Of a stretch of DNA of 64,000 nucleotides, positions 1-64,000 are shown piece by piece. The translations under genes were made by a program, and so were the position numbers. The stretch spans positions 3,305,745-3,369,744 of the forward strand of contig OZ022242.1 in NCBI GenBank assembly GCA_963978895.1, read 5' to 3'. Below the pieces are notes generated by a model. That model was not told the DNA's origin. It saw only the letters and a program-made list of their open reading frames with translations, and made no database searches. Within the stretch, counting starts at the first letter, position 1. Every line of letters begins with the position of its first letter. The stretch comes from Erpobdella octoculata (lineage: Eukaryota > Annelida > Clitellata > Hirudinida > Erpobdellidae).

Positions 1-1010
1 TGTGTGACATTATATTTTAACACTTTACAATATACATTATTTATTCAGTTATTTTTTATAACTCTTTATTAAATTATTTATCAAACTTAATTAAAGAAAC
101 AACACTTTTAAAATTGCATTAAAGAAAGCAGTTTATAATATTGATCGTGGTTTTTAGCATGAGCTGCCTCATTCTTCTAACGATCTATTTCTGGCATTTC
201 TAGAACTATGATTGCGTGTCGGTGTGCATTTGTTATTCCGAAGAAAAAAAATAATTAGAATAAATATATTTAATTCTAAAATCACAAATATTTTATATAA
301 AATTATAATAAAAATATAATAACGCCCACGTATAAAGTGATGATCTACTCCTATGACATTGATTTTCTCATCTTCAACATACATCATTGTCAAGCAATAA
401 TTAATTAATTAACAGCAATTGTTGAAGCATTATGCTTTTCAAATGCTTTTTCAGAGATGCACCATTTTTTAATCATTCTGCCCTCCATAGTACTGCAGCA
501 ATAGGCTATGCTGATGTGGCATGAATCGAGATGACATATCACTACACTGCTGAGCCTAGAAGTATTGACATTAGCTACCCAGAACTCTAGCTGACACAGC
601 TAATGCAAATTGAGGTTCTACTTATGTGGCTTTGGCAGGACAGTGAGAAAGTCCAACGTCACTAACTGGCTTGGTTGACAAACATCTTAGCAATCCAGAC
701 CGACGAGTCTTGAGCGGCAATGCCAAACTGTTCCTCCCCTCCCCTACCTGTCTCCATAGTTACGCTACTGCACTTTTTTTGTAATTACATCCTGGTGAAA
801 CACGAAATGACATTCAAATTTCATGGTTCACTCGAAATCTTTTCAATCAAGACCATCCATCATCGCCTTCTATCATAATTTCATAACTCATCGTTTTTTA
901 TTGCTGTCGCTGTAAGACTGCCAGGGTCACCAACACCAACAACAACAACATTGTCATCATCTAAATCCATCTTTGTCAACATCACATGTATATCATCATT
1001 GCGGTCACTG
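1..1010. other. Noncoding, AT-rich stretch; no gene seen
   Basis: No convincing exon, RNA gene or transposon end was recognised. Open frames are short and of low complexity. By position it is probably intron upstream of the GPCR exon that begins at 2797. Confidence 0.5.
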
Positions 1011-1014
1011 CTGT

Positions 1015-1080
1015 CGTCATCATCATCATCATAATCGTCGTCGTCATCATCATCGTCGTCTTCGTCGTCGTCGTCGTCAG

Positions 1081-1136
<56 letters not shown>

Positions 1137-1141
1137 CCACC

Positions 1142-1175
<34 letters not shown>

Positions 1176-1180
1176 CCGCC
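1015..1180. repeat. (CAT/CGT)n trinucleotide microsatellite
   Basis: Imperfect runs of cat, cgt and cac triplets. Both strands are open in several frames and give poly-His, poly-Asp and poly-Met translations. These are artefacts of the repeat. Confidence 0.9.
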
Positions 1181-2097
1181 AGTGTCTTGAATGCCACAAA
1201 TCAAGATGATGATCTTATTTCTTTCAATCAACAAATTTTGTCTCTCCCAGAAGCGCTTTATTGGCAGTAACTCCCAACAGATCCTTCCGGATGCTTTAAA
1301 TTCATTTTTTTCTGTTTTCCATCGATCCGTCATCCGTCCATTTGCTCATCCGTTTATAAGCACACCATCTCATTCATCCATCACGCCACCCGTCTCAACA
1401 TTACTCCATTTTTTCCGTATTTTTATCCACATGTCCTCCCCTTTCATTACTCCACCTTTCTCATTCATTCATCCATCCATCCGTCCTTCCCTCCAGTCAC
1501 TCGTGCATTCAACTTCGTCTTTCAGTTCAATTCTTTTTTTTAAATTTATTTTCCGCTTGTTTCGCTCATGTCAAGTTCAGACAATTTCAAGATAAAGACA
1601 GACTTGATTCAATCGAATGATCGCAAACGTAGCAAAAATACTTAATAAATTGGACAGCTATCGGTCATCATCAGCTTCTCGTAATTAAGCTGACATTTAT
1701 AAAAGTTAATAACGATTCGGATAAGCATGGTCGTTAAAGTGAATTTTTGAGGAAATAATGAATAAAACCCGATTACTCCGATCAATCTGTTCATTCGGAT
1801 GTTGAATCGGTTCGTTCGAATGTTGAATCGGTTCATTCGAATGTTGAATCGGCACATCCCCGGACTCACTCAGTCTCTTACAAATGGTTCTCATTGGTCG
1901 GACGAGTCCAACGATTCGTCCGAAGGATTACTTCTTCTATTAGCACCACGCGAAGCAGCGATAGATTTTTATTTGAAAAATAATCATTGCATTATTATTG
2001 CATTAGTAATTTTTTTCTTCAAATCGCACGATAACTTTATCGTAAAAATGATGATGATGATGATGATGATGGTGGTGCAATGATGATGATAATATTG
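1181..2097. other. Noncoding stretch with a small 21-bp minisatellite
   Basis: No gene was recognised. At about 1790-1852 a unit containing ATGTTGAATCGGTTC is repeated roughly three times at 21-bp spacing. A short (ATG)n run lies at 2048-2070. Confidence 0.5.
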
Positions 2098-2300
2098 ATT
2101 GGTCCTATGTGGCTGGTCCTGTGGCCTGGAATAGCCTTCCCCCCGCTCTGAAGGATCCAACGATGCCTTTTAGTGTCTTTCGTGAACGGCTCAAGACATA
2201 TTTGTTTTCTTCCACTTAATTGTGCAGTGCGCTTTTGTGACTTTTATTTTGTAAAAAAGCGCTATATAAAAAACCTGTATAATAATAATAATAATAATGA
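2098..2300 (+). mobile_element. CR1/L2-like LINE, 3' end fragment
   Basis: Positions 2103-2219 read as the last 38 codons of a LINE reverse transcriptase ORF, with the typical C-terminal motifs AWNSLPPALK and FRERLKTYLF, then a TAA stop. A short 3' UTR follows (gcgctatataaaaaacctg) and the fragment ends in an (ATA)n tail. The same kind of ending (PATWNMLPASI, FKAELKTFLF) is seen in the longer LINE at 20652-22636. This copy is a strongly 5'-truncated dead insertion; the clade is inferred from the C-terminal motif only. Confidence 0.7.
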
Positions 2301-2650
2301 TAATATTGATGGGGCAATGATAGTGACAATGTTGATGGGGCAATGATAATAATAGTATTGATGGGGGAATGACCATGACGATGATTATAATGAGAACAAT
2401 GACGATGAGTGACGATTATGGATTAAACGCTGGCAAAGAAAAGGGAATATTATATCATCATCATCATCATGGACGATGGTACATAGTGGCCCTTATAGTG
2501 CAAATAAGTTTGATGGTAGTGCTGGTGGTTGAGTGACAGGCAGTAAATTCCGGAAAGCATTTGTACATTTGGTGTTTAAGTTGCTGGAGGTGATGATGAT
2601 GTGGATGGAGAAAACGGTGAGGTTGATAATAATGATGACGACGATGACGA

Positions 2651-2652
<2 letters not shown>

Positions 2653-2732
<80 letters not shown>
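2653..2732. repeat. (AT)n microsatellite
   Basis: About 80 bp of uninterrupted TA dinucleotides, 64 bp upstream of the GPCR exon acceptor. Confidence 0.95.
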
Positions 2733-2736
<4 letters not shown>

Positions 2737-2796
2737 GGGCATATGGGCAAAACGTTTTACATATAAATATTTATTTCTAAATACTTTTATCTGCAG

Positions 2797-3503
2797 TTCG
2801 GCAAAACTCAACCAACTCTACTGACTCTGGAAATATAAGTTTACCATCAATCGCATTCATACCACGTCGCTTGGAAGTCCTCAGTAATTACAGCAAAGAT
2901 GGGAATCAAGTGAGTACTGAAGAAATATTCGTAAGAAGCGCTAAAGCGGCTGTTGAGGCGACGACGACACTGACCATCACGGCGTCGGAAGCTCTGCTCG
3001 AAGAGGAGAAAGTAGTGACGCGCGAGTTTTGCAGCAAGTGCCCTGACAGCATGTGGGAGGCTTGTCGGTATCGCTACCTGGTTCAGTTCATCATTTACAT
3101 GGTCATACCGCTCATCATCATCACCGGGTTTTACGTCTTCATGGCTAGAGCTCTCTTTGCCAGCGGCCAGTACCTCCAGCAGCCCGGAGGCTCGCTGAGG
3201 CAGAACAGCAAAGAGAAGCAGAGCCGCGCCAGTGACGCAAAGAAGAACGGTCGCGAAACGTCTCAGTATGGCGATTTCCAGAGACCGATACTAGGAGATG
3301 AGAGCGATAAATTGGAGACCGACAGAACAAAGAATAGCAAATGGTCCGATGACAAACAAAGATCTGAAATTCAGCACGCGAGCAGAGCTGAAAAAGACAT
3401 AACGTCGCAGTCGTCGGAGCGGAGGAGCGAAAAGCCGAGAAGTGAACGATCCAGTAGAGAACGAGTCACCACTCTGAGGATCAACGACCAAATGGCTAAA
3501 CAG
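2797..3503 (+). CDS. Peptide GPCR exon: ECL2, TM5, long ICL3 (bombesin/CCHamide/GGNG receptor-like)
   Basis: Internal exon of a class A peptide receptor. A pyrimidine-rich acceptor ending in ctgcag at 2796 precedes it and a donor CAG|GTGAGT at 3504 follows. The exon supplies two bases of a split codon, then 235 full codons with no stop. The translation starts in an Asn-rich segment with likely N-glycosylation sites (NST twice, NIS, NYS), as expected for an enlarged extracellular loop 2. Cysteines that could form the conserved loop disulphide are in EFCSKC. TM5 lies at about 3075-3146 (QFIIYMVIPLIIITGFYVFMA, with the conserved TM5 proline). About 110 charged Ser/Arg/Lys-rich residues of third intracellular loop follow, ending in DQMAKQ. 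That joins in phase 0 to IEARKKVAK of the exon at 50562, a join typical of bombesin and CCHamide receptors. The ligand is unknown. TM1-TM4 lie outside the window. The GPCR call is firm, the subfamily moderate. Confidence 0.85.
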
Positions 3504-5700
3504 GTGAGTGAACTTTAACCTTAATTAGCTTATTTTACTTATGTCTGTGCGCAGTACATCATTTGTATGGGGGCACTGAGCCTAATAGACCCTCATCCTG
3601 TTGGTCTTGCCGTATATGGTGACTAGATCATTCACGGAATTTGCCAGTCAACGAATTGAAAAAATATTTATAATCACTCTTGTAAAAGAGTTAATCTGGT
3701 TTTTCATATGCTGTTTTATCGGGAACGAGCTTAACATAATTTTTAGGCAGCGACCAAACTGGAGTTCGAACCATGCCGTCGGGTCACAAGGGTTGGTGTC
3801 ACCCAGTGCGATCCGCACAACCCCTCGCCCTGTTATGCCACTGGAACAATATAGAAAAGCAGACATACAAACCATTAGACAGACAAACAAACGAGCGAAC
3901 AAGTAAGCAAGCGAATGAGCAAACTCCAAAGCATAATTACATGAAAAGATGAAGACAACATCAGAAGGAAAATCACATGAAAAGATTTCCCGATGGCGAT
4001 TCGGGCTGGAAAACAAAGACTACGGACTCATGCGGGGAGCAATAACATTGCTTATATCTGGAACATAAAACGTCATAATAGTATTTCTGGCGATAATAAA
4101 GAGTATGTAGATCATATATAATTCTGTATTTCTGCCTAATATTCTACACATAAAACTTCTTTACACTTGTTTTTACAGTAAATCATTTGTAATAAGTTAT
4201 TATATATTTTAAACCTCACTCAAAATCCGGAAACATAAATCAATAACCATGTTTTAACGCCGACTTCAGTTGGTTATGTCGGTGCAAAAAAAAATCTGAA
4301 TTATTCAGTGTCTTCGGCAAAAGCGCCTCTGGGGCGTGGGGTCTATTTACAAGTGATAATCGAATTCCGTACGTTACTCATCCTGCTAATTTAGTGTTTT
4401 ACGCTTAACCATAGTTACTATGGTTAAGCGTAAAGCACTAAATTAGCCGATAATGCCATTGTAGCATTGACCACCGCAAATACTAATGCTACAGATTTAA
4501 ATTACGTATTACGACTTCATACTATTCTGCCTGGGACGATATTGTCACATGTGAAATACCATGGATACATCAAAACGTCTATCCCGTTACCATTGTCATC
4601 ACTACTAATACCAGTATCATCGTCGTCACAACCACCGTTATCATCTTCCTTAAGTCCTTTCCAGTTATATTACCTCGTTACTTTATTCTATTCGATCGAT
4701 CTACTACACCAGTGTGGTCGTCGGCGCGTGACGAAACTTAATTGTTTTCCTCGGTGCATGAAAACGTTCCTTGGCGGAAGATAATAGATAATAATATACA
4801 AATTAACCGGAATCAACTGAAAATAAAATTTTTTAAATGAAAAATTTATTAAAATTATTACAACTTGTTTTAAAACAACTGCTGAATGTTTTACATTTTT
4901 TTAACAGTACCGGAGCTATGGTGCGGGTAATCTCCCAAAACATTAGTGAGGCTCTTCACTGGCAGGTTACAGGACTATGGTTTAGCTGCTATTTCTCAAA
5001 ACTAATCGATGACCAAAAAGGGTAACAGTATTTTCCTTGAAGCCCGGGGTTCCCGACCCGGGGGTTGGGGGTGTGGTAACCATGGAACTGTTTTTTAATA
5101 AAATTCATCAGACAAGCGGCAGAAACAGGCACACAAGCAAACAAGCAAAGTGCGATACGCACGAATTCACGACAAACAACCAGCCATAAAATAAGTATAC
5201 CGGTATTTAACATACTTCATACGCATGCTGCGCGTCCCATACAGATATGTACCTCGTACCATCCGCGTATGTAAATTCTTGGATAATTTATTTATCTCTT
5301 TTCCGCTATGTCATTATCATTATTTATTGCTAGCACGCTTTTTCCCCGCTAAAACCAGCCAGCCTCATCTGGTAACCGTAGAAGCGATGACGTTTTTCGG
5401 TGTAGTTTATTGGATATCGTGTTCACGCATTTCATGTACGCTCCTTTTGAGTGAAGAGATGCCATCATCTTGCTTTCTACTGTCCAACTAGAGTTTGATC
5501 GGCAGCAAGCACCTGTTTTTTTTTAAATCTAGGCTACATAATTAGAAAAAAATTAAACATCTTAAGAAATAATTTTTTTTTAAAACAACGTTTTTCTTGC
5601 GGCCTAAAAAGTATAAAAAGAATAAAATAATATTCCTATGAGCCTGGCAGAATTACTGAATAACTTGGTCAAATTATGGTAACACATTTTATAACAGTTT
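3504..5700. other. Start of the giant intron; no gene seen
   Basis: AT-rich, with two patches of higher GC (about 3750-3850 and 5035-5090) that may be old transposon remnants but show no recognisable ends. Open frames here have no family features. The one structured item is the palindrome at 4385-4447, listed separately. Confidence 0.5.
4385..4447. repeat. Near-perfect 31-bp-arm palindrome (hairpin)
   Basis: Two 31-base arms (left begins GCTAATTTAG, right ends CTAAATTAGC) are separated by a single base. They differ at one position, which would be a G-U wobble in RNA. The arms meet at CATAGT-t-ACTATG. No terminator or miRNA context can be assigned. It could be a foldback element relic or a replication-generated palindrome. 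Confidence 0.85.
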
Positions 5701-5997
5701 CTACTTCATATTAACACCAAGACTTTACTTTGCGTCGTGAATGTTCCAAAAAAAAAGAAAAAGACGCAAATTGAAACGACGCAAAGTGAATTATGATTTT
5801 CTATAGCAAACCAAGTAAAGGTCGAAGATAGGTTCCAAGGTTACAAAAATACTACTTTTTAAAAAGAAAATTGAACAAAGTGAACATTTAAGAAACAAAA
5901 ATAGTATAAAATTTATTACATAAACATACAAAAAACAAATTCAATTAAAACAAAATAAAATATTAAATTAATTTTCAGAAACTAAATAAAAAATTCA

Positions 5998-6397
5998 TCA
6001 CTGTCGTATGAGTCCATAGTGGCTGTTGTCATAAATCGAATTTGTTTCACAAAAATTGGTCCAACGTTTGCTGAACAGCATTTTTTTAAACGTAAAATAA
6101 ATTTCCTTGTAGCAATTGATATTCGTAGCTACCGCCTGTGACGCTTTAAAACTCCTTCCGATGTCAAGATCGTTTAAAAAAATAATCTCCAAAGCTTCGT
6201 CAAACAAACGCATCGCTTTGGAAATTTGCTTTTTGGAGGTTGCATTTGGTTCTTCGGAGACTTCTATTGAACGGTCACGGTCATCTTCTTCATTAGCGAA
6301 TTGCAATTCCAGTTGCAATGTTCTTCATTTGACAATTCTTGGTTGTGTGAGGTTAGCAATTCATTTATGTCAGTCTCCTCCATATCTTCAAAATTAG
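5998..6397 (-). pseudogene. Tigger/pogo-type transposase, C-terminal fragment (frameshifted)
   Basis: On the - strand, 5998-6318 reads as 106 residues ending in a stop. They contain KKQISKAMRLFDEALEI, then FKASQAVATNINCYKEIY, the helical C-terminal pattern of TIGD/Tigger transposases (an 'AF..IEEAL' segment, then 'SRAV..ALQCYREIY'). Upstream, in another frame (about 6319-6397), EETDINELLTSHNQELSNEE matches the preceding 'LLESHNEELTNEDL' motif of the same family, so a frameshift lies near 6316. The DDE catalytic core is missing. The left flank at about 5720-5790 holds a short inverted pair (actttgcgtcgt / acgacgcaaagt) that may come from the terminus. A dead DNA transposon remnant. Confidence 0.7.
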
Positions 6398-6456
6398 ACT
6401 ATCTAGCTGAATTAGAAATTTCAAAACAGAAAGCCTCATTTTTAAATATATATAGA

Positions 6457-7228
<772 letters not shown>

Positions 7229-7522
7229 TATATACGCATATATAAGTATATGATTATATATATATATAAATGTTCAAGATGATCGTTTCAATCGAACTTT
7301 ATTGTTACAATATGGACGCGGTCCGACTGATCATGTTGTGACAAATAACACCATGTTCAACTCTAACAAATAAACGATCTCTTCCGATAACATGGGTGGC
7401 AACTCGACGACAAGTTTACCGTAGACTCTCATACCTCGGATCTACCACTTACAAAACTCAGTTGTTGTATCTCTCGTGGTGACAGACCCGTCACCCTCTC
7501 TACAACTGAAAACGAGTCTGAT

Positions 7523-8038
7523 GTGGACGATCAAGTCTTCGTGATGGCTCTGGACGGCACAGAATTGTCCCTCGTTTCTTGCGTTTCTGTCGGCCGTGAC
7601 AGCGGATCTCATTCGCTGAGCGCTGACAATCAAAGGCGCCACACTTCAGTTCATTCTTTTGGATCGCGCGGTCGGCCTGATTCCGGAAGAAAAGTCGATC
7701 TTCATGAAATTGCCAGCTGTGCTTCAGCTCGGGACGCTACACATGGAGATGGCCAAACACTGTTTGGCGATAACGTCGTTTTCCCCACCAGCTTCATCTC
7801 GTCTTCAGTCGATGGTGCTGCAGGCAACTTCGAAGAAAGTAATCTTCTATCGTTGTCTCATGGCTTGCTCGGCGATGAAGATAATACTTTGACCTGCGGG
7901 CAACTTGACGCTTGCGTCCCAGTTGACCTTCATGACGTTCAGCCTGGATGCGAGGATGGTGCGGGGCTCAGTGGTTCGAATACTACTTTTGAGCATCTCA
8001 CTTACAATGATAATATTAATAAGCGGCGACGGCGCTAA
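7523..8038 (+). pseudogene. Possible C-terminal part of a second Penelope-like element
   Basis: A 171-codon open frame that ends FEHLTYNDNINKRRRR-stop. The intact Penelope-like ORFs nearby end [20 protein letters not shown], so the last ~17 residues share the F-x-H-L...N-I...RRRR pattern. I see no clear alignment over the rest. Position supports the link: a degenerate hammerhead (8513-8559) and a recognisable Penelope N-terminus (8623-8709) follow on the same strand, in the order (C-terminus, UTR, ribozyme, N-terminus) seen in the - strand array at 9333-10300. Other frames here are also open, so the identity is tentative. Confidence 0.4.
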
Positions 8039-8512
8039 TTGCTGTCCGACCGTATACAATAGCCTTGTCTTACTTTATGTTACTTCCAATATTTTTGTGC
8101 CCGTGCTTGTCGTTCTTTGTGTTGTTCACAAGTCGTACAACGCCGCTTTGTATGGTTACGTTTTTCACTTATCGAGCGTTTAACGTGTTTTAACTTGTCT
8201 TTCCTGTGTTTTAATTACTTATTTAGTTCTAAATTATTGAAAAAAATATCATCGATTTTGTTGGGCTACTTTTCTTCTACTTTCAAAGTGAGTTTCGCTC
8301 TTTGTAACTCATTTAATGTGGTCGCTTTTTTTCCTTCTGTTTTTTTTTAACTTAAATTTCAATGTGTTTCATCTACCAATAGCCGTATTAATTAATTAAC
8401 TGAAAACTGATTCAGCCTAGCTCTAATTCAATGTCTCCGTCTAAGCCTAAGTATTTCTGATTTTTAACTCTTCCCTTTCAGCTTTTATAATATTTAATTT
8501 ATTGTTTGACAT

Positions 8513-8559
8513 AGGGTTCTAAAGATGGCTTTTATAGCTGAAACTGGCCAGTTAACCCT
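8513..8559 (+). ncRNA. Degenerate hammerhead ribozyme (Penelope-like remnant)
   Basis: Helix I is AGGGTT pairing with AACCCT (6 bp). The core reads CTAAAGA where CTGANGA is required, so the essential G is changed to A. Helix II is GGCT/AGCT (one G-U). GAAA is present, helix III is CTG-GC-CAG and the cleavage-site residues are TT. The helix III sequence is identical to that of the intact ribozymes on the other strand. The core change predicts no activity. This is a relic, 63 bases upstream of the Penelope N-terminal fragment. Confidence 0.55.
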
Positions 8560-8622
8560 GACCGTTTTATTACTCATCATTTTTAACCAATAAATTCTTC
8601 AATATATGTCTCGTCGTTTCAA

Positions 8623-8708
8623 ATGGATGAAAAGGGCTTTAAAAACTTGCTAAGAAAGATGACTAACGTTAAGTGGTCAATTGTGTTTAATAGAACCTGT
8701 TTAAAAGA

Positions 8709-8709
<1 letters not shown>
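8623..8709 (+). pseudogene. Penelope-like ORF, N-terminal fragment (diverged family)
   Basis: Starting at ATG 8623, the frame gives [20 protein letters not shown] then CLKE. The intact ORFs of the adjacent array have [20 protein letters not shown] then CLRE at the same place, just after their ATG. The frame then runs directly into an (AT)n microsatellite, which truncates it. This shows a second, older Penelope-like family on the + strand with the same 5' layout (hammerhead, then ORF start). Confidence 0.65.
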
Positions 8710-9332
<623 letters not shown>

Positions 9333-9335
<3 letters not shown>

Positions 9336-9465
9336 GAGTAATATACTTTGGCAAAATCCCCTCTCGTAAACACACTCCGTTAAAAACAAACGACCACTTT
9401 GCATTAATGACTTTTTTAATAAACTGTTCAAAATATTTAATTTTACGACGTAAACTAGAGTCCAT
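9333..9465 (-). pseudogene. Penelope-like ORF, N-terminal stub (downstream partial copy)
   Basis: Identical to the first ~44 codons of the full ORFs (start at 9465, exactly 3534 bases below the 12999 start). It is cut by a short (AT)n run at about 9306-9332. It forms the downstream pseudo-LTR of the array, together with the hammerhead at 9501-9542. Confidence 0.85.
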
Positions 9466-9500
9466 TTTAAAAATTTATATAATACAAATAATAATAATTA

Positions 9501-9542
9501 GGACTGACTGGCCAGTTTCGACTACAGTCATCTTCAGAGTCC
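9501..9542 (-). ncRNA. Hammerhead ribozyme (array junction 1)
   Basis: On the - strand: helix I GGACT...AGTCC (5 bp), core CTGAAGA (fits CTGANGA), T then helix II GACT-GT-AGTC (4 bp), GAAA, helix III CTG-GC-CAG (3 bp), then TC at the cleavage site. All invariant core residues are present in 42 nt. Hammerheads in pseudo-LTRs are established for Penelope-like elements. Activity is inferred. The short helices II and III suggest weak activity as a monomer. Confidence 0.85.
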
Positions 9543-10023
9543 GTAACCTAAAATGTCGTATTACGTAAACAGCTAAAGAATATATAGTAAACATCAACAT
9601 AGAAATAGTGTTGTGCCTATATTAAATAAATATTTAAATTAAAGTATTTAAAACCAGAGTATGACGATATAAGTAAATTACGAGAGCTTATAAAATTGAT
9701 AAATGAAAAGAAGTATAAAGATAAATTAAATAATAATTATTATTAATAAAATAAAATAAATAAATATAAATAGATAGGACGAATTGAATGAAGTCTATAA
9801 TACTAATAATAGAAATTAAAACACTTAAAATTATTAGAAGATTAATGAAATTAAACTATAGGTATCTAGTGACAGTATATTGAAATAAAAAAGTATGAAA
9901 TAAAATAATAAAAGGTGAAAAATTTAAATAAAACCATGTGATGAATTAAAATAAAAGTAAACTTATATGAAAAATTAAAATAAACGCATGACTGTGCAAA
10001 TGGGATACATATAGATGATTCAA
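9543..10023 (-). other. Penelope-like untranslated region, unit 1
   Basis: Very AT-rich spacer between the stop codon at 10024 and the hammerhead. It is the same as 13077-13557 and 16611-17091. No further ORF was seen. Confidence 0.8.
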
Positions 10024-12999
10024 TTAACGCCGACGTCTTGTAGTTATATTTGAAGACTCAAACAAATGTTGAAATGACACCGCTGGAGCCTGAGCCTCAG
10101 GTGGAGGCTCAGGTGGAGGTTCAGGTGGAGGCTCAGGTGGAGGTTCAGGTGGAGGTTCAGGTGGAGGCTCAGATGGAGGCTCAGGTGGAGGCTCATGTAG
10201 GATAGGCGTGGGTAGTTGCACGATGGGAGCTGGTTGAAGAGATGAGTTGGAAAGGTAGTTAACCTCATCACTTAGTAGACCACGGGGAGATATACCGAGA
10301 CGATCGCCAACATCTATGACAGGAGTCAAATAAACCGATCCACGGGAAGTGTTTACCTCATTAGTTTTGTCAGGCTGTACCAAACCAGAAGCAACGGCCG
10401 AATAAGGGGATCGACTAGTACCGTGACCACAGATTAATAAAGGACCAGAGCTCGTAGCTTTGTTACCACCCAGCATAGCGCCTACCGTCTGAGACCGAAG
10501 CACATTATCATCAGCAAAATCATTAAAGTCAAGATTGAACAGTCGTAAAGTTCTATCAAAGTGTGTATCCTGAGTATTTATTGCTGGTCGATATTCTTGT
10601 ATAAGTAAAGCCTCTGCTATTTTTAATCGACGTGGATCTGAAACACGGTAGAGAATGGTTGTATCATTATCAAGAATCTCGCGAGTAAGAGACGTTTGAT
10701 GAAGAGATCGAAAATGAGATTTAATGTTGCCACCTTGCACGTGCATCGTCAACCGTCGAGCCAATGTCGTACGAGTATGCCCGATATACGACTGATGTAG
10801 ACCGTCATGTTTATTGCATTTGAATTCGTAAACAACATTAGTCTCTTTCAATGTACCTGATTTAAAGAGATTATTTCGCATTATCATTTGGTGGGCTGTT
10901 TTTGATTTATAATAAATTGTAAATAGAAGTCGTTGAGTATTTGGCGAAACAACTCTAACATTAGTGTTAATAATGTCACGAATTATTTTCTCTTCAACTC
11001 TATAAGCACTGTGCATCTGAGATCTGTAATATAACCGAATGACTTTGCTTTCTTTTTCATTTTTTAAGACAGGTAATGGTCGTTTACAGTTATCAAATTT
11101 AGCCTTGACAAATTTATTAATGGCATCATCAATTTCAGAGTTGGCAAAATTATTATTGATAAGTGTTGTCCGAATTTTATTTACTTCAACATCGAATCCA
11201 CACCAGTCCTCAGCCACTCGATAAGCTCGATGTAAATATCCATAAATTACACTTCTTCTGTAACGATCTGGACAGTAACTTGCACCGCTTAGAGTTTCTC
11301 CAGTAGAAGAAGGCTTGGAATAAACAGATAATGCAACACGATCTTCAAATTGTTCAATTAATGTGTCAAGAAATGGTAGTTGTTTATCCAAGTTGCTCAA
11401 CTCATATGTAAATTGTAAAACGGAATTCTTTTGAAGACAATTCCGTAAACTGTGCATCTGAGTAATATCCTCACATAAAACGAAGATATCATCAACGTAA
11501 CGTCCATATATCAATGGTCGAACAGAGTCATCAACAAACACTCGGCTCTCAACAAGAGCCATATGAAATTCCGCAAAGGTGGGGCCTAAGGATGAGCCCA
11601 TGGCCACGCCATCGACCTGTAAGTATAATTTTCCCTTATAATCTGTAAATGGTACGTCAGTTGTGCAGATTCTGAGAAGATCTAACATTATTTTCTCAGG
11701 AACCGGAAAGGGAGGTAGAGTAGCGTGATGATACAAGCATTCCAGTATAAATTGAATAGTTTCACCAACCGGAACATTAGTGAAGAGGCTCACGACGTCA
11801 ATAGAAGCAATAACACCTTTATACGACGATGAACCCCGTATCAAATCAACAAAATCAGATGTCGATGATAAAGAGTATTTATTTGGGCAATATTGTCTAA
11901 TCATATTATTAATAGACTTCGCAAGTTGATATATGGGTGTGGGGCACTGTGAGATGATTGGTCTCAGTGGTTGGCCTTCTTTATGTATTTTGACATTTCC
12001 ATATATATACCCCGGAGCATATTCACCAACTATATGTGTTAACTGGTTATCTGGAAGAAGGTAAGGATTAGCAAGAATTATCAAGGAATTGGCTTTCTTT
12101 TTTATGTCATCAATAGGATTACAACTTATGTGCTTGAACTTCATTTCGTCTGATAAGATGTTATCGATTTTTCTAAAATAAACATCCCGATCTAGGATGA
12201 CGTATGAGCTGCATTTATCTGCTCTACGTACAATAATGTGATCATTGTTCTTTAATGATCGAGAAGCCATAATCAATCGCTTAGGTAGATATTGTTGACG
12301 ATCGCCTCTATGTACATATCCCTCGCGATGTAGTAAAGGCTTCAATTTTGTAGTGCAATTTATTTGACCCAATCTGGTTAGCGAAATAATATTTTGATAT
12401 AAAACTTCAAGTTCAATTCGTTTAACCAACTTGCTATAAGTAGGTTTAACATGGCATCTGTATCCCAGTTGTAAAAAATCATGTTCATCACTGTTCAAAG
12501 TATAAGTCGACAAGTTAATATAACGTGGAAAATCTTTCTTTAAAAGTATTTCAGAACCATATAAGGCTGATAACTTTTTAATTATAGTAGTCTTTTTCTT
12601 TTTATCAAAATTCTCTGCAAATCGCATTATGGTCGTTTCAATTTGATGACGCATAGCGTTAGATAATGAGGAGCAAAATTCTTGAAACTCAACATTGTAC
12701 TTTGCATCATCATGCGAAAACTTAATTCCAGACGATTTCCATTCACGATATAAGATAGAATATTCCTTCGTAGGTATTTTATTATTTCTCAATAGAAATT
12801 CGTCAACAAAAGGAAAAGTACCAGATAACTCATCTGTTTGTAATGCCACTTTGGAGCGAAATTTATTATGAGTAATATACTTTGGCAAAATCCCCTCTCG
12901 TAAACACACTCCGTTAAAAACAAACGACCACTTTGCATTAATGACTTTTTTAATAAACTGTTCAAAATATTTAATTTTACGACGTAAACTAGAGTCCAT
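10024..12999 (-). CDS. Penelope-like reverse transcriptase / GIY-YIG endonuclease, copy 1
   Basis: A 991-residue open frame starting at ATG ([10 protein letters not shown]). It copies element RNA into DNA and nicks the target. Reverse transcriptase motifs run through about residues 250-560: SSYVILDRDVYF (264-275), GNVKIHKEGQPLRPIIS (334-350), SIDVVSLFTNVPVG (399-412), VDGVAMGSSLGPTFAE (462-477), the active-site YVDD (501-504) and LPFLDTLIE (541-549). The GIY-YIG nuclease follows (about 720-810): [21 protein letters not shown], then [14 protein letters not shown] carrying the expected Glu and Asn. This spelling resembles the Neptune group of Penelope-like elements, a family-level inference. 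An unusual C-terminal (EPPP)n tract, encoded by a GAGGTGGAGGTTC-type minisatellite, lies at about residues 930-965. The frame is intact; residue 479 is His where copy 2 has Tyr. Confidence 0.92.
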   Translation of the reverse strand: MDSSLRRKIKYFEQFIKKVINAKWSFVFNGVCLREGILPKYITHNKFRSKVALQTDELSGTFPFVDEFLLRNNKIPTKEYSILYREWKSSGIKFSHDDAKYNVEFQEFCSSLSNAMRHQIETTIMRFAENFDKKKKTTIIKKLSALYGSEILLKKDFPRYINLSTYTLNSDEHDFLQLGYRCHVKPTYSKLVKRIELEVLYQNIISLTRLGQINCTTKLKPLLHREGYVHRGDRQQYLPKRLIMASRSLKNNDHIIVRRADKCSSYVILDRDVYFRKIDNILSDEMKFKHISCNPIDDIKKKANSLIILANPYLLPDNQLTHIVGEYAPGYIYGNVKIHKEGQPLRPIISQCPTPIYQLAKSINNMIRQYCPNKYSLSSTSDFVDLIRGSSSYKGVIASIDVVSLFTNVPVGETIQFILECLYHHATLPPFPVPEKIMLDLLRICTTDVPFTDYKGKLYLQVDGVAMGSSLGPTFAEFHMALVESRVFVDDSVRPLIYGRYVDDIFVLCEDITQMHSLRNCLQKNSVLQFTYELSNLDKQLPFLDTLIEQFEDRVALSVYSKPSSTGETLSGASYCPDRYRRSVIYGYLHRAYRVAEDWCGFDVEVNKIRTTLINNNFANSEIDDAINKFVKAKFDNCKRPLPVLKNEKESKVIRLYYRSQMHSAYRVEEKIIRDIINTNVRVVSPNTQRLLFTIYYKSKTAHQMIMRNNLFKSGTLKETNVVYEFKCNKHDGLHQSYIGHTRTTLARRLTMHVQGGNIKSHFRSLHQTSLTREILDNDTTILYRVSDPRRLKIAEALLIQEYRPAINTQDTHFDRTLRLFNLDFNDFADDNVLRSQTVGAMLGGNKATSSGPLLICGHGTSRSPYSAVASGLVQPDKTNEVNTSRGSVYLTPVIDVGDRLGISPRGLLSDEVNYLSNSSLQPAPIVQLPTPILHEPPPEPPSEPPPEPPPEPPPEPPPEPPPEPPPEAQAPAVSFQHLFESSNITTRRRR

Positions 13000-13034
13000 T
13001 TTAAAAATTTATATAATACAAATAATAATAATTA

Positions 13035-13076
13035 GGACTGACTGGCCAGTTTCGACTACAGTCATCTTCAGAGTCC
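13035..13076 (-). ncRNA. Hammerhead ribozyme (array junction 2)
   Basis: Identical to the motif at 9501-9542. It lies 36 bases upstream of the copy 1 start codon, so it would form the 5' end of a self-cleaved unit RNA or release tandem transcripts into monomers. Confidence 0.85.
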
Positions 13077-13557
13077 GTAACCTAAAATGTCGTATTACGT
13101 AAACAGCTAAAGAATATATAGTAAACATCAACATAGAAATAGTGTTGTGCCTATATTAAATAAATATTTAAATTAAAGTATTTAAAACCAGAGTATGACG
13201 ATATAAGTAAATTACGAGAGCTTATAAAATTGATAAATGAAAAGAAGTATAAAGATAAATTAAATAATAATTATTATTAATAAAATAAAATAAATAAATA
13301 TAAATAGATAGGACGAATTGAATGAAGTCTATAATACTAATAATAGAAATTAAAACACTTAAAATTATTAGAAGATTAATGAAATTAAACTATAGGTATC
13401 TAGTGACAGTATATTGAAATAAAAAAGTATGAAATAAAATAATAAAAGGTGAAAAATTTAAATAAAACCATGTGATGAATTAAAATAAAAGTAAACTTAT
13501 ATGAAAAATTAAAATAAACGCATGACTGTGCAAATGGGATACATATAGATGATTCAA

Positions 13558-16533
13558 TTAACGCCGACGTCTTGTAGTTATATTTGAAGACTCAAACAAA
13601 TGTTGAAATGACACCGCTGGAGCCTGAGCCTCAGGTGGAGGCTCAGGTGGAGGTTCAGGTGGAGGCTCAGGTGGAGGTTCAGGTGGAGGTTCAGGTGGAG
13701 GCTCAGATGGAGGCTCAGGTGGAGGCTCATGTAGGATAGGCGTGGGTAGTTGCACGATGGGAGCTGGTTGAAGAGATGAGTTGGAAAGGTAGTTAACCTC
13801 ATCACTTAGTAGACCACGGGGAGATATACCGAGACGATCGCCAACATCTATGACAGGAGTCAAATAAACCGATCCACGGGAAGTGTTTACCTCATTAGTT
13901 TTGTCAGGCTGTACCAAACCAGAAGCAACGGCCGAATAAGGGGATCGACTAGTACCGTGACCACAGATTAATAAAGGACCAGAGCTCGTAGCTTTGTTAC
14001 CACCCAGCATAGCGCCTACCGTCTGAGACCGAAGCACATTATCATCAGCAAAATCATTAAAGTCAAGATTGAACAGTCGTAAAGTTCTATCAAAGTGTGT
14101 ATCCTGAGTATTTATTGCTGGTCGATATTCTTGTATAAGTAAAGCCTCTGCTATTTTTAATCGACGTGGATCTGAAACACGGTAGAGAATGGTTGTATCA
14201 TTATCAAGAATCTCGCGAGTAAGAGACGTTTGATGAAGAGATCGAAAATGAGATTTAATGTTGCCACCTTGCACGTGCATCGTCAACCGTCGAGCCAATG
14301 TCGTACGAGTATGCCCGATATACGACTGATGTAGACCGTCATGTTTATTGCATTTGAATTCGTAAACAACATTAGTCTCTTTCAATGTACCTGATTTAAA
14401 GAGATTATTTCGCATTATCATTTGGTGGGCTGTTTTTGATTTATAATAAATTGTAAATAGAAGTCGTTGAGTATTTGGCGAAACAACTCTAACATTAGTG
14501 TTAATAATGTCACGAATTATTTTCTCTTCAACTCTATAAGCACTGTGCATCTGAGATCTGTAATATAACCGAATGACCTTGCTTTCTTTTTCATTTTTTA
14601 AGACAGGTAATGGTCGTTTACAGTTATCAAATTTAGCCTTGACAAATTTATTAATGGCATCATCAATTTCAGAGTTGGCAAAATTATTATTGATAAGTGT
14701 TGTCCGAATTTTATTTACTTCAACATCGAATCCACACCAGTCCTCAGCCACTCGATAAGCTCGATGTAAATATCCATAAATTACACTTCTTCTGTAACGA
14801 TCTGGACAGTAACTTGCACCGCTTAGAGTTTCTCCAGTAGAAGAAGGCTTGGAATAAACAGATAATGCAACACGATCTTCAAATTGTTCAATTAATGTGT
14901 CAAGAAATGGTAGTTGTTTATCCAAGTTGCTCAACTCATATGTAAATTGTAAAACGGAATTCTTTTGAAGACAATTCCGTAAACTGTGCATCTGAGTAAT
15001 ATCCTCACATAAAACGAAGATATCATCAACGTAACGTCCATATATCAATGGTCGAACAGAGTCATCAACAAACACTCGGCTCTCAACAAGAGCCATATAA
15101 AATTCCGCAAAGGTGGGGCCTAAGGATGAGCCCATGGCCACGCCATCGACCTGTAAGTATAATTTTCCCTTATAATCTGTAAATGGTACGTCAGTTGTGC
15201 AGATTCTGAGAAGATCTAACATTATTTTCTCAGGAACCGGAAAGGGAGGTAGAGTAGCGTGATGATACAAGCATTCCAGTATAAATTGAATAGTTTCACC
15301 AACCGGAACATTAGTGAAGAGGCTCACGACGTCAATAGAAGCAATAACACCTTTATACGACGATGAACCCCGTATCAAATCAACAAAATCAGATGTCGAT
15401 GATAAAGAGTATTTATTTGGGCAATATTGTCTAATCATATTATTAATAGACTTCGCAAGTTGATATATGGGTGTGGGGCACTGTGAGATGATTGGTCTCA
15501 GTGGTTGGCCTTCTTTATGTATTTTGACATTTCCATATATATACCCCGGAGCATATTCACCAACTATATGTGTTAACTGGTTATCTGGAAGAAGGTAAGG
15601 ATTAGCAAGAATTATCAAGGAATTGGCTTTCTTTTTTATGTCATCAATAGGATTACAACTTATGTGCTTGAACTTCATTTCGTCTGATAAGATGTTATCG
15701 ATTTTTCTAAAATAAACATCCCGATCTAGGATGACGTATGAGCTGCATTTATCTGCTCTACGTACAATAATGTGATCATTGTTCTTTAATGATCGAGAAG
15801 CCATAATCAATCGCTTAGGTAGATATTGTTGACGATCGCCTCTATGTACATATCCCTCGCGATGTAGTAAAGGCTTCAATTTTGTAGTGCAATTTATTTG
15901 ACCCAATCTGGTTAGCGAAATAATATTTTGATATAAAACTTCAAGTTCAATTCGTTTAACCAACTTGCTATAAGTAGGTTTAACATGGCATCTGTATCCC
16001 AGTTGTAAAAAATCATGTTCATCACTGTTCAAAGTATAAGTCGACAAGTTAATATAACGTGGAAAATCTTTCTTTAAAAGTATTTCAGAACCATATAAGG
16101 CTGATAACTTTTTAATTATAGTAGTCTTTTTCTTTTTATCAAAATTCTCTGCAAATCGCATTATGGTCGTTTCAATTTGATGACGCATAGCGTTAGATAA
16201 TGAGGAGCAAAATTCTTGAAACTCAACATTGTACTTTGCATCATCATGCGAAAACTTAATTCCAGACGATTTCCATTCACGATATAAGATAGAATATTCC
16301 TTCGTAGGTATTTTATTATTTCTCAATAGAAATTCGTCAACAAAAGGAAAAGTACCAGATAACTCATCTGTTTGTAATGCCACTTTGGAGCGAAATTTAT
16401 TATGAGTAATATACTTTGGCAAAATCCCCTCTCGTAAACACACTCCGTTAAAAACAAACGACCACTTTGCATTAATGACTTTTTTAATAAACTGTTCAAA
16501 ATATTTAATTTTACGACGTAAACTAGAGTCCAT
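13558..16533 (-). CDS. Penelope-like reverse transcriptase / GIY-YIG endonuclease, copy 2
   Basis: 991 codons, identical in length and domain order to copy 1 at 10024-12999 (YVDD at 501-504, GIY-YIG near 720-810, Pro/Glu tail). It differs by Tyr at residue 479, in the RT segment TFAEFYMALVE, and by a synonymous base at 14580. It is flanked on both sides by the same 558-bp untranslated segment with a hammerhead. Both full copies are uninterrupted, so either could encode an active protein. No promoter could be assigned. Confidence 0.92.
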   Translation of the reverse strand: MDSSLRRKIKYFEQFIKKVINAKWSFVFNGVCLREGILPKYITHNKFRSKVALQTDELSGTFPFVDEFLLRNNKIPTKEYSILYREWKSSGIKFSHDDAKYNVEFQEFCSSLSNAMRHQIETTIMRFAENFDKKKKTTIIKKLSALYGSEILLKKDFPRYINLSTYTLNSDEHDFLQLGYRCHVKPTYSKLVKRIELEVLYQNIISLTRLGQINCTTKLKPLLHREGYVHRGDRQQYLPKRLIMASRSLKNNDHIIVRRADKCSSYVILDRDVYFRKIDNILSDEMKFKHISCNPIDDIKKKANSLIILANPYLLPDNQLTHIVGEYAPGYIYGNVKIHKEGQPLRPIISQCPTPIYQLAKSINNMIRQYCPNKYSLSSTSDFVDLIRGSSSYKGVIASIDVVSLFTNVPVGETIQFILECLYHHATLPPFPVPEKIMLDLLRICTTDVPFTDYKGKLYLQVDGVAMGSSLGPTFAEFYMALVESRVFVDDSVRPLIYGRYVDDIFVLCEDITQMHSLRNCLQKNSVLQFTYELSNLDKQLPFLDTLIEQFEDRVALSVYSKPSSTGETLSGASYCPDRYRRSVIYGYLHRAYRVAEDWCGFDVEVNKIRTTLINNNFANSEIDDAINKFVKAKFDNCKRPLPVLKNEKESKVIRLYYRSQMHSAYRVEEKIIRDIINTNVRVVSPNTQRLLFTIYYKSKTAHQMIMRNNLFKSGTLKETNVVYEFKCNKHDGLHQSYIGHTRTTLARRLTMHVQGGNIKSHFRSLHQTSLTREILDNDTTILYRVSDPRRLKIAEALLIQEYRPAINTQDTHFDRTLRLFNLDFNDFADDNVLRSQTVGAMLGGNKATSSGPLLICGHGTSRSPYSAVASGLVQPDKTNEVNTSRGSVYLTPVIDVGDRLGISPRGLLSDEVNYLSNSSLQPAPIVQLPTPILHEPPPEPPSEPPPEPPPEPPPEPPPEPPPEPPPEAQAPAVSFQHLFESSNITTRRRR

Positions 16534-16568
16534 TTTAAAAATTTATATAATACAAATAATAATAATTA

Positions 16569-16610
16569 GGACTGACTGGCCAGTTTCGACTACAGTCATC
16601 TTCAGAGTCC
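16569..16610 (-). ncRNA. Hammerhead ribozyme (array junction 3)
   Basis: Third identical copy of the 42-nt hammerhead, upstream of the copy 2 start. The three motifs are spaced at exactly 3534 bases. Confidence 0.85.
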
Positions 16611-17091
16611 GTAACCTAAAATGTCGTATTACGTAAACAGCTAAAGAATATATAGTAAACATCAACATAGAAATAGTGTTGTGCCTATATTAAATAAATA
16701 TTTAAATTAAAGTATTTAAAACCAGAGTATGACGATATAAGTAAATTACGAGAGCTTATAAAATTGATAAATGAAAAGAAGTATAAAGATAAATTAAATA
16801 ATAATTATTATTAATAAAATAAAATAAATAAATATAAATAGATAGGACGAATTGAATGAAGTCTATAATACTAATAATAGAAATTAAAACACTTAAAATT
16901 ATTAGAAGATTAATGAAATTAAACTATAGGTATCTAGTGACAGTATATTGAAATAAAAAAGTATGAAATAAAATAATAAAAGGTGAAAAATTTAAATAAA
17001 ACCATGTGATGAATTAAAATAAAAGTAAACTTATATGAAAAATTAAAATAAACGCATGACTGTGCAAATGGGATACATATAGATGATTCAA

Positions 17092-18229
17092 TTAACGCCG
17101 ACGTCTTGTAGTTATATTTGAAGACTCAAACAAATGTTGAAATGACACCGCTGGAGCCTGAGCCTCAGGTGGAGGCTCAGGTGGAGGTTCAGGTGGAGGC
17201 TCAGGTGGAGGTTCAGGTGGAGGTTCAGGTGGAGGCTCAGATGGAGGCTCAGGTGGAGGCTCATGTAGGATAGGCGTGGGTAGTTGCACGATGGGAGCTG
17301 GTTGAAGAGATGAGTTGGAAAGGTAGTTAACCTCATCACTTAGTAGACCACGGGGAGATATACCGAGACGATCGCCAACATCTATGACAGGAGTCAAATA
17401 AACCGATCCACGGGAAGTGTTTACCTCATTAGTTTTGTCAGGCTGTACCAAACCAGAAGCAACGGCCGAATAAGGGGATCGACTAGTACCGTGACCACAG
17501 ATTAATAAAGGACCAGAGCTCGTAGCTTTGTTACCACCCAGCATAGCGCCTACCGTCTGAGACCGAAGCACATTATCATCAGCAAAATCATTAAAGTCAA
17601 GATTGAACAGTCGTAAAGTTCTATCAAAGTGTGTATCCTGAGTATTTATTGCTGGTCGATATTCTTGTATAAGTAAAGCCTCTGCTATTTTTAATCGACG
17701 TGGATCTGAAACACGGTAGAGAATGGTTGTATCATTATCAAGAATCTCGCGAGTAAGAGACGTTTGATGAAGAGATCGAAAATGAGATTTAATGTTGCCA
17801 CCTTGCACGTGCATCGTCAACCGTCGAGCCAATGTCGTACGAGTATGCCCGATATACGACTGATGTAGACCGTCATGTTTATTGCATTTGAATTCGTAAA
17901 CAACATTAGTCTCTTTTAATGTACCTGATTTAAAGAGATTATTTCGCATTATCATTTGGTGGGCTGTTTTTGATTTATAATAAATTGTAAATAGAAGTCG
18001 TTGAGTATTTGGCGAAACAACTCTAACATTAGTGTTAATAATGTCACGAATTATTTTCTCTTCAACTCTATAAGCACTGTGCATCTGAGATCTGTAATAT
18101 AACCGAATGACCTTGCTTTCTTTTTCATTTTTTAAGACAGGTAATGGTCGTTTACAGTTATCAAATTTAGCCTTGACAAATTTATTAATGGCATCATCAA
18201 TTTCAGAGTTGGCAAAATTATTATTGATA
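17092..18229 (-). pseudogene. Penelope-like ORF, 5'-truncated copy 3 (GIY-YIG half)
   Basis: Keeps about the last 378 codons (from [12 protein letters not shown] to the RRRR stop), including the whole GIY-YIG region and Pro/Glu tail, but lacks the reverse transcriptase. At 18229 the sequence passes straight into (AT)n, which keeps the frame open artificially with an Ile/Tyr run. It shares the copy 2 base at the 14580-equivalent site. It is the 5' edge of the array. Confidence 0.88.
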
Positions 18230-18381
18230 TATATATATATATTTATATATATATATATATATATATATAAATATATATATTTATATATATATATGTATAT
18301 ATATATATTTATATTTATATATATATGCTTGTTTATATATATACATATATGTATAAATACATATATATAAACATATATATA

Positions 18382-18447
<66 letters not shown>

Positions 18448-18486
18448 TTTATGTATATATATATATACGTATATGTATATATACAA

Positions 18487-18545
<59 letters not shown>
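18230..18545. repeat. Imperfect (AT)n tract
   Basis: About 315 bp of TA dinucleotides with interspersed G and C and TTTA interruptions. It separates the Penelope array from the first SR-protein unit. Confidence 0.9.
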
Positions 18546-18551
<6 letters not shown>

Positions 18552-18667
18552 AGTTTTCCTTTTCCTCTACCTGAAGATCACAAGACCAAAAAGATATATT
18601 AAATCATTATTTTATCTATCAGCCAAATTTAACTAATTATATCAATTTGTAACTAACTAATTATAGC

Positions 18668-20218
18668 ATGCCTTCAAGAGTTTATATCGGAAGACTGTCG
18701 AAACGTGCAACGGAAAGAGATATTGAGAAGTTTTTTAAAGGTTACGGACGTATCACCGACGTGATGCTGAAGAACGGTTACGGCTTTGTCGATATCGAAG
18801 ATGAGAGAGATGCCGATGATGCCGTTTATGATCTCAACACTAGAGAAATGTTGGGCGAGCACGTCCTAGTCCAACATGCCAAAGGACCTCACGAAAAGGC
18901 CTCACATAGGTCCAGCAGGTCATCCAAGCCAATTCGGTTGAACAAGTATGGCGCACCTCAACGTACAGGCTACAGGGTTATTGTTGAAAACTTATCTTCG
19001 CGTGTCAGCTGGCAAGACCTGAAGGACTACATGAGGGACGCCGGAGAAGTAACATTTGCCGATGCGCACAAGGAGAGAAGAAACGAAGGAGTTGTTGAAT
19101 TTGCTTCTAGAAGAGATTTGAAAAGAGCCTTGGATAAGCTAGACGGGATGGAAATCAATGGCCGAAGAATTAAACTAATCGATGATTCCAAAGACGTTAG
19201 TCGTTCGAGGAGTAGAAGCAGAAGCAGAAGCAGAAGTAGAAGTTCAAAAAGTAGAAGTAGAAGCTCAAGACGAAGAAGAAGTTCAGGAAGAGGTAGAAAT
19301 TCAAGAAGAAGTAGAAGTAGAAGTTCGAGAACAAGTAGAAGTGGAAGCTCAAGAGAAAAGAGTAGAGACTCAAGAAAAAGAAGTAAAAAAGAAGCTCAAA
19401 AAAATGTTAAAGACGAAAGTGAAAGTAGAAGAAAACAGGAGCAGAAAAGAAGCTACAGCAGAGATAGAAGCAAGAGTGTCAGTAGAGACGGAAAAAATGA
19501 AAATAGTAAATTTGATAAAGATGTAGAAAAAAGAGTTAGAAGTGAAAGTGTAAAGAGCAAAAAGGCAGACAGTGATGGAGAGAGAAGTGACAGAAGAAGA
19601 GTACATGAAAGCCACAGCAAAGAGAGAAGCAGGAATGTCAGTGAAGACGAAAAAAATGAAAATTGTAAATATGTTAAAGATAGAAGAAATGAATCTGTGG
19701 ACAGAAATTTAAGAAGTGAAAGTGTAAAAAGCCGAAAGGCAGACTGTGACGGGGAAAGAGGTGAATACCGTAAGACCGAAATGAAATATGAAGAAACTAA
19801 AAACAAAAGTGCTTCTAGACATGAACGTCGAGAAGACAGTTTCGAAAGAAAGGACCCGAAAAATGCGAAAATAAACATTAGATCTGTTGGAAAAAACAGA
19901 AGTGAGAGTAGAAGTGAGAGTAGAAGTAATAGTAGAAGTAAGAGTAGAAGTAGAAATGATAGTATGAGTGATAGAAAAAGTAAGAGTAGAAGTAAGAGTA
20001 GAAGTAGAAGTGATAGTATGTGTGATAGAAGAAGTAAGAGTAGAAGTGATAGTAGAAGTAGAAAAAGGAGTAAAAACAGGACCAGCAAACGAAAGAGAAG
20101 CGATAGTTCCGAAGATGATAAGTCAACGTGCAAGATCCAAAACTGCGGTAGCTTTTCAAAAGTTAAAACGCCAAAATATTATGGTTATAGTACTAGCGAA
20201 AGTGAATCAGATAGTTGA
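18668..20218 (+). CDS. SR splicing factor, SRSF4/5/6 (B52)-like, copy 1
   Basis: 516 residues. The role known for the family is exonic-enhancer binding and splice-site selection in the nucleus. RRM1 spans about residues 3-74, with RNP2 VYIGRL (5-10) and RNP1 NGYGFVDI (36-43). A Ser/Arg linker leads to the second, pseudo-RRM (about 101-172), which carries the hallmark SWQDLKD (114-120). From about residue 178 there is a long RS domain. SRSF4/6-type genes normally have several introns; this ORF has none, which suggests a retrocopy. It differs from copies 2 and 3 at otherwise conserved RRM positions (His65 and His75 for Arg, Asn57 for Asp, SK for PN at 11-12), so it may be relaxing. It ends SESESDS-stop, with an AATAAA at 20407. 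Nested in the GPCR intron on the same strand. Confidence 0.85.
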
Positions 20219-20527
20219 GGCTCAAGACATGGAGTGGTATATTCATTACGACCACGACGTACTGAATGGACCACCTAAGTGTCTGAGGTGGTTTCACAAA
20301 AACACTGTTTTAGTAATAACCTGATTTTTAAAATGTATTTAAATTTAAATATTTGTTACTACATGTATCAGCCTTATATTTGTCATTAAAATATTTACAA
20401 AAGCTAAATAAATATATGTATAGTGAGTTTTTTAACGCATTTCATGAAATTGTGGTCTATTCAGTACCAGTCTCCCTACATGTCAATACAGGCTGAACTA
20501 AAAGCAGCTTGATGAGGCGAACAATTT

Positions 20528-20645
<118 letters not shown>

Positions 20646-20651
20646 ATATTT

Positions 20652-22462
20652 TTGGATGAATTCCAACCAGTCACCGCTGATGAGATAATAAAATTGATAA
20701 TGGCTGCTCCGAACAAATATTGTTCATTGGATCCATCCCCTACTTGGATTATCAAAAAATGTTGTGTCCACATTGCATTTTTTGTCGCTTTGATGTGCAC
20801 TCGATCTTTACAAGAAGGATATTTTCCTGCTAGTCAGAAGTCAGCACTTGTCACTCCGCTTATTAAAAAAGACGGACTTGACCCTGCTGACATGAAGAGC
20901 TATCGACCAGTCTCTAACCTGACCTTTATGTCAAAACTGGTAGAGCGGATTGTTGCTAAACGATTGAATGTACATCTAGGTCTTTCTGGCAGTCTCCCAT
21001 CAAACCAATCTGCGTATCGCCGGTTTTACTCTACAGAATCTGCACTATTCAAAGTAGTGAATGATCTGGCAGTTGCTACTGATAGTGGTAAGGTGTCGCT
21101 ACTGAGTCTCTTAGATCTGAGTGCCGCATTTGATACTGTTGACCATGGAATCCTTATTGAGAGACTTGAAAAAACTCATGGCATCTGTGGAGTTGTCTTA
21201 AAATGGATTATTGACGGTTAAACTTACATCTAAACGTTTTTTTTATTATAAAATTACAAACATGCCGCACTAAAACAGAAAGTGAATAATTTAAAACAAA
21301 TTTATATCAAATATATCCTCAAACAAAATAATTGTTGGTGTTTTTACCAATGCTTTTATTAACTCGTCGTCTCTGTTTCTCTGTCTGTCTGTTTCTCTGT
21401 CTGTTTCAAATCTTATTATTATTATCTTATTATTTAACTAACCGCACGCAACGGGTTAGTGTGGGTGGGAACTTGTCATTGTCCGTTTCGCTTAGTAGTG
21501 GAGTACCCCAGGGATCAGTCTTGGGCCCACTACTCTTTCTATTGTACACCACTGATTTACTTGAAATTATTCATCGTTCTGGACTCGAGGGACACTGCTA
21601 TGCCGACGACACCCAAACATATGTTCACTGCTCTGTTGATGATGCGGAGAATGTTCACCTTCGCTTATTGCCCTGCATAGAAAACATTGAACAGTGGATG
21701 GCTTCTAATCGTCTAAAACTGAATGGCGATAAGACTGAATTAATCTGGATAGGTGCAAGATCAAATTTGCAACAGAGTAAAGCAAAAGCCTTGTTAGTTG
21801 CTGGGGCTTTGGTTGCCCCCACAGAAGTTGTTCGAAACCTAGGTGTTTATGTCGATTCTGAGCTTTCCATGAAAGATCATATATCTAAACTGTCAAAAAC
21901 CTGTTTTTTCCAACTACGACAACTTAGAACCATACGAAGGTCTCTGACAAGTGAAGCAACACGTCTCCTGCTGCATTCGTTTGTTGTAAGTAGACTTGAC
22001 TACTGCAACTCTTTATTTACAGGCTTACCTCTTAGTGTTGTTGGAAAGATTCAACGTATTCAAAATGCAGCTGCTCGTCTTTTTGGTGGACTAAAGAAAC
22101 ATGATCATGTGACTGCAATAATGAAAACTGAACTCCGGTGGCTGCGTATCTCTGAGCGAATTACTTTCAAAATTGGGACTTTAGTCTACAAGGCGCTCCA
22201 TGGCGAAGCCCCCTCATATTTGCAAGAGCTGTGTGTCACTGTGTCTAATAACAATTCTTACTTATCTCGTCACAGATCTGCTAGTCGTGGTGATCTAGTT
22301 GTTCCCATAACTCGAACAAAAACTTACGGCAGTCGAGCCTTCAGTATAGCATGACCGGCAACATGGAACATGTTGCCTGCCAGCATCCGAGAAGCCACTA
22401 CATTGAGTTTATTCAAAGCCGAGCTAAAGACATTTCTGTTTGCGAAATCGTATCCAAATTGA
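20652..22462 (+). pseudogene. Reverse transcriptase ORF of the CR1/L2-like LINE (broken)
   Basis: The first part reads VTPLIKKDGLDPADMKSYRP then VSNLTFMSKLVERIV, NQSAYRRFYSTESAL and LSLLDLSAAFDTVDH. At about 21213-21420 some 200 bp of unrelated sequence breaks the frame inside the segment that should read LKWI..YLTNRTQRV. The second part has SSGVPQGSVLGPLLFLLYT, the active-site YADD and the usual thumb/C-terminal motifs (NLGVYVDSELSM, LDYCNSLFTGLP). A TGA at 22352 replaces a codon in what should read SIAGPATWN. The frame resumes to a stop at 22460. Clade by motif only. Confidence 0.8.
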
Positions 22463-22636
22463 TGACCAGAGGGAAATTATTTCATTTTTCCTGACATGCT
22501 GATTTTTGTGTTTTATATTATTTTTTGCTTTATTTTTATTGTTTTGTTTTGTTGTTTTTATTGTAAAAGGAGCCCTGAGGTGTTACACAAAAGGGCGCTT
22601 GAAATCCAAATAAACTTATAAACTTAAACTTAAACT
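20652..22636 (+). mobile_element. CR1/L2-like LINE, 5'-truncated and disrupted
   Basis: The element begins inside the reverse transcriptase ORF (no endonuclease region) and ends after an AATAAA (22609) in a short tandem of aacttaa units (about 22616-22636). It lies between an (AT)n tract and a truncated Helitron end. It is absent from the equivalent place in unit 2, so it inserted after the duplication or was lost there. Confidence 0.8.
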
Positions 22637-23781
<1,145 letters not shown>

Positions 23782-23880
23782 TAGAGGATATACTTGTACA
23801 GTAGAAATCCATTAGTCTGGCATCCAACAGCCCGAAACCGCTCCGGAAAATTGTAAAAATTTTGGTTTTCTCCGAATTGT

Positions 23881-24156
23881 GTCTTAAAAGCGGTTGAACA
23901 AGAACTAACCAATGAGGACATTATCAACAGTGTAGTAAACTTTCAGCCTACACAAAATCTTGAAGAAAGTGACTCAGATGCCGAAACGGAAAAAAAAGAA
24001 AAAATCAGCTGGGCAGAAGCTGCACTAAATAAGTTTATCTTTTTTTCTGAAGCTAGTACTAGCTACAGTGCTTCAGAAATTATTGATTTCCATATCATTA
24101 GAAATAAATATTATACTAAACGCCAAAAGTCAAGAAAACAAAAAAAACATTCGTGA
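23881..24156 (+). pseudogene. Tigger transposase C-terminal fragment (unit 1)
   Basis: 92 codons to a stop, including VEQELTNEDIINSVVN, an acidic ESDSDAETE stretch and KISWAEAALNKFIFF. This order (ELT-DE-I, acidic linker, helical 'EAL' segment, basic end) is that of Tigger/jerky-type transposase C-termini. The catalytic domain is absent. Confidence 0.65.
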
Positions 24157-24313
24157 CTTGTTTAAATCTAAGTGAAATATGTTTTACAGTACGTGTACAT
24201 ACATTATATGAAATGTATAATAAACTTTGTTGTATTTGCATACTGTATATGTAGTTTAATTATAAACCTCATTGTTCTTATAATTACTATTTATGTATGT
24301 ATGTAGCTAATTT

Positions 24314-25039
24314 TAGAGCTGCGAATTAATCGCGATTAATTCCGTTAATTAACGCTAAAAAATTACCGCGCATTAAAAAAATTACGGCGTTAAATATTTT
24401 AACGACTAATCTAAGTTTTGCACCAAGATATAATATTAATATTTTTTTTTATTAAATGCTTTAATTTAACTTAACTCGTTTCTTTGTTTATTTGTCTTAG
24501 AAACAAAAATTTACCCACTTTTCGACTACCTAGAGCTTTAAAACTTTCAGGAAAGCTTTTTACTGGATGACAATACACGAATTGAATGTTTCCAACATTA
24601 ATTAGGCCTTGATCAATTAAAATAATCAAATCAAATTAATCAAGTTGTTTATGTATAAGTCGCCAGAGGTCCAAAATAATTTAATAGTACGGATGTTTAT
24701 TTATAAGTCGCCAGAGGACCAATATACAAGATTGAGCATAACGGTTGTTTTAGATTCAAAAATTTTAGTTTGTTAACTCAGATAAAGAGGCAAATAAAAG
24801 AATGTTTTTAAATTTATTTTCTATCTTTACTTGTTTGACTTATTTTTATCCATTATCTTGCACCTATCTAGAGAGAGAGACAGAAAGAGAGATAGAGAGA
24901 GAAAAGAGAGAGAGCGTACTATGTTTGAAAGAGAATATGTTTCAAAACATATTGTGCTAAAATCACGATTAACTTTCGATTACAATTTTTAATTGTATGC
25001 GATAAAACGATTGAAAATTTTAATCGATTCACAGCTCTA
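24314..25039. mobile_element. Non-autonomous hAT element nested in Tigger (unit 1)
   Basis: Begins TAGAGCTGCGAATTAATCG and ends CGATTCACAGCTCTA (imperfect inverted repeats). The flanking 8-mers are GCTAATTT (24306-24313) and GTTAATTT (25040-25047), a 7/8 target duplication as expected for hAT. No transposase was seen. A GA-rich run lies at about 24870-24915. Confidence 0.7.
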
Positions 25040-25160
25040 GTTAATTTGTTTTACGACAAAGCCTACACTAAAAAGAAGGGGCACCACCCGATAGACAGGA
25101 ATTTTCGGTAGTCAGGCACCGAACCGTTCCCGAACGTGCCGAATTATTGGACTTCTACTG

Positions 25161-25254
25161 TATATACATACATATATGTATATATGTATATATATATATA
25201 CATATATATAAATATATACATATACATATATATATATATATATATATATGTATA
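25161..25254. repeat. Imperfect (AT)n tract
   Basis: TA-rich run with TACA and TATG interruptions between the Tigger and Helitron ends. Confidence 0.85.
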
Positions 25255-26595
25255 TCTATATATATAAAAGAACATGTCCTGACTGACTGACTGACTGACT
25301 GACTGACTGACTGACTGACTGACAGATGACTGACTGATAATCAACGCCGAGCTCAAACGCCTCATCCTAGGAACGTGAAATTTGGAACTTATATTACTTT
25401 TATAGCGTAAACATCCGCTAAGAAAGGATTTTTGAAAATTTTGCTCCTGAGGGGAAAAAACTGGAAAACAAACTTTTTTCTAAAACAATGTATATCTCGA
25501 AAACCAAAAATGAGGAGATTTTGAAATTTGGTATATAGATTCTTTTTGAAAAATAAAAAGATACGTGTTTCACCATTTTTTGAAAATTCGGTTTCCCGGA
25601 TCTCAAATGTGGGTTGGAAAATTGGGTTATTTGGTTTTTAAAGTAGCTGCTACTCAAAAACTGTGAATGCTACAGGAGTGAAAATTAGTATTTAGTTTCT
25701 ACTCCAAAAATAATGAAATACGTGTTTTAGCATTTTTTGAAAATTTGGTTTCCAGGACTTCAAATGTGGGGTGGAAAATAGGGTTATTTGTTTTTTAAAG
25801 TAACTGCTACTCAAAAACTGTAAGTACCACAGATGTAAAAATTAGTATTTAGTTTCTATTCTAAAAATAAAGATATACGTGTTTTACCATTTTTTTAAAA
25901 TTTGGTTTTCAGGACCTCAAATGTGGGGTGGAAAATAAAGTTATTTGGTTTTTAATGTAACTGCTACTCGAAAACAGTAGATGCTACAGGAGTAAAAATT
26001 AGTATTTGGTTTCTACTCCAGAAATAATGATATACGTGTTTTACCATTTTTTGAAAATTTGGTTTCCAGTTCCAGGACCTCAAATGTGAGGTGGAAAAAA
26101 GGTTATTTGATTTTAAAATAACTGCTACTCAAAAACTGTAAGTGCTACAGATGTGAAAAATAGTATTTTGAGGTTTTGTGCCGGTTAAAAGTAAATGAGT
26201 TCAGTTTATCACCGGACGGACGGGCCAAGCCGTTATTTTAGGGTCTTCATACGGCCCTGCCCAAACCTTAAATCAAGGTGGGACGGGCCGAGATTTTAAC
26301 CAAGTATATAGACATTTTAGTGATTTTAGGGTGTTCAGGCTAAACGTGAAGTCAAGGTGGGACGGGCCGAAGTTTTTCATCAAGTATATAGAACTTCTAG
26401 GCCTGTAAAAACGGGCCGGGCCCATATTAGACGGGCCGTGCCGGGCCAGGAATTTCGGTTTTTGAAACGGGTTGGGCCAAGTTGTCGACGGGCCGAGCCG
26501 AGACCTAAAAAATTGATCCGTGCAGTACTCTACTATGTATGCATGGTTCAAATTCTCAAATTTCATGCGAGCGAAGCCGCTACGGGCACTGCTAG
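25255..26595 (+). mobile_element. Non-autonomous Helitron with internal ~158-bp tandem repeats (left arm)
   Basis: 5' end A|TCTATATATATAAAAG followed by a (GACT)n run. 3' end: hairpin AGCG-AAGC-CGCT, a spacer, then CTAG followed by T (26592-26596). The middle (about 25640-26165) has four tandem units of about 158 bp marked by ctgctactcaaaaactgt. A GC-richer stretch of GGGCCG-containing repeats follows (26210-26520). The layout resembles HINE/DINE-1-type non-autonomous Helitrons with central tandem arrays. Confidence 0.75.
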
Positions 26596-26626
<31 letters not shown>

Positions 26627-26641
26627 GTATATATATGTATA
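26596..26641. repeat. (AT)n core between two Helitron 3' ends
   Basis: A 46-bp TA-rich segment, the centre of the 3-kb palindrome. Both elements abut it with their CTAG ends. Confidence 0.85.
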
Positions 26642-28264
26642 CTAGCAGTGCCCGTAGCGGCTTCGCTCGCATGAAATTAGAGAGTTTGAACCGTGCATTC
26701 ATAGTAGATATCAATTTTTTAGGTCTCGGCTCGGCCCGTCGACAACTTAGCCCAGCCCGTTTTAAAAACCTAAACTCCTGGCCCGGAACAGCCCGTTTGA
26801 ATTAGGCCCGGCCCATTCTTACAGGCCTAGAAGTTCTATATACTTGATGAAAAACTTCGGCCCGTCCCACCTTGACTTCCGGTTTGGCCCGGCCCAACTG
26901 AAGACCCTAAAATCACTAAAATATCTATATACTTAGTGAAAAACCTCGGCCCGTCCCACCTTGATTTAAGGTTTGGCCTGGCCCGTGTGAAGACTCTAAA
27001 ACAACGGCTTGGCCCAACCGGTGATAAACTGGACTTAGCTACTTTTAACCGGCACAAAACTTCAAAATACTAATTTTTACATTTTTTACAGTTTTTGAGT
27101 AGCAGTTATTTTGAAATCAAATAACCCTTATTTCCACCCCACATTTGAGGTCCTGGAAACCAAATTTTTAAAAATTGTTGAAACACTTATATCATTATTT
27201 TTTGAGTAAATACTAAATACTAATTTTGACATTTGTAGCATTCACAGTTTTTGAGTAGCAGTTACTTTAAAAACCAAAGAAACCTTTTTCCACCCCACAT
27301 TTGAGATCATGAAAACCAAAATTTCATATATTCTTATTTTTAGAGTAGAAACTAAATACTAATTTTTACTTTTGTAGCCTTTACAGTTTTTGAGTAGCAG
27401 TTACTTTAAACACCAAGTAACCCAATTTTCCACCCCATATTTGAGGTCCTGAAAACCAAATTTTCAAAAAATAGTGAAACACGTATATCATTATTTTTAG
27501 AGTAGAAACTAAATACTAATTTTTACTTTTGTAGCATTTACAGTTTTTGAGTATCAGTTACTTTAAAAACCAAGTAATCCTATTGTCCAGCCCAAATTTA
27601 AGGTCCTGGAAACCAAATTTATAAAAAAATGGTGAAACACGTATATCTTTATTTTTAGAATAGAAACTAAATACTAATTTTTAAATCTGTGGTATTTACA
27701 GTTTTTGAGTAGCAGTTACTTTAAAAAACAAATAACCCTATTTTCCACCCCACATTTGAAGTCCTGGAAATCAAATTTTCAAAAAATGCTAAAACACGTA
27801 TTTCATTATTTTTGGAGTAGAAACTAAATACTAATTTTTACTCCTGTAGCATTAACAGTTTTTGAGTAGAAGCTACTTTAAAAACCAAATAACCCAATTT
27901 TCCAACCCACATTTGAGGTCCGGGAAACCGAATTTTCAAAAAATGGTGAAACACGTACCTTTTTATTTTTCAAAAAGAATCTATATACAAAATTTCAAAA
28001 TCTTCTCATTTTTGGTTTTCGAGATATACATTGTTTTAGAAAAATGTTTGTTTTCCAGTTTTTTCCCCTCAGGAGCAAAATTTTCAAAAATCCTTTCTTA
28101 GCGGATGTTTACGCTATAAAAGTAATATAAGTTCCAAATTTCACGTTCCTAGGATGAGGCGTTTGAGCTCGGCGTTGATTATCAGTCAGTCATCTGTCAG
28201 TCAGTCAGTCAGTCAGTCAGTCAGTCAGTCAGTCAGTCAGGACATGTTCTTTTATATATATAGA
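26642..28264 (-). mobile_element. Non-autonomous Helitron with internal ~157-bp tandem repeats (right arm)
   Basis: Inverted partner of 25255-26595: CTAG 3' end at 26642, hairpin just inside, (GTCA)n run and 5' TC (as GA at 28263-28264, followed by T). The repeat array has about six units (27075-27910) against four in the left arm, so the arms are of different length and diverged. They are two related copies, not an exact fold-back. Confidence 0.75.
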
Positions 28265-28320
28265 TATATATATACATATATATATATACATATATATATA
28301 ATACATATATATATATATAA

Positions 28321-28355
<35 letters not shown>

Positions 28356-28373
28356 TGTATACATATACATGTC

Positions 28374-28454
<81 letters not shown>
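28265..28454. repeat. (AT)n microsatellite upstream of SR copy 2
   Basis: TA dinucleotides with a few G/C interruptions, ending where the conserved SR 5' flank starts. Confidence 0.9.
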
Positions 28455-28456
<2 letters not shown>

Positions 28457-28567
28457 TCATAGATTATAAAATCTTCTTTTTCCTCTCACTGAAGATCACA
28501 AGACCAAAAAGATGTTAAATTAGTATTTTAGCTATCAGCCAAATTCAACTAATATCAATCTATAAGC

Positions 28568-30124
28568 ATGCCTTCAAGAGTTTATATCGGAAGATTACCG
28601 AACCGTGCAACGGAAAGAGATATTGAGAAGTTTTTTAAAGGTTACGGACGTATCACCGACGTGATGCTGAAGAACGGTTACGGCTTTGTCGATATCGAAG
28701 ATGAGAGAGATGCCGATGATGCCGTTTATGATCTCGACAATAGAGAAATGTTGGGCGAGCGCGTCCTAGTCCAACATGCCAAAGGACCTCGCGAAAAGGC
28801 CTCACATAGGTCCAGCAGGTCATCCAAGCCAATTTGGTTGAACAAGTATGGCGCACCTCAACGTACAGGCTACAGGGTTATTGTTGAAAACTTATCTTCG
28901 CGTGTCAGCTGGCAAGACCTGAAGGACTACATGAGGGACGCCGGAGAAGTAACATTTGCCGATGCGCATAAGGAGAGAAGAAACGAAGGAGTTGTTGAAT
29001 TTGCTTCTAGAAGAGATTTGAAAAGAGCCTTGGATAAGCTAGACGGGATGGAAATCAATGGCCGAAGAATTAAACTAATCAATGATTCTAAAGACGTTAG
29101 TCGTTCGAGGAGTAGAAGCAGAAGCAGAAGTAGAAGTTCAAAAAGTAGAAGTAGAAGCTCAAGACGAAGAAGAAGTTCAGGAAGATGTAGAAATTCAAGA
29201 AGAAGTAGAAGTAGAAGTTCGAGAACAAGTAGAAGTGGAAGCTCAAGAGAAAAGAGTAGAGACTCAAGAAAAAGAAGTAAAAAAGAAGCTCAAAAAAATG
29301 TCAAAGACGAAAGTGAAAGTAGAAGAAAACAGGAGCAGAAAAGAAGCTACAGCAGAGATAGAAGCAAGAGTGTCAGTAGAGACGGAAAAAATGAAATTAG
29401 TAAGTTTGATAAAGATGTAGAAAAAAGAGTTAGAAGTGAAAGTGTAAAGAGCAAAAAGGAAGACAGTGATGGAGAGAGAAGTGACAGAAAACGAGTACAT
29501 GAAAGCCACAGCAAAGAGAGAAGCAGGAATGTCAGTGAAGACGAAAAAAATGAAAATTGTAAATATGTTAAAGATAGAAGAAATGAATCTGTTGACAGAA
29601 ATGTAAGAAGTGAAAGTGTTAAAAGCCGAGAGGCAGACTGTGACGGGGAGAGAGGTGAATACCGTAAGACCGAAATGAAATATGAAGAAACTAAAAACAA
29701 AAGTGCTTCTAGACATGAACGTCGAGAAGACAGTTTCGATAGAAAGGACCCGAAAAATGCGAAAATAAACTCTAGATCTGTTGGAAAAAACAGAAGTGAG
29801 AGTAGAAGTAAGAGTAGAAGTGAGAGTAGAAGTAAGAGTAGAAGTAAGAGTAGAAGTAGAAATGATAGTATGAGTGATAGAAAAAGTAAGAGTAGAAGTA
29901 AGAGTAGAAGTAGAAGTGATAGTATGTGTGATAGAAGAAGTAAGAGTAGAAGTGATAGTAGAAGTAGAAAAAGGAGTAAAAACAGGACCAGCAAACGAAA
30001 GAGAAGCGATAGTTCCGAAGATGATAAGTCAACGTGCAAGATCCAAAACTGCGGTAGCTTTTCAAAAGTTAAAACGCCAAAATATTATAGTTATAGTTCT
30101 AGCGAAAGTGAATCAGATAGTTGA
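28568..30124 (+). CDS. SR splicing factor, SRSF4/5/6 (B52)-like, copy 2
   Basis: 518 residues, intronless, with the same architecture as copy 1: RRM1, pseudo-RRM with SWQDLKD, long RS domain. RRM1 keeps the family residues [14 protein letters not shown]. Position 90 is Trp as in copy 3, and residue 172 is Asn instead of Asp. The RS domain is rebuilt from AGTAGAAG-type hexa/nonanucleotide repeats and differs in repeat number from the other copies. It ends SESESDS-stop like copy 1. The bases after the stop still match the coding sequence at the end of copy 3, so the stop is derived. Poly(A) signal AATAAA at 30313. Same strand as the host GPCR gene. Confidence 0.85.
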
Positions 30125-30429
30125 GGCTCAAGACATGGGGTGGTATATTCATTACGACCACGACGTACTGAATGGACCACCTAAGTGTCTGAGGTGGCTT
30201 CACAAAAACACTGTTTTAGTAATAACCTGATTTTTAAAATGTATTTAAATTTAAATATTTGTTTCTACATGTCTCAGCCTTATATTTGTCATTAAAATAT
30301 TTACAAAAGCTAAATAAATATATGTATAGTGAGTTTTTAAACGCATTTCATGAAATTGTGGTCTATTCAGTACCAGTCTCCCTACATGTCGATACAGGCT
30401 GAACCAAAAGCAGCTTGATGATGCGAACA

Positions 30430-30430
30430 A

Positions 30431-30463
<33 letters not shown>

Positions 30464-30487
30464 TTAGACATGTATATGAATACACAT

Positions 30488-30560
<73 letters not shown>
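30430..30560. repeat. (AT)n / (CA)n tract
   Basis: TA runs with a short (ca)n insert at about 30481-30502, following the SR copy 2 3' flank. Confidence 0.85.
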
Positions 30561-31242
<682 letters not shown>

Positions 31243-31341
31243 TAGAGGATATACTTGTACAGTAGAAATCCATTAGTCTGGCATCCAACAGCCCGGAACC
31301 GCTCCGGAAAATTGTTAAAATTTTGGTTTTCTCCGAATTGT

Positions 31342-31617
31342 GTCTTAAAAGCGGTTGAACAAGAACTAACCAATGAGGACATTATCAACAGTGTAGTAAA
31401 CTTTCAGCCTACACAAAATCTTGAAGAAAGTGACTCAGATGCCGAAACGGAAGAAAAAGAAAAAATCAGCTGGGCAGAAGCTGCACTAAATAAGTTTATC
31501 TTTTTTTCTGAAGCTAGTACTAGCTACAATGCTTCAGAAATTATTGATTTCCATATCATTAGAAATAAATATTATACTAAACGCCAAAAGTCAAGAAAAC
31601 AAAAAAAACATTCGTGA
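31342..31617 (+). pseudogene. Tigger transposase C-terminal fragment (unit 2)
   Basis: 92 codons nearly identical to 23881-24156 (one visible change: ETEEKEK for ETEKKEK). The open frame extends upstream to 31255 only because the terminal repeat happens to be open. Confidence 0.65.
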
Positions 31618-31774
31618 CTTGTTTAAATCTAAGTGAAATATGTTTTACAGTACGTGTACATACATTATATGAAATGTATAATAAACTTTGTTGTATTTGC
31701 ATACTGTATATGTAGTTTAATTATAAACCTCATTGTTCTTATAATTACTATATATGTATGTATGTAGCTAATTT

Positions 31775-32415
31775 TAGAGCTGCGAATTAATCGCGATTAA
31801 TTCCGTTAATTAACGCTAAAAAATTAGCGCGCCTTAAAAAAATTAACGCCGTTAAATATTTTAACGACTAATCTAAATTTTGCACCAAGATATAATATTA
31901 ATATTTTTTTTGATCAAATGCTTTAATTTAACTTCCCTCGTTTCTTTGTTTATTTGTTTGTTTGTCTTAGAAACAATAATTTACCCACTTTTCGACTACC
32001 TAGAGCTTTAAAACTTTCAGGAAAGCTTTTTTCTGGATGACAATACACGAATTGAATGTTTCCAACATTAATTAGGCCTAGAATCAATTAAAATAATCAA
32101 ATCAAAATAATCAAGTTGTTTATGTATAAGTCGCCAGAGGACCAAAATACAAGATTGAGCGTAACGGTTGTTTTAGATTCAAAAATTTTAGTTCGTTGAC
32201 TCATATAAAGAGGCAAATAAAAGAATGTTTTTAAATTTATTTTCTATCTTTACTTGTTCGACTTATTTGTATCCATTTTCTTGCACCTCTCATGAGAGAG
32301 AGACAGAAAGAGAGATAGAGAGAAAAAGAGAGAGAAAGCGTACTGTGTTTGAAAGAGAATATGTATCAAAACATATTGCGTTAAAATCACGATTAAGTTT
32401 CGATGAAAATTTTTA
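31775..32415. mobile_element. hAT remnant nested in Tigger, right end deleted (unit 2)
   Basis: Starts TAGAGCTGCGAATTAATCG like 24314. The right terminal repeat and its target duplication copy are missing: the sequence jumps between two TTTTTAATT stretches, consistent with a microhomology deletion after duplication. Confidence 0.65.
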
Positions 32416-32532
32416 ATTTGTTTTACGACAAAGCCTACACTAAAAAGAAGGGGCACCACCCGATAGACCGGAATTTTCGGTAGTCCGGCACCGAACCGTT
32501 CCCAAACGTGCCGAATTATTGGACTTCTACTG

Positions 32533-32620
32533 TATATACATACATATATGTATATATATATAGATACATATATATAAATGTATATATATACATATATATA
32601 TATATATGTATATATATATG

Positions 32621-32691
<71 letters not shown>

Positions 32692-32710
32692 ATATATATG
32701 TATATATATG

Positions 32711-32765
<55 letters not shown>

Positions 32766-32766
32766 T

Positions 32767-32819
<53 letters not shown>

Positions 32820-32945
32820 CATATATATATATATATATGTATATAAGTATTTATATATATTTACATATATACATGTATATATATACATGTCTATATATAT
32901 ATATATATATATACATGTATATATATATATGTATATATATATATT
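32533..32945. repeat. Imperfect (AT)n tract upstream of SR copy 3
   Basis: About 410 bp of TA with regular G/C interruptions (tatg and tata blocks). Confidence 0.9.
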
Positions 32946-33057
32946 CATAGATTATAAAATCTTCTTTTTCCTCTCACTGAAGATCACAAGACCAAAAAGA
33001 TGTGTTAAATTAGTATTTTAGCTATCAGCCAAATTTAACTAATATCAATCTATAAGC

Positions 33058-34590
33058 ATGCCTTCAAGAGTTTATATCGGAAGACTGCCGAACCGTGCAA
33101 CGGAAAGAGATATTGAGAAGTTTTTTAAAGGTTACGGACGTATCACCGACGTGATGCTGAAGAACGGTTACGGCTTTGTCGATATCGAAGATGAGAGAGA
33201 TGCCGATGATGCCGTTTATGATCTCGACAATAAAGAAATGTTAGGCGAGCGCGTCCTAGTCCAACATGCCAAAGGACCTCGCGAAAAGGCCTCACATAGG
33301 TCCAGCAGGTCATCCAAGCCAATTTGGTTGAACAAGTATGGCGCACCTCAACGTACAGGCTACAGGGTTATTGTTGAAAACTTATCTTCGCGTGTCAGCT
33401 GGCAAGACCTGAAAGACTACATGAGGGACGCCGGAGAAGTAACGTTTGCCGATGCGCACAAGGAGAGAAGAAACGAAGGAGTTGTTGAATTTGCTTCTAA
33501 AAGAGATTTGAAAAGAGCCTTGGATAAGCTAGACGGGATGGAAATCAATGGCCGAAGAATTAAACTAATCGATGATTCCAAAGACGTTAGTCGTTCGAGG
33601 AGTAGAAGCAGAAGCAGAAGCAGAAGTAGAAGTTCAAAAAGTAGAAGTAGAAGCTCAAGACGAAGAAGAAGTTCAGGAAGAGGTAGAAATTCAAGAAGAA
33701 ATAGAAGTAGAAGTTCGAGAACAAGTAGAAGTGGAAGTTCAAGAGAAAAAAGTAGAGACTCAAGAAAAAGAAGTACAAAAGAAGCTCAAAAAAATGTTAA
33801 AGACGAAAGTGAAAGTAGAAGTAAACAGGAGCAGAAAAGAAGCTACAGCAGAGATAGAAGCAAGAGTGTCAGTAGAGACGGAAAAAATGAAAATAGTAAA
33901 TTTGATAAAGATGTAGAAAAAAGAGTTAGAAGTGAAAGTGTAAAAAGCAAAAAGGCAGACAGTGATAGAGAGAGAAGTGAAAGAAGAAAAGTACAAGAAA
34001 GCCACAGCAGAGAAAATAGCAGGAATGTCAGTGAAGACGAAAAAAATGAAAATTGTAAATATGTTAAAGATAGAAGAAATGAATCTGTAGACAGAAATGT
34101 AAGAAGTGAAAGTGTAAAAAGCCGAGAGGCAGACTGTGACGGGGAGAGTGGTGAATACCGTAAGACCGAAATGAAATATGAAGAAACTAAAAACAAAAGT
34201 GCTTCTAGACACGAACGTCGAGAAGACAGTTTCGAAAGAGAGGATTTGAAAACTGCGAAAAGAAACAGTAGATCTGTTGAAAGAAGTAGAAGTAAGAGTA
34301 GAAGTAAGAGTAGAAGCAATAGTAGAAGTAGAAGTAAGAGTAGAAGTAGAAGTAAGAGTAGAAGTAGAAGTAAGAGTGAAAGTAGAAGTAAGAGTAGAAG
34401 TGATAGTATGAGTGATAGAAGAAGTAAGAGTAGAAGTAAGAGTAGAAGTGCTAATAGAAATAGAAAAAGCAGTAAAAACAGGACCAGCAAACGAAAGAGA
34501 AGCGATAGTTCCGAAGATGAGGAAAGAAACTGTAAAAAAAATAGAAGTTATAGCGGAGATGAATCAGACGGACGAGGCTCAAGACGCTGA
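33058..34590 (+). CDS. SR splicing factor, SRSF4/5/6 (B52)-like, copy 3
   Basis: 510 residues, intronless: RRM1 (RNP2 VYIGRL, RNP1 NGYGFVDI), pseudo-RRM with SWQDLKD and an expanded RS domain with many RSKSRSR repeats. Its C-terminus is different: [21 protein letters not shown]. Where copies 1 and 2 read GATAGTTGA (stop), this copy reads GACGGACGA and continues to SRR-stop, so it probably keeps the older ending. Its own 3' flank, with AATAAA at 34664, diverges from the other two. It has the fewest departures from family residues in RRM1 apart from a Lys at 59, so it is the best candidate for the functional or parental copy. Same strand, inside the GPCR intron. Confidence 0.85.
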
Positions 34591-34779
34591 ATCTTTGACC
34601 GTTGCTGAGAGTTATTTTTTTCCCAGGTTTTTAAGTTTTTATATTAAACTCTTTTCAGTCTTGAATAAAATGTTATTATTTAGAAAATTAATCCAAAGGA
34701 TTTCGCGTTGTTTTTATTATTACCTAGTTATCTAAATAACAGGTTTAAAACCACTAAGCAGTCAAAAACCAGGTTTTTC

Positions 34780-35120
34780 TTAAAAATTCCTTATATTTCT
34801 GAATTTTCCGGGATTTCATTTATTGCAAACAATAAATGTAAATGAAATTTTTTGGAATTAATATATGTAAACATTTATTTAATTTGATTTAATTTGTTTT
34901 TGTTTTAAAATATAGATAATTATTATTTTTAATAACAAACAAATTTTCAAACTTAAATAGATTGCATTGTCATAAGGAGCGAGCCTATAATTTAAATTTT
35001 CAGCTCGATTGGGTGACGGAAAATTAGTTTCTTTTAACTTTCAAGGTTTGCATACATTCAAGCAAGTAAACAAGCAAACAAGCAGGCAAGACCGGTGGTA
35101 AATTTAATATAAGAGATTTA
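34780..35120 (+). mobile_element. MITE-like dispersed repeat, copy a
   Basis: Ends in a GCAAGCAAACAAG-type tetranucleotide patch, then TTTAATATAAGAGATTTAAA. The left edge has an inverted AAATTCCTTATA-like motif. An internal segment (ttcagctcgattgggtgacg) recurs in the other copies. No coding capacity. The central part matches the inverted copy at 51996-52285. Confidence 0.5.
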
Positions 35121-35192
35121 AAAATCTAAACATTTATAATTACTGTTTTTTCGCGATTGCAACGCCACCTAACAGCCTTACCCAAAGTTCAA

Positions 35193-35245
35193 ACATACAT
35201 ACATACATACGTACGTACGTACATACATACATACATACATACATA
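35193..35245. repeat. (TACA/TACG)n microsatellite
   Basis: A short tetranucleotide run. Confidence 0.85.
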
Positions 35246-36690
35246 TAAACAAACATACATATCGGAAATTGTGTTTTTAATGAGATGTTATTAATGAAAA
35301 CGTTTCAATCACCAGTTGATAAAAAGATTGTTGGTGAATTGAGTCAGGGCATGGGCGTAGCCAGCTTTTTTAGTTTCGGAAAGGGTTCGAGAAAAATTTA
35401 TCTTCAAAAGGGAGTAGAGAATGATCGTATCCCATTTTCAAAAAAAAAAAATTGAAAGAGAGTTGTTTTGCTGCATGAATGCCCGGTGACCGAGGTTATA
35501 TATTATTTCATTTCAGTCCTAGAATATTCTTCCACAGAATAAGTTACATTCAAATATTTTTTTGGGTTTCAATGTATGAGTGGGAGGTTGCATGAATGCT
35601 ATAAATGGATACGTAAATATGTAGATATAAAATGAGTAGATTAGTAGATGCATTTCTCGATAGATGCATGCGTGAATGGATATATAGATGCATGGAATGG
35701 GTGGTTGTGTGCACGAATCAGTGGATATGTGCATTAATGAATAGATGGATTTATTGTTGGATGTCTAAAGAAGCCGAAGAATGAATGAATGAATGAATGA
35801 ATGAATGAATGAATGAATGAATATTGTTCAAAACGATCGGGAAACGTCTAAATATAGCAATAGAAACACATGCCAAAATGACGACATAAAAAAAGAATTA
35901 GCAACTTGAAATTCAATTACGACTATTTTTTATTATGCAGACAAGCTGAGTTCATATTAGTTTATCTTCAACGGTGAAAATTTTTAAATGAAGCGATCCC
36001 CATACAACTAACTACTCCAGACTCTCTTCGATTATAAAGAGACAAACCACCGTTGGATTGTTTTAACCGTATTGTAATTGCATAATAACTTCGCAAACTT
36101 AGAGTTGTTTACGCATTTTCAGCTCCTAAATTTCCATTCATTCGCAAATACATTGGAAACAACAAGGTTGGAAACAGGTGGCGAACACTCTCGGAGAGCA
36201 TCACGGCGATGTTTACATTAGCGCAGTGGAAATTCCGACACGTGGTGTCTGTTTATTTCTGTTACACACTTTCGAAAAATTAGGTTTAAAATGGAATTTA
36301 AAAATATCTTCTATCTCAACATCATCATCATCATACTTACAGCTATCATCGTCATCATCATCACCACAATCATCATCATCATTTTCTTCACAAAGATCTT
36401 CGCTGACGTTTTCTCAAATAGTTGACTAATTAAGTAATCCTCGACATCTCACCTCATCGTGTACAAAAATCTCGCCATCAAGCACCAGATAAAATCACAC
36501 TTATTCTTCCAAACACACTCACTCAATCGCCCATTCATTCACTCACGCAAACACTCAAAAAGTTTTTTTTTTGCATGAGCGTTATAAATTTATCGAAATA
36601 AACTTTATGCTGCTGTTCATGTCTTGCTACCTCAGTCTCTCTCTCTTTGTCCGTTCATATGTCTGTCTACGTTAGCTCCTTCCCCGTCTG
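35246..36690. other. Noncoding intronic stretch; no gene seen
   Basis: Holds a (GAAT)n run at 35781-35822 and a (CAT)n patch near 36320-36390. The 'gggcgtagccagc' motif near 35350 may be an old transposon end, but no partner end was found. Confidence 0.5.
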
Positions 36691-36699
36691 GAGCATAAC

Positions 36700-37245
36700 A
36701 AGAAAATCGTAAAAACTTCGTTTTTTAAAAATCCTTTATAATTTTCTTATTCGGCGACTAAAAATGTTTTACAAAATAATTTTTATGATAGTAAATCTAT
36801 AAAATATGAAAAAATGACCACAGTCTTCTAAGTACTTAATGTGTAAAGTTCACCTTGTTGTAAAAACTGAAATTTAAAGCTATTTTCGAATCAATATGGA
36901 ATGAACAAATATTTTATAAAATATATTTAAGTTAAAAATAAAATATCCTTTAAAAAAAACAAAATTTATGGTTTGTTTTTTTTATATAAATTTTTTTTTA
37001 ATTTTTAAAGGTTTTATTGATTTTCTTCTATAATTAACTTATATTTTGTTTAAAGTCTGCAGCGACAAATAAATAAAATAAATTCACAAAATTTCAACTT
37101 GATTGGATAACGTAAAGTTAGATTTTTTGAGTGTCATAGGGTCAATTAGGGTCAAATAGGGTCAAATAGGGTCCAATAGGGTCCAACGTATGGCCTAAGC
37201 AAGCAAGCAAACTCGGTGAAGTTATTAAAAAGGATTTAGAAATGG
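36700..37245 (+). mobile_element. MITE-like dispersed repeat, copy b (longest form)
   Basis: Starts near AAAAATCCTTTATAATTTTC and ends GAAGTTATTAAAAAGGATTT, giving short inverted termini (AAATCCTTTATAA-like). It contains the recurring ttcaacttgattggataacg and a subterminal GCAAGCAAGCAAAC patch. A run of AGGGTCAAAT-type 10-mers lies at 37137-37190. Non-coding; superfamily unknown. Confidence 0.55.
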
Positions 37246-37685
37246 AATTAATGGTTGGATACAGTTGTTCTAAATCATACTAAATGTAATCTATATTAGC
37301 TTAAAACACAAAAACATAAATTTTTATATCTGAGATGTGGAATCGCCAAAGGTTAAATATTATTTAGTCGTCACACTTTCAATTTTTTCTAATTGAAACA
37401 ACTTCAGCTAAAATAAATATTTAAAAGAACTAAAATTCATTTAGCAATAAAAATATGAACAATTTTTTCTAAACATTTTTAAAAATAACAAAAAAACCAA
37501 TTTAATTTTTTTTAATCTCGAATGATCTATTGACATCCAAAATGCTGATAAATTTCTCCTTTGCTGAATACGATCAATACAGAACATTTTTAGTATAAGC
37601 CGTTTTTTCAACTCCATCATCTCTTCACCCATCCACGTCTATTATGGAAAAATTACATTCAACATAATTGTCCATAAATACATAC
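37246..37685. other. Noncoding intronic stretch; nothing recognised
   Basis: AT-rich, no plausible gene or repeat end seen. Confidence 0.5.
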
Positions 37686-37861
37686 ATTTTTTTTTTTTTT
37701 TTAAGGTTAGTGAAAGGAGTTGTTAACCCCGCGAGACACTCAACCTGAGCAATGCGTGTAAACTCCTTGCTTAAGGGAGCTACGATGGTGACGCCAGTGA
37801 GATTCGAACCGCCGACTTACTAGGTGACAGGCGAACGCTGTACCGCTTAGCCACCACCGCC
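37686..37861 (-). mobile_element. tRNA-derived SINE, copy 1
   Basis: On the - strand: a pol III A box (TGGCTAAGCGGT, 37842-37853) and a B box (GGTTCGAATCTC, about 37799-37810) spaced as in tRNA-derived SINEs. A tRNA-unrelated body follows (cgtagctcccttaagcaagg, tgtctcgcgg) and then a poly(A) tail seen as poly(T) at 37687-37702. It matches the copy at 52715-52884 over its whole length. The (TACA)n tract starts at its 5' edge. Confidence 0.85.
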
Positions 37862-38034
37862 ACATACATACATACATACATACATACATACATACATACA
37901 TACATACATACATACATACATACATACATACATACATACATACATACATACATACATACATACATACATACATACATACATACATACATACATACATACA
38001 TACATAACATACATAACATACATACATACATACA

Positions 38035-38065
<31 letters not shown>

Positions 38066-38130
38066 CATACATACATACATACATACATACATACATACAT
38101 ACATACATACATACTTACATACATACAAAA
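37862..38130. repeat. (TACA)n microsatellite
   Basis: About 270 bp of tetranucleotide repeat with a few slips. All reading frames here are repeat artefacts (Met-Tyr-Val-Cys). Confidence 0.95.
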
Positions 38131-38432
38131 CATACGTGTGTTCTGGTTCGAGAACAAAAAAATTCACATCCTCAAATAAAGTATTGAGCGAATCCTCAAC
38201 ATTGTTTACGTTTTAACACTTATAGAATAAAAAGATTTAGGGATTTTAGTAAGTACGTTTGCTTGCAGAACTGCTTTACAAACAGAATGGGCATAATCGT
38301 TAAAGCAATTTTATGTTCTGCAATATTGCTCTAACAGTTTCCTATTTTTCTTGGCATTTTAATGGTTTGAAAAAGCAGCAATCCTACACCGTTGAGAAAA
38401 TGACTTTAATGCTATGTCAGCACTTCAACTTT

Positions 38433-38560
38433 CAACATTGTTGGGAAAATGTCGACTTTAGGTTTTACAACACTTAAACAGTGTTTCAACATTGTTGAGA
38501 AAATGTCGACTTTAGGTTTCCAACACTTAAACAGTGTTTCAACATTGTTGAGATAACTAG
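38433..38560. repeat. Short tandem repeat, ~54-bp unit
   Basis: Units start CAACATTGTTGRGAAAATGT at 38433, 38487 and (partly) 38540. A weaker related segment lies near 38390. Each unit carries the palindromes CAACATTGTTG and AACACTTAAACAGTGTT. Confidence 0.8.
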
Positions 38561-39156
38561 CATTCTCGGTGCACGATCTCCGTCATCGCCAATCCGCTGC
38601 TTTCTCACAGCCAATTATTTTCTTATAACGCGAAGAGAAAAAAAATGGAAACGTTAAGAGAGAAAGAAAAAGATAGAAGAATAAAAGGAAAGAAGATGCA
38701 AGAGATCAAATGTAAACAAGAAAAACAGTAAGAGAAATGAGAGAGAGAGTGAGGGAGTGAGAGAGAGAGTGAGAGAGAGAGAAAGAGAATGAGAGAGAGG
38801 GAGAGGAAAAGAGATGAGAGAAATAGAGAGAGAAGAATGGAGAAGGCAAGACATGGATACAGATGGTGGGCGGAGAAAATCGAACAATCGTAAACAAACT
38901 ATTTATCCTTCGATCAAAAACTGATAATTAAATTTAACGAGTGTGTTCATCGTGAGATAAAAATAAATAAATTAATTAATTAATTAATTAAAAATTAAAA
39001 AAAAACTTGCAAAGAATTTTTTACAACGATTTTATTAGGTCACTTCTTGTCTGCTTTGTTGCACAAAATTTTCTTATTTTCAATCGCTGACATAATATTT
39101 CCATCCTCAACGTTTTTCCATGTTTACGACCGACTTTTCTGTTTTAAATGACTATG

Positions 39157-39250
<94 letters not shown>

Positions 39251-40565
39251 ATCTCTCTCTCTGTCTCTTTCTGTCTCTATCTGTATCTCTCTCTATCTCT
39301 CATATTTTACTTTAATATTTAACATGAGTTATTCACAAAGCAGCTGTTGCTTCAGCATTCTTCTCTTCTGAAGGTACCTATCAAGATATCACAACATTCT
39401 GTCTACCCGTCCGTCCGTCTGTCTGTAATGATAAATTGGCGTAACGCTTTCGTGCCTCGATTCGGTCAAATAAATAATTGTTATATTCATAATAATCTAT
39501 ATTTGTGTGCAAATCTATCATTTTTTGCAGTTATCTCCAACGAAGCCGTTCATAGCAAATTTCGCTTATAAGATTTGATTATAACTTTTAACAAATCGGT
39601 TATTGAGAATTCCGCATGATTTGTGTCGGAAGTTCGCCATATTTTATTTTGTTAGTTTTAAGTGAAACACTTTGTATTTCAAAATTATTTAAAATTTTTA
39701 AATAATAATGAAAATGAATGATTCACTAATGTGAATTATGTGATGTGATTTGTATAGCTTTACTTTGCATCCGACTGTACAAGTTTCATTTTAAATTGGT
39801 TTTAAAAATCTTTTTTAAATTTTCTCAATTTGAGGAATGGCGAGAGTGAGACTTTCAGTTTGAATTTATTAAAGTTTAATTTTATTTGGAGTTGAAGAAT
39901 TTAAATTAAGTTTTATTTTGCGCTTACTTCCGTGTAGAAAAAAAATCAAATTTTTGAATGCACTTCACTTTTACTCAAATTGATTTCAAATTAAAGCGTC
40001 CGATAATCTTTTTAAATCCACAACTTTTTGCGATTATAGCTTTTTAAAAAAAAATAATTTATATGCTAAATATTCACTATGAAAATAAAGGTTAAGAAAT
40101 CAAATAATTGTGCCGTGTACCCTAAAATATTGTCAAAATGAATTGTTTAGGTTTTTTTTACGATAAAAAGTAAAATAAAACACTGAAGTGCATGTGATAA
40201 GCCAATGCACATTGCCTTTTAAATATACATATATAGATTTCAAATTTTAGATCTCGTTATACATTCCGGGAATTTTTTGATTTGGCACCCGCTCATCTCA
40301 TTCTAAAGCGTCTTCAGTCAGTTCATGGATGAGCGATTTTGTAGGGCTCGTCGTAGAGCGTTATACAGATCGAATCGATAGATTGATTGATTGATTGATG
40401 GAACGTCTATTTACTTCCAATCCAGTTTCGGTAACCTGATACGAAAGAAACGTGTTGGCATCTACGTAAGGAAAGCACGATTCTTTTAAACAGGCCACTG
40501 ACTTTATTTGTGGTTTTATTTCTTGGATTTAAAAATTTCTTTGAAAAAAAAAAACAGTTTATTTG
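38561..40565. other. Noncoding intronic stretch with GA and TC microsatellites
   Basis: (GA)n-rich at about 38735-38835 and (TC)n at 39160-39300. No gene recognised in the remaining AT-rich DNA. Confidence 0.55.
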
Positions 40566-40930
40566 CAGCGGCGGATCCAGGAATTTCGGAAGAGGAGGGC
40601 AAAAAAGATTTTTTTTAGTTTTAGAGAAAGGAAAGTTTCATTTTCAACTTTTTTTTTGCTGAACCTGCCGCTGGAGGTCTAAAGGTGTTTTGAGATATAA
40701 TTTGAAATTTATTTTTTATTAAATTGGTTTTAAAAAGACTCGAAATTTTTAGATATCTGTCAAATATCAGAGCTATTGATGGTCAAAAGGTGAAATTAGT
40801 AAAATTAAAACCTCAGGATATAGACAAAAAAAACGAAGCTGCAAGCTAAAAAAAAATTCAAGTTCCAATTTTTTGCTAAAACGTCTAAGGGGACATGGCC
40901 CCCTGGGACCACCCCCTGGATCTGCTGCTG
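40566..40930. mobile_element. hAT-type MITE with perfect 8-bp target duplication
   Basis: Left terminus CAGCGGCGGATCCAGG and right terminus CCCTGGATCTGCTGCTG are imperfect inverted repeats. TTTATTTG flanks both sides exactly (40558-40565 and 40931-40938). 365 bp, no coding capacity. The 8-bp duplication and CAG..CTG ends point to hAT. Confidence 0.85.
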
Positions 40931-42090
40931 TTTATTTGGTATTTTCTAATCCTTACCAGAAAATCCGAAATAGAATTGGGAATAAATAGAGCCGAAGATG
41001 TGCGTTGTGCGACTATCTGCGTAAATTAAGCCGGTGACAGATCAATTTGAGATTCATCAGCGTTTTGATAGATTGAGGCTGCTTTGTTAAAATTTGTTAG
41101 AATTAGTTAAAAAAAAACAACAACAATGCAATACGTTTTAAAAATATAAATAAATATCAATAAATGAATTATCAACCCATAAAATACTCAAGTTTTATTA
41201 TAAATCTTTTATTTAATAAATCAATTTTTGTTTTTTTTTCGAATGAAATTGATTTGGACGGTTTTATTTTTTTGACAATAATTTGTAATTTATTAAAAGT
41301 TTATTTAAAGTTTTCCAATCAATCCTAAAAGTCAACATAATGCATTTAATACATTGTCATCGACAACAATTCATTACGCCAGGTTTTAACTCGATTGGAT
41401 GGAGTAAAGTATGTTTTTTTAATCAAAAGATTTGCTCGCATTCGTTAACGCAAATCAAACAAGCAGCCACTCAAGCAATATTTAGTGTTTTTTTTTAATT
41501 TTTAATAATATTTAAAATTTTTTAACTACAATTCGCCTGAATTTGTTCAGCTGAAATTGAAATTATTTTCAAATTAGTTTTACTTTTATTTATTTAAACA
41601 GGAAAATGAGTTATTTAACTTTGCTGAAAGTTCATAAAAATTATTATTATAAACAACAACATTACAAGACAATAAAAAAATAGGCTTTATAAAACTCAAC
41701 AGATTAAAAGTATAACATAATGCAACACAATAAAACAAAATGTAACACAATAAAAATAAACGAAATACAATAAAACATAATGTAACAAAATAAAACATGA
41801 TGACACAAAATAAAACATGATGAAACACAATAAAACTTAACACGATGCAGTAAAATAAAATAAAACCCAGTAATAGAGAATGACACATAATAATAAACAC
41901 AACCAATCAGTTGCAGCCATCCTTGCTACTATAGATTCATGTGTTCACGTAAATATTTGCGACACATGTTTTAATGTTTCTTCTTGTTTTTTTGGTGACC
42001 TGAGAATTTATAATCTTGCATAACGGCAGTGGAAAGCATGTCCGTCCAAAATTTTACGGTCTCAATCTCCCGAAGGAGATTTCAAATTGG
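40931..42090. other. Noncoding intronic stretch
   Basis: No gene. About 41330-41500 has weak similarity to the MITE-like family (gttttaactcgattggatgg, a CAAGCAGCCACTCAAGC patch). 41700-41890 is an (ACACAATAAAACA)n-like degenerate tandem repeat. Confidence 0.5.
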
Positions 42091-42094
42091 AGTG

Positions 42095-42330
42095 TGTGAG
42101 TGAGTGAGTGAGCGACTGAGTGAGCGAGTGAGTGAGCGAGCGAGTGAGTGAATGAGTGAGTGAGTGTGTGAGCGAGTGAGCAAGTGAGTGAGTGAATGGG
42201 GGTGAGTGAGTGAGTGAGTGAGTGAGTGAGTGAGTGAGTGAGTGAGTGAGTGAGTGAGTGAGTGAGTGAGTGAGTGAGTGAGTGAGTGAGGGAGTGAGTG
42301 AGTGAGTGAGTGAGTGAGTGAGTGAGTGAG
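42095..42330. repeat. (GTGA)n microsatellite
   Basis: Tetranucleotide repeat, imperfect at its left half. Similar to the array that ends the window. Confidence 0.95.
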
Positions 42331-42684
42331 TAAATAAATAAATAAAGTAATGGATGAGTGAGAATAAAAATTAACCAAAAACCCTTCCGATTGGAATAGT
42401 GACATTATTTAATCCGACTTAAATTGCTGCCGTCTAAATTTAAGAGCTAAATGGATGGTGGTGGTGATGATATCGTCGACAGTGGCGTAGAGTGGGTTTG
42501 TGCCGACAGGGGTGTAAGCCAAATGTGCAGCCCCCTTATACCAGGAAAGGTTATTTCGGCAATTCCTTAGGGGGAGTAAACTTTTCTTTTAAATTCTTTT
42601 ACAAAACATTTCTAAAACTCGATACACTTTTTTGCCTCCAAAAATAGCTGATGGCCGGGAGAATTCTAACATTAAAACAAGTGA
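42331..42684. other. Noncoding intronic stretch
   Basis: Contains 'cagtggcgtagagtggg' near 42479, like a transposon terminus, with no matching second end found. Confidence 0.4.
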
Positions 42685-43145
42685 ACCATAAGAAACTTCG
42701 TTTTTTAACAATTTTTTGTTAATTCAGCAGCTAATAATTGTTTGAAAATTATTTTTTGATGATACAAAATAGAGAAACATTTCTAAATACTTGAGATGTG
42801 AAGTATGTACAAATTAAAAATATTAGAAACGTTCGAATCTTTATGGAAGAAAAATTTTTGTTATTATATATTCAAATTATAAAAATTAAATATCGCTTTC
42901 TTTAAAGAAACTAAAAAATTAATATATCAATTCTGTATAGAAAATTTGTAATTTAAAAAAAATTAAAAGTTTTAATTATTCTATAATTAACTTACATTTA
43001 ATCCAATTGTCCCCAGCTAAAAATAAACACACTAAAATTCAGCTTAATTAGATAACGGGAAGTTTCTTTAAGTGGTAAACGGTCAAGCAAGCAAACACGC
43101 AAGCAAGCAAACACGGTAAAGTTAATATAAAGGATTTAATAAGGG
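42685..43145 (+). mobile_element. MITE-like dispersed repeat, copy c
   Basis: Aligns by eye with 36700-37245: acttcgttttttaacaat at the left, attcagcttaattagataac inside, CAAGCAAGCAAAC patches and a right end GTTAATATAAAGGATTTAA. Confidence 0.55.
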
Positions 43146-43254
43146 TTCTGCGATTCCTATTTTCACAGTTGAAATGCCTCCCTCATGAGGCTCCTATAAA
43201 ATCAAGAATCTGGATAGAATGCCAATAGAAATGGACTTAATTTAAAAGTTTTAT

Positions 43255-46200
43255 TATATTCATCATCATCATCATCGACCGACTACGTTTCGTCCGGACC
43301 CGTTGGTCCCTCCACTCCGCAGACGACAATATCTGAGCTTCCATTTCTCTCCTTTGGCCTCCGTGGCTTCCCTTCTAACATCCTCAGCGGTGATACTCTT
43401 TCTGTCATAACCCATGTATGTTGACATCTGGTCGAGGTATGACATTCGTGGACGGCCGCGTCTGTTGCTAGCTCTCACGTTCGATGTATACAGCATGTAT
43501 ATATTTGCCGGTTCATCCTGGTTCATACGTAGGCAGTGACCAGTGAAAGACATCTGACGATGACGGATCAATGTGCTGATAGGAGCTGATTGTACTCTGT
43601 CGTACAGGTCCTCATTTGTCATACGATCCTCTGACTGAACCACACCGATCATCCTGCGATAACACTTTCTGGCAAACACGTCCAATTTAATCGACAAACT
43701 TTTTGTTACAAGCCAGGATTCACATCCATACAACAAAATCGATACACATGCAGCGTTGAAGAAGCGCACTCTCAGCATCACACCGACGTGTCTGGAGGTG
43801 AGGATCTTCTCCAGTTTGTGGAAGGCCCCCCATGCAAGTGCGATTCTGGCCTCAATATCTTTGACATCTGAGTTCATGTGAGAACCAAGATATTTGAAGT
43901 CCTGGACCACTTCTACTTTTTCGCCGTCGATTGTGAGGTGCGGTGCATTAAAATCTTCAGGGATGTTGAGACGCATCTGTACGGTCTTCATGGTGTTTAC
44001 TTCCAGTCCAACCTTTTTTGATTCTTCGTTGAGAGCATTCAGTTGTCGCTGAGCACCTTCTATTGAGTTCTCCAACAGGGCTATGTCATCCGCAAAGTCG
44101 AGGTCATTAATCCTTCTCTCCGCCTGTCTTGATCCATTGCGACGGTGTGTCAGATAGCCGAAACCATGTTCCGCTCGTCTCATGACATAATCGATTACAA
44201 TGACAAACAAGAAAGGGGCTAAGACATCTCCCTGTAGGACTCCTGTGGTGATGCTGAATGGCTCGGATAGTTCCCCTTCAACAAAGACCTGGCTAGATGA
44301 ATTTTCATATAGTACCTTTATGGCTGAGACTATCTTATTGGGAATGCCATAGTGTCTTAATATTGCAAACATCATATCCCGATCAATCGAATCAAATGCT
44401 TTTTTGAAGTCGATGAATGTGACGAACAGCGGGATATTCTGACTATATGCTCCGTCCATAATACGTCTCAAGATGTTAATCTGTTGAACACAACTACGTC
44501 CAATCCTGAACCCAGCTTGGTTTTTCCTTAACAGCTTGTCAATTGGAGTTCTAATGCGGTTGAGAAGCATTAGATTGTAAACCTTTGCTGCTATGGACAT
44601 GAGAGAGATACCTCTGTAGTTAGTCATCAGTTGGAGATTTCCTTTCTTTGGCACGGTGACGATGATATTGGATGTCCAGGTACTGGGCGCGTGGAGATTG
44701 TCAAAAACCAAGTTGCAGATAAAATAGATTTGCTCTCTGATGAAGTTTCCGCCTTTCTTGAGTACCTCTGCAGTGAGCGCATAGTCCAAGCCCGGAGCTC
44801 TATTTGACTTGAGGTGCTTTATGGCCTCGTTCACTTCTCTTAAGCTGAAGTTGGATGTTGATATCTCGTTGTTGTCATTCGATGGGACAGGATGATAGGC
44901 CGAGCTTGTAAACTTGCTTTTGTTGTTGAGAAGATTGTTGAAGTAAGTTCTCCACTCATTCAAGCCATCCTCCCTGGACGTAGGTGGTTTCCCATCGAGT
45001 TTGCGCACCCTTACAGGATGTTTTTTATCACCGCCGCCGATTCTGTCTATTATTTTCCAAACCTCATCATGTTGATTCCTCGAGGCAGCCGCCTCCAGAT
45101 CACTGAGCTGTGTCTCAAGGTAGGTCCTTTCATCCATGATAAGAGACTCATTAACTTGCTCCCGGAGGCCTTTCCAAATCCTCTTATCCTCCACTGTTGA
45201 AGTCCTCATGTACCTTTCTTTTGCTCTGTCCTGTTTCCGCTGGAGGTGAATCGTCTGCTCTCCAACCCAGTGTGACCGTCCTTTTGTCCTCCGTTTGCCG
45301 AGAACCTTTTCACAGGTCTCCACCAGAGCTTTGTCCAAGCACTCCGCTCTTTTGTCGATCTCCTCCAGATGGTTAGAGATCCGCAGGTCGTCGAAAAGAG
45401 CCTCGAAGCGATTCCTCAACTCCAGGTCAAAAGACCGTTGCACCAATGCCTCATCCAATCTGCAGGTATTAAAGACGTCTCTCCTGAGTTTTCTACTTTT
45501 GGTCACTCTTAGCCTTATTCTGATCTTGGCAGACACAAAGCGATGATCCGAACCAACGTCTATTGAGTTGAAGGCACGACAGTCAGTCAAAGAGGAATAC
45601 CATTTAGCTCTTATAAGTATGTGGTCAAGCTGGTATTTCTCAGCTCTGGGGTCAGTGTAGGTGTATAGATGTCTGCGCTGGTGTTGAAAACGGCCGTGGG
45701 CCGGCCTCATTCCAGCTGATTCGCATAGATCGATCAATCTCTGGCCATTATTGTTTGTGAGCTCGTGGTAGCAATATCCTCCGACGATCCGTGGATGCAC
45801 TGGACGACTAGTGTTTCCAATACGAGCGTTGAAGTCACCAGCAGCCAGTACAACAGTGTGGGGTGGGATTGAAATGATTAGTTTTTCTAAGTCATCGTAG
45901 AATTCGTCCTTCAATCCCTCATTTTTGTCCGACTCCGTGGGAGCATAAGCTGAGATGATACTTAACCTAGGGTTACCGCCAAGATGCATCACCATTATAC
46001 GATCAGATATTTTCTCCAACGAAGTGACCATGGCAGCGACTCTTTGGCTGTACAGCATTGCCACCCCATGGCATTCAGCAGTTGAAGACGCATCGGAGCA
46101 AGCAAGAGTCCAGCCAGGTTTTGGAGTGTCAAACTGTATACCCTCACAGTCCGTTTGGAGCCGATGCTCCTGTAAAGCAACAAGGTCGACGCCGTATTCC

Positions 46201-46860
46201 TCGCAGCCGATGATGATCCTCTGAATTTTGTGCTTGATTCCCCCGCTATCCCTGAGGGTTCGGACGTTGTAGGTTCCGATTTTGAAATCCCGTTTACCTT
46301 TCCTAGATGCTTTATGTCGCCAGACGATGTCATCAGCAGTGTGACTTCGGGTTATCCCGCTTTCATCACACTCCGTCATTAAAGAGTTTTGTCGTCTGGA
46401 GACGTCAGCTGGGTTGCCCGGAATGGGTACTTCAGAAATTGTTTTCGTAGCAGAATAAATTCCTGGCAATTAGGTTGCTAGCCTTAGGAACCAGAGGTTT
46501 GAAATCGAGGTTATCCTTCCCCTAGATGGGCTGCCCTCCCGGGTTAACGAACCCCATCTGTCCATTGGTTTGAAATCAGGGTTTTCCTTCCCCTAGATGG
46601 GCTGCCCTCCCGGACTAACGAACCCCATCTGTCCGAAGCTTCTGGTTTTTAGGCGCCAGAGATTCGCCTTCGCCCCTTCTCCTGTTAGTAAAAGCAGTTC
46701 CGCCAACGAGCAGGCCAGGAGCTGGACTTGGTTATCAGAGGCTGTATGAGACGCATGCCGTTGGGAGTATTTTATAGGCAACTGGGAGCTTATCCCCAGT
46801 ACCCACTCCTGGCAATGATAACCTTGGAACATTATTATATTGATGTTAGCAATCAAAAAG
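43255..46860 (-). mobile_element. RTE-clade LINE, near full length
   Basis: On the - strand: a 5' UTR (46470 to about 46860) with a directly repeated segment (46501-46571 and 46572-46633, sharing TAGATGGGCTGCCCTCCCGG), one long ORF, and a very short 3' end closing in (GATGAT)n at 43259-43276. The (GAT)n tail directly after the stop is typical of RTE elements. Confidence 0.85.
43272..46379 (-). CDS. RTE LINE ORF: endonuclease plus reverse transcriptase
   Basis: About 1035 residues from the first in-frame ATG (46379; MTECDESG). The frame is open without an ATG back to 46469. An apurinic-like endonuclease leads: GTYNVRTL, LVALQEHRL, SAYAPTES, AAGDFNARIG and GSDHRFVSAKI are all present with their catalytic residues. 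The reverse transcriptase follows: NRAPGLDYALTAEVLKKGG, VPKKGNLQLMTNYRGISLM, NQAGFRIGRSCVQQI, FIDFKKAFDSIDRDM, TGVLQGDVLAPFLF and the active site LDFADDIALL. The C-terminal part has the RTE-type TGHCLRMN..., RRGRPRMSYLDQM block. There are no stops or frameshifts, so this copy may be mobilisation-competent. It is antisense to the host receptor gene. Confidence 0.9.
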   Translation of the reverse strand: MTECDESGITRSHTADDIVWRHKASRKGKRDFKIGTYNVRTLRDSGGIKHKIQRIIIGCEEYGVDLVALQEHRLQTDCEGIQFDTPKPGWTLACSDASSTAECHGVAMLYSQRVAAMVTSLEKISDRIMVMHLGGNPRLSIISAYAPTESDKNEGLKDEFYDDLEKLIISIPPHTVVLAAGDFNARIGNTSRPVHPRIVGGYCYHELTNNNGQRLIDLCESAGMRPAHGRFQHQRRHLYTYTDPRAEKYQLDHILIRAKWYSSLTDCRAFNSIDVGSDHRFVSAKIRIRLRVTKSRKLRRDVFNTCRLDEALVQRSFDLELRNRFEALFDDLRISNHLEEIDKRAECLDKALVETCEKVLGKRRTKGRSHWVGEQTIHLQRKQDRAKERYMRTSTVEDKRIWKGLREQVNESLIMDERTYLETQLSDLEAAASRNQHDEVWKIIDRIGGGDKKHPVRVRKLDGKPPTSREDGLNEWRTYFNNLLNNKSKFTSSAYHPVPSNDNNEISTSNFSLREVNEAIKHLKSNRAPGLDYALTAEVLKKGGNFIREQIYFICNLVFDNLHAPSTWTSNIIVTVPKKGNLQLMTNYRGISLMSIAAKVYNLMLLNRIRTPIDKLLRKNQAGFRIGRSCVQQINILRRIMDGAYSQNIPLFVTFIDFKKAFDSIDRDMMFAILRHYGIPNKIVSAIKVLYENSSSQVFVEGELSEPFSITTGVLQGDVLAPFLFVIVIDYVMRRAEHGFGYLTHRRNGSRQAERRINDLDFADDIALLENSIEGAQRQLNALNEESKKVGLEVNTMKTVQMRLNIPEDFNAPHLTIDGEKVEVVQDFKYLGSHMNSDVKDIEARIALAWGAFHKLEKILTSRHVGVMLRVRFFNAACVSILLYGCESWLVTKSLSIKLDVFARKCYRRMIGVVQSEDRMTNEDLYDRVQSAPISTLIRHRQMSFTGHCLRMNQDEPANIYMLYTSNVRASNRRGRPRMSYLDQMSTYMGYDRKSITAEDVRREATEAKGEKWKLRYCRLRSGGTNGSGRNVVGR

Positions 46861-46963
46861 ATTAGCGCTAATTATTAAGAGTATTATCACAATTATTCAC
46901 GACATCTCTTTTCTCTTTTATTTCCTCTCTCTCTCACTCGTTCTCTTTATTCGGTTTTAAGAA

Positions 46964-47594
<631 letters not shown>

Positions 47595-48169
47595 GGATCG
47601 AATCGTTAAAACAATAAAGAAGTGCTTGTTGACACGGAAATATAACTTTAACGTCCTCTTTTTATATCTTTCGATTTTGCTTTTAAGATTTTAATAAAAA
47701 TAATTTCAAGCAATTAAGCTTTGTGCGGATATAAAAAATTGAATGAGGAAAACCAATGGAGACATGAATCGAATTGTTGCTTATATTGCCCGGGGTGTGC
47801 AGACCAAACACCACCCCCTCTCCCCAAAAAATTACCGGGGGGGTGGGACAAAAGAAAAAAGAGAGTATTTGTCTGAAAACCCCGGGCGATGTCGGACAAC
47901 CCTGTTAATTTTTATTATTTAAATATTTCTTGGCAACTAAAAGCCAAATTTCGAAATCAACACGTATACTTGTATACAGTGCGTGTATATATTTGCGTGT
48001 TTTCAGTGTGCGTGTGGCATGGCGAGAGAAATTTCTTTTTAGATCCACGTGCGAAGGAAAAAAGGAGGCAATTAAATAGGAATTTAAACTACATAAACAA
48101 GGAAGATTTGTTTTCCCAGTTTAGGTAACCTTTTGATATTTTCTTTCCGGAACCGCTAAGCAGAAGAGT
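47595..48169. other. Noncoding intronic stretch
   Basis: Includes a C/G-rich patch near 47800-47850. No gene recognised. Confidence 0.5.
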
Positions 48170-48186
48170 GGAAGTGATGATGATGG

Positions 48187-48263
<77 letters not shown>

Positions 48264-48492
48264 GTGATGGTGATGGTGATGGTGATGGTGATGGTGATGG
48301 TGATGGTGATGGTGATGGTGATGGTGATGGTGATGGTGATGGTGATGGTGATGGTGATGGTGATGGTGATGGTGATGGTGATGGTGATGGTGATGGTGAT
48401 GGTGATGGTGATGGTGATGGTGATGGTGATGGTGATGGTGATGGTGATGGTGATGGTGATGGTGATGGTGATGATGATGATGATGATGATGA
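48170..48492. repeat. (GAT)n and (GGTGAT)n microsatellite
   Basis: A trinucleotide run that changes to a homogeneous hexanucleotide GGTGAT array (about 48260-48470) and back. Open on both strands in several frames as an artefact. Confidence 0.95.
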
Positions 48493-48927
48493 TTGTAGTG
48501 GATGATAATAATACCAAACAATAACGATTTTTACAACAACAATTTAAACGGATTTAAAATTCTCCTTTTTCTTGTTTCCTACAAGTTTTTAATAAAAAAA
48601 GAAAAAGAAAAGTTCACAGAAAACGATGCGGAAACAGTACAAATCAGTCAACGATTTACAAATCAGTAAACAAACGAGCCTCTTTTATTGTTTTTTATCT
48701 TTCAGTTTAAAAAATTATAAAGTTAATTATTATTCAATTTGTCAGCTAAATAATATGCGCAAACATTACATATTTTAATAAGTAATTAAAAGAAATTCGC
48801 TTCGTCCATTTTCGTCTGTTTGCAGTTGCATATCAATTACCGATGATGATGACGACGACGATGACGATGGTGGTGTTGGTGGTGGGGGTGGTTTGTGGTG
48901 GTGGTGATGACGATGACGATGACGATA

Positions 48928-48964
<37 letters not shown>

Positions 48965-50561
48965 TGATGATGGCCAAGAGTGCTAAAGAAAATTATATTC
49001 AAAGTAGAAATCATCCTACAAAAAATCTGATTTGTGTGTATTGTTCGTGCATGACTTGAAACGAGGTTCAGTGTTGTCAGAGTAGAACACCGGTGGGTTT
49101 TGTCGGGTCGGGTTCCTGATTTGTCGGGTCGGGTCTTTGATTTGTCGGGTCGGGTCTGAAAAAGATGTCTTATCGGTTGAATCACATCCACAGCATTGTT
49201 TTTGAGCAAAATAAATTACTATAAATATTAAAGTTCAAGTAATTTCGTGGTGTCCTGAGTTGTTCAATCACCTTCCGCTCAAACTGCAAAAGTCGTTTAA
49301 GTAATTTTGCTATTTTAATTTATTTTTTTTAACTTTCACTTGTCCAGATGTCCGCGGACGTTTTGAAGTTCGGAAGATTTTTTCCCAATCAATTGTTTTA
49401 ATCTAGTTATTATAATGATTGTTGAGTATAGTTTCTGATTCTATGATTCGAGGTATACGTGCCTGACAGACTGTAAGCCATCTTAAAAGATAGGCTCATC
49501 CTATATACTATTCTATATATATGGTAACTACAAACATTTTGTTTACTATTCACTGGGGTAATAATTTAACGAAGGGATGTCGCTATGAATATTTTTTAGC
49601 TATCTTTAAAGCCTGTTTTTAAATTTTTTAAAATAACTATCACTTGTTTATGTTCCACAGTTGTTTGAAAGTTTTAAACAAACATTTCTAAACATTATTC
49701 ATAATTGTTTTTAGTTTTTTAAGCACGGATGCAAAGAGTAAAGCCAGTCCTATGCTTGATTGTCAATCAAATTTATCTTTTTGTTGAAATTTTTAAAAAT
49801 TAAATAATTTTTTATAGAAATAAATATTTTAGTCAATAAATAAATATAAAACTTTAAAATAAAAATTTTTCACAAAATAACTGATGTATTAGTTCTGTAA
49901 ATTTTCAAGTTAGCGTTTTATAATTTAATTGATAAATCAGCCAATGACAATTAGACCAAAAAAATGTTTTTCAAAAGAAAAAGTAAACAAAAACAATCAA
50001 TTCCGAGAGCTCATTGGCTGGCATTCCATCACGTGCCTCATTAGCGAGCCATTGAGAATCATTTCTTTTAAATTGTTCCATGCTTGAAAGACTCGTCCGG
50101 GTTTTGAACCTGCGTGCGCTGGAGTGGAGTGCAGTGCAGTCACTAACGCGGCAATTAAGCTCGTTTACGGCTTCAACAAGTGTTGTTAGCGACGTCCTTA
50201 TTGGTGCTGTGATTGCCGCTATCACAGCCGCCATTACAGCACCCATCTCGTAGTCGTCATCACAGCCACCATCATAGCCGCCATCAAAGCCGTCATCATA
50301 GCCGCCATCATAGTCGCCATCATGGCCGCCATTACGGCTGACATGAACACCTATTTCCTTAAAAATCTTTTGTCGTCATGTATTTATAATCGTGCGAACC
50401 AACGTCGCTATAAAATTGCTCTCATCATCATCATATTCAATGAATCAATCAATAAGCAACTACTTAATCAATTATTCATTCAATCAACTAGTCACTTATT
50501 CAACCGTTCAATCAATCAATCAATCAGCCAATCAACTTCACGTAAATCGTAACTTTTTCAG
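48493..50561. other. Last part of the giant intron; no gene seen
   Basis: Holds (GATGAC)n at 48840-48972, three copies of GTCGGGTCGGGT at 49099-49158 and a minisatellite of AGCCGCCATCATAGCCG-like units at 50222-50340. No exon was recognised before the acceptor at 50561. Confidence 0.5.
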
Positions 50562-50782
50562 ATTGAAGCACGTAAGAAGGTTGCCAAACTGGTTCTTCTG
50601 TTCGTGGCCGTGTTTGCAGTTTGTTGGCTGCCGATATACACGTACTTCTTGTGGTTCTACCACGGCACCGGACAGTACAACGACTTCTGGCACGTCTTTA
50701 AAATCGTTGGCTTCTGCTTGTCCTTCACCAACAGCTGCGTCAATCCTCTGGCACTGTATTTTCTCAGTAAACAGTACCGAAA
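50562..50782 (+). CDS. Peptide GPCR exon: TM6 and TM7
   Basis: An exon of 221 bases between TTTTTCAG and AA|GTAAGT. The translation starts IEARKKVAK (end of ICL3), then TM6 (LVLLFVAVFAVCWLPIYTYF, with the class A CWLP motif). A short third extracellular loop (HGTGQYND) and TM7 (FWHVFKIVGFCLSFTNSC, VNPLALYF) follow; NPLALY is the NPxxY-type motif in the NPxxxY form found in bombesin-like receptors. It ends SKQYRK with the last codon split 2+1 across the next intron. FWHV-KIVGFCLSF-NSC-NP is particularly like insect CCHamide receptors and related lophotrochozoan GGNG/EP receptors, as remembered. Endothelin/GPR37-like relatives are less likely. Confidence 0.92.
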
Positions 50783-51189
50783 GTAAGTGGTTGTAAAAAT
50801 TTCATTTGTGTTGTTGCTTGATATATTGAACCCAAAAAGAATGTAAAAAACTCAAGTTTCAGAAACCTTTATTCATAAGTGTACATCGAAGTTCGGTTTT
50901 ATGGTTTATACTGTTTTCATATAATAATTCTAACGATCCAGGCAAACCATCCATTTATTTTCCACTTGGTATTTTCTCTATGCTTGAACTGTTTGCTCCA
51001 TCAACAAACTTCTCTCTCATCTCAGCCAAACCAATTTCATCAAATCTGCCTTGAGTAAGAAAAAACAAAACCAATAAATTCCTCTCGGTTTTCAATAGTT
51101 TGTGTTTTTTTGGAAGATTTTTTGACAACCACATTGGATGGGTATCGCATTATTCGCAACCCGGAATGAAACACTTTGTACATCTAAGA

Positions 51190-51932
51190 CAGCGGTTGTC
51201 AACCTGTGGGTCGCGTCACCCCGACGGAGGTCGCCTGACGATTTTACAAGGGTCGCTCAGGACTTTCAAAAATTTGATTGTTTTTTTTTCTTTTAACAGG
51301 TTTTTTTAAACTTAAAACTTACCTGCATTGTTCAATTAACTACCATATACAATAGTACTAGTCTATGTCTTTTCCCACAGCATAGATTTTTGTGAAACCG
51401 GCTTTTCTAGCTTATAAGTTATCAAGTCTAAATACACGAGTAGACTTAATGCTGATTTTTGTTTTTCTCTTGCAAAGACTGTTCCCAGAATGTATGATCC
51501 CGTGAGAATGAAGCAAGCACAGCCTCCTTCTCACTGAAAATTTAGCAATTTGATTTTGGAACTGCAACGTTCAAATTTATAATTAAAAATTATAAATTGT
51601 AAAAAAAAATATTGTTGGGAAAATTCTGTTTTATTTTTTTAATAATAATTTAAGTTATAATTATTATATACAATTTCTAATTAAAAATACACGACGCCTA
51701 GAAATAATATTCTAAAATTCTAAAATCCAAATTGTCTTTTAAAAAGCTAAGATATATTGAAGGAGTATAACTGTTAAGTTTAAGTGCAACAGTAATTGTT
51801 GTAACAATGCAGTGAGCCAGAGTGAATGATGAACAACCTACATATTTTTATTATTTTTATTGTTGGGGTCGCCACACCATGGCAGATTTTATCAAAAGGG
51901 TCGTGGTCCTAAAGAGTAGTTGAGAACCGCTA
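51190..51932. mobile_element. Non-autonomous hAT (Charlie-type ends) element
   Basis: The left end CAGCGGTTGTCAACCTGTGG matches the well-known hAT/Charlie 'CAGCGGTTCTCAACC' start. The right end GTTGAGAACCGCTA is its inverted partner with the last base changed. Flanking 8-mers ATCTAAGA and ATCAAAAT agree at 5 of 8 positions, a degraded target duplication at best. No transposase. Confidence 0.75.
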
Positions 51933-51995
51933 ATCAAAATCAAGTTAAACAAACACTTTAGTGACAGAGTTTAGCATTGGTTTTTTTAATAACCT

Positions 51996-52285
51996 CATAT
52001 AAACTTCACCGCCAGTCTTGCTTGCTTATTTGCCTGCTTGCTGGAATGTTGGAAAACCTTGAAAGTGAAAATTAGTTAACTTATATAGGCTCGCTCCTCA
52101 TTCTATTAAAGTTTTAAATTAAAAAAAACAAATGTAATTAAAAGTAATAATTATCTATGTTTTGAAACAAAAACAAAACAAATCAAATACAATTATTTTA
52201 ATTTTTACGTATATAAATTAGAAAAAATGTCGTTTAAAAAGAATAGCAATAAATGAAAAGCCTGCAAATCCTAAGATATAAGGGA
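51996..52285 (-). mobile_element. MITE-like dispersed repeat, copy d (inverted)
   Basis: Reverse complement of the family: left AACCTCATATAAACTTCACC with GCTTGCTTATTTGCCTGCTTG. Internal taggctcgctcct and ttatctatgttttgaaac mirror 34900-34990. Right end CTAAGATATAAGGGATTTG. Confidence 0.55.
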
Positions 52286-52304
52286 TTTGTGAAATAACCT
52301 AGGA

Positions 52305-52480
52305 AATATGGATGGATGGATGGATGGATGGACGGGTGGACGGATGGACGATGGACGGATGGACGGATGGACGGATGGATGGATGGATGGACGGATGGAT
52401 GGATGGATGGACGAATGAACCTATGGAGGGACGGACGGATGCATGGATGAGCGGACGGATGGACGAATGGATAAACCGAT
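52305..52480. repeat. (GGAT/GGAC)n microsatellite
   Basis: Degenerate tetranucleotide array. Confidence 0.9.
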
Positions 52481-52714
52481 AAATAGAATGAGTGACTGGA
52501 TATTGCGCATGACTGACTGAATGAACGAGCAAATACGCAAGCGGCATGAAAATCAGACAAATATTTACAGAGGTAAGTGGTTTATGACGCGACCTGGTAG
52601 ATTAAAGTTGCGTGGGAGGAGACGAATAAAAGTGAGTAGGCGTCACGTGACGTGAGATCGGGTGTCATGGCGGTTGTTATGCTAATGAACTTTTGAGAAA
52701 GTTATGAGAAAGTT

Positions 52715-52884
52715 GGGTGGTGGTGGTGGCAAAGCGGTAAAGCGTTCGCCTGTCGGCTTATATAGTTCGTCGGTTCGAATCTCACCGGCGTTACCATCGT
52801 AGCTCCCCTAAGCAAAGCAAGGAGTTTACACGCATAGTTCAGCTTGAGTGTCTCGCGGAATTAACTAACTCTTTTAAAAAAAAA
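52715..52884 (+). mobile_element. tRNA-derived SINE, copy 2
   Basis: A box TGGCAAAGCGGT (52727-52738), B box GGTTCGAATCT (52772-52782), then the same body as copy 1 (ttaccatcgtagctcccc, gtgtctcgcgg) and a poly(A) tail at about 52875-52884. Copies 1 and 2 lie in different introns and opposite orientations, confirming a mobile family. Confidence 0.85.
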
Positions 52885-53042
52885 CCTAAAAAAATTACAC
52901 GTGTAGCAGTAAAATATAAATTTGCTATTGAAATCATTAAACAATTAATTTGTGTAATTACACAAAGACGATCAATCAATCAATCACCAAATCAATCAAT
53001 CTAATCTGTTGATAACAATAAGCTGTTCTTCTTGTCTCGCAG

Positions 53043-53493
53043 GTACTACCAGCGCTACTTCTACTTCTTCTGCCGCTGCTGCAAGCCGCCGAAGCACGGC
53101 AGCAGGTCGACGAAACGCGACGACGACGACGACTACGGCGACTACGAGAACGACCCGTCGAACGCCAACAAGATCAGAATGTCCAGACTTATAAATAGCT
53201 CTTCCAGGGGGAAAGCCCACAGCGTGAAAAACCCCAAGATGTCCGTTGTAAGGCCGGCCGGCGAATCGGTAGCAGGTGGGCGTGGTGAGGGGCATAAGAT
53301 TCGGATGAGAGGGGGTGACAGTGGAGCTGCCGGAGAAGATCGCAACCGGGGTCGGAATGTCTTCAATCGACTGCGTCGCTATGGCGATTGGTCGAAGAGA
53401 CGCCAGAGCAGGGATACGTCGGTTTCCATGACGCCCGTCGGCGTGACGCTGGGCACGAGTGTCAGTCAGACTACAACAGCCGTTTGCTGTTGA
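53043..53493 (+). CDS. Peptide GPCR terminal exon: cytoplasmic tail
   Basis: Completes the Lys codon split across the intron (AA|G), giving QYRK-YYQRYFYFFCRCC, the start of helix 8 and a Cys cluster likely to be palmitoylated. A ~140-residue cytoplasmic tail follows: a DDDDD acidic patch, basic and Ser-rich stretches that could be phosphorylated for arrestin binding, a Gly/Arg-rich segment (about 53260-53370), and the end VSQTTTAVCC before TGA at 53491-53493. The tail is not recognisable beyond helix 8, as is normal for this family. The 3' UTR follows. Confidence 0.88.
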
Positions 53494-53783
53494 TGTCGAT
53501 GGCGCCGTGCCGGTTGCAATGGCCAGTTAGCTGTACAGCATCAGCCACTACAGTTATTGGTTGATACTGAGTGACAAGGAAGATGTATTAAGATTGAGGC
53601 TGATGATGATGATGATGACGACGACGACGAGGACGACGACGACGACGACGACGATGATGATGATGATGACGTCGACGATGTAAGACAGACACCCTGAAGC
53701 GTTCGAGAGAATGGGAAAATAATTTTGTCAAATTGTTCTTTTAATAATTGAGAAGAGCGTCTGTGCACTGGCAAAAGAATAAA
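53494..53783 (+). other. GPCR 3' UTR with (GAC/GAT)n tract and poly(A) signal
   Basis: A (GATGAC)-type trinucleotide array lies at 53603-53672, and the first AATAAA after the stop is at 53778-53783. The extent of the UTR is inferred from this signal. Confidence 0.5.
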
Positions 53784-54254
53784 TAAGTATTTTGTGTCCG
53801 TGTACGTGTGTATGTGAGAGAGAAAACAAAAGAGAAAGATAAGGCGGCTGTACCTATATTAGTGGGCATTTCTCATTCCGGTTATTTACAGAGCTGAGCC
53901 ACCAACTGACCGGCTGACAGACGGATTGTATGACGAAGTTGGAACGAGAGGTGCCTGGTTCGATTCAAGATTATTCCCTTCTTTTCAACTCTTTGAAAAA
54001 TATAACGAACAAAAAACAATAACAACAAGACTAATAAAAAAATACTTTTTTTTCTTTCTAAAAATAGACTAAATAATTTTTTTTTGTTTCCCGTTCGTAT
54101 TTGTGTATGCAAACAATTTCGATTATATTTTTTGTTTTTATTTTACCTTCGGGAGCTTACCACGAAACGTAAATATTGATGTTGTGTCGATTAGTGTAAC
54201 CAATCATTAACGAAGCTATCGTTGTGGATATTGTTGCCGTGTTTGCTGTTGTTT
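53784..54254. other. Noncoding downstream stretch
   Basis: No gene recognised. Confidence 0.45.
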
Positions 54255-54311
54255 ACATACATACATATATATATATATATACATACATACATACATACAT
54301 ACATACATACA

Positions 54312-54390
<79 letters not shown>
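54255..54390. repeat. (TACA)n then (AT)n microsatellite
   Basis: Tetranucleotide run 54275-54340 passing into TA dinucleotides 54340-54390. Confidence 0.95.
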
Positions 54391-54393
<3 letters not shown>

Positions 54394-55105
54394 TTCACGC
54401 ATTTGTTATGTAATTATTTGTTTCTTTAGTATTTTCTATTTTCCCATCTCGTTTCTTTGTTATTGTAACTCGCCTGTGACCGAAGCGATCCGATGTTGAT
54501 CAACTCGGAGAAAATTTCTCGACATTGCTTATTTTATATTAGAAACAATTTAATAGATTTATTTTTAATCATTTTACTTCAATGGTAAGTCTTGCCAACG
54601 CGCACAGTTATTAATCGGCCAATCGTTGTGCTTTTTGTGATCTTGTGCGTTTGTTTGTGCCCGTTCAATTTTTCTTCTTCTCTGTCCTCTATGGAAAGTT
54701 ATGAGATAACGCAGAGTTGGACGTGAGCGTATCTTTAAGGCCACACCTGACCCGACCCGACCCGACCCTTCTGACACCTAACCCGACCCGACTGGATGAA
54801 CCATAAACATATTATTTACTTTCAGACAAGTTTTATAGCTATACAAGAACTCTGTTTGAGTATTTTTAATCTTAAAAAATTTTTTATTTTATCAAATAAT
54901 AAATATAAAGTCAATCAGCTGCATTGTGGCGTTTAGATGCACCGGTTGACTGCCAATGTGCACTGGTCAAAGCTTCTCTGGCCTATCAAATACCATCCAT
55001 CCACTCCCGTGAACATAGCACGTTTTTTTTTGGTTCGTTACTTAACCGTACGAGTACTTCAGATTGCACATGGATTTGATATGATGACGATGATAATGTT
55101 GGTGG
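54391..55105. other. Noncoding downstream stretch
   Basis: Contains CCCGACCCGA repeats at 54748-54790, inverted relative to those at 49099-49158. No gene seen. Confidence 0.45.
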
Positions 55106-55114
55106 CGGTGGTGG

Positions 55115-55171
<57 letters not shown>

Positions 55172-55297
55172 CGATGACGGTGACGGTGACGGTGATGGTG
55201 ATGGTGATGGTGACGGTGACGGTGATGGTGATGATGATGGTGATGGTGATGATGACGACGACGACGACGATGGTGGTGATGATGATGATGATGATGA
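55106..55297. repeat. (GAT/GGT/GAC)n microsatellite
   Basis: Trinucleotide array with hexanucleotide variants. All frames are repeat artefacts. Confidence 0.95.
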
Positions 55298-55865
55298 ATA
55301 TGTGTTGTTCATGTATCTTATATGATGACTTCAGCAAGGGCTAAAACTGGGGAACGTTGGCTGGAACCTCCCTATCCAGCCAAGCCAGCAAAGCTGAATC
55401 TGACATTTAAATGATTTCAAAGCTCAACGCACTTTACAGCTGAACTTGATTGAGATGCCGGCAAATGAATCGGGAATGATGATTAAGTTCATGATGTTAC
55501 TCGATCAAAGGAGACATGACTCATTATGCGATCAACGTTTAACTCGAATTTAAAATATTCATAAAATATTCATAAAATACATTAAAAAGATTTATTAAGT
55601 TATTATTATACAAGAAAAACATTTTTATTGAGCTTTTATAATTTTATTTTATAGATATTAAAATAAATGATAAAATGAATCCTCGTGAAGGTGCTTCTTT
55701 GTCAGCTAGAGAAACTTTAAGCAATTTTTTGCTTGAATTAGAAATGCGTGCTCACAAAAACATCACATACTCTTGAGTCTGTTTGGCGTGACTCGTGCAA
55801 AATCTTCTGTTTGTAATATGAGAAATTGCTGAGTGCTTTATAGATGAGGTCGTCTTGAATTACTA
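55298..55865. other. Noncoding downstream stretch
   Basis: AT-rich, no gene or repeat end recognised. Confidence 0.45.
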
Positions 55866-56163
55866 GGTGAGGCTCGTGATGGCGCTGGTGGTAGTTGTGG
55901 CGGCGCTGGTGGTAGTTGTGGCGGCGCTGGTGGTAGTTGTGGCGGCGCTGGTGGTAGTTGTGGTGGTGCTGGTAGTAGTTGTGGTGGTAGTTGTGGTGGT
56001 AGTTGCGGTGGTGCTGGTGGTAGTTGTGGTGGTGCTGGTGGTAGTTGTGGTGGTGCTGGTGGTAGTTGTAGTGGTGCTGGTGGTGCTGGTGGTAGTTGTG
56101 GTGGTAGTTGCGGTGGTGCTGGTAGTAGTTGTGTAATCGCTGGTGATAGTTGTGGTGGTGGTA
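55866..56163. repeat. GGTGGTAGTTGTGGT-type minisatellite
   Basis: About 300 bp of 15-18-bp units built from GGTGGTAGTTGT and GGCGCTGGT blocks. On the - strand it gives a Thr/Ser-rich open frame with no signal for a real protein. Confidence 0.85.
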
Positions 56164-56652
56164 GTGGTGGGGGTGTTAGCAGTGGTGGTCTTGGTAGTGC
56201 TGCTGTTAAAAGTGGTAGTGTTGGAGATTCTGGCTGCAGATAAAGTAGTAGAGGTAGAAAAATAATAGTTGAAGAGAGGTGTAGTTTCATTGGTAAAAAA
56301 GCAGTAATAGTAATGATATCCGTTGTGGATACGAATAAAAATAGCATTGTCCGAAGTATCTAGTCTATTAGCTGCAGGAGAAGCAGCTGTAGGCAAAGGT
56401 GATTCCGGACTTCCATATAAGGGTGGGCAACAAAAGAGCTGCTATATGGTGATGACGCAATCATAGGCGTGGTTGCTATAGAGATAAAATACCTACAATG
56501 GGTCAAACGTACAAAGAAAGGTTGATGTTAACACATTCCATCACACGTACGCACGCTCGTGTAAACACACATACACAGACAAACACACGAGCGGAAAAAA
56601 ATATTTGCATTTGAGAGAGAGAGAACAAGAGGTAATCAGATGTTACTTCTTA

Positions 56653-56748
<96 letters not shown>

Positions 56749-57875
56749 CTTACGAGATCTGCGTTGTATTCATTCTCCGGCTACAAGAACAACAACAACA
56801 ACACAGAAATCCAACAAACACAGTGTGTGTACAGTTCTGGGTTAGATAACTGATAGAATTGTAAAGAAGAATAGCAAAAGTAAAAAAAATAACAAGATAT
56901 GGATATTTGTGGAAATGATAGAGAGGAGATGCACTACGGTTATAGAACGTAAGTAACACTGACTCACTGGTAGTTGTCCAGTAAGCTGGAATGAAATGTC
57001 GAAACGTACAAATGAAGAAGAATATTTAAATAATAAATGTGTTGGTTTTTAACGGTTGAAGCCGGGAACAGTCAGTCTGTTTCTTTACATGTTTCTCGGC
57101 ACCTTTATTGAAAATTTCAAGTTTCATCAGCGAGACCCGTTATTACTTCACTTTAGAATTATTGCCCAGAAATATAGAATGGGATAGAACCCTTAGATTA
57201 TGACTCACAATGGACTCTCGTTTGAAATCAAATCAACTCTAAAACAATGAATACAAAAGAAATGAAATCCATTTCAAATCAAAGTTTAATTCTAAAACTT
57301 CAAATATCTCATCGTTTTCTATTTTTTCCAAACCAGGAAATACGATGATAGCAATCAGGCGAAATTCTCCAGACCAGTTTTCTTTTCACTCTTCCATGAT
57401 GTGGAAGTAGATGGAAGTAGGGAATGTACGGCTCCTCTAATCTATGTTCTATTTAAAATAAATAATATTTCCCCCATGATAATACAAGATATTTAAAAGA
57501 AAAACTATAGCGCAAGTTCTAATTATCTTCCACCCGGATTCTGTCCAACTTTAGATTTTAAATCAACAAAACTTGGAAGATTAAAAATATAAAATTTACT
57601 ATCAGCTTTACAATAGGTTACGATAGGTTAATACAAAATGGAGTTCGGACAAGATAGCATTTAGCCAATAGAAAATCAATAAACTCGCAAATGACGTGCA
57701 TTTGTAAATCAAACGGGAATTTCGGTTTTCTCGCATTTTATTTTGTTTATTTTCTTTTTGAAAAACAAAACCTTCAAATTTATTTTAAATATGCAGGTTT
57801 TACGTGATGGCGACGACCTAGTACAAAATCTGTCACAACTATAACTATAACTCGAAATTTTTAATTTAATTATAA
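56164..57875. other. Noncoding stretch with (TC)n microsatellite
   Basis: (TC)n at 56657-56746. The remainder is AT-rich with no recognised gene. There is low-level triplet repetition at 56164-56240. Confidence 0.5.
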
Positions 57876-58720
<845 letters not shown>

Positions 58721-58868
58721 TTATTTATAAATTAACCAAACAAGACTTCTAGGTAGGTTCTATCATGTTTGTTTTCTTACGTTTGTCTCGGCAATGATTT
58801 ACAATAAACAGGCGGTTATGCCCAGAAAAATCGATATTAAACTGCCACAGTCCGTAAATTATTTCCTT

Positions 58869-59035
58869 ATAGAATAATACTCTATTATTCTATTATTCTA
58901 TTATAATATTCTGTTATAGAATAATGCTCTATTATTCTATTATTCTATTATAATATTCTGTTATAGAATAATACTCTATTATTCTATTATTCTATTATAA
59001 TATTCTGTTATAGAATAATACTCTATTATTCTATA
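58869..59035. repeat. 47-bp tandem repeat, about 3.5 units
   Basis: The unit begins TAGAATAATACTCTATTATT and is repeated at 47-bp spacing. Each unit contains the near-palindrome AATA..TATT pairs. Confidence 0.85.
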
Positions 59036-59084
59036 TTGAGAAAATAATAAATAAGCTTTGAATTTTAATTTTAAACAAGTAAAC

Positions 59085-59770
59085 CGTAAAAGAATTCTTT
59101 TTTCAAAAATTCTTTATAATTTTTTAATTCTGCGACTAAAAATGTTTTGCAAAATATTTTTTAATGATATTAAGTCTATAAAATATGAAAACAATGATCA
59201 AAATCAATATGGAATGAACAAATTGTTTATTAAAAATTTTTAAATTAGAAAATTAAATGTTGCTTTCTTTATATGAACTGAAAATTTTAAGTTCGTTCCT
59301 CTACATACAATTTGTAATTAAACAAAAAAATTAAGTTTGAATTGATTTTATTCTATTATTCACTCAAATGTTGTCCAATCTATCTGAAAATTTAATAAAA
59401 TTTAAATTCTGCAACAACAAATAAACTCACCAAATTTCAACGCGATTGTGAGGATTGAAAATATAAGATATTTTTAAATCAATATGGAATAAACATATAT
59501 TTTACTATAAATTTTTAAAATTAAATATCGTTTTTTATAAAAAGAAAAATAACTAATAGTTTGTTTTTTACATGAAATAAATAAGTTTTAACAAATTTTT
59601 AAAGGTTTAATTGATTTTATTTTATAATTCACTCAAAGTTTGTCCAATCAAAGTGTAAATTTCAACTTGATTGGATAACGGTAAGTTAGTTTTTTTTAGT
59701 GGTATAGGCCTATAGGGTCCCAACGTATGGCTCAAGCAAACGCAATAAAGTTATAAAGGATTTAAAAAGT
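59085..59770 (+). mobile_element. MITE-like dispersed repeat, copies e (two partial, tandem)
   Basis: Left part 59085-59460 (tctttataattttttaattc, gcgactaaaaatgttttgc, aatttcaacgcgattgtgag) runs directly into a second copy (59461-59770) with ttcaacttgattggataacg, AGGGTCCCAACGTATGG and the right end GTTATAAAGGATTTAAA. Confidence 0.5.
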
Positions 59771-60054
59771 TTGAATTTTAATTCAACCAAGCCATGTTTC
59801 AAAAAGATTTCTCCCATACCATCCGAACCCAGCCCAACCCACGTCTACCTCTGCTTCCCACCCTCCTAACGTCTACTTACTAGAGACTGTAGGAATGAAA
59901 TTTCCTGAAAATTTATGCAAAATCGTCCCGACGATCTCGATGGAGAAGTATCACGTAACGGTTCTGATTTATGAATAACTAAATTTATGAATAATTAAAT
60001 CGCTTTTGTTAATATTAATAATTGATTATTAATTAGTATTAATTACAGGGTGCG

Positions 60055-60330
60055 GTGGTTAATTAAATCTCTTATATTAACTTCAACGCCGGTCTTTCTT
60101 GCTTGTGGAAAAATCATGAAAGTGAAAATTAACAAACTTTCCGTCATCCAATCAAGCTGAAACTTAAAATATATCTTACAAATACGTGCTGTGAAGAAAT
60201 CATTTTAAAAGGCACGTTAATAATAACTCAACAATAATAATAATAATAGACTCACTCCTTGGAATTTTTCCATCAAGACATATTTAAATTTAAATTTTTA
60301 ATTTTTAAACGTTGTTTGAAACGTTGTTCT
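60055..60330 (-). mobile_element. MITE-like dispersed repeat, copy f (inverted)
   Basis: Left AAATCTCTTATATTAACTTC with ggtctttcttgcttg, then gtcatccaatcaagctgaaa, the reverse complement of the family core. The right edge is unclear. Confidence 0.5.
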
Positions 60331-61596
60331 AAAGAAAACAAGAAATATTCTCTTTATTTATTTTATAACAAATGACGCTTCTCAACTCAAGTCTGCGGAA
60401 ATATTCGCATTTCTTATTTTTTAAATTTTAAGCAATTTGTGAAAACTTCCGTTTTCGGGTTCTGTGATTACTTTTCTAAAAACACCAATAAGATTTATTT
60501 CCATTAATAAATAAATAATTCCAAGAAAGAAACGAAAAGTAAAAAGTAAAAAAATTAATAACTCCGAAGTTTTGAAAAATGTTGAATAAGAAGTCACAAC
60601 AGAGAAAGCTAAAAACTCGCAAGCCAAAAGGAAAGAAAAAAAATTGAACCTGAACAGTTTGTACTAATACGCCAACAACTGACAGAAAATGCTGAAATTA
60701 TGCTGTCAGAACACAATTTTAAAAAGTAGTTGAAGCAATATATAAAAACACTTTTAAAAAACACTTTTTTAATCTAATAAAAACGTGGGAAACTTTTTTG
60801 ATGAATAAAAACCTAAAAAAACACGCTTTTATTGAATAAAAAAATTGTTCTTAAAATTTGTTATCTAATTTTAATTTTTTTAATTCTAAATTATAAAAAC
60901 ATAATTATTAATTTTGTTCGAAAAACAGTACATGCAGAGATGTGCGTGTCGTAGACGTTTTGCAAGTACATAATTGATTATTTTTAATTGGTGATGATTA
61001 TGGTTATTGTATTGTAATCGAGTGTCTATGCGCACGCAATCCGAGAACAATTGATTCATAAATCAACAAGTCACAGACATCCATGCCAAATTAAATTTAA
61101 AAAAATTAAAAGTGATGATAGTTCAAGAAAATAAACCTGTAAAAAATGAAAAAAACAATTCCGAAATGAAAATAAAAAAAAATTTAAATGCACATCACTC
61201 TTTTCACAACTTGTCGTCTGCTTCCGTTGTGAAATTATCTTTTTAAATATTTAATGCATTGAAAAAATAGAAAAAATAGGCATTCCTAATTTTTTTATGA
61301 AATCTACTTTTTAAAATCTGAAAGATAGCTAGTGGATATCTAAATGACAGACTCTATATTTTTTTTGTTTCTCTCTTTCTCTCTCTTTCATGCTCTATCT
61401 TTGTGTTTCTGTTTGTCTGTCTCTCTTCATTGCATCTACTCTACACTATCTCTCTCTTTCTCTTTCATTTATTTATTCAATTTTTTCTTCGCTTCTTTCA
61501 GTAAGCGAATAAATCTGCCAGATTCAATATTTTCTTCCTTTCAGAAAATTTTACTTCATATTCTGTTAGCATTAATTCACTTCCATGCATACATAT
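60331..61596. other. Noncoding, very AT-rich stretch
   Basis: No gene or element end recognised. Confidence 0.5.
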
Positions 61597-61866
61597 GTAT
61601 GCATGCATGTATGCATGTATGTATGTATGCATGTATGCATGTATGTATGTATGTATGTATGTATGTATGTATGTATGTATGTATGTATGTATGTATGTAT
61701 GTATGTATGTATGTATGTATGTATGTATGTATGTATGTATGTATGTATGTATGTATGTATGTATGTATGTATGTATGTATGTATGTATGTATGTATGTAT
61801 GTATGTATGTATGTATGTATGTATGTATGTATGTATGTATGTATGTATGTATGTATGTATGTATAT
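61597..61866. repeat. (GTAT)n microsatellite
   Basis: About 270 bp tetranucleotide array. The flanking ORFs are its translation. Confidence 0.95.
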
Positions 61867-63392
61867 ATTTACGTATGTATGTATTATTTTGAGTCAGAGA
61901 ACGAATTTTTTATTTTTCTTCAGTGGTCATATAAAAGTATAATATAAATCCAAAATGGAATAATTTTATAAATCAACGCCACCGGAAATACGCAGCAATA
62001 AATTGAACAGCGGTTCAATGGCTTAAGGATTAAGTCGGACTCTATAAATTTCAGAGTGCCAAGTTAGCCTTGAACGTAGCGTAGCTAATTTAGAATTTTG
62101 AAATTTCTGGCGGTCAAGGACAATGTCGTAAATAGAAAATTATGGTTAAAAAAAGTGTTCACTTTTATTTAGTTTTTTTGCCTCTTTTATTTCTTTCCAT
62201 CCCTCCCTCCCTCTTTCTCTCTCGCTCTTTCTCCGTTCCTTTTTCTCGTTCACACTATCCTTTTCTTCTTCGCTCTCTCTCTCTCAATTCTCTCTATCTC
62301 TTTCTTTTTCTTTTTTCATTGTGTTTTGCTTTGCTCGATTTTGCTTCCGTACACCTAAGCCATAATTGCTAATGTAAACAAGAGATACGTAACTTTCAGA
62401 TACATTTCTCCGAGTACTGTTGAATGTGTTTCGGGGAGTTTTTATTTTTTATTTTTGGTAAAATGCCAAAAGAGATCTACTTAATATTCATAAAAAAATT
62501 TTTAAAGTATAATTTACGTAAGCAATCAAGAGATTCAGCACTGACATGCACACCGTTACTGAACGTTATTATGACATTTATTGACCAAGATAAAACTCTC
62601 CACCGACCACCATCCTGTTTACATTTTAAATAAACGTTTCACACTACGTTATTCCGTCTGTTAAATAATCACCGGGTATCACTCCGCTGGGATACCGGGT
62701 ACCGTCTCATCTTGCATAGGGTTCTGTCTGCTTTGGTAGCACTTCTTTCATTGTTGTTAAAGAAAAACTAATAATTTGTACTAAACGGAACTGCAAAAAA
62801 TATTAATAATTCAATTTGATCGGGTAATCCTTTTATAAATCTCATAACGGCAAAACTTATCTTGTAATTAAATAAAAAAAATTCTGACAAATTTGGCTAA
62901 ATTATAATTCTGGGAGGACAATACACTCCCTGAATATAACCAGTTTGGCCAAAATAATGTTAAATTAAACAAATCAAGAAAAAAGCAGAAAATGGAGTAT
63001 AAAAAAGAAGGTATAGATTTTTGTAATCCTATCAATATGCACGTAGGAGGCATTTGCGTAACTATTCCAAGTACTCTTTCTTACAACTTCTTTCTCTTCT
63101 TCTTTTTTCCTTCCTTTTCTCGCACCCTCCTTTTTTCCGCCTCCCGATTACCAAACGAGTGGCTGACGTTTTCATGGTTACCAAGTTTGCACCAGTTCTG
63201 TTCGAAGTGTTTTTGTCTTGATTATCGAAACGTCGTGTAAGTCATATCTGAGCCAACCCATCCTGGACGGTCATCGTAAAGCTTTCTCCACGATGGGAGG
63301 AAGCTGATCAGTGAGTGGTTAGGTTGGTGCAAAGATAAATCATTATATGGTCGGTCGATGGGTGGTTGTTAAGCTGGTAATAATTATTATAG
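61867..63392. other. Noncoding stretch
   Basis: A pyrimidine-rich block (62170-62320) and an imperfect hairpin around 62673-62700 (CCGGGTATC ... GGATACCGGG). No exon or gene supported. Confidence 0.45.
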
Positions 63393-63952
63393 GTGGTGAG
63401 TGAGTGAGTGAGTGAGTGAGTGAGTGAGTGAGTGAGTGAGTGAGTGAGTGAGTGAGTGAGTGAGTGAGTGAGTGAGTGAGTGAGTGAGTGAGTGAGTGAG
63501 TGAGTGAGTGAGTGAGTGAGTGAGTGAGTGAGTGAGTGAGTGAGTGAGTGAGTGAGTGAGTGAGTGAGTGAGTGAGTGAGTGAGTGAGTGAGTGAGTGAG
63601 TGAGTGAGTGAGTGAGTGAGTGAGTGAGTGAGTGAGTGAGTGAGTGAGTGAGTGAGTGAGTGAGTGAGTGAGTGAGTGAGTGAGTGAGTGAGTGAGTGAG
63701 TGAGTGAGTGAGTGAGTGAGTGAGTGAGTGAGTGAGTGAGTGAGTGAGTGAGTGAGTGAGTGAGTGAGTGAGTGAGTGAGTGAGTGAGTGAGTGAGTGAG
63801 TGAGTGAGTGAGTGAGTGAGTGAGTGAGTGAGTGAGTGAGTGAGTGAGTGAGTGAGTGAGTGAGTGAGTGAGTGAGTGAGTGAGTGAGTGAGTGAGTGAG
63901 TGAGTGAGTGAGTGAGTGAGTGAGTGAGTGAGTGAGTGAGTGAGTGAGTGAT
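63393..63952. repeat. (GTGA)n microsatellite, about 560 bp
   Basis: Uninterrupted tetranucleotide array running nearly to the end of the window. Confidence 0.95.
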
Positions 63953-64000
63953 TAGATTAAGTGAGTGATTGATTAGATTAAGTGAGTGATTAAATGGAGT

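Follow-up and report, generated by a model that had tools for sequence, protein, structure and literature searches.

A recent tandem array of an endonuclease-bearing Penelope-like element in Erpobdella octoculata, with probable internal initiation of reverse transcription at (TA)n targets and a hammerhead-like motif at every joint

A tandem array of a Penelope-like element (PLE) was found in a 64,000-nucleotide stretch of the Erpobdella octoculata genome (the window), built of head-to-tail 3534-bp units without a spacer on the minus strand. It is quite probable, in our judgement, that this is a (TA)n-targeted, endonuclease-bearing (EN+) PLE whose reverse transcription starts inside its template RNA, and that the template is an uncut multimer or a circle and not a linear unit cut by the ribozyme. 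The start point and the target are shown by the insertion junctions, while the enzymology would follow that of PAc, an element of the anole.

Read from 5' to 3', the array comprises an ORF-truncated copy (from 18229), a joint, a complete ORF, a second joint, a second complete ORF, a third joint and a tail (Table 1). The original prediction of a repeat recurring at exactly 3534 bp, with two intact and near-identical 991-residue ORFs, holds; its start at 9333 does not, the repeat really spanning 9335-18229. The full units differ by 2 substitutions per 3534 nt, of which one is silent (11044) and the other gives the H/Y difference at codon 479 (11565), and between the 5'-partial copy and the middle unit there is 1 difference in 1827 nt. 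Each of these three substitutions is private to one unit. Because so few differences separate the units, the array must be recent, and it is probably the product of one insertion of 8895 nt, in line with the possible single recent event that had been proposed. The copy number was taken from the assembly sequence (chromosome-scale, 386 Mb in 94 contigs, with up to 53 Mb among the contigs fetched). Near-identical units are also what an assembly error in copy number might produce, but the three private substitutions separate the units and one-plus-partial structures occur at other loci, which makes such an error very improbable. On its tail side the array adjoins one copy of a GGGAACGGGAAAGC-type minisatellite, partly an inverted repeat, which lies beside (AT)n at two places in the window (8709-9335 and 58187-58732). 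A gene resembling an SR splicing factor is present in three single-exon copies on the plus strand (18668-20218, 28568-30124 and 33058-34590), 92-94% identical over about 1.8-2.3 kb and each with an upstream (AT)n tract; the first, the copy that was scanned, has two RRM stretches.

Table 1. Positions in the window of the array, its parts and the neighbouring relic
Feature	Position	Strand	Remarks
PLE tandem array	9335..18229	-	5'-truncated copy, two full units and tail; 2.517 x 3534 bp
3' part of ORF	17092..18229	-	In the 5'-truncated copy
Complete ORF, 991 codons	13558..16533	-	RT (TERT-like fold) and C-terminal GIY-YIG
Complete ORF, 991 codons	10024..12999	-	Residue 479 is H (Y in the other ORF)
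Tail	9335..9465	-	ORF nt 1-131; end ...ACTCA abuts (TA)n
Hammerhead-like motif	16569..16610	-	Predicted cut 16574/16573
Hammerhead-like motif	13035..13076	-	Predicted cut 13040/13039
Hammerhead-like motif	9501..9542	-	Predicted cut 9506/9505
uORF	13009..13065	-	18 codons, then stop; begins at the AUG of A9-U10-G10.1
(AT)n, tail side	9302..9335
(AT)n-rich tract, truncated side	18227..18550
Relic, open frame	7391..8038	+	C-terminal-like end; weak similarity (best E 0.21)
Relic, hammerhead-like motif	8514..8558	+	Palindromic helix III and extra U as in the array; A for core G5
Relic, ORF start/tail	8599..8709	+	Ends at (AT)n tract 8709-8839

A Pfam scan of the window protein gave a match to RVT_1 (E 1.2e-7) and none to GIY-YIG, while the relative P0106, one of seven relatives scanned, matched GIY-YIG (E 2e-5). 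In a 62-sequence alignment the RT aspartates D401, D503 and D504 are invariant, as are Y724, Y738, G740, R749, H753, E796 and N808, which we take to be the GIY-YIG catalytic set. The RT plus GIY-YIG attributed earlier to each ORF is thereby supported, the first by Pfam and the second through P0106 and the invariant residues. The relatives comprised 120 proteins listed of 582, and 16 and 61 of these were aligned. Residue 479 is Y in at least 90% of the 62 aligned sequences and H in the downstream ORF. An AlphaFold2 model (pLDDT 80, pTM 0.76) had telomerase as its top fold match in the PDB with an E value of 1e-9, at a low TM-score of 0.27 by query length and 0.38 by target length. The element is an EN+ PLE: it combines a telomerase-related RT, a GIY-YIG domain after the RT, tandem or partial-tandem units with a pseudo-LTR (pLTR), and a tail produced by RT initiating internally. 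Searches of NCBIfam and of PDB sequences with the element protein added little. DNA of PLE relatives was not found in the collections of viral contigs and genome contigs searched, and a protein search of phages gave no PLE relatives; four pattern matches in viral contigs were judged on inspection to be due to chance. Other reverse transcriptases in the window are a LINE-like RT, which shares a 1065-codon open frame with an endonuclease-like domain (43272-46469, minus strand), and an RT in two pieces (20652-22354, plus strand).

The unit gave 50 matches in the genome, which were grouped by hand into 32 insertion loci; at least 32 loci exist, since scoring covered 32 of 606 first-look candidates, and the sample is biased to long copies. 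The 3' end falls at the same base, ORF+131, in 31 of the 32 (...ACTCA/TATATA, the slash marking the junction). In all 32 the 3' flank alternates between A and T for 8 nt or more, and 30 pass a stricter test. On the 5' side the strict alternating-AT test is passed by 16 of 32 loci, and many of the others are partly AT. The locus with a different 3' end is C7b, and C7c is rearranged. Besides the window array, 12 loci combine a full unit with a truncated piece, and each of them has a 5' end of its own. Several other arrangements were seen. The 5' flanks of C1a and C2d resemble, in our reading, the tail of another PLE, and we likewise read window positions 58150-58187 and the 5' flanks of L025 and L030 as an ORF start (..LIPQFIRN) from yet another PLE family that ends at or near (AT)n, with no significant match. 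In L044 (C7:30763600-30770700) two copies identical over 1150 nt are joined out of register (q3436 to q156). Inverted pieces of the element stand at the insertion 5' end in 3 of 32 loci (L028, L033 and L045), and the piece in L033 also ends at q3436.

Insertion lengths were analysed for 30 of the 32 loci (C7b and C7c excluded) and range from 2628 to 8895 nt. The truncation hazard in five bins between 2600 and 9000 nt was 0.72, 1.07, 0.97, 0.90 and 0.41 per kb, the last bin holding 2 events, with no step where one unit ends and the next begins. An exponential fit, whose mean was estimated from the data being tested, gave a KS p of 0.93 and expects 0.17 of 30 insertions to be as long as the window array. 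Twelve insertions extend to 3702 nt or beyond, and not one of them has its end within 3 nt of the second cut at 3705, so the long insertions do not come from RNAs ended there by the ribozyme. Three of the long insertions have 5' ends inside the motif, at q3328, q3356 and q3359 (upstream of the cut by 36, 8 and 5 nt), as if the RT had stalled on structure. Since the start of reverse transcription lies within the next ORF, 171 nt beyond the last cut, the product of a linear cut unit is limited to about 171 nt; the window array traverses three uncut (or re-ligated) ribozymes. These first counts argue against linear cut units as the templates of long insertions. Growth in steps, by unequal crossing-over or gene conversion following a shorter insertion, is also expected to yield near-identical units, but by itself it leaves the 12 full-plus-truncated loci with their own 5' ends unaccounted for, and we consider it improbable.

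The relatedness of neighbouring units suggests that each array was copied from one RNA, and bears on which kind of long template this was. Of the 10 truncated copies for which over 300 nt could be compared, 8 have the adjacent full unit as their single nearest copy, the exceptions being C10a and C4a; the count covered 13 truncated copies, with C5b (26 nt) left out and three of 176-207 nt giving ties. Across the 10 tandem loci, 8 substitutions between neighbours, found in 6 loci, are private, and two loci have none; neighbours in C8b differ additionally by a 2-nt gap. In C10a and C4a neighbours show differences that also occur at other loci, and the C4a copies differ at four sites, each of them polymorphic elsewhere among the loci. 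The sister of the window array is C10a, and at the sites where the two C10a copies differ (q2459, q3215 and q3510) all window units carry the alleles expected of a cut-to-cut unit of C10a.

Copying of an uncut linear multimer, that is, of a read-through transcript of an existing array with its ribozymes uncut, falls only slightly short of an even chance in our estimate. PAc is reported to use unprocessed RNA in vitro, and its hammerhead (HHR) mutants insert equally (PMC11167929); the heterogeneity of C4a is consistent with such a template. Copying alone, however, would presumably only keep or shorten arrays, yet 13 of 30 insertions exceed one unit, and two full units occur in only 1 of 32 loci. 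Transcript ends should moreover pile up, yet no two measured lengths are equal to the base. A circular template, for which two hammerheads would excise the 3534-nt unit, to be ligated to a putative circle that the RT rounds about 2.5 times from ORF+131, is credible, though our belief in it leans to the negative. It would suit the finding that template 5' ends do not pile up anywhere as far as 8.9 kb, and the 8 of 10 tandem loci with no neighbour substitution common to another locus, as if their units were identical at insertion. The cut-to-cut alleles of C10a in the window units point the same way, but C10a is a single case with an assumed direction of descent, and the q3215 allele of its truncated copy occurs once elsewhere. 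Circles of retrozymes have been reported and tandem cDNA from them proposed (PMC7229834, in the sections compared), whereas the four polymorphic differences of C4a are those expected of a linear heterogeneous template.

The 42-nt hammerhead-like motif is identical at all three joints, as expected from the tandem PLE with a hammerhead in each junction that had been described. Its order is helix I (5 bp), CUGAAGA, an extra U, helix II, GAA, the palindrome ACUGGCCAGU forming helix III, C17 and the return strand of helix I. All residues of what we take to be the hammerhead core consensus (C3U4G5A6N7G8A9, G12A13A14, A15.1-U16.1 and H17) are present, while an extra U stands between A9 and helix II, where no nucleotide is expected. 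The full pairing and complete core of the original prediction are thus right as to the core residues and omit this U. Hammerheads of PLEs are, according to reviews, reportedly treated in papers by Lunse (2017) and Cervera (2014). A strict descriptor with no extra nucleotide had no match in the window; when one extra core nucleotide was allowed, three window matches were obtained, all in the joints. Markov-shuffled sequence gave one match in 38.4 million strand-bases, or about 1.8e-4 expected by chance per unit on both strands, so the motif exceeds chance. No Rfam hammerhead reached the gathering score in the window, and none appeared at E<=10 in 9000-18700 or 9480-9560. As a monomer the hammerhead fold has a predicted energy of -5.6 kcal/mol against a minimum free energy (MFE) of -12.6 kcal/mol, with a predicted probability of about 1e-6. 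Folded as a dimer, the motif has as its predicted MFE structure a double hammerhead whose palindromic helix III has 10 bp; the double hammerhead was the MFE for two strands, for two extended contexts and for a cis tandem joined by an artificial linker. The dimer energy was rejected as evidence, 267 of 500 shuffles gaining equally on dimerising. The motif is unchanged in all 39 genome copies that span it (3 of 42 do not), in an alignment that dropped insertions relative to the window unit, so that an insertion in the motif would stay invisible. The copies came from 28 of the 32 loci (C7b, C7d, C8d and C11d left out), two truncated copies being partial, and their divergence from the unit is at most about 1%, for which reason this identity says little alone.

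A diverged PLE relic of a second family lies at about 7.4-8.7 kb on the plus strand, and its ORF start gave 65 tblastn rows from 121 queries (best E 9.6e-6). Neither this relic nor the (TA)n target and the tail ending at ORF+131 figured in the original prediction. Between its motif and that of the array, 3 of 11 pairs are changed on both sides (in helices I and II) and all 22 cells are paired. This pairing is lost on sliding the partners; the comparison is of two sequences only, and 70 of 500 shuffles do as well. The two-strand fold of the relic pairs straight across the cleavage position, unlike that of the array.

Indirect evidence on cleavage came from three matches, within an 11-nt span, to a pattern in which (TA)n is fused to the sequence that directly follows the cut. 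These short inserts cover unit positions 3364-3534, 3364-3534 and 3369-3534 (171, 171 and 166 positions, the first with 2 extra bases), and two of them start exactly at q3364, the predicted cut, and end at ORF+131. The chance of two in three 5' ends at the cut is about 0.023 by hand calculation if ends are uniform over those 11 nt. In the L054 insert the first A may belong to (TA)n, and the insert reads a few bases past ...ACTCA before the 3' (TA)n. Such inserts would be the product expected from reverse transcription of cut RNA, and the hammerhead probably cuts in vivo; the first counts speak for this more weakly than against linear cut templates. The proposed self-cleavage into unit-length pieces is hence partly right, with indirect support only from the two inserts that begin at the predicted cut; the motif is also the same in 39 of 39 copies. 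It is not how the array arose. We consider it improbable that the motif is inert and has persisted through descent alone: the extra core U, the lack of an Rfam match and the unfavourable monomer fold fit it, but the paired changes relative to the relic, the inserts beginning at the cut and a precedent for an extra nucleotide in CChMVd, where U is faster than A (PMC3705267, in the part compared), stand against it.

The extra U also creates, together with A9 and G10.1, an AUG, and the distance from A9 to the cut is 26 nt. This AUG opens a short uORF in frame with the main AUG, which lies 66 nt further on, and the uORF stops before it. Six AUGs lie between the upstream ORF stop and the cut, and none in the 40-nt leader after the cut. 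N-termini encoded by the hammerhead were sought among the protein relatives: ET[GS] occurs in the first 25 residues of 8 of 120 relatives against 0.56 expected, a pattern sought after P0001 had been seen. P0035 and P0041 have it in the wrong place, and P0001 (MAAAETG) is the one that resembles the uORF peptides; the pattern as a whole is a lead only.

From these data the following mechanism is proposed. The element protein would open (TA)n DNA, and reverse transcription would begin inside the template RNA at ORF+131, just before the UA that matches the target. Synthesis would then proceed 5'-ward through the joint and through as many units as are reached, with no fixed stop, leaving a tail, full units and a 5'-truncated copy. 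The hammerhead, probably as a dimer, would cut some of the RNAs; these would start 40 nt before the AUG and, as templates, would yield only the inserts of about 171 nt. The cutting may serve to trim mRNA or to make circles. A more speculative version, which we think rather unlikely, gives the hammerhead a role in restoring length: a dimeric cut at two joints would free a unit, a host ligase would close it, and reverse transcription, starting at ORF+131 and entering (TA)n, would roll round it to rebuild arrays of any length with identical units. The cut linear mRNA would keep its AUG-free 40-nt leader and be rid of the AUG made by the extra U, so that one ribozyme would set the fate of each RNA, message if cut and linear, template if circular or uncut. 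In the proposal as a whole, the bold and testable part is the circular template. In the excerpts of PLE literature compared, no explanation was found of how PLEs recover their length after 5' truncation. With fresh copies, a fixed 3' base and a simple target, both this recovery and the role of the PLE hammerhead become counting problems, in which 5' ends relative to the cut and the inheritance of donor heterogeneity by arrays can be counted.

Among the closest known systems is PAc, a Poseidon element of Anolis carolinensis from the Penelope/Poseidon PLEs, which initiates at ORF+111-118 on an AT-rich target, uses uncut RNA and has its tail explained in this way (Frangieh 2024, PMC11167929). According to the parts of that report compared, the 26 nt from A9 to the cut equal the distance from start codon to cut in PAc, whose count may not begin at the A of the AUG. 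The present element differs from PAc in a tail that ends at one base (+131), in its (TA)n target in the loci examined, and in a hammerhead AUG that opens a short uORF and not the ORF. Minimal type I hammerheads of PLEs are reported to lie in the pLTR, to lack tertiary contacts and perhaps to cleave themselves as dimers (PMC7761336, PMC6155905), and their role was termed a mystery in a 2020 review (PMC7761336). The motif described here shares their position in the pLTR but has a perfect 10-nt palindrome as helix III, usually missing in the reported ones as far as the excerpts go, and one extra U after A9. The (+) hammerhead of CChMVd has an extra A between A9 and helix II, and a U there cuts 3-4 times faster in trans (PMC3705267); the extra nucleotide is at the same place, whereas CChMVd is a viroid and has A in place of U. 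Animal retrozymes are described as non-coding, of about 170-400 nt, made as circles and with type I hammerheads in tandem units, and that of the axolotl has a palindromic loop III and is cleaved better as a dimer (PMC7229834). The array resembles them in its type I hammerheads in tandem units, but it is coding and is known from DNA sequence alone. The Penelope elements of Adineta vaga (Pen1-Pen6) form partial tandems with a pLTR, an optional tail and inverted pLTRs (PMC3846280). Partial tandems, pLTR and tail are shared by the leech element, with inverted pieces in 3 of 32 loci, whereas the published Adineta example, in the part compared, has a 31-bp tail and target site duplications (PMC3846280).
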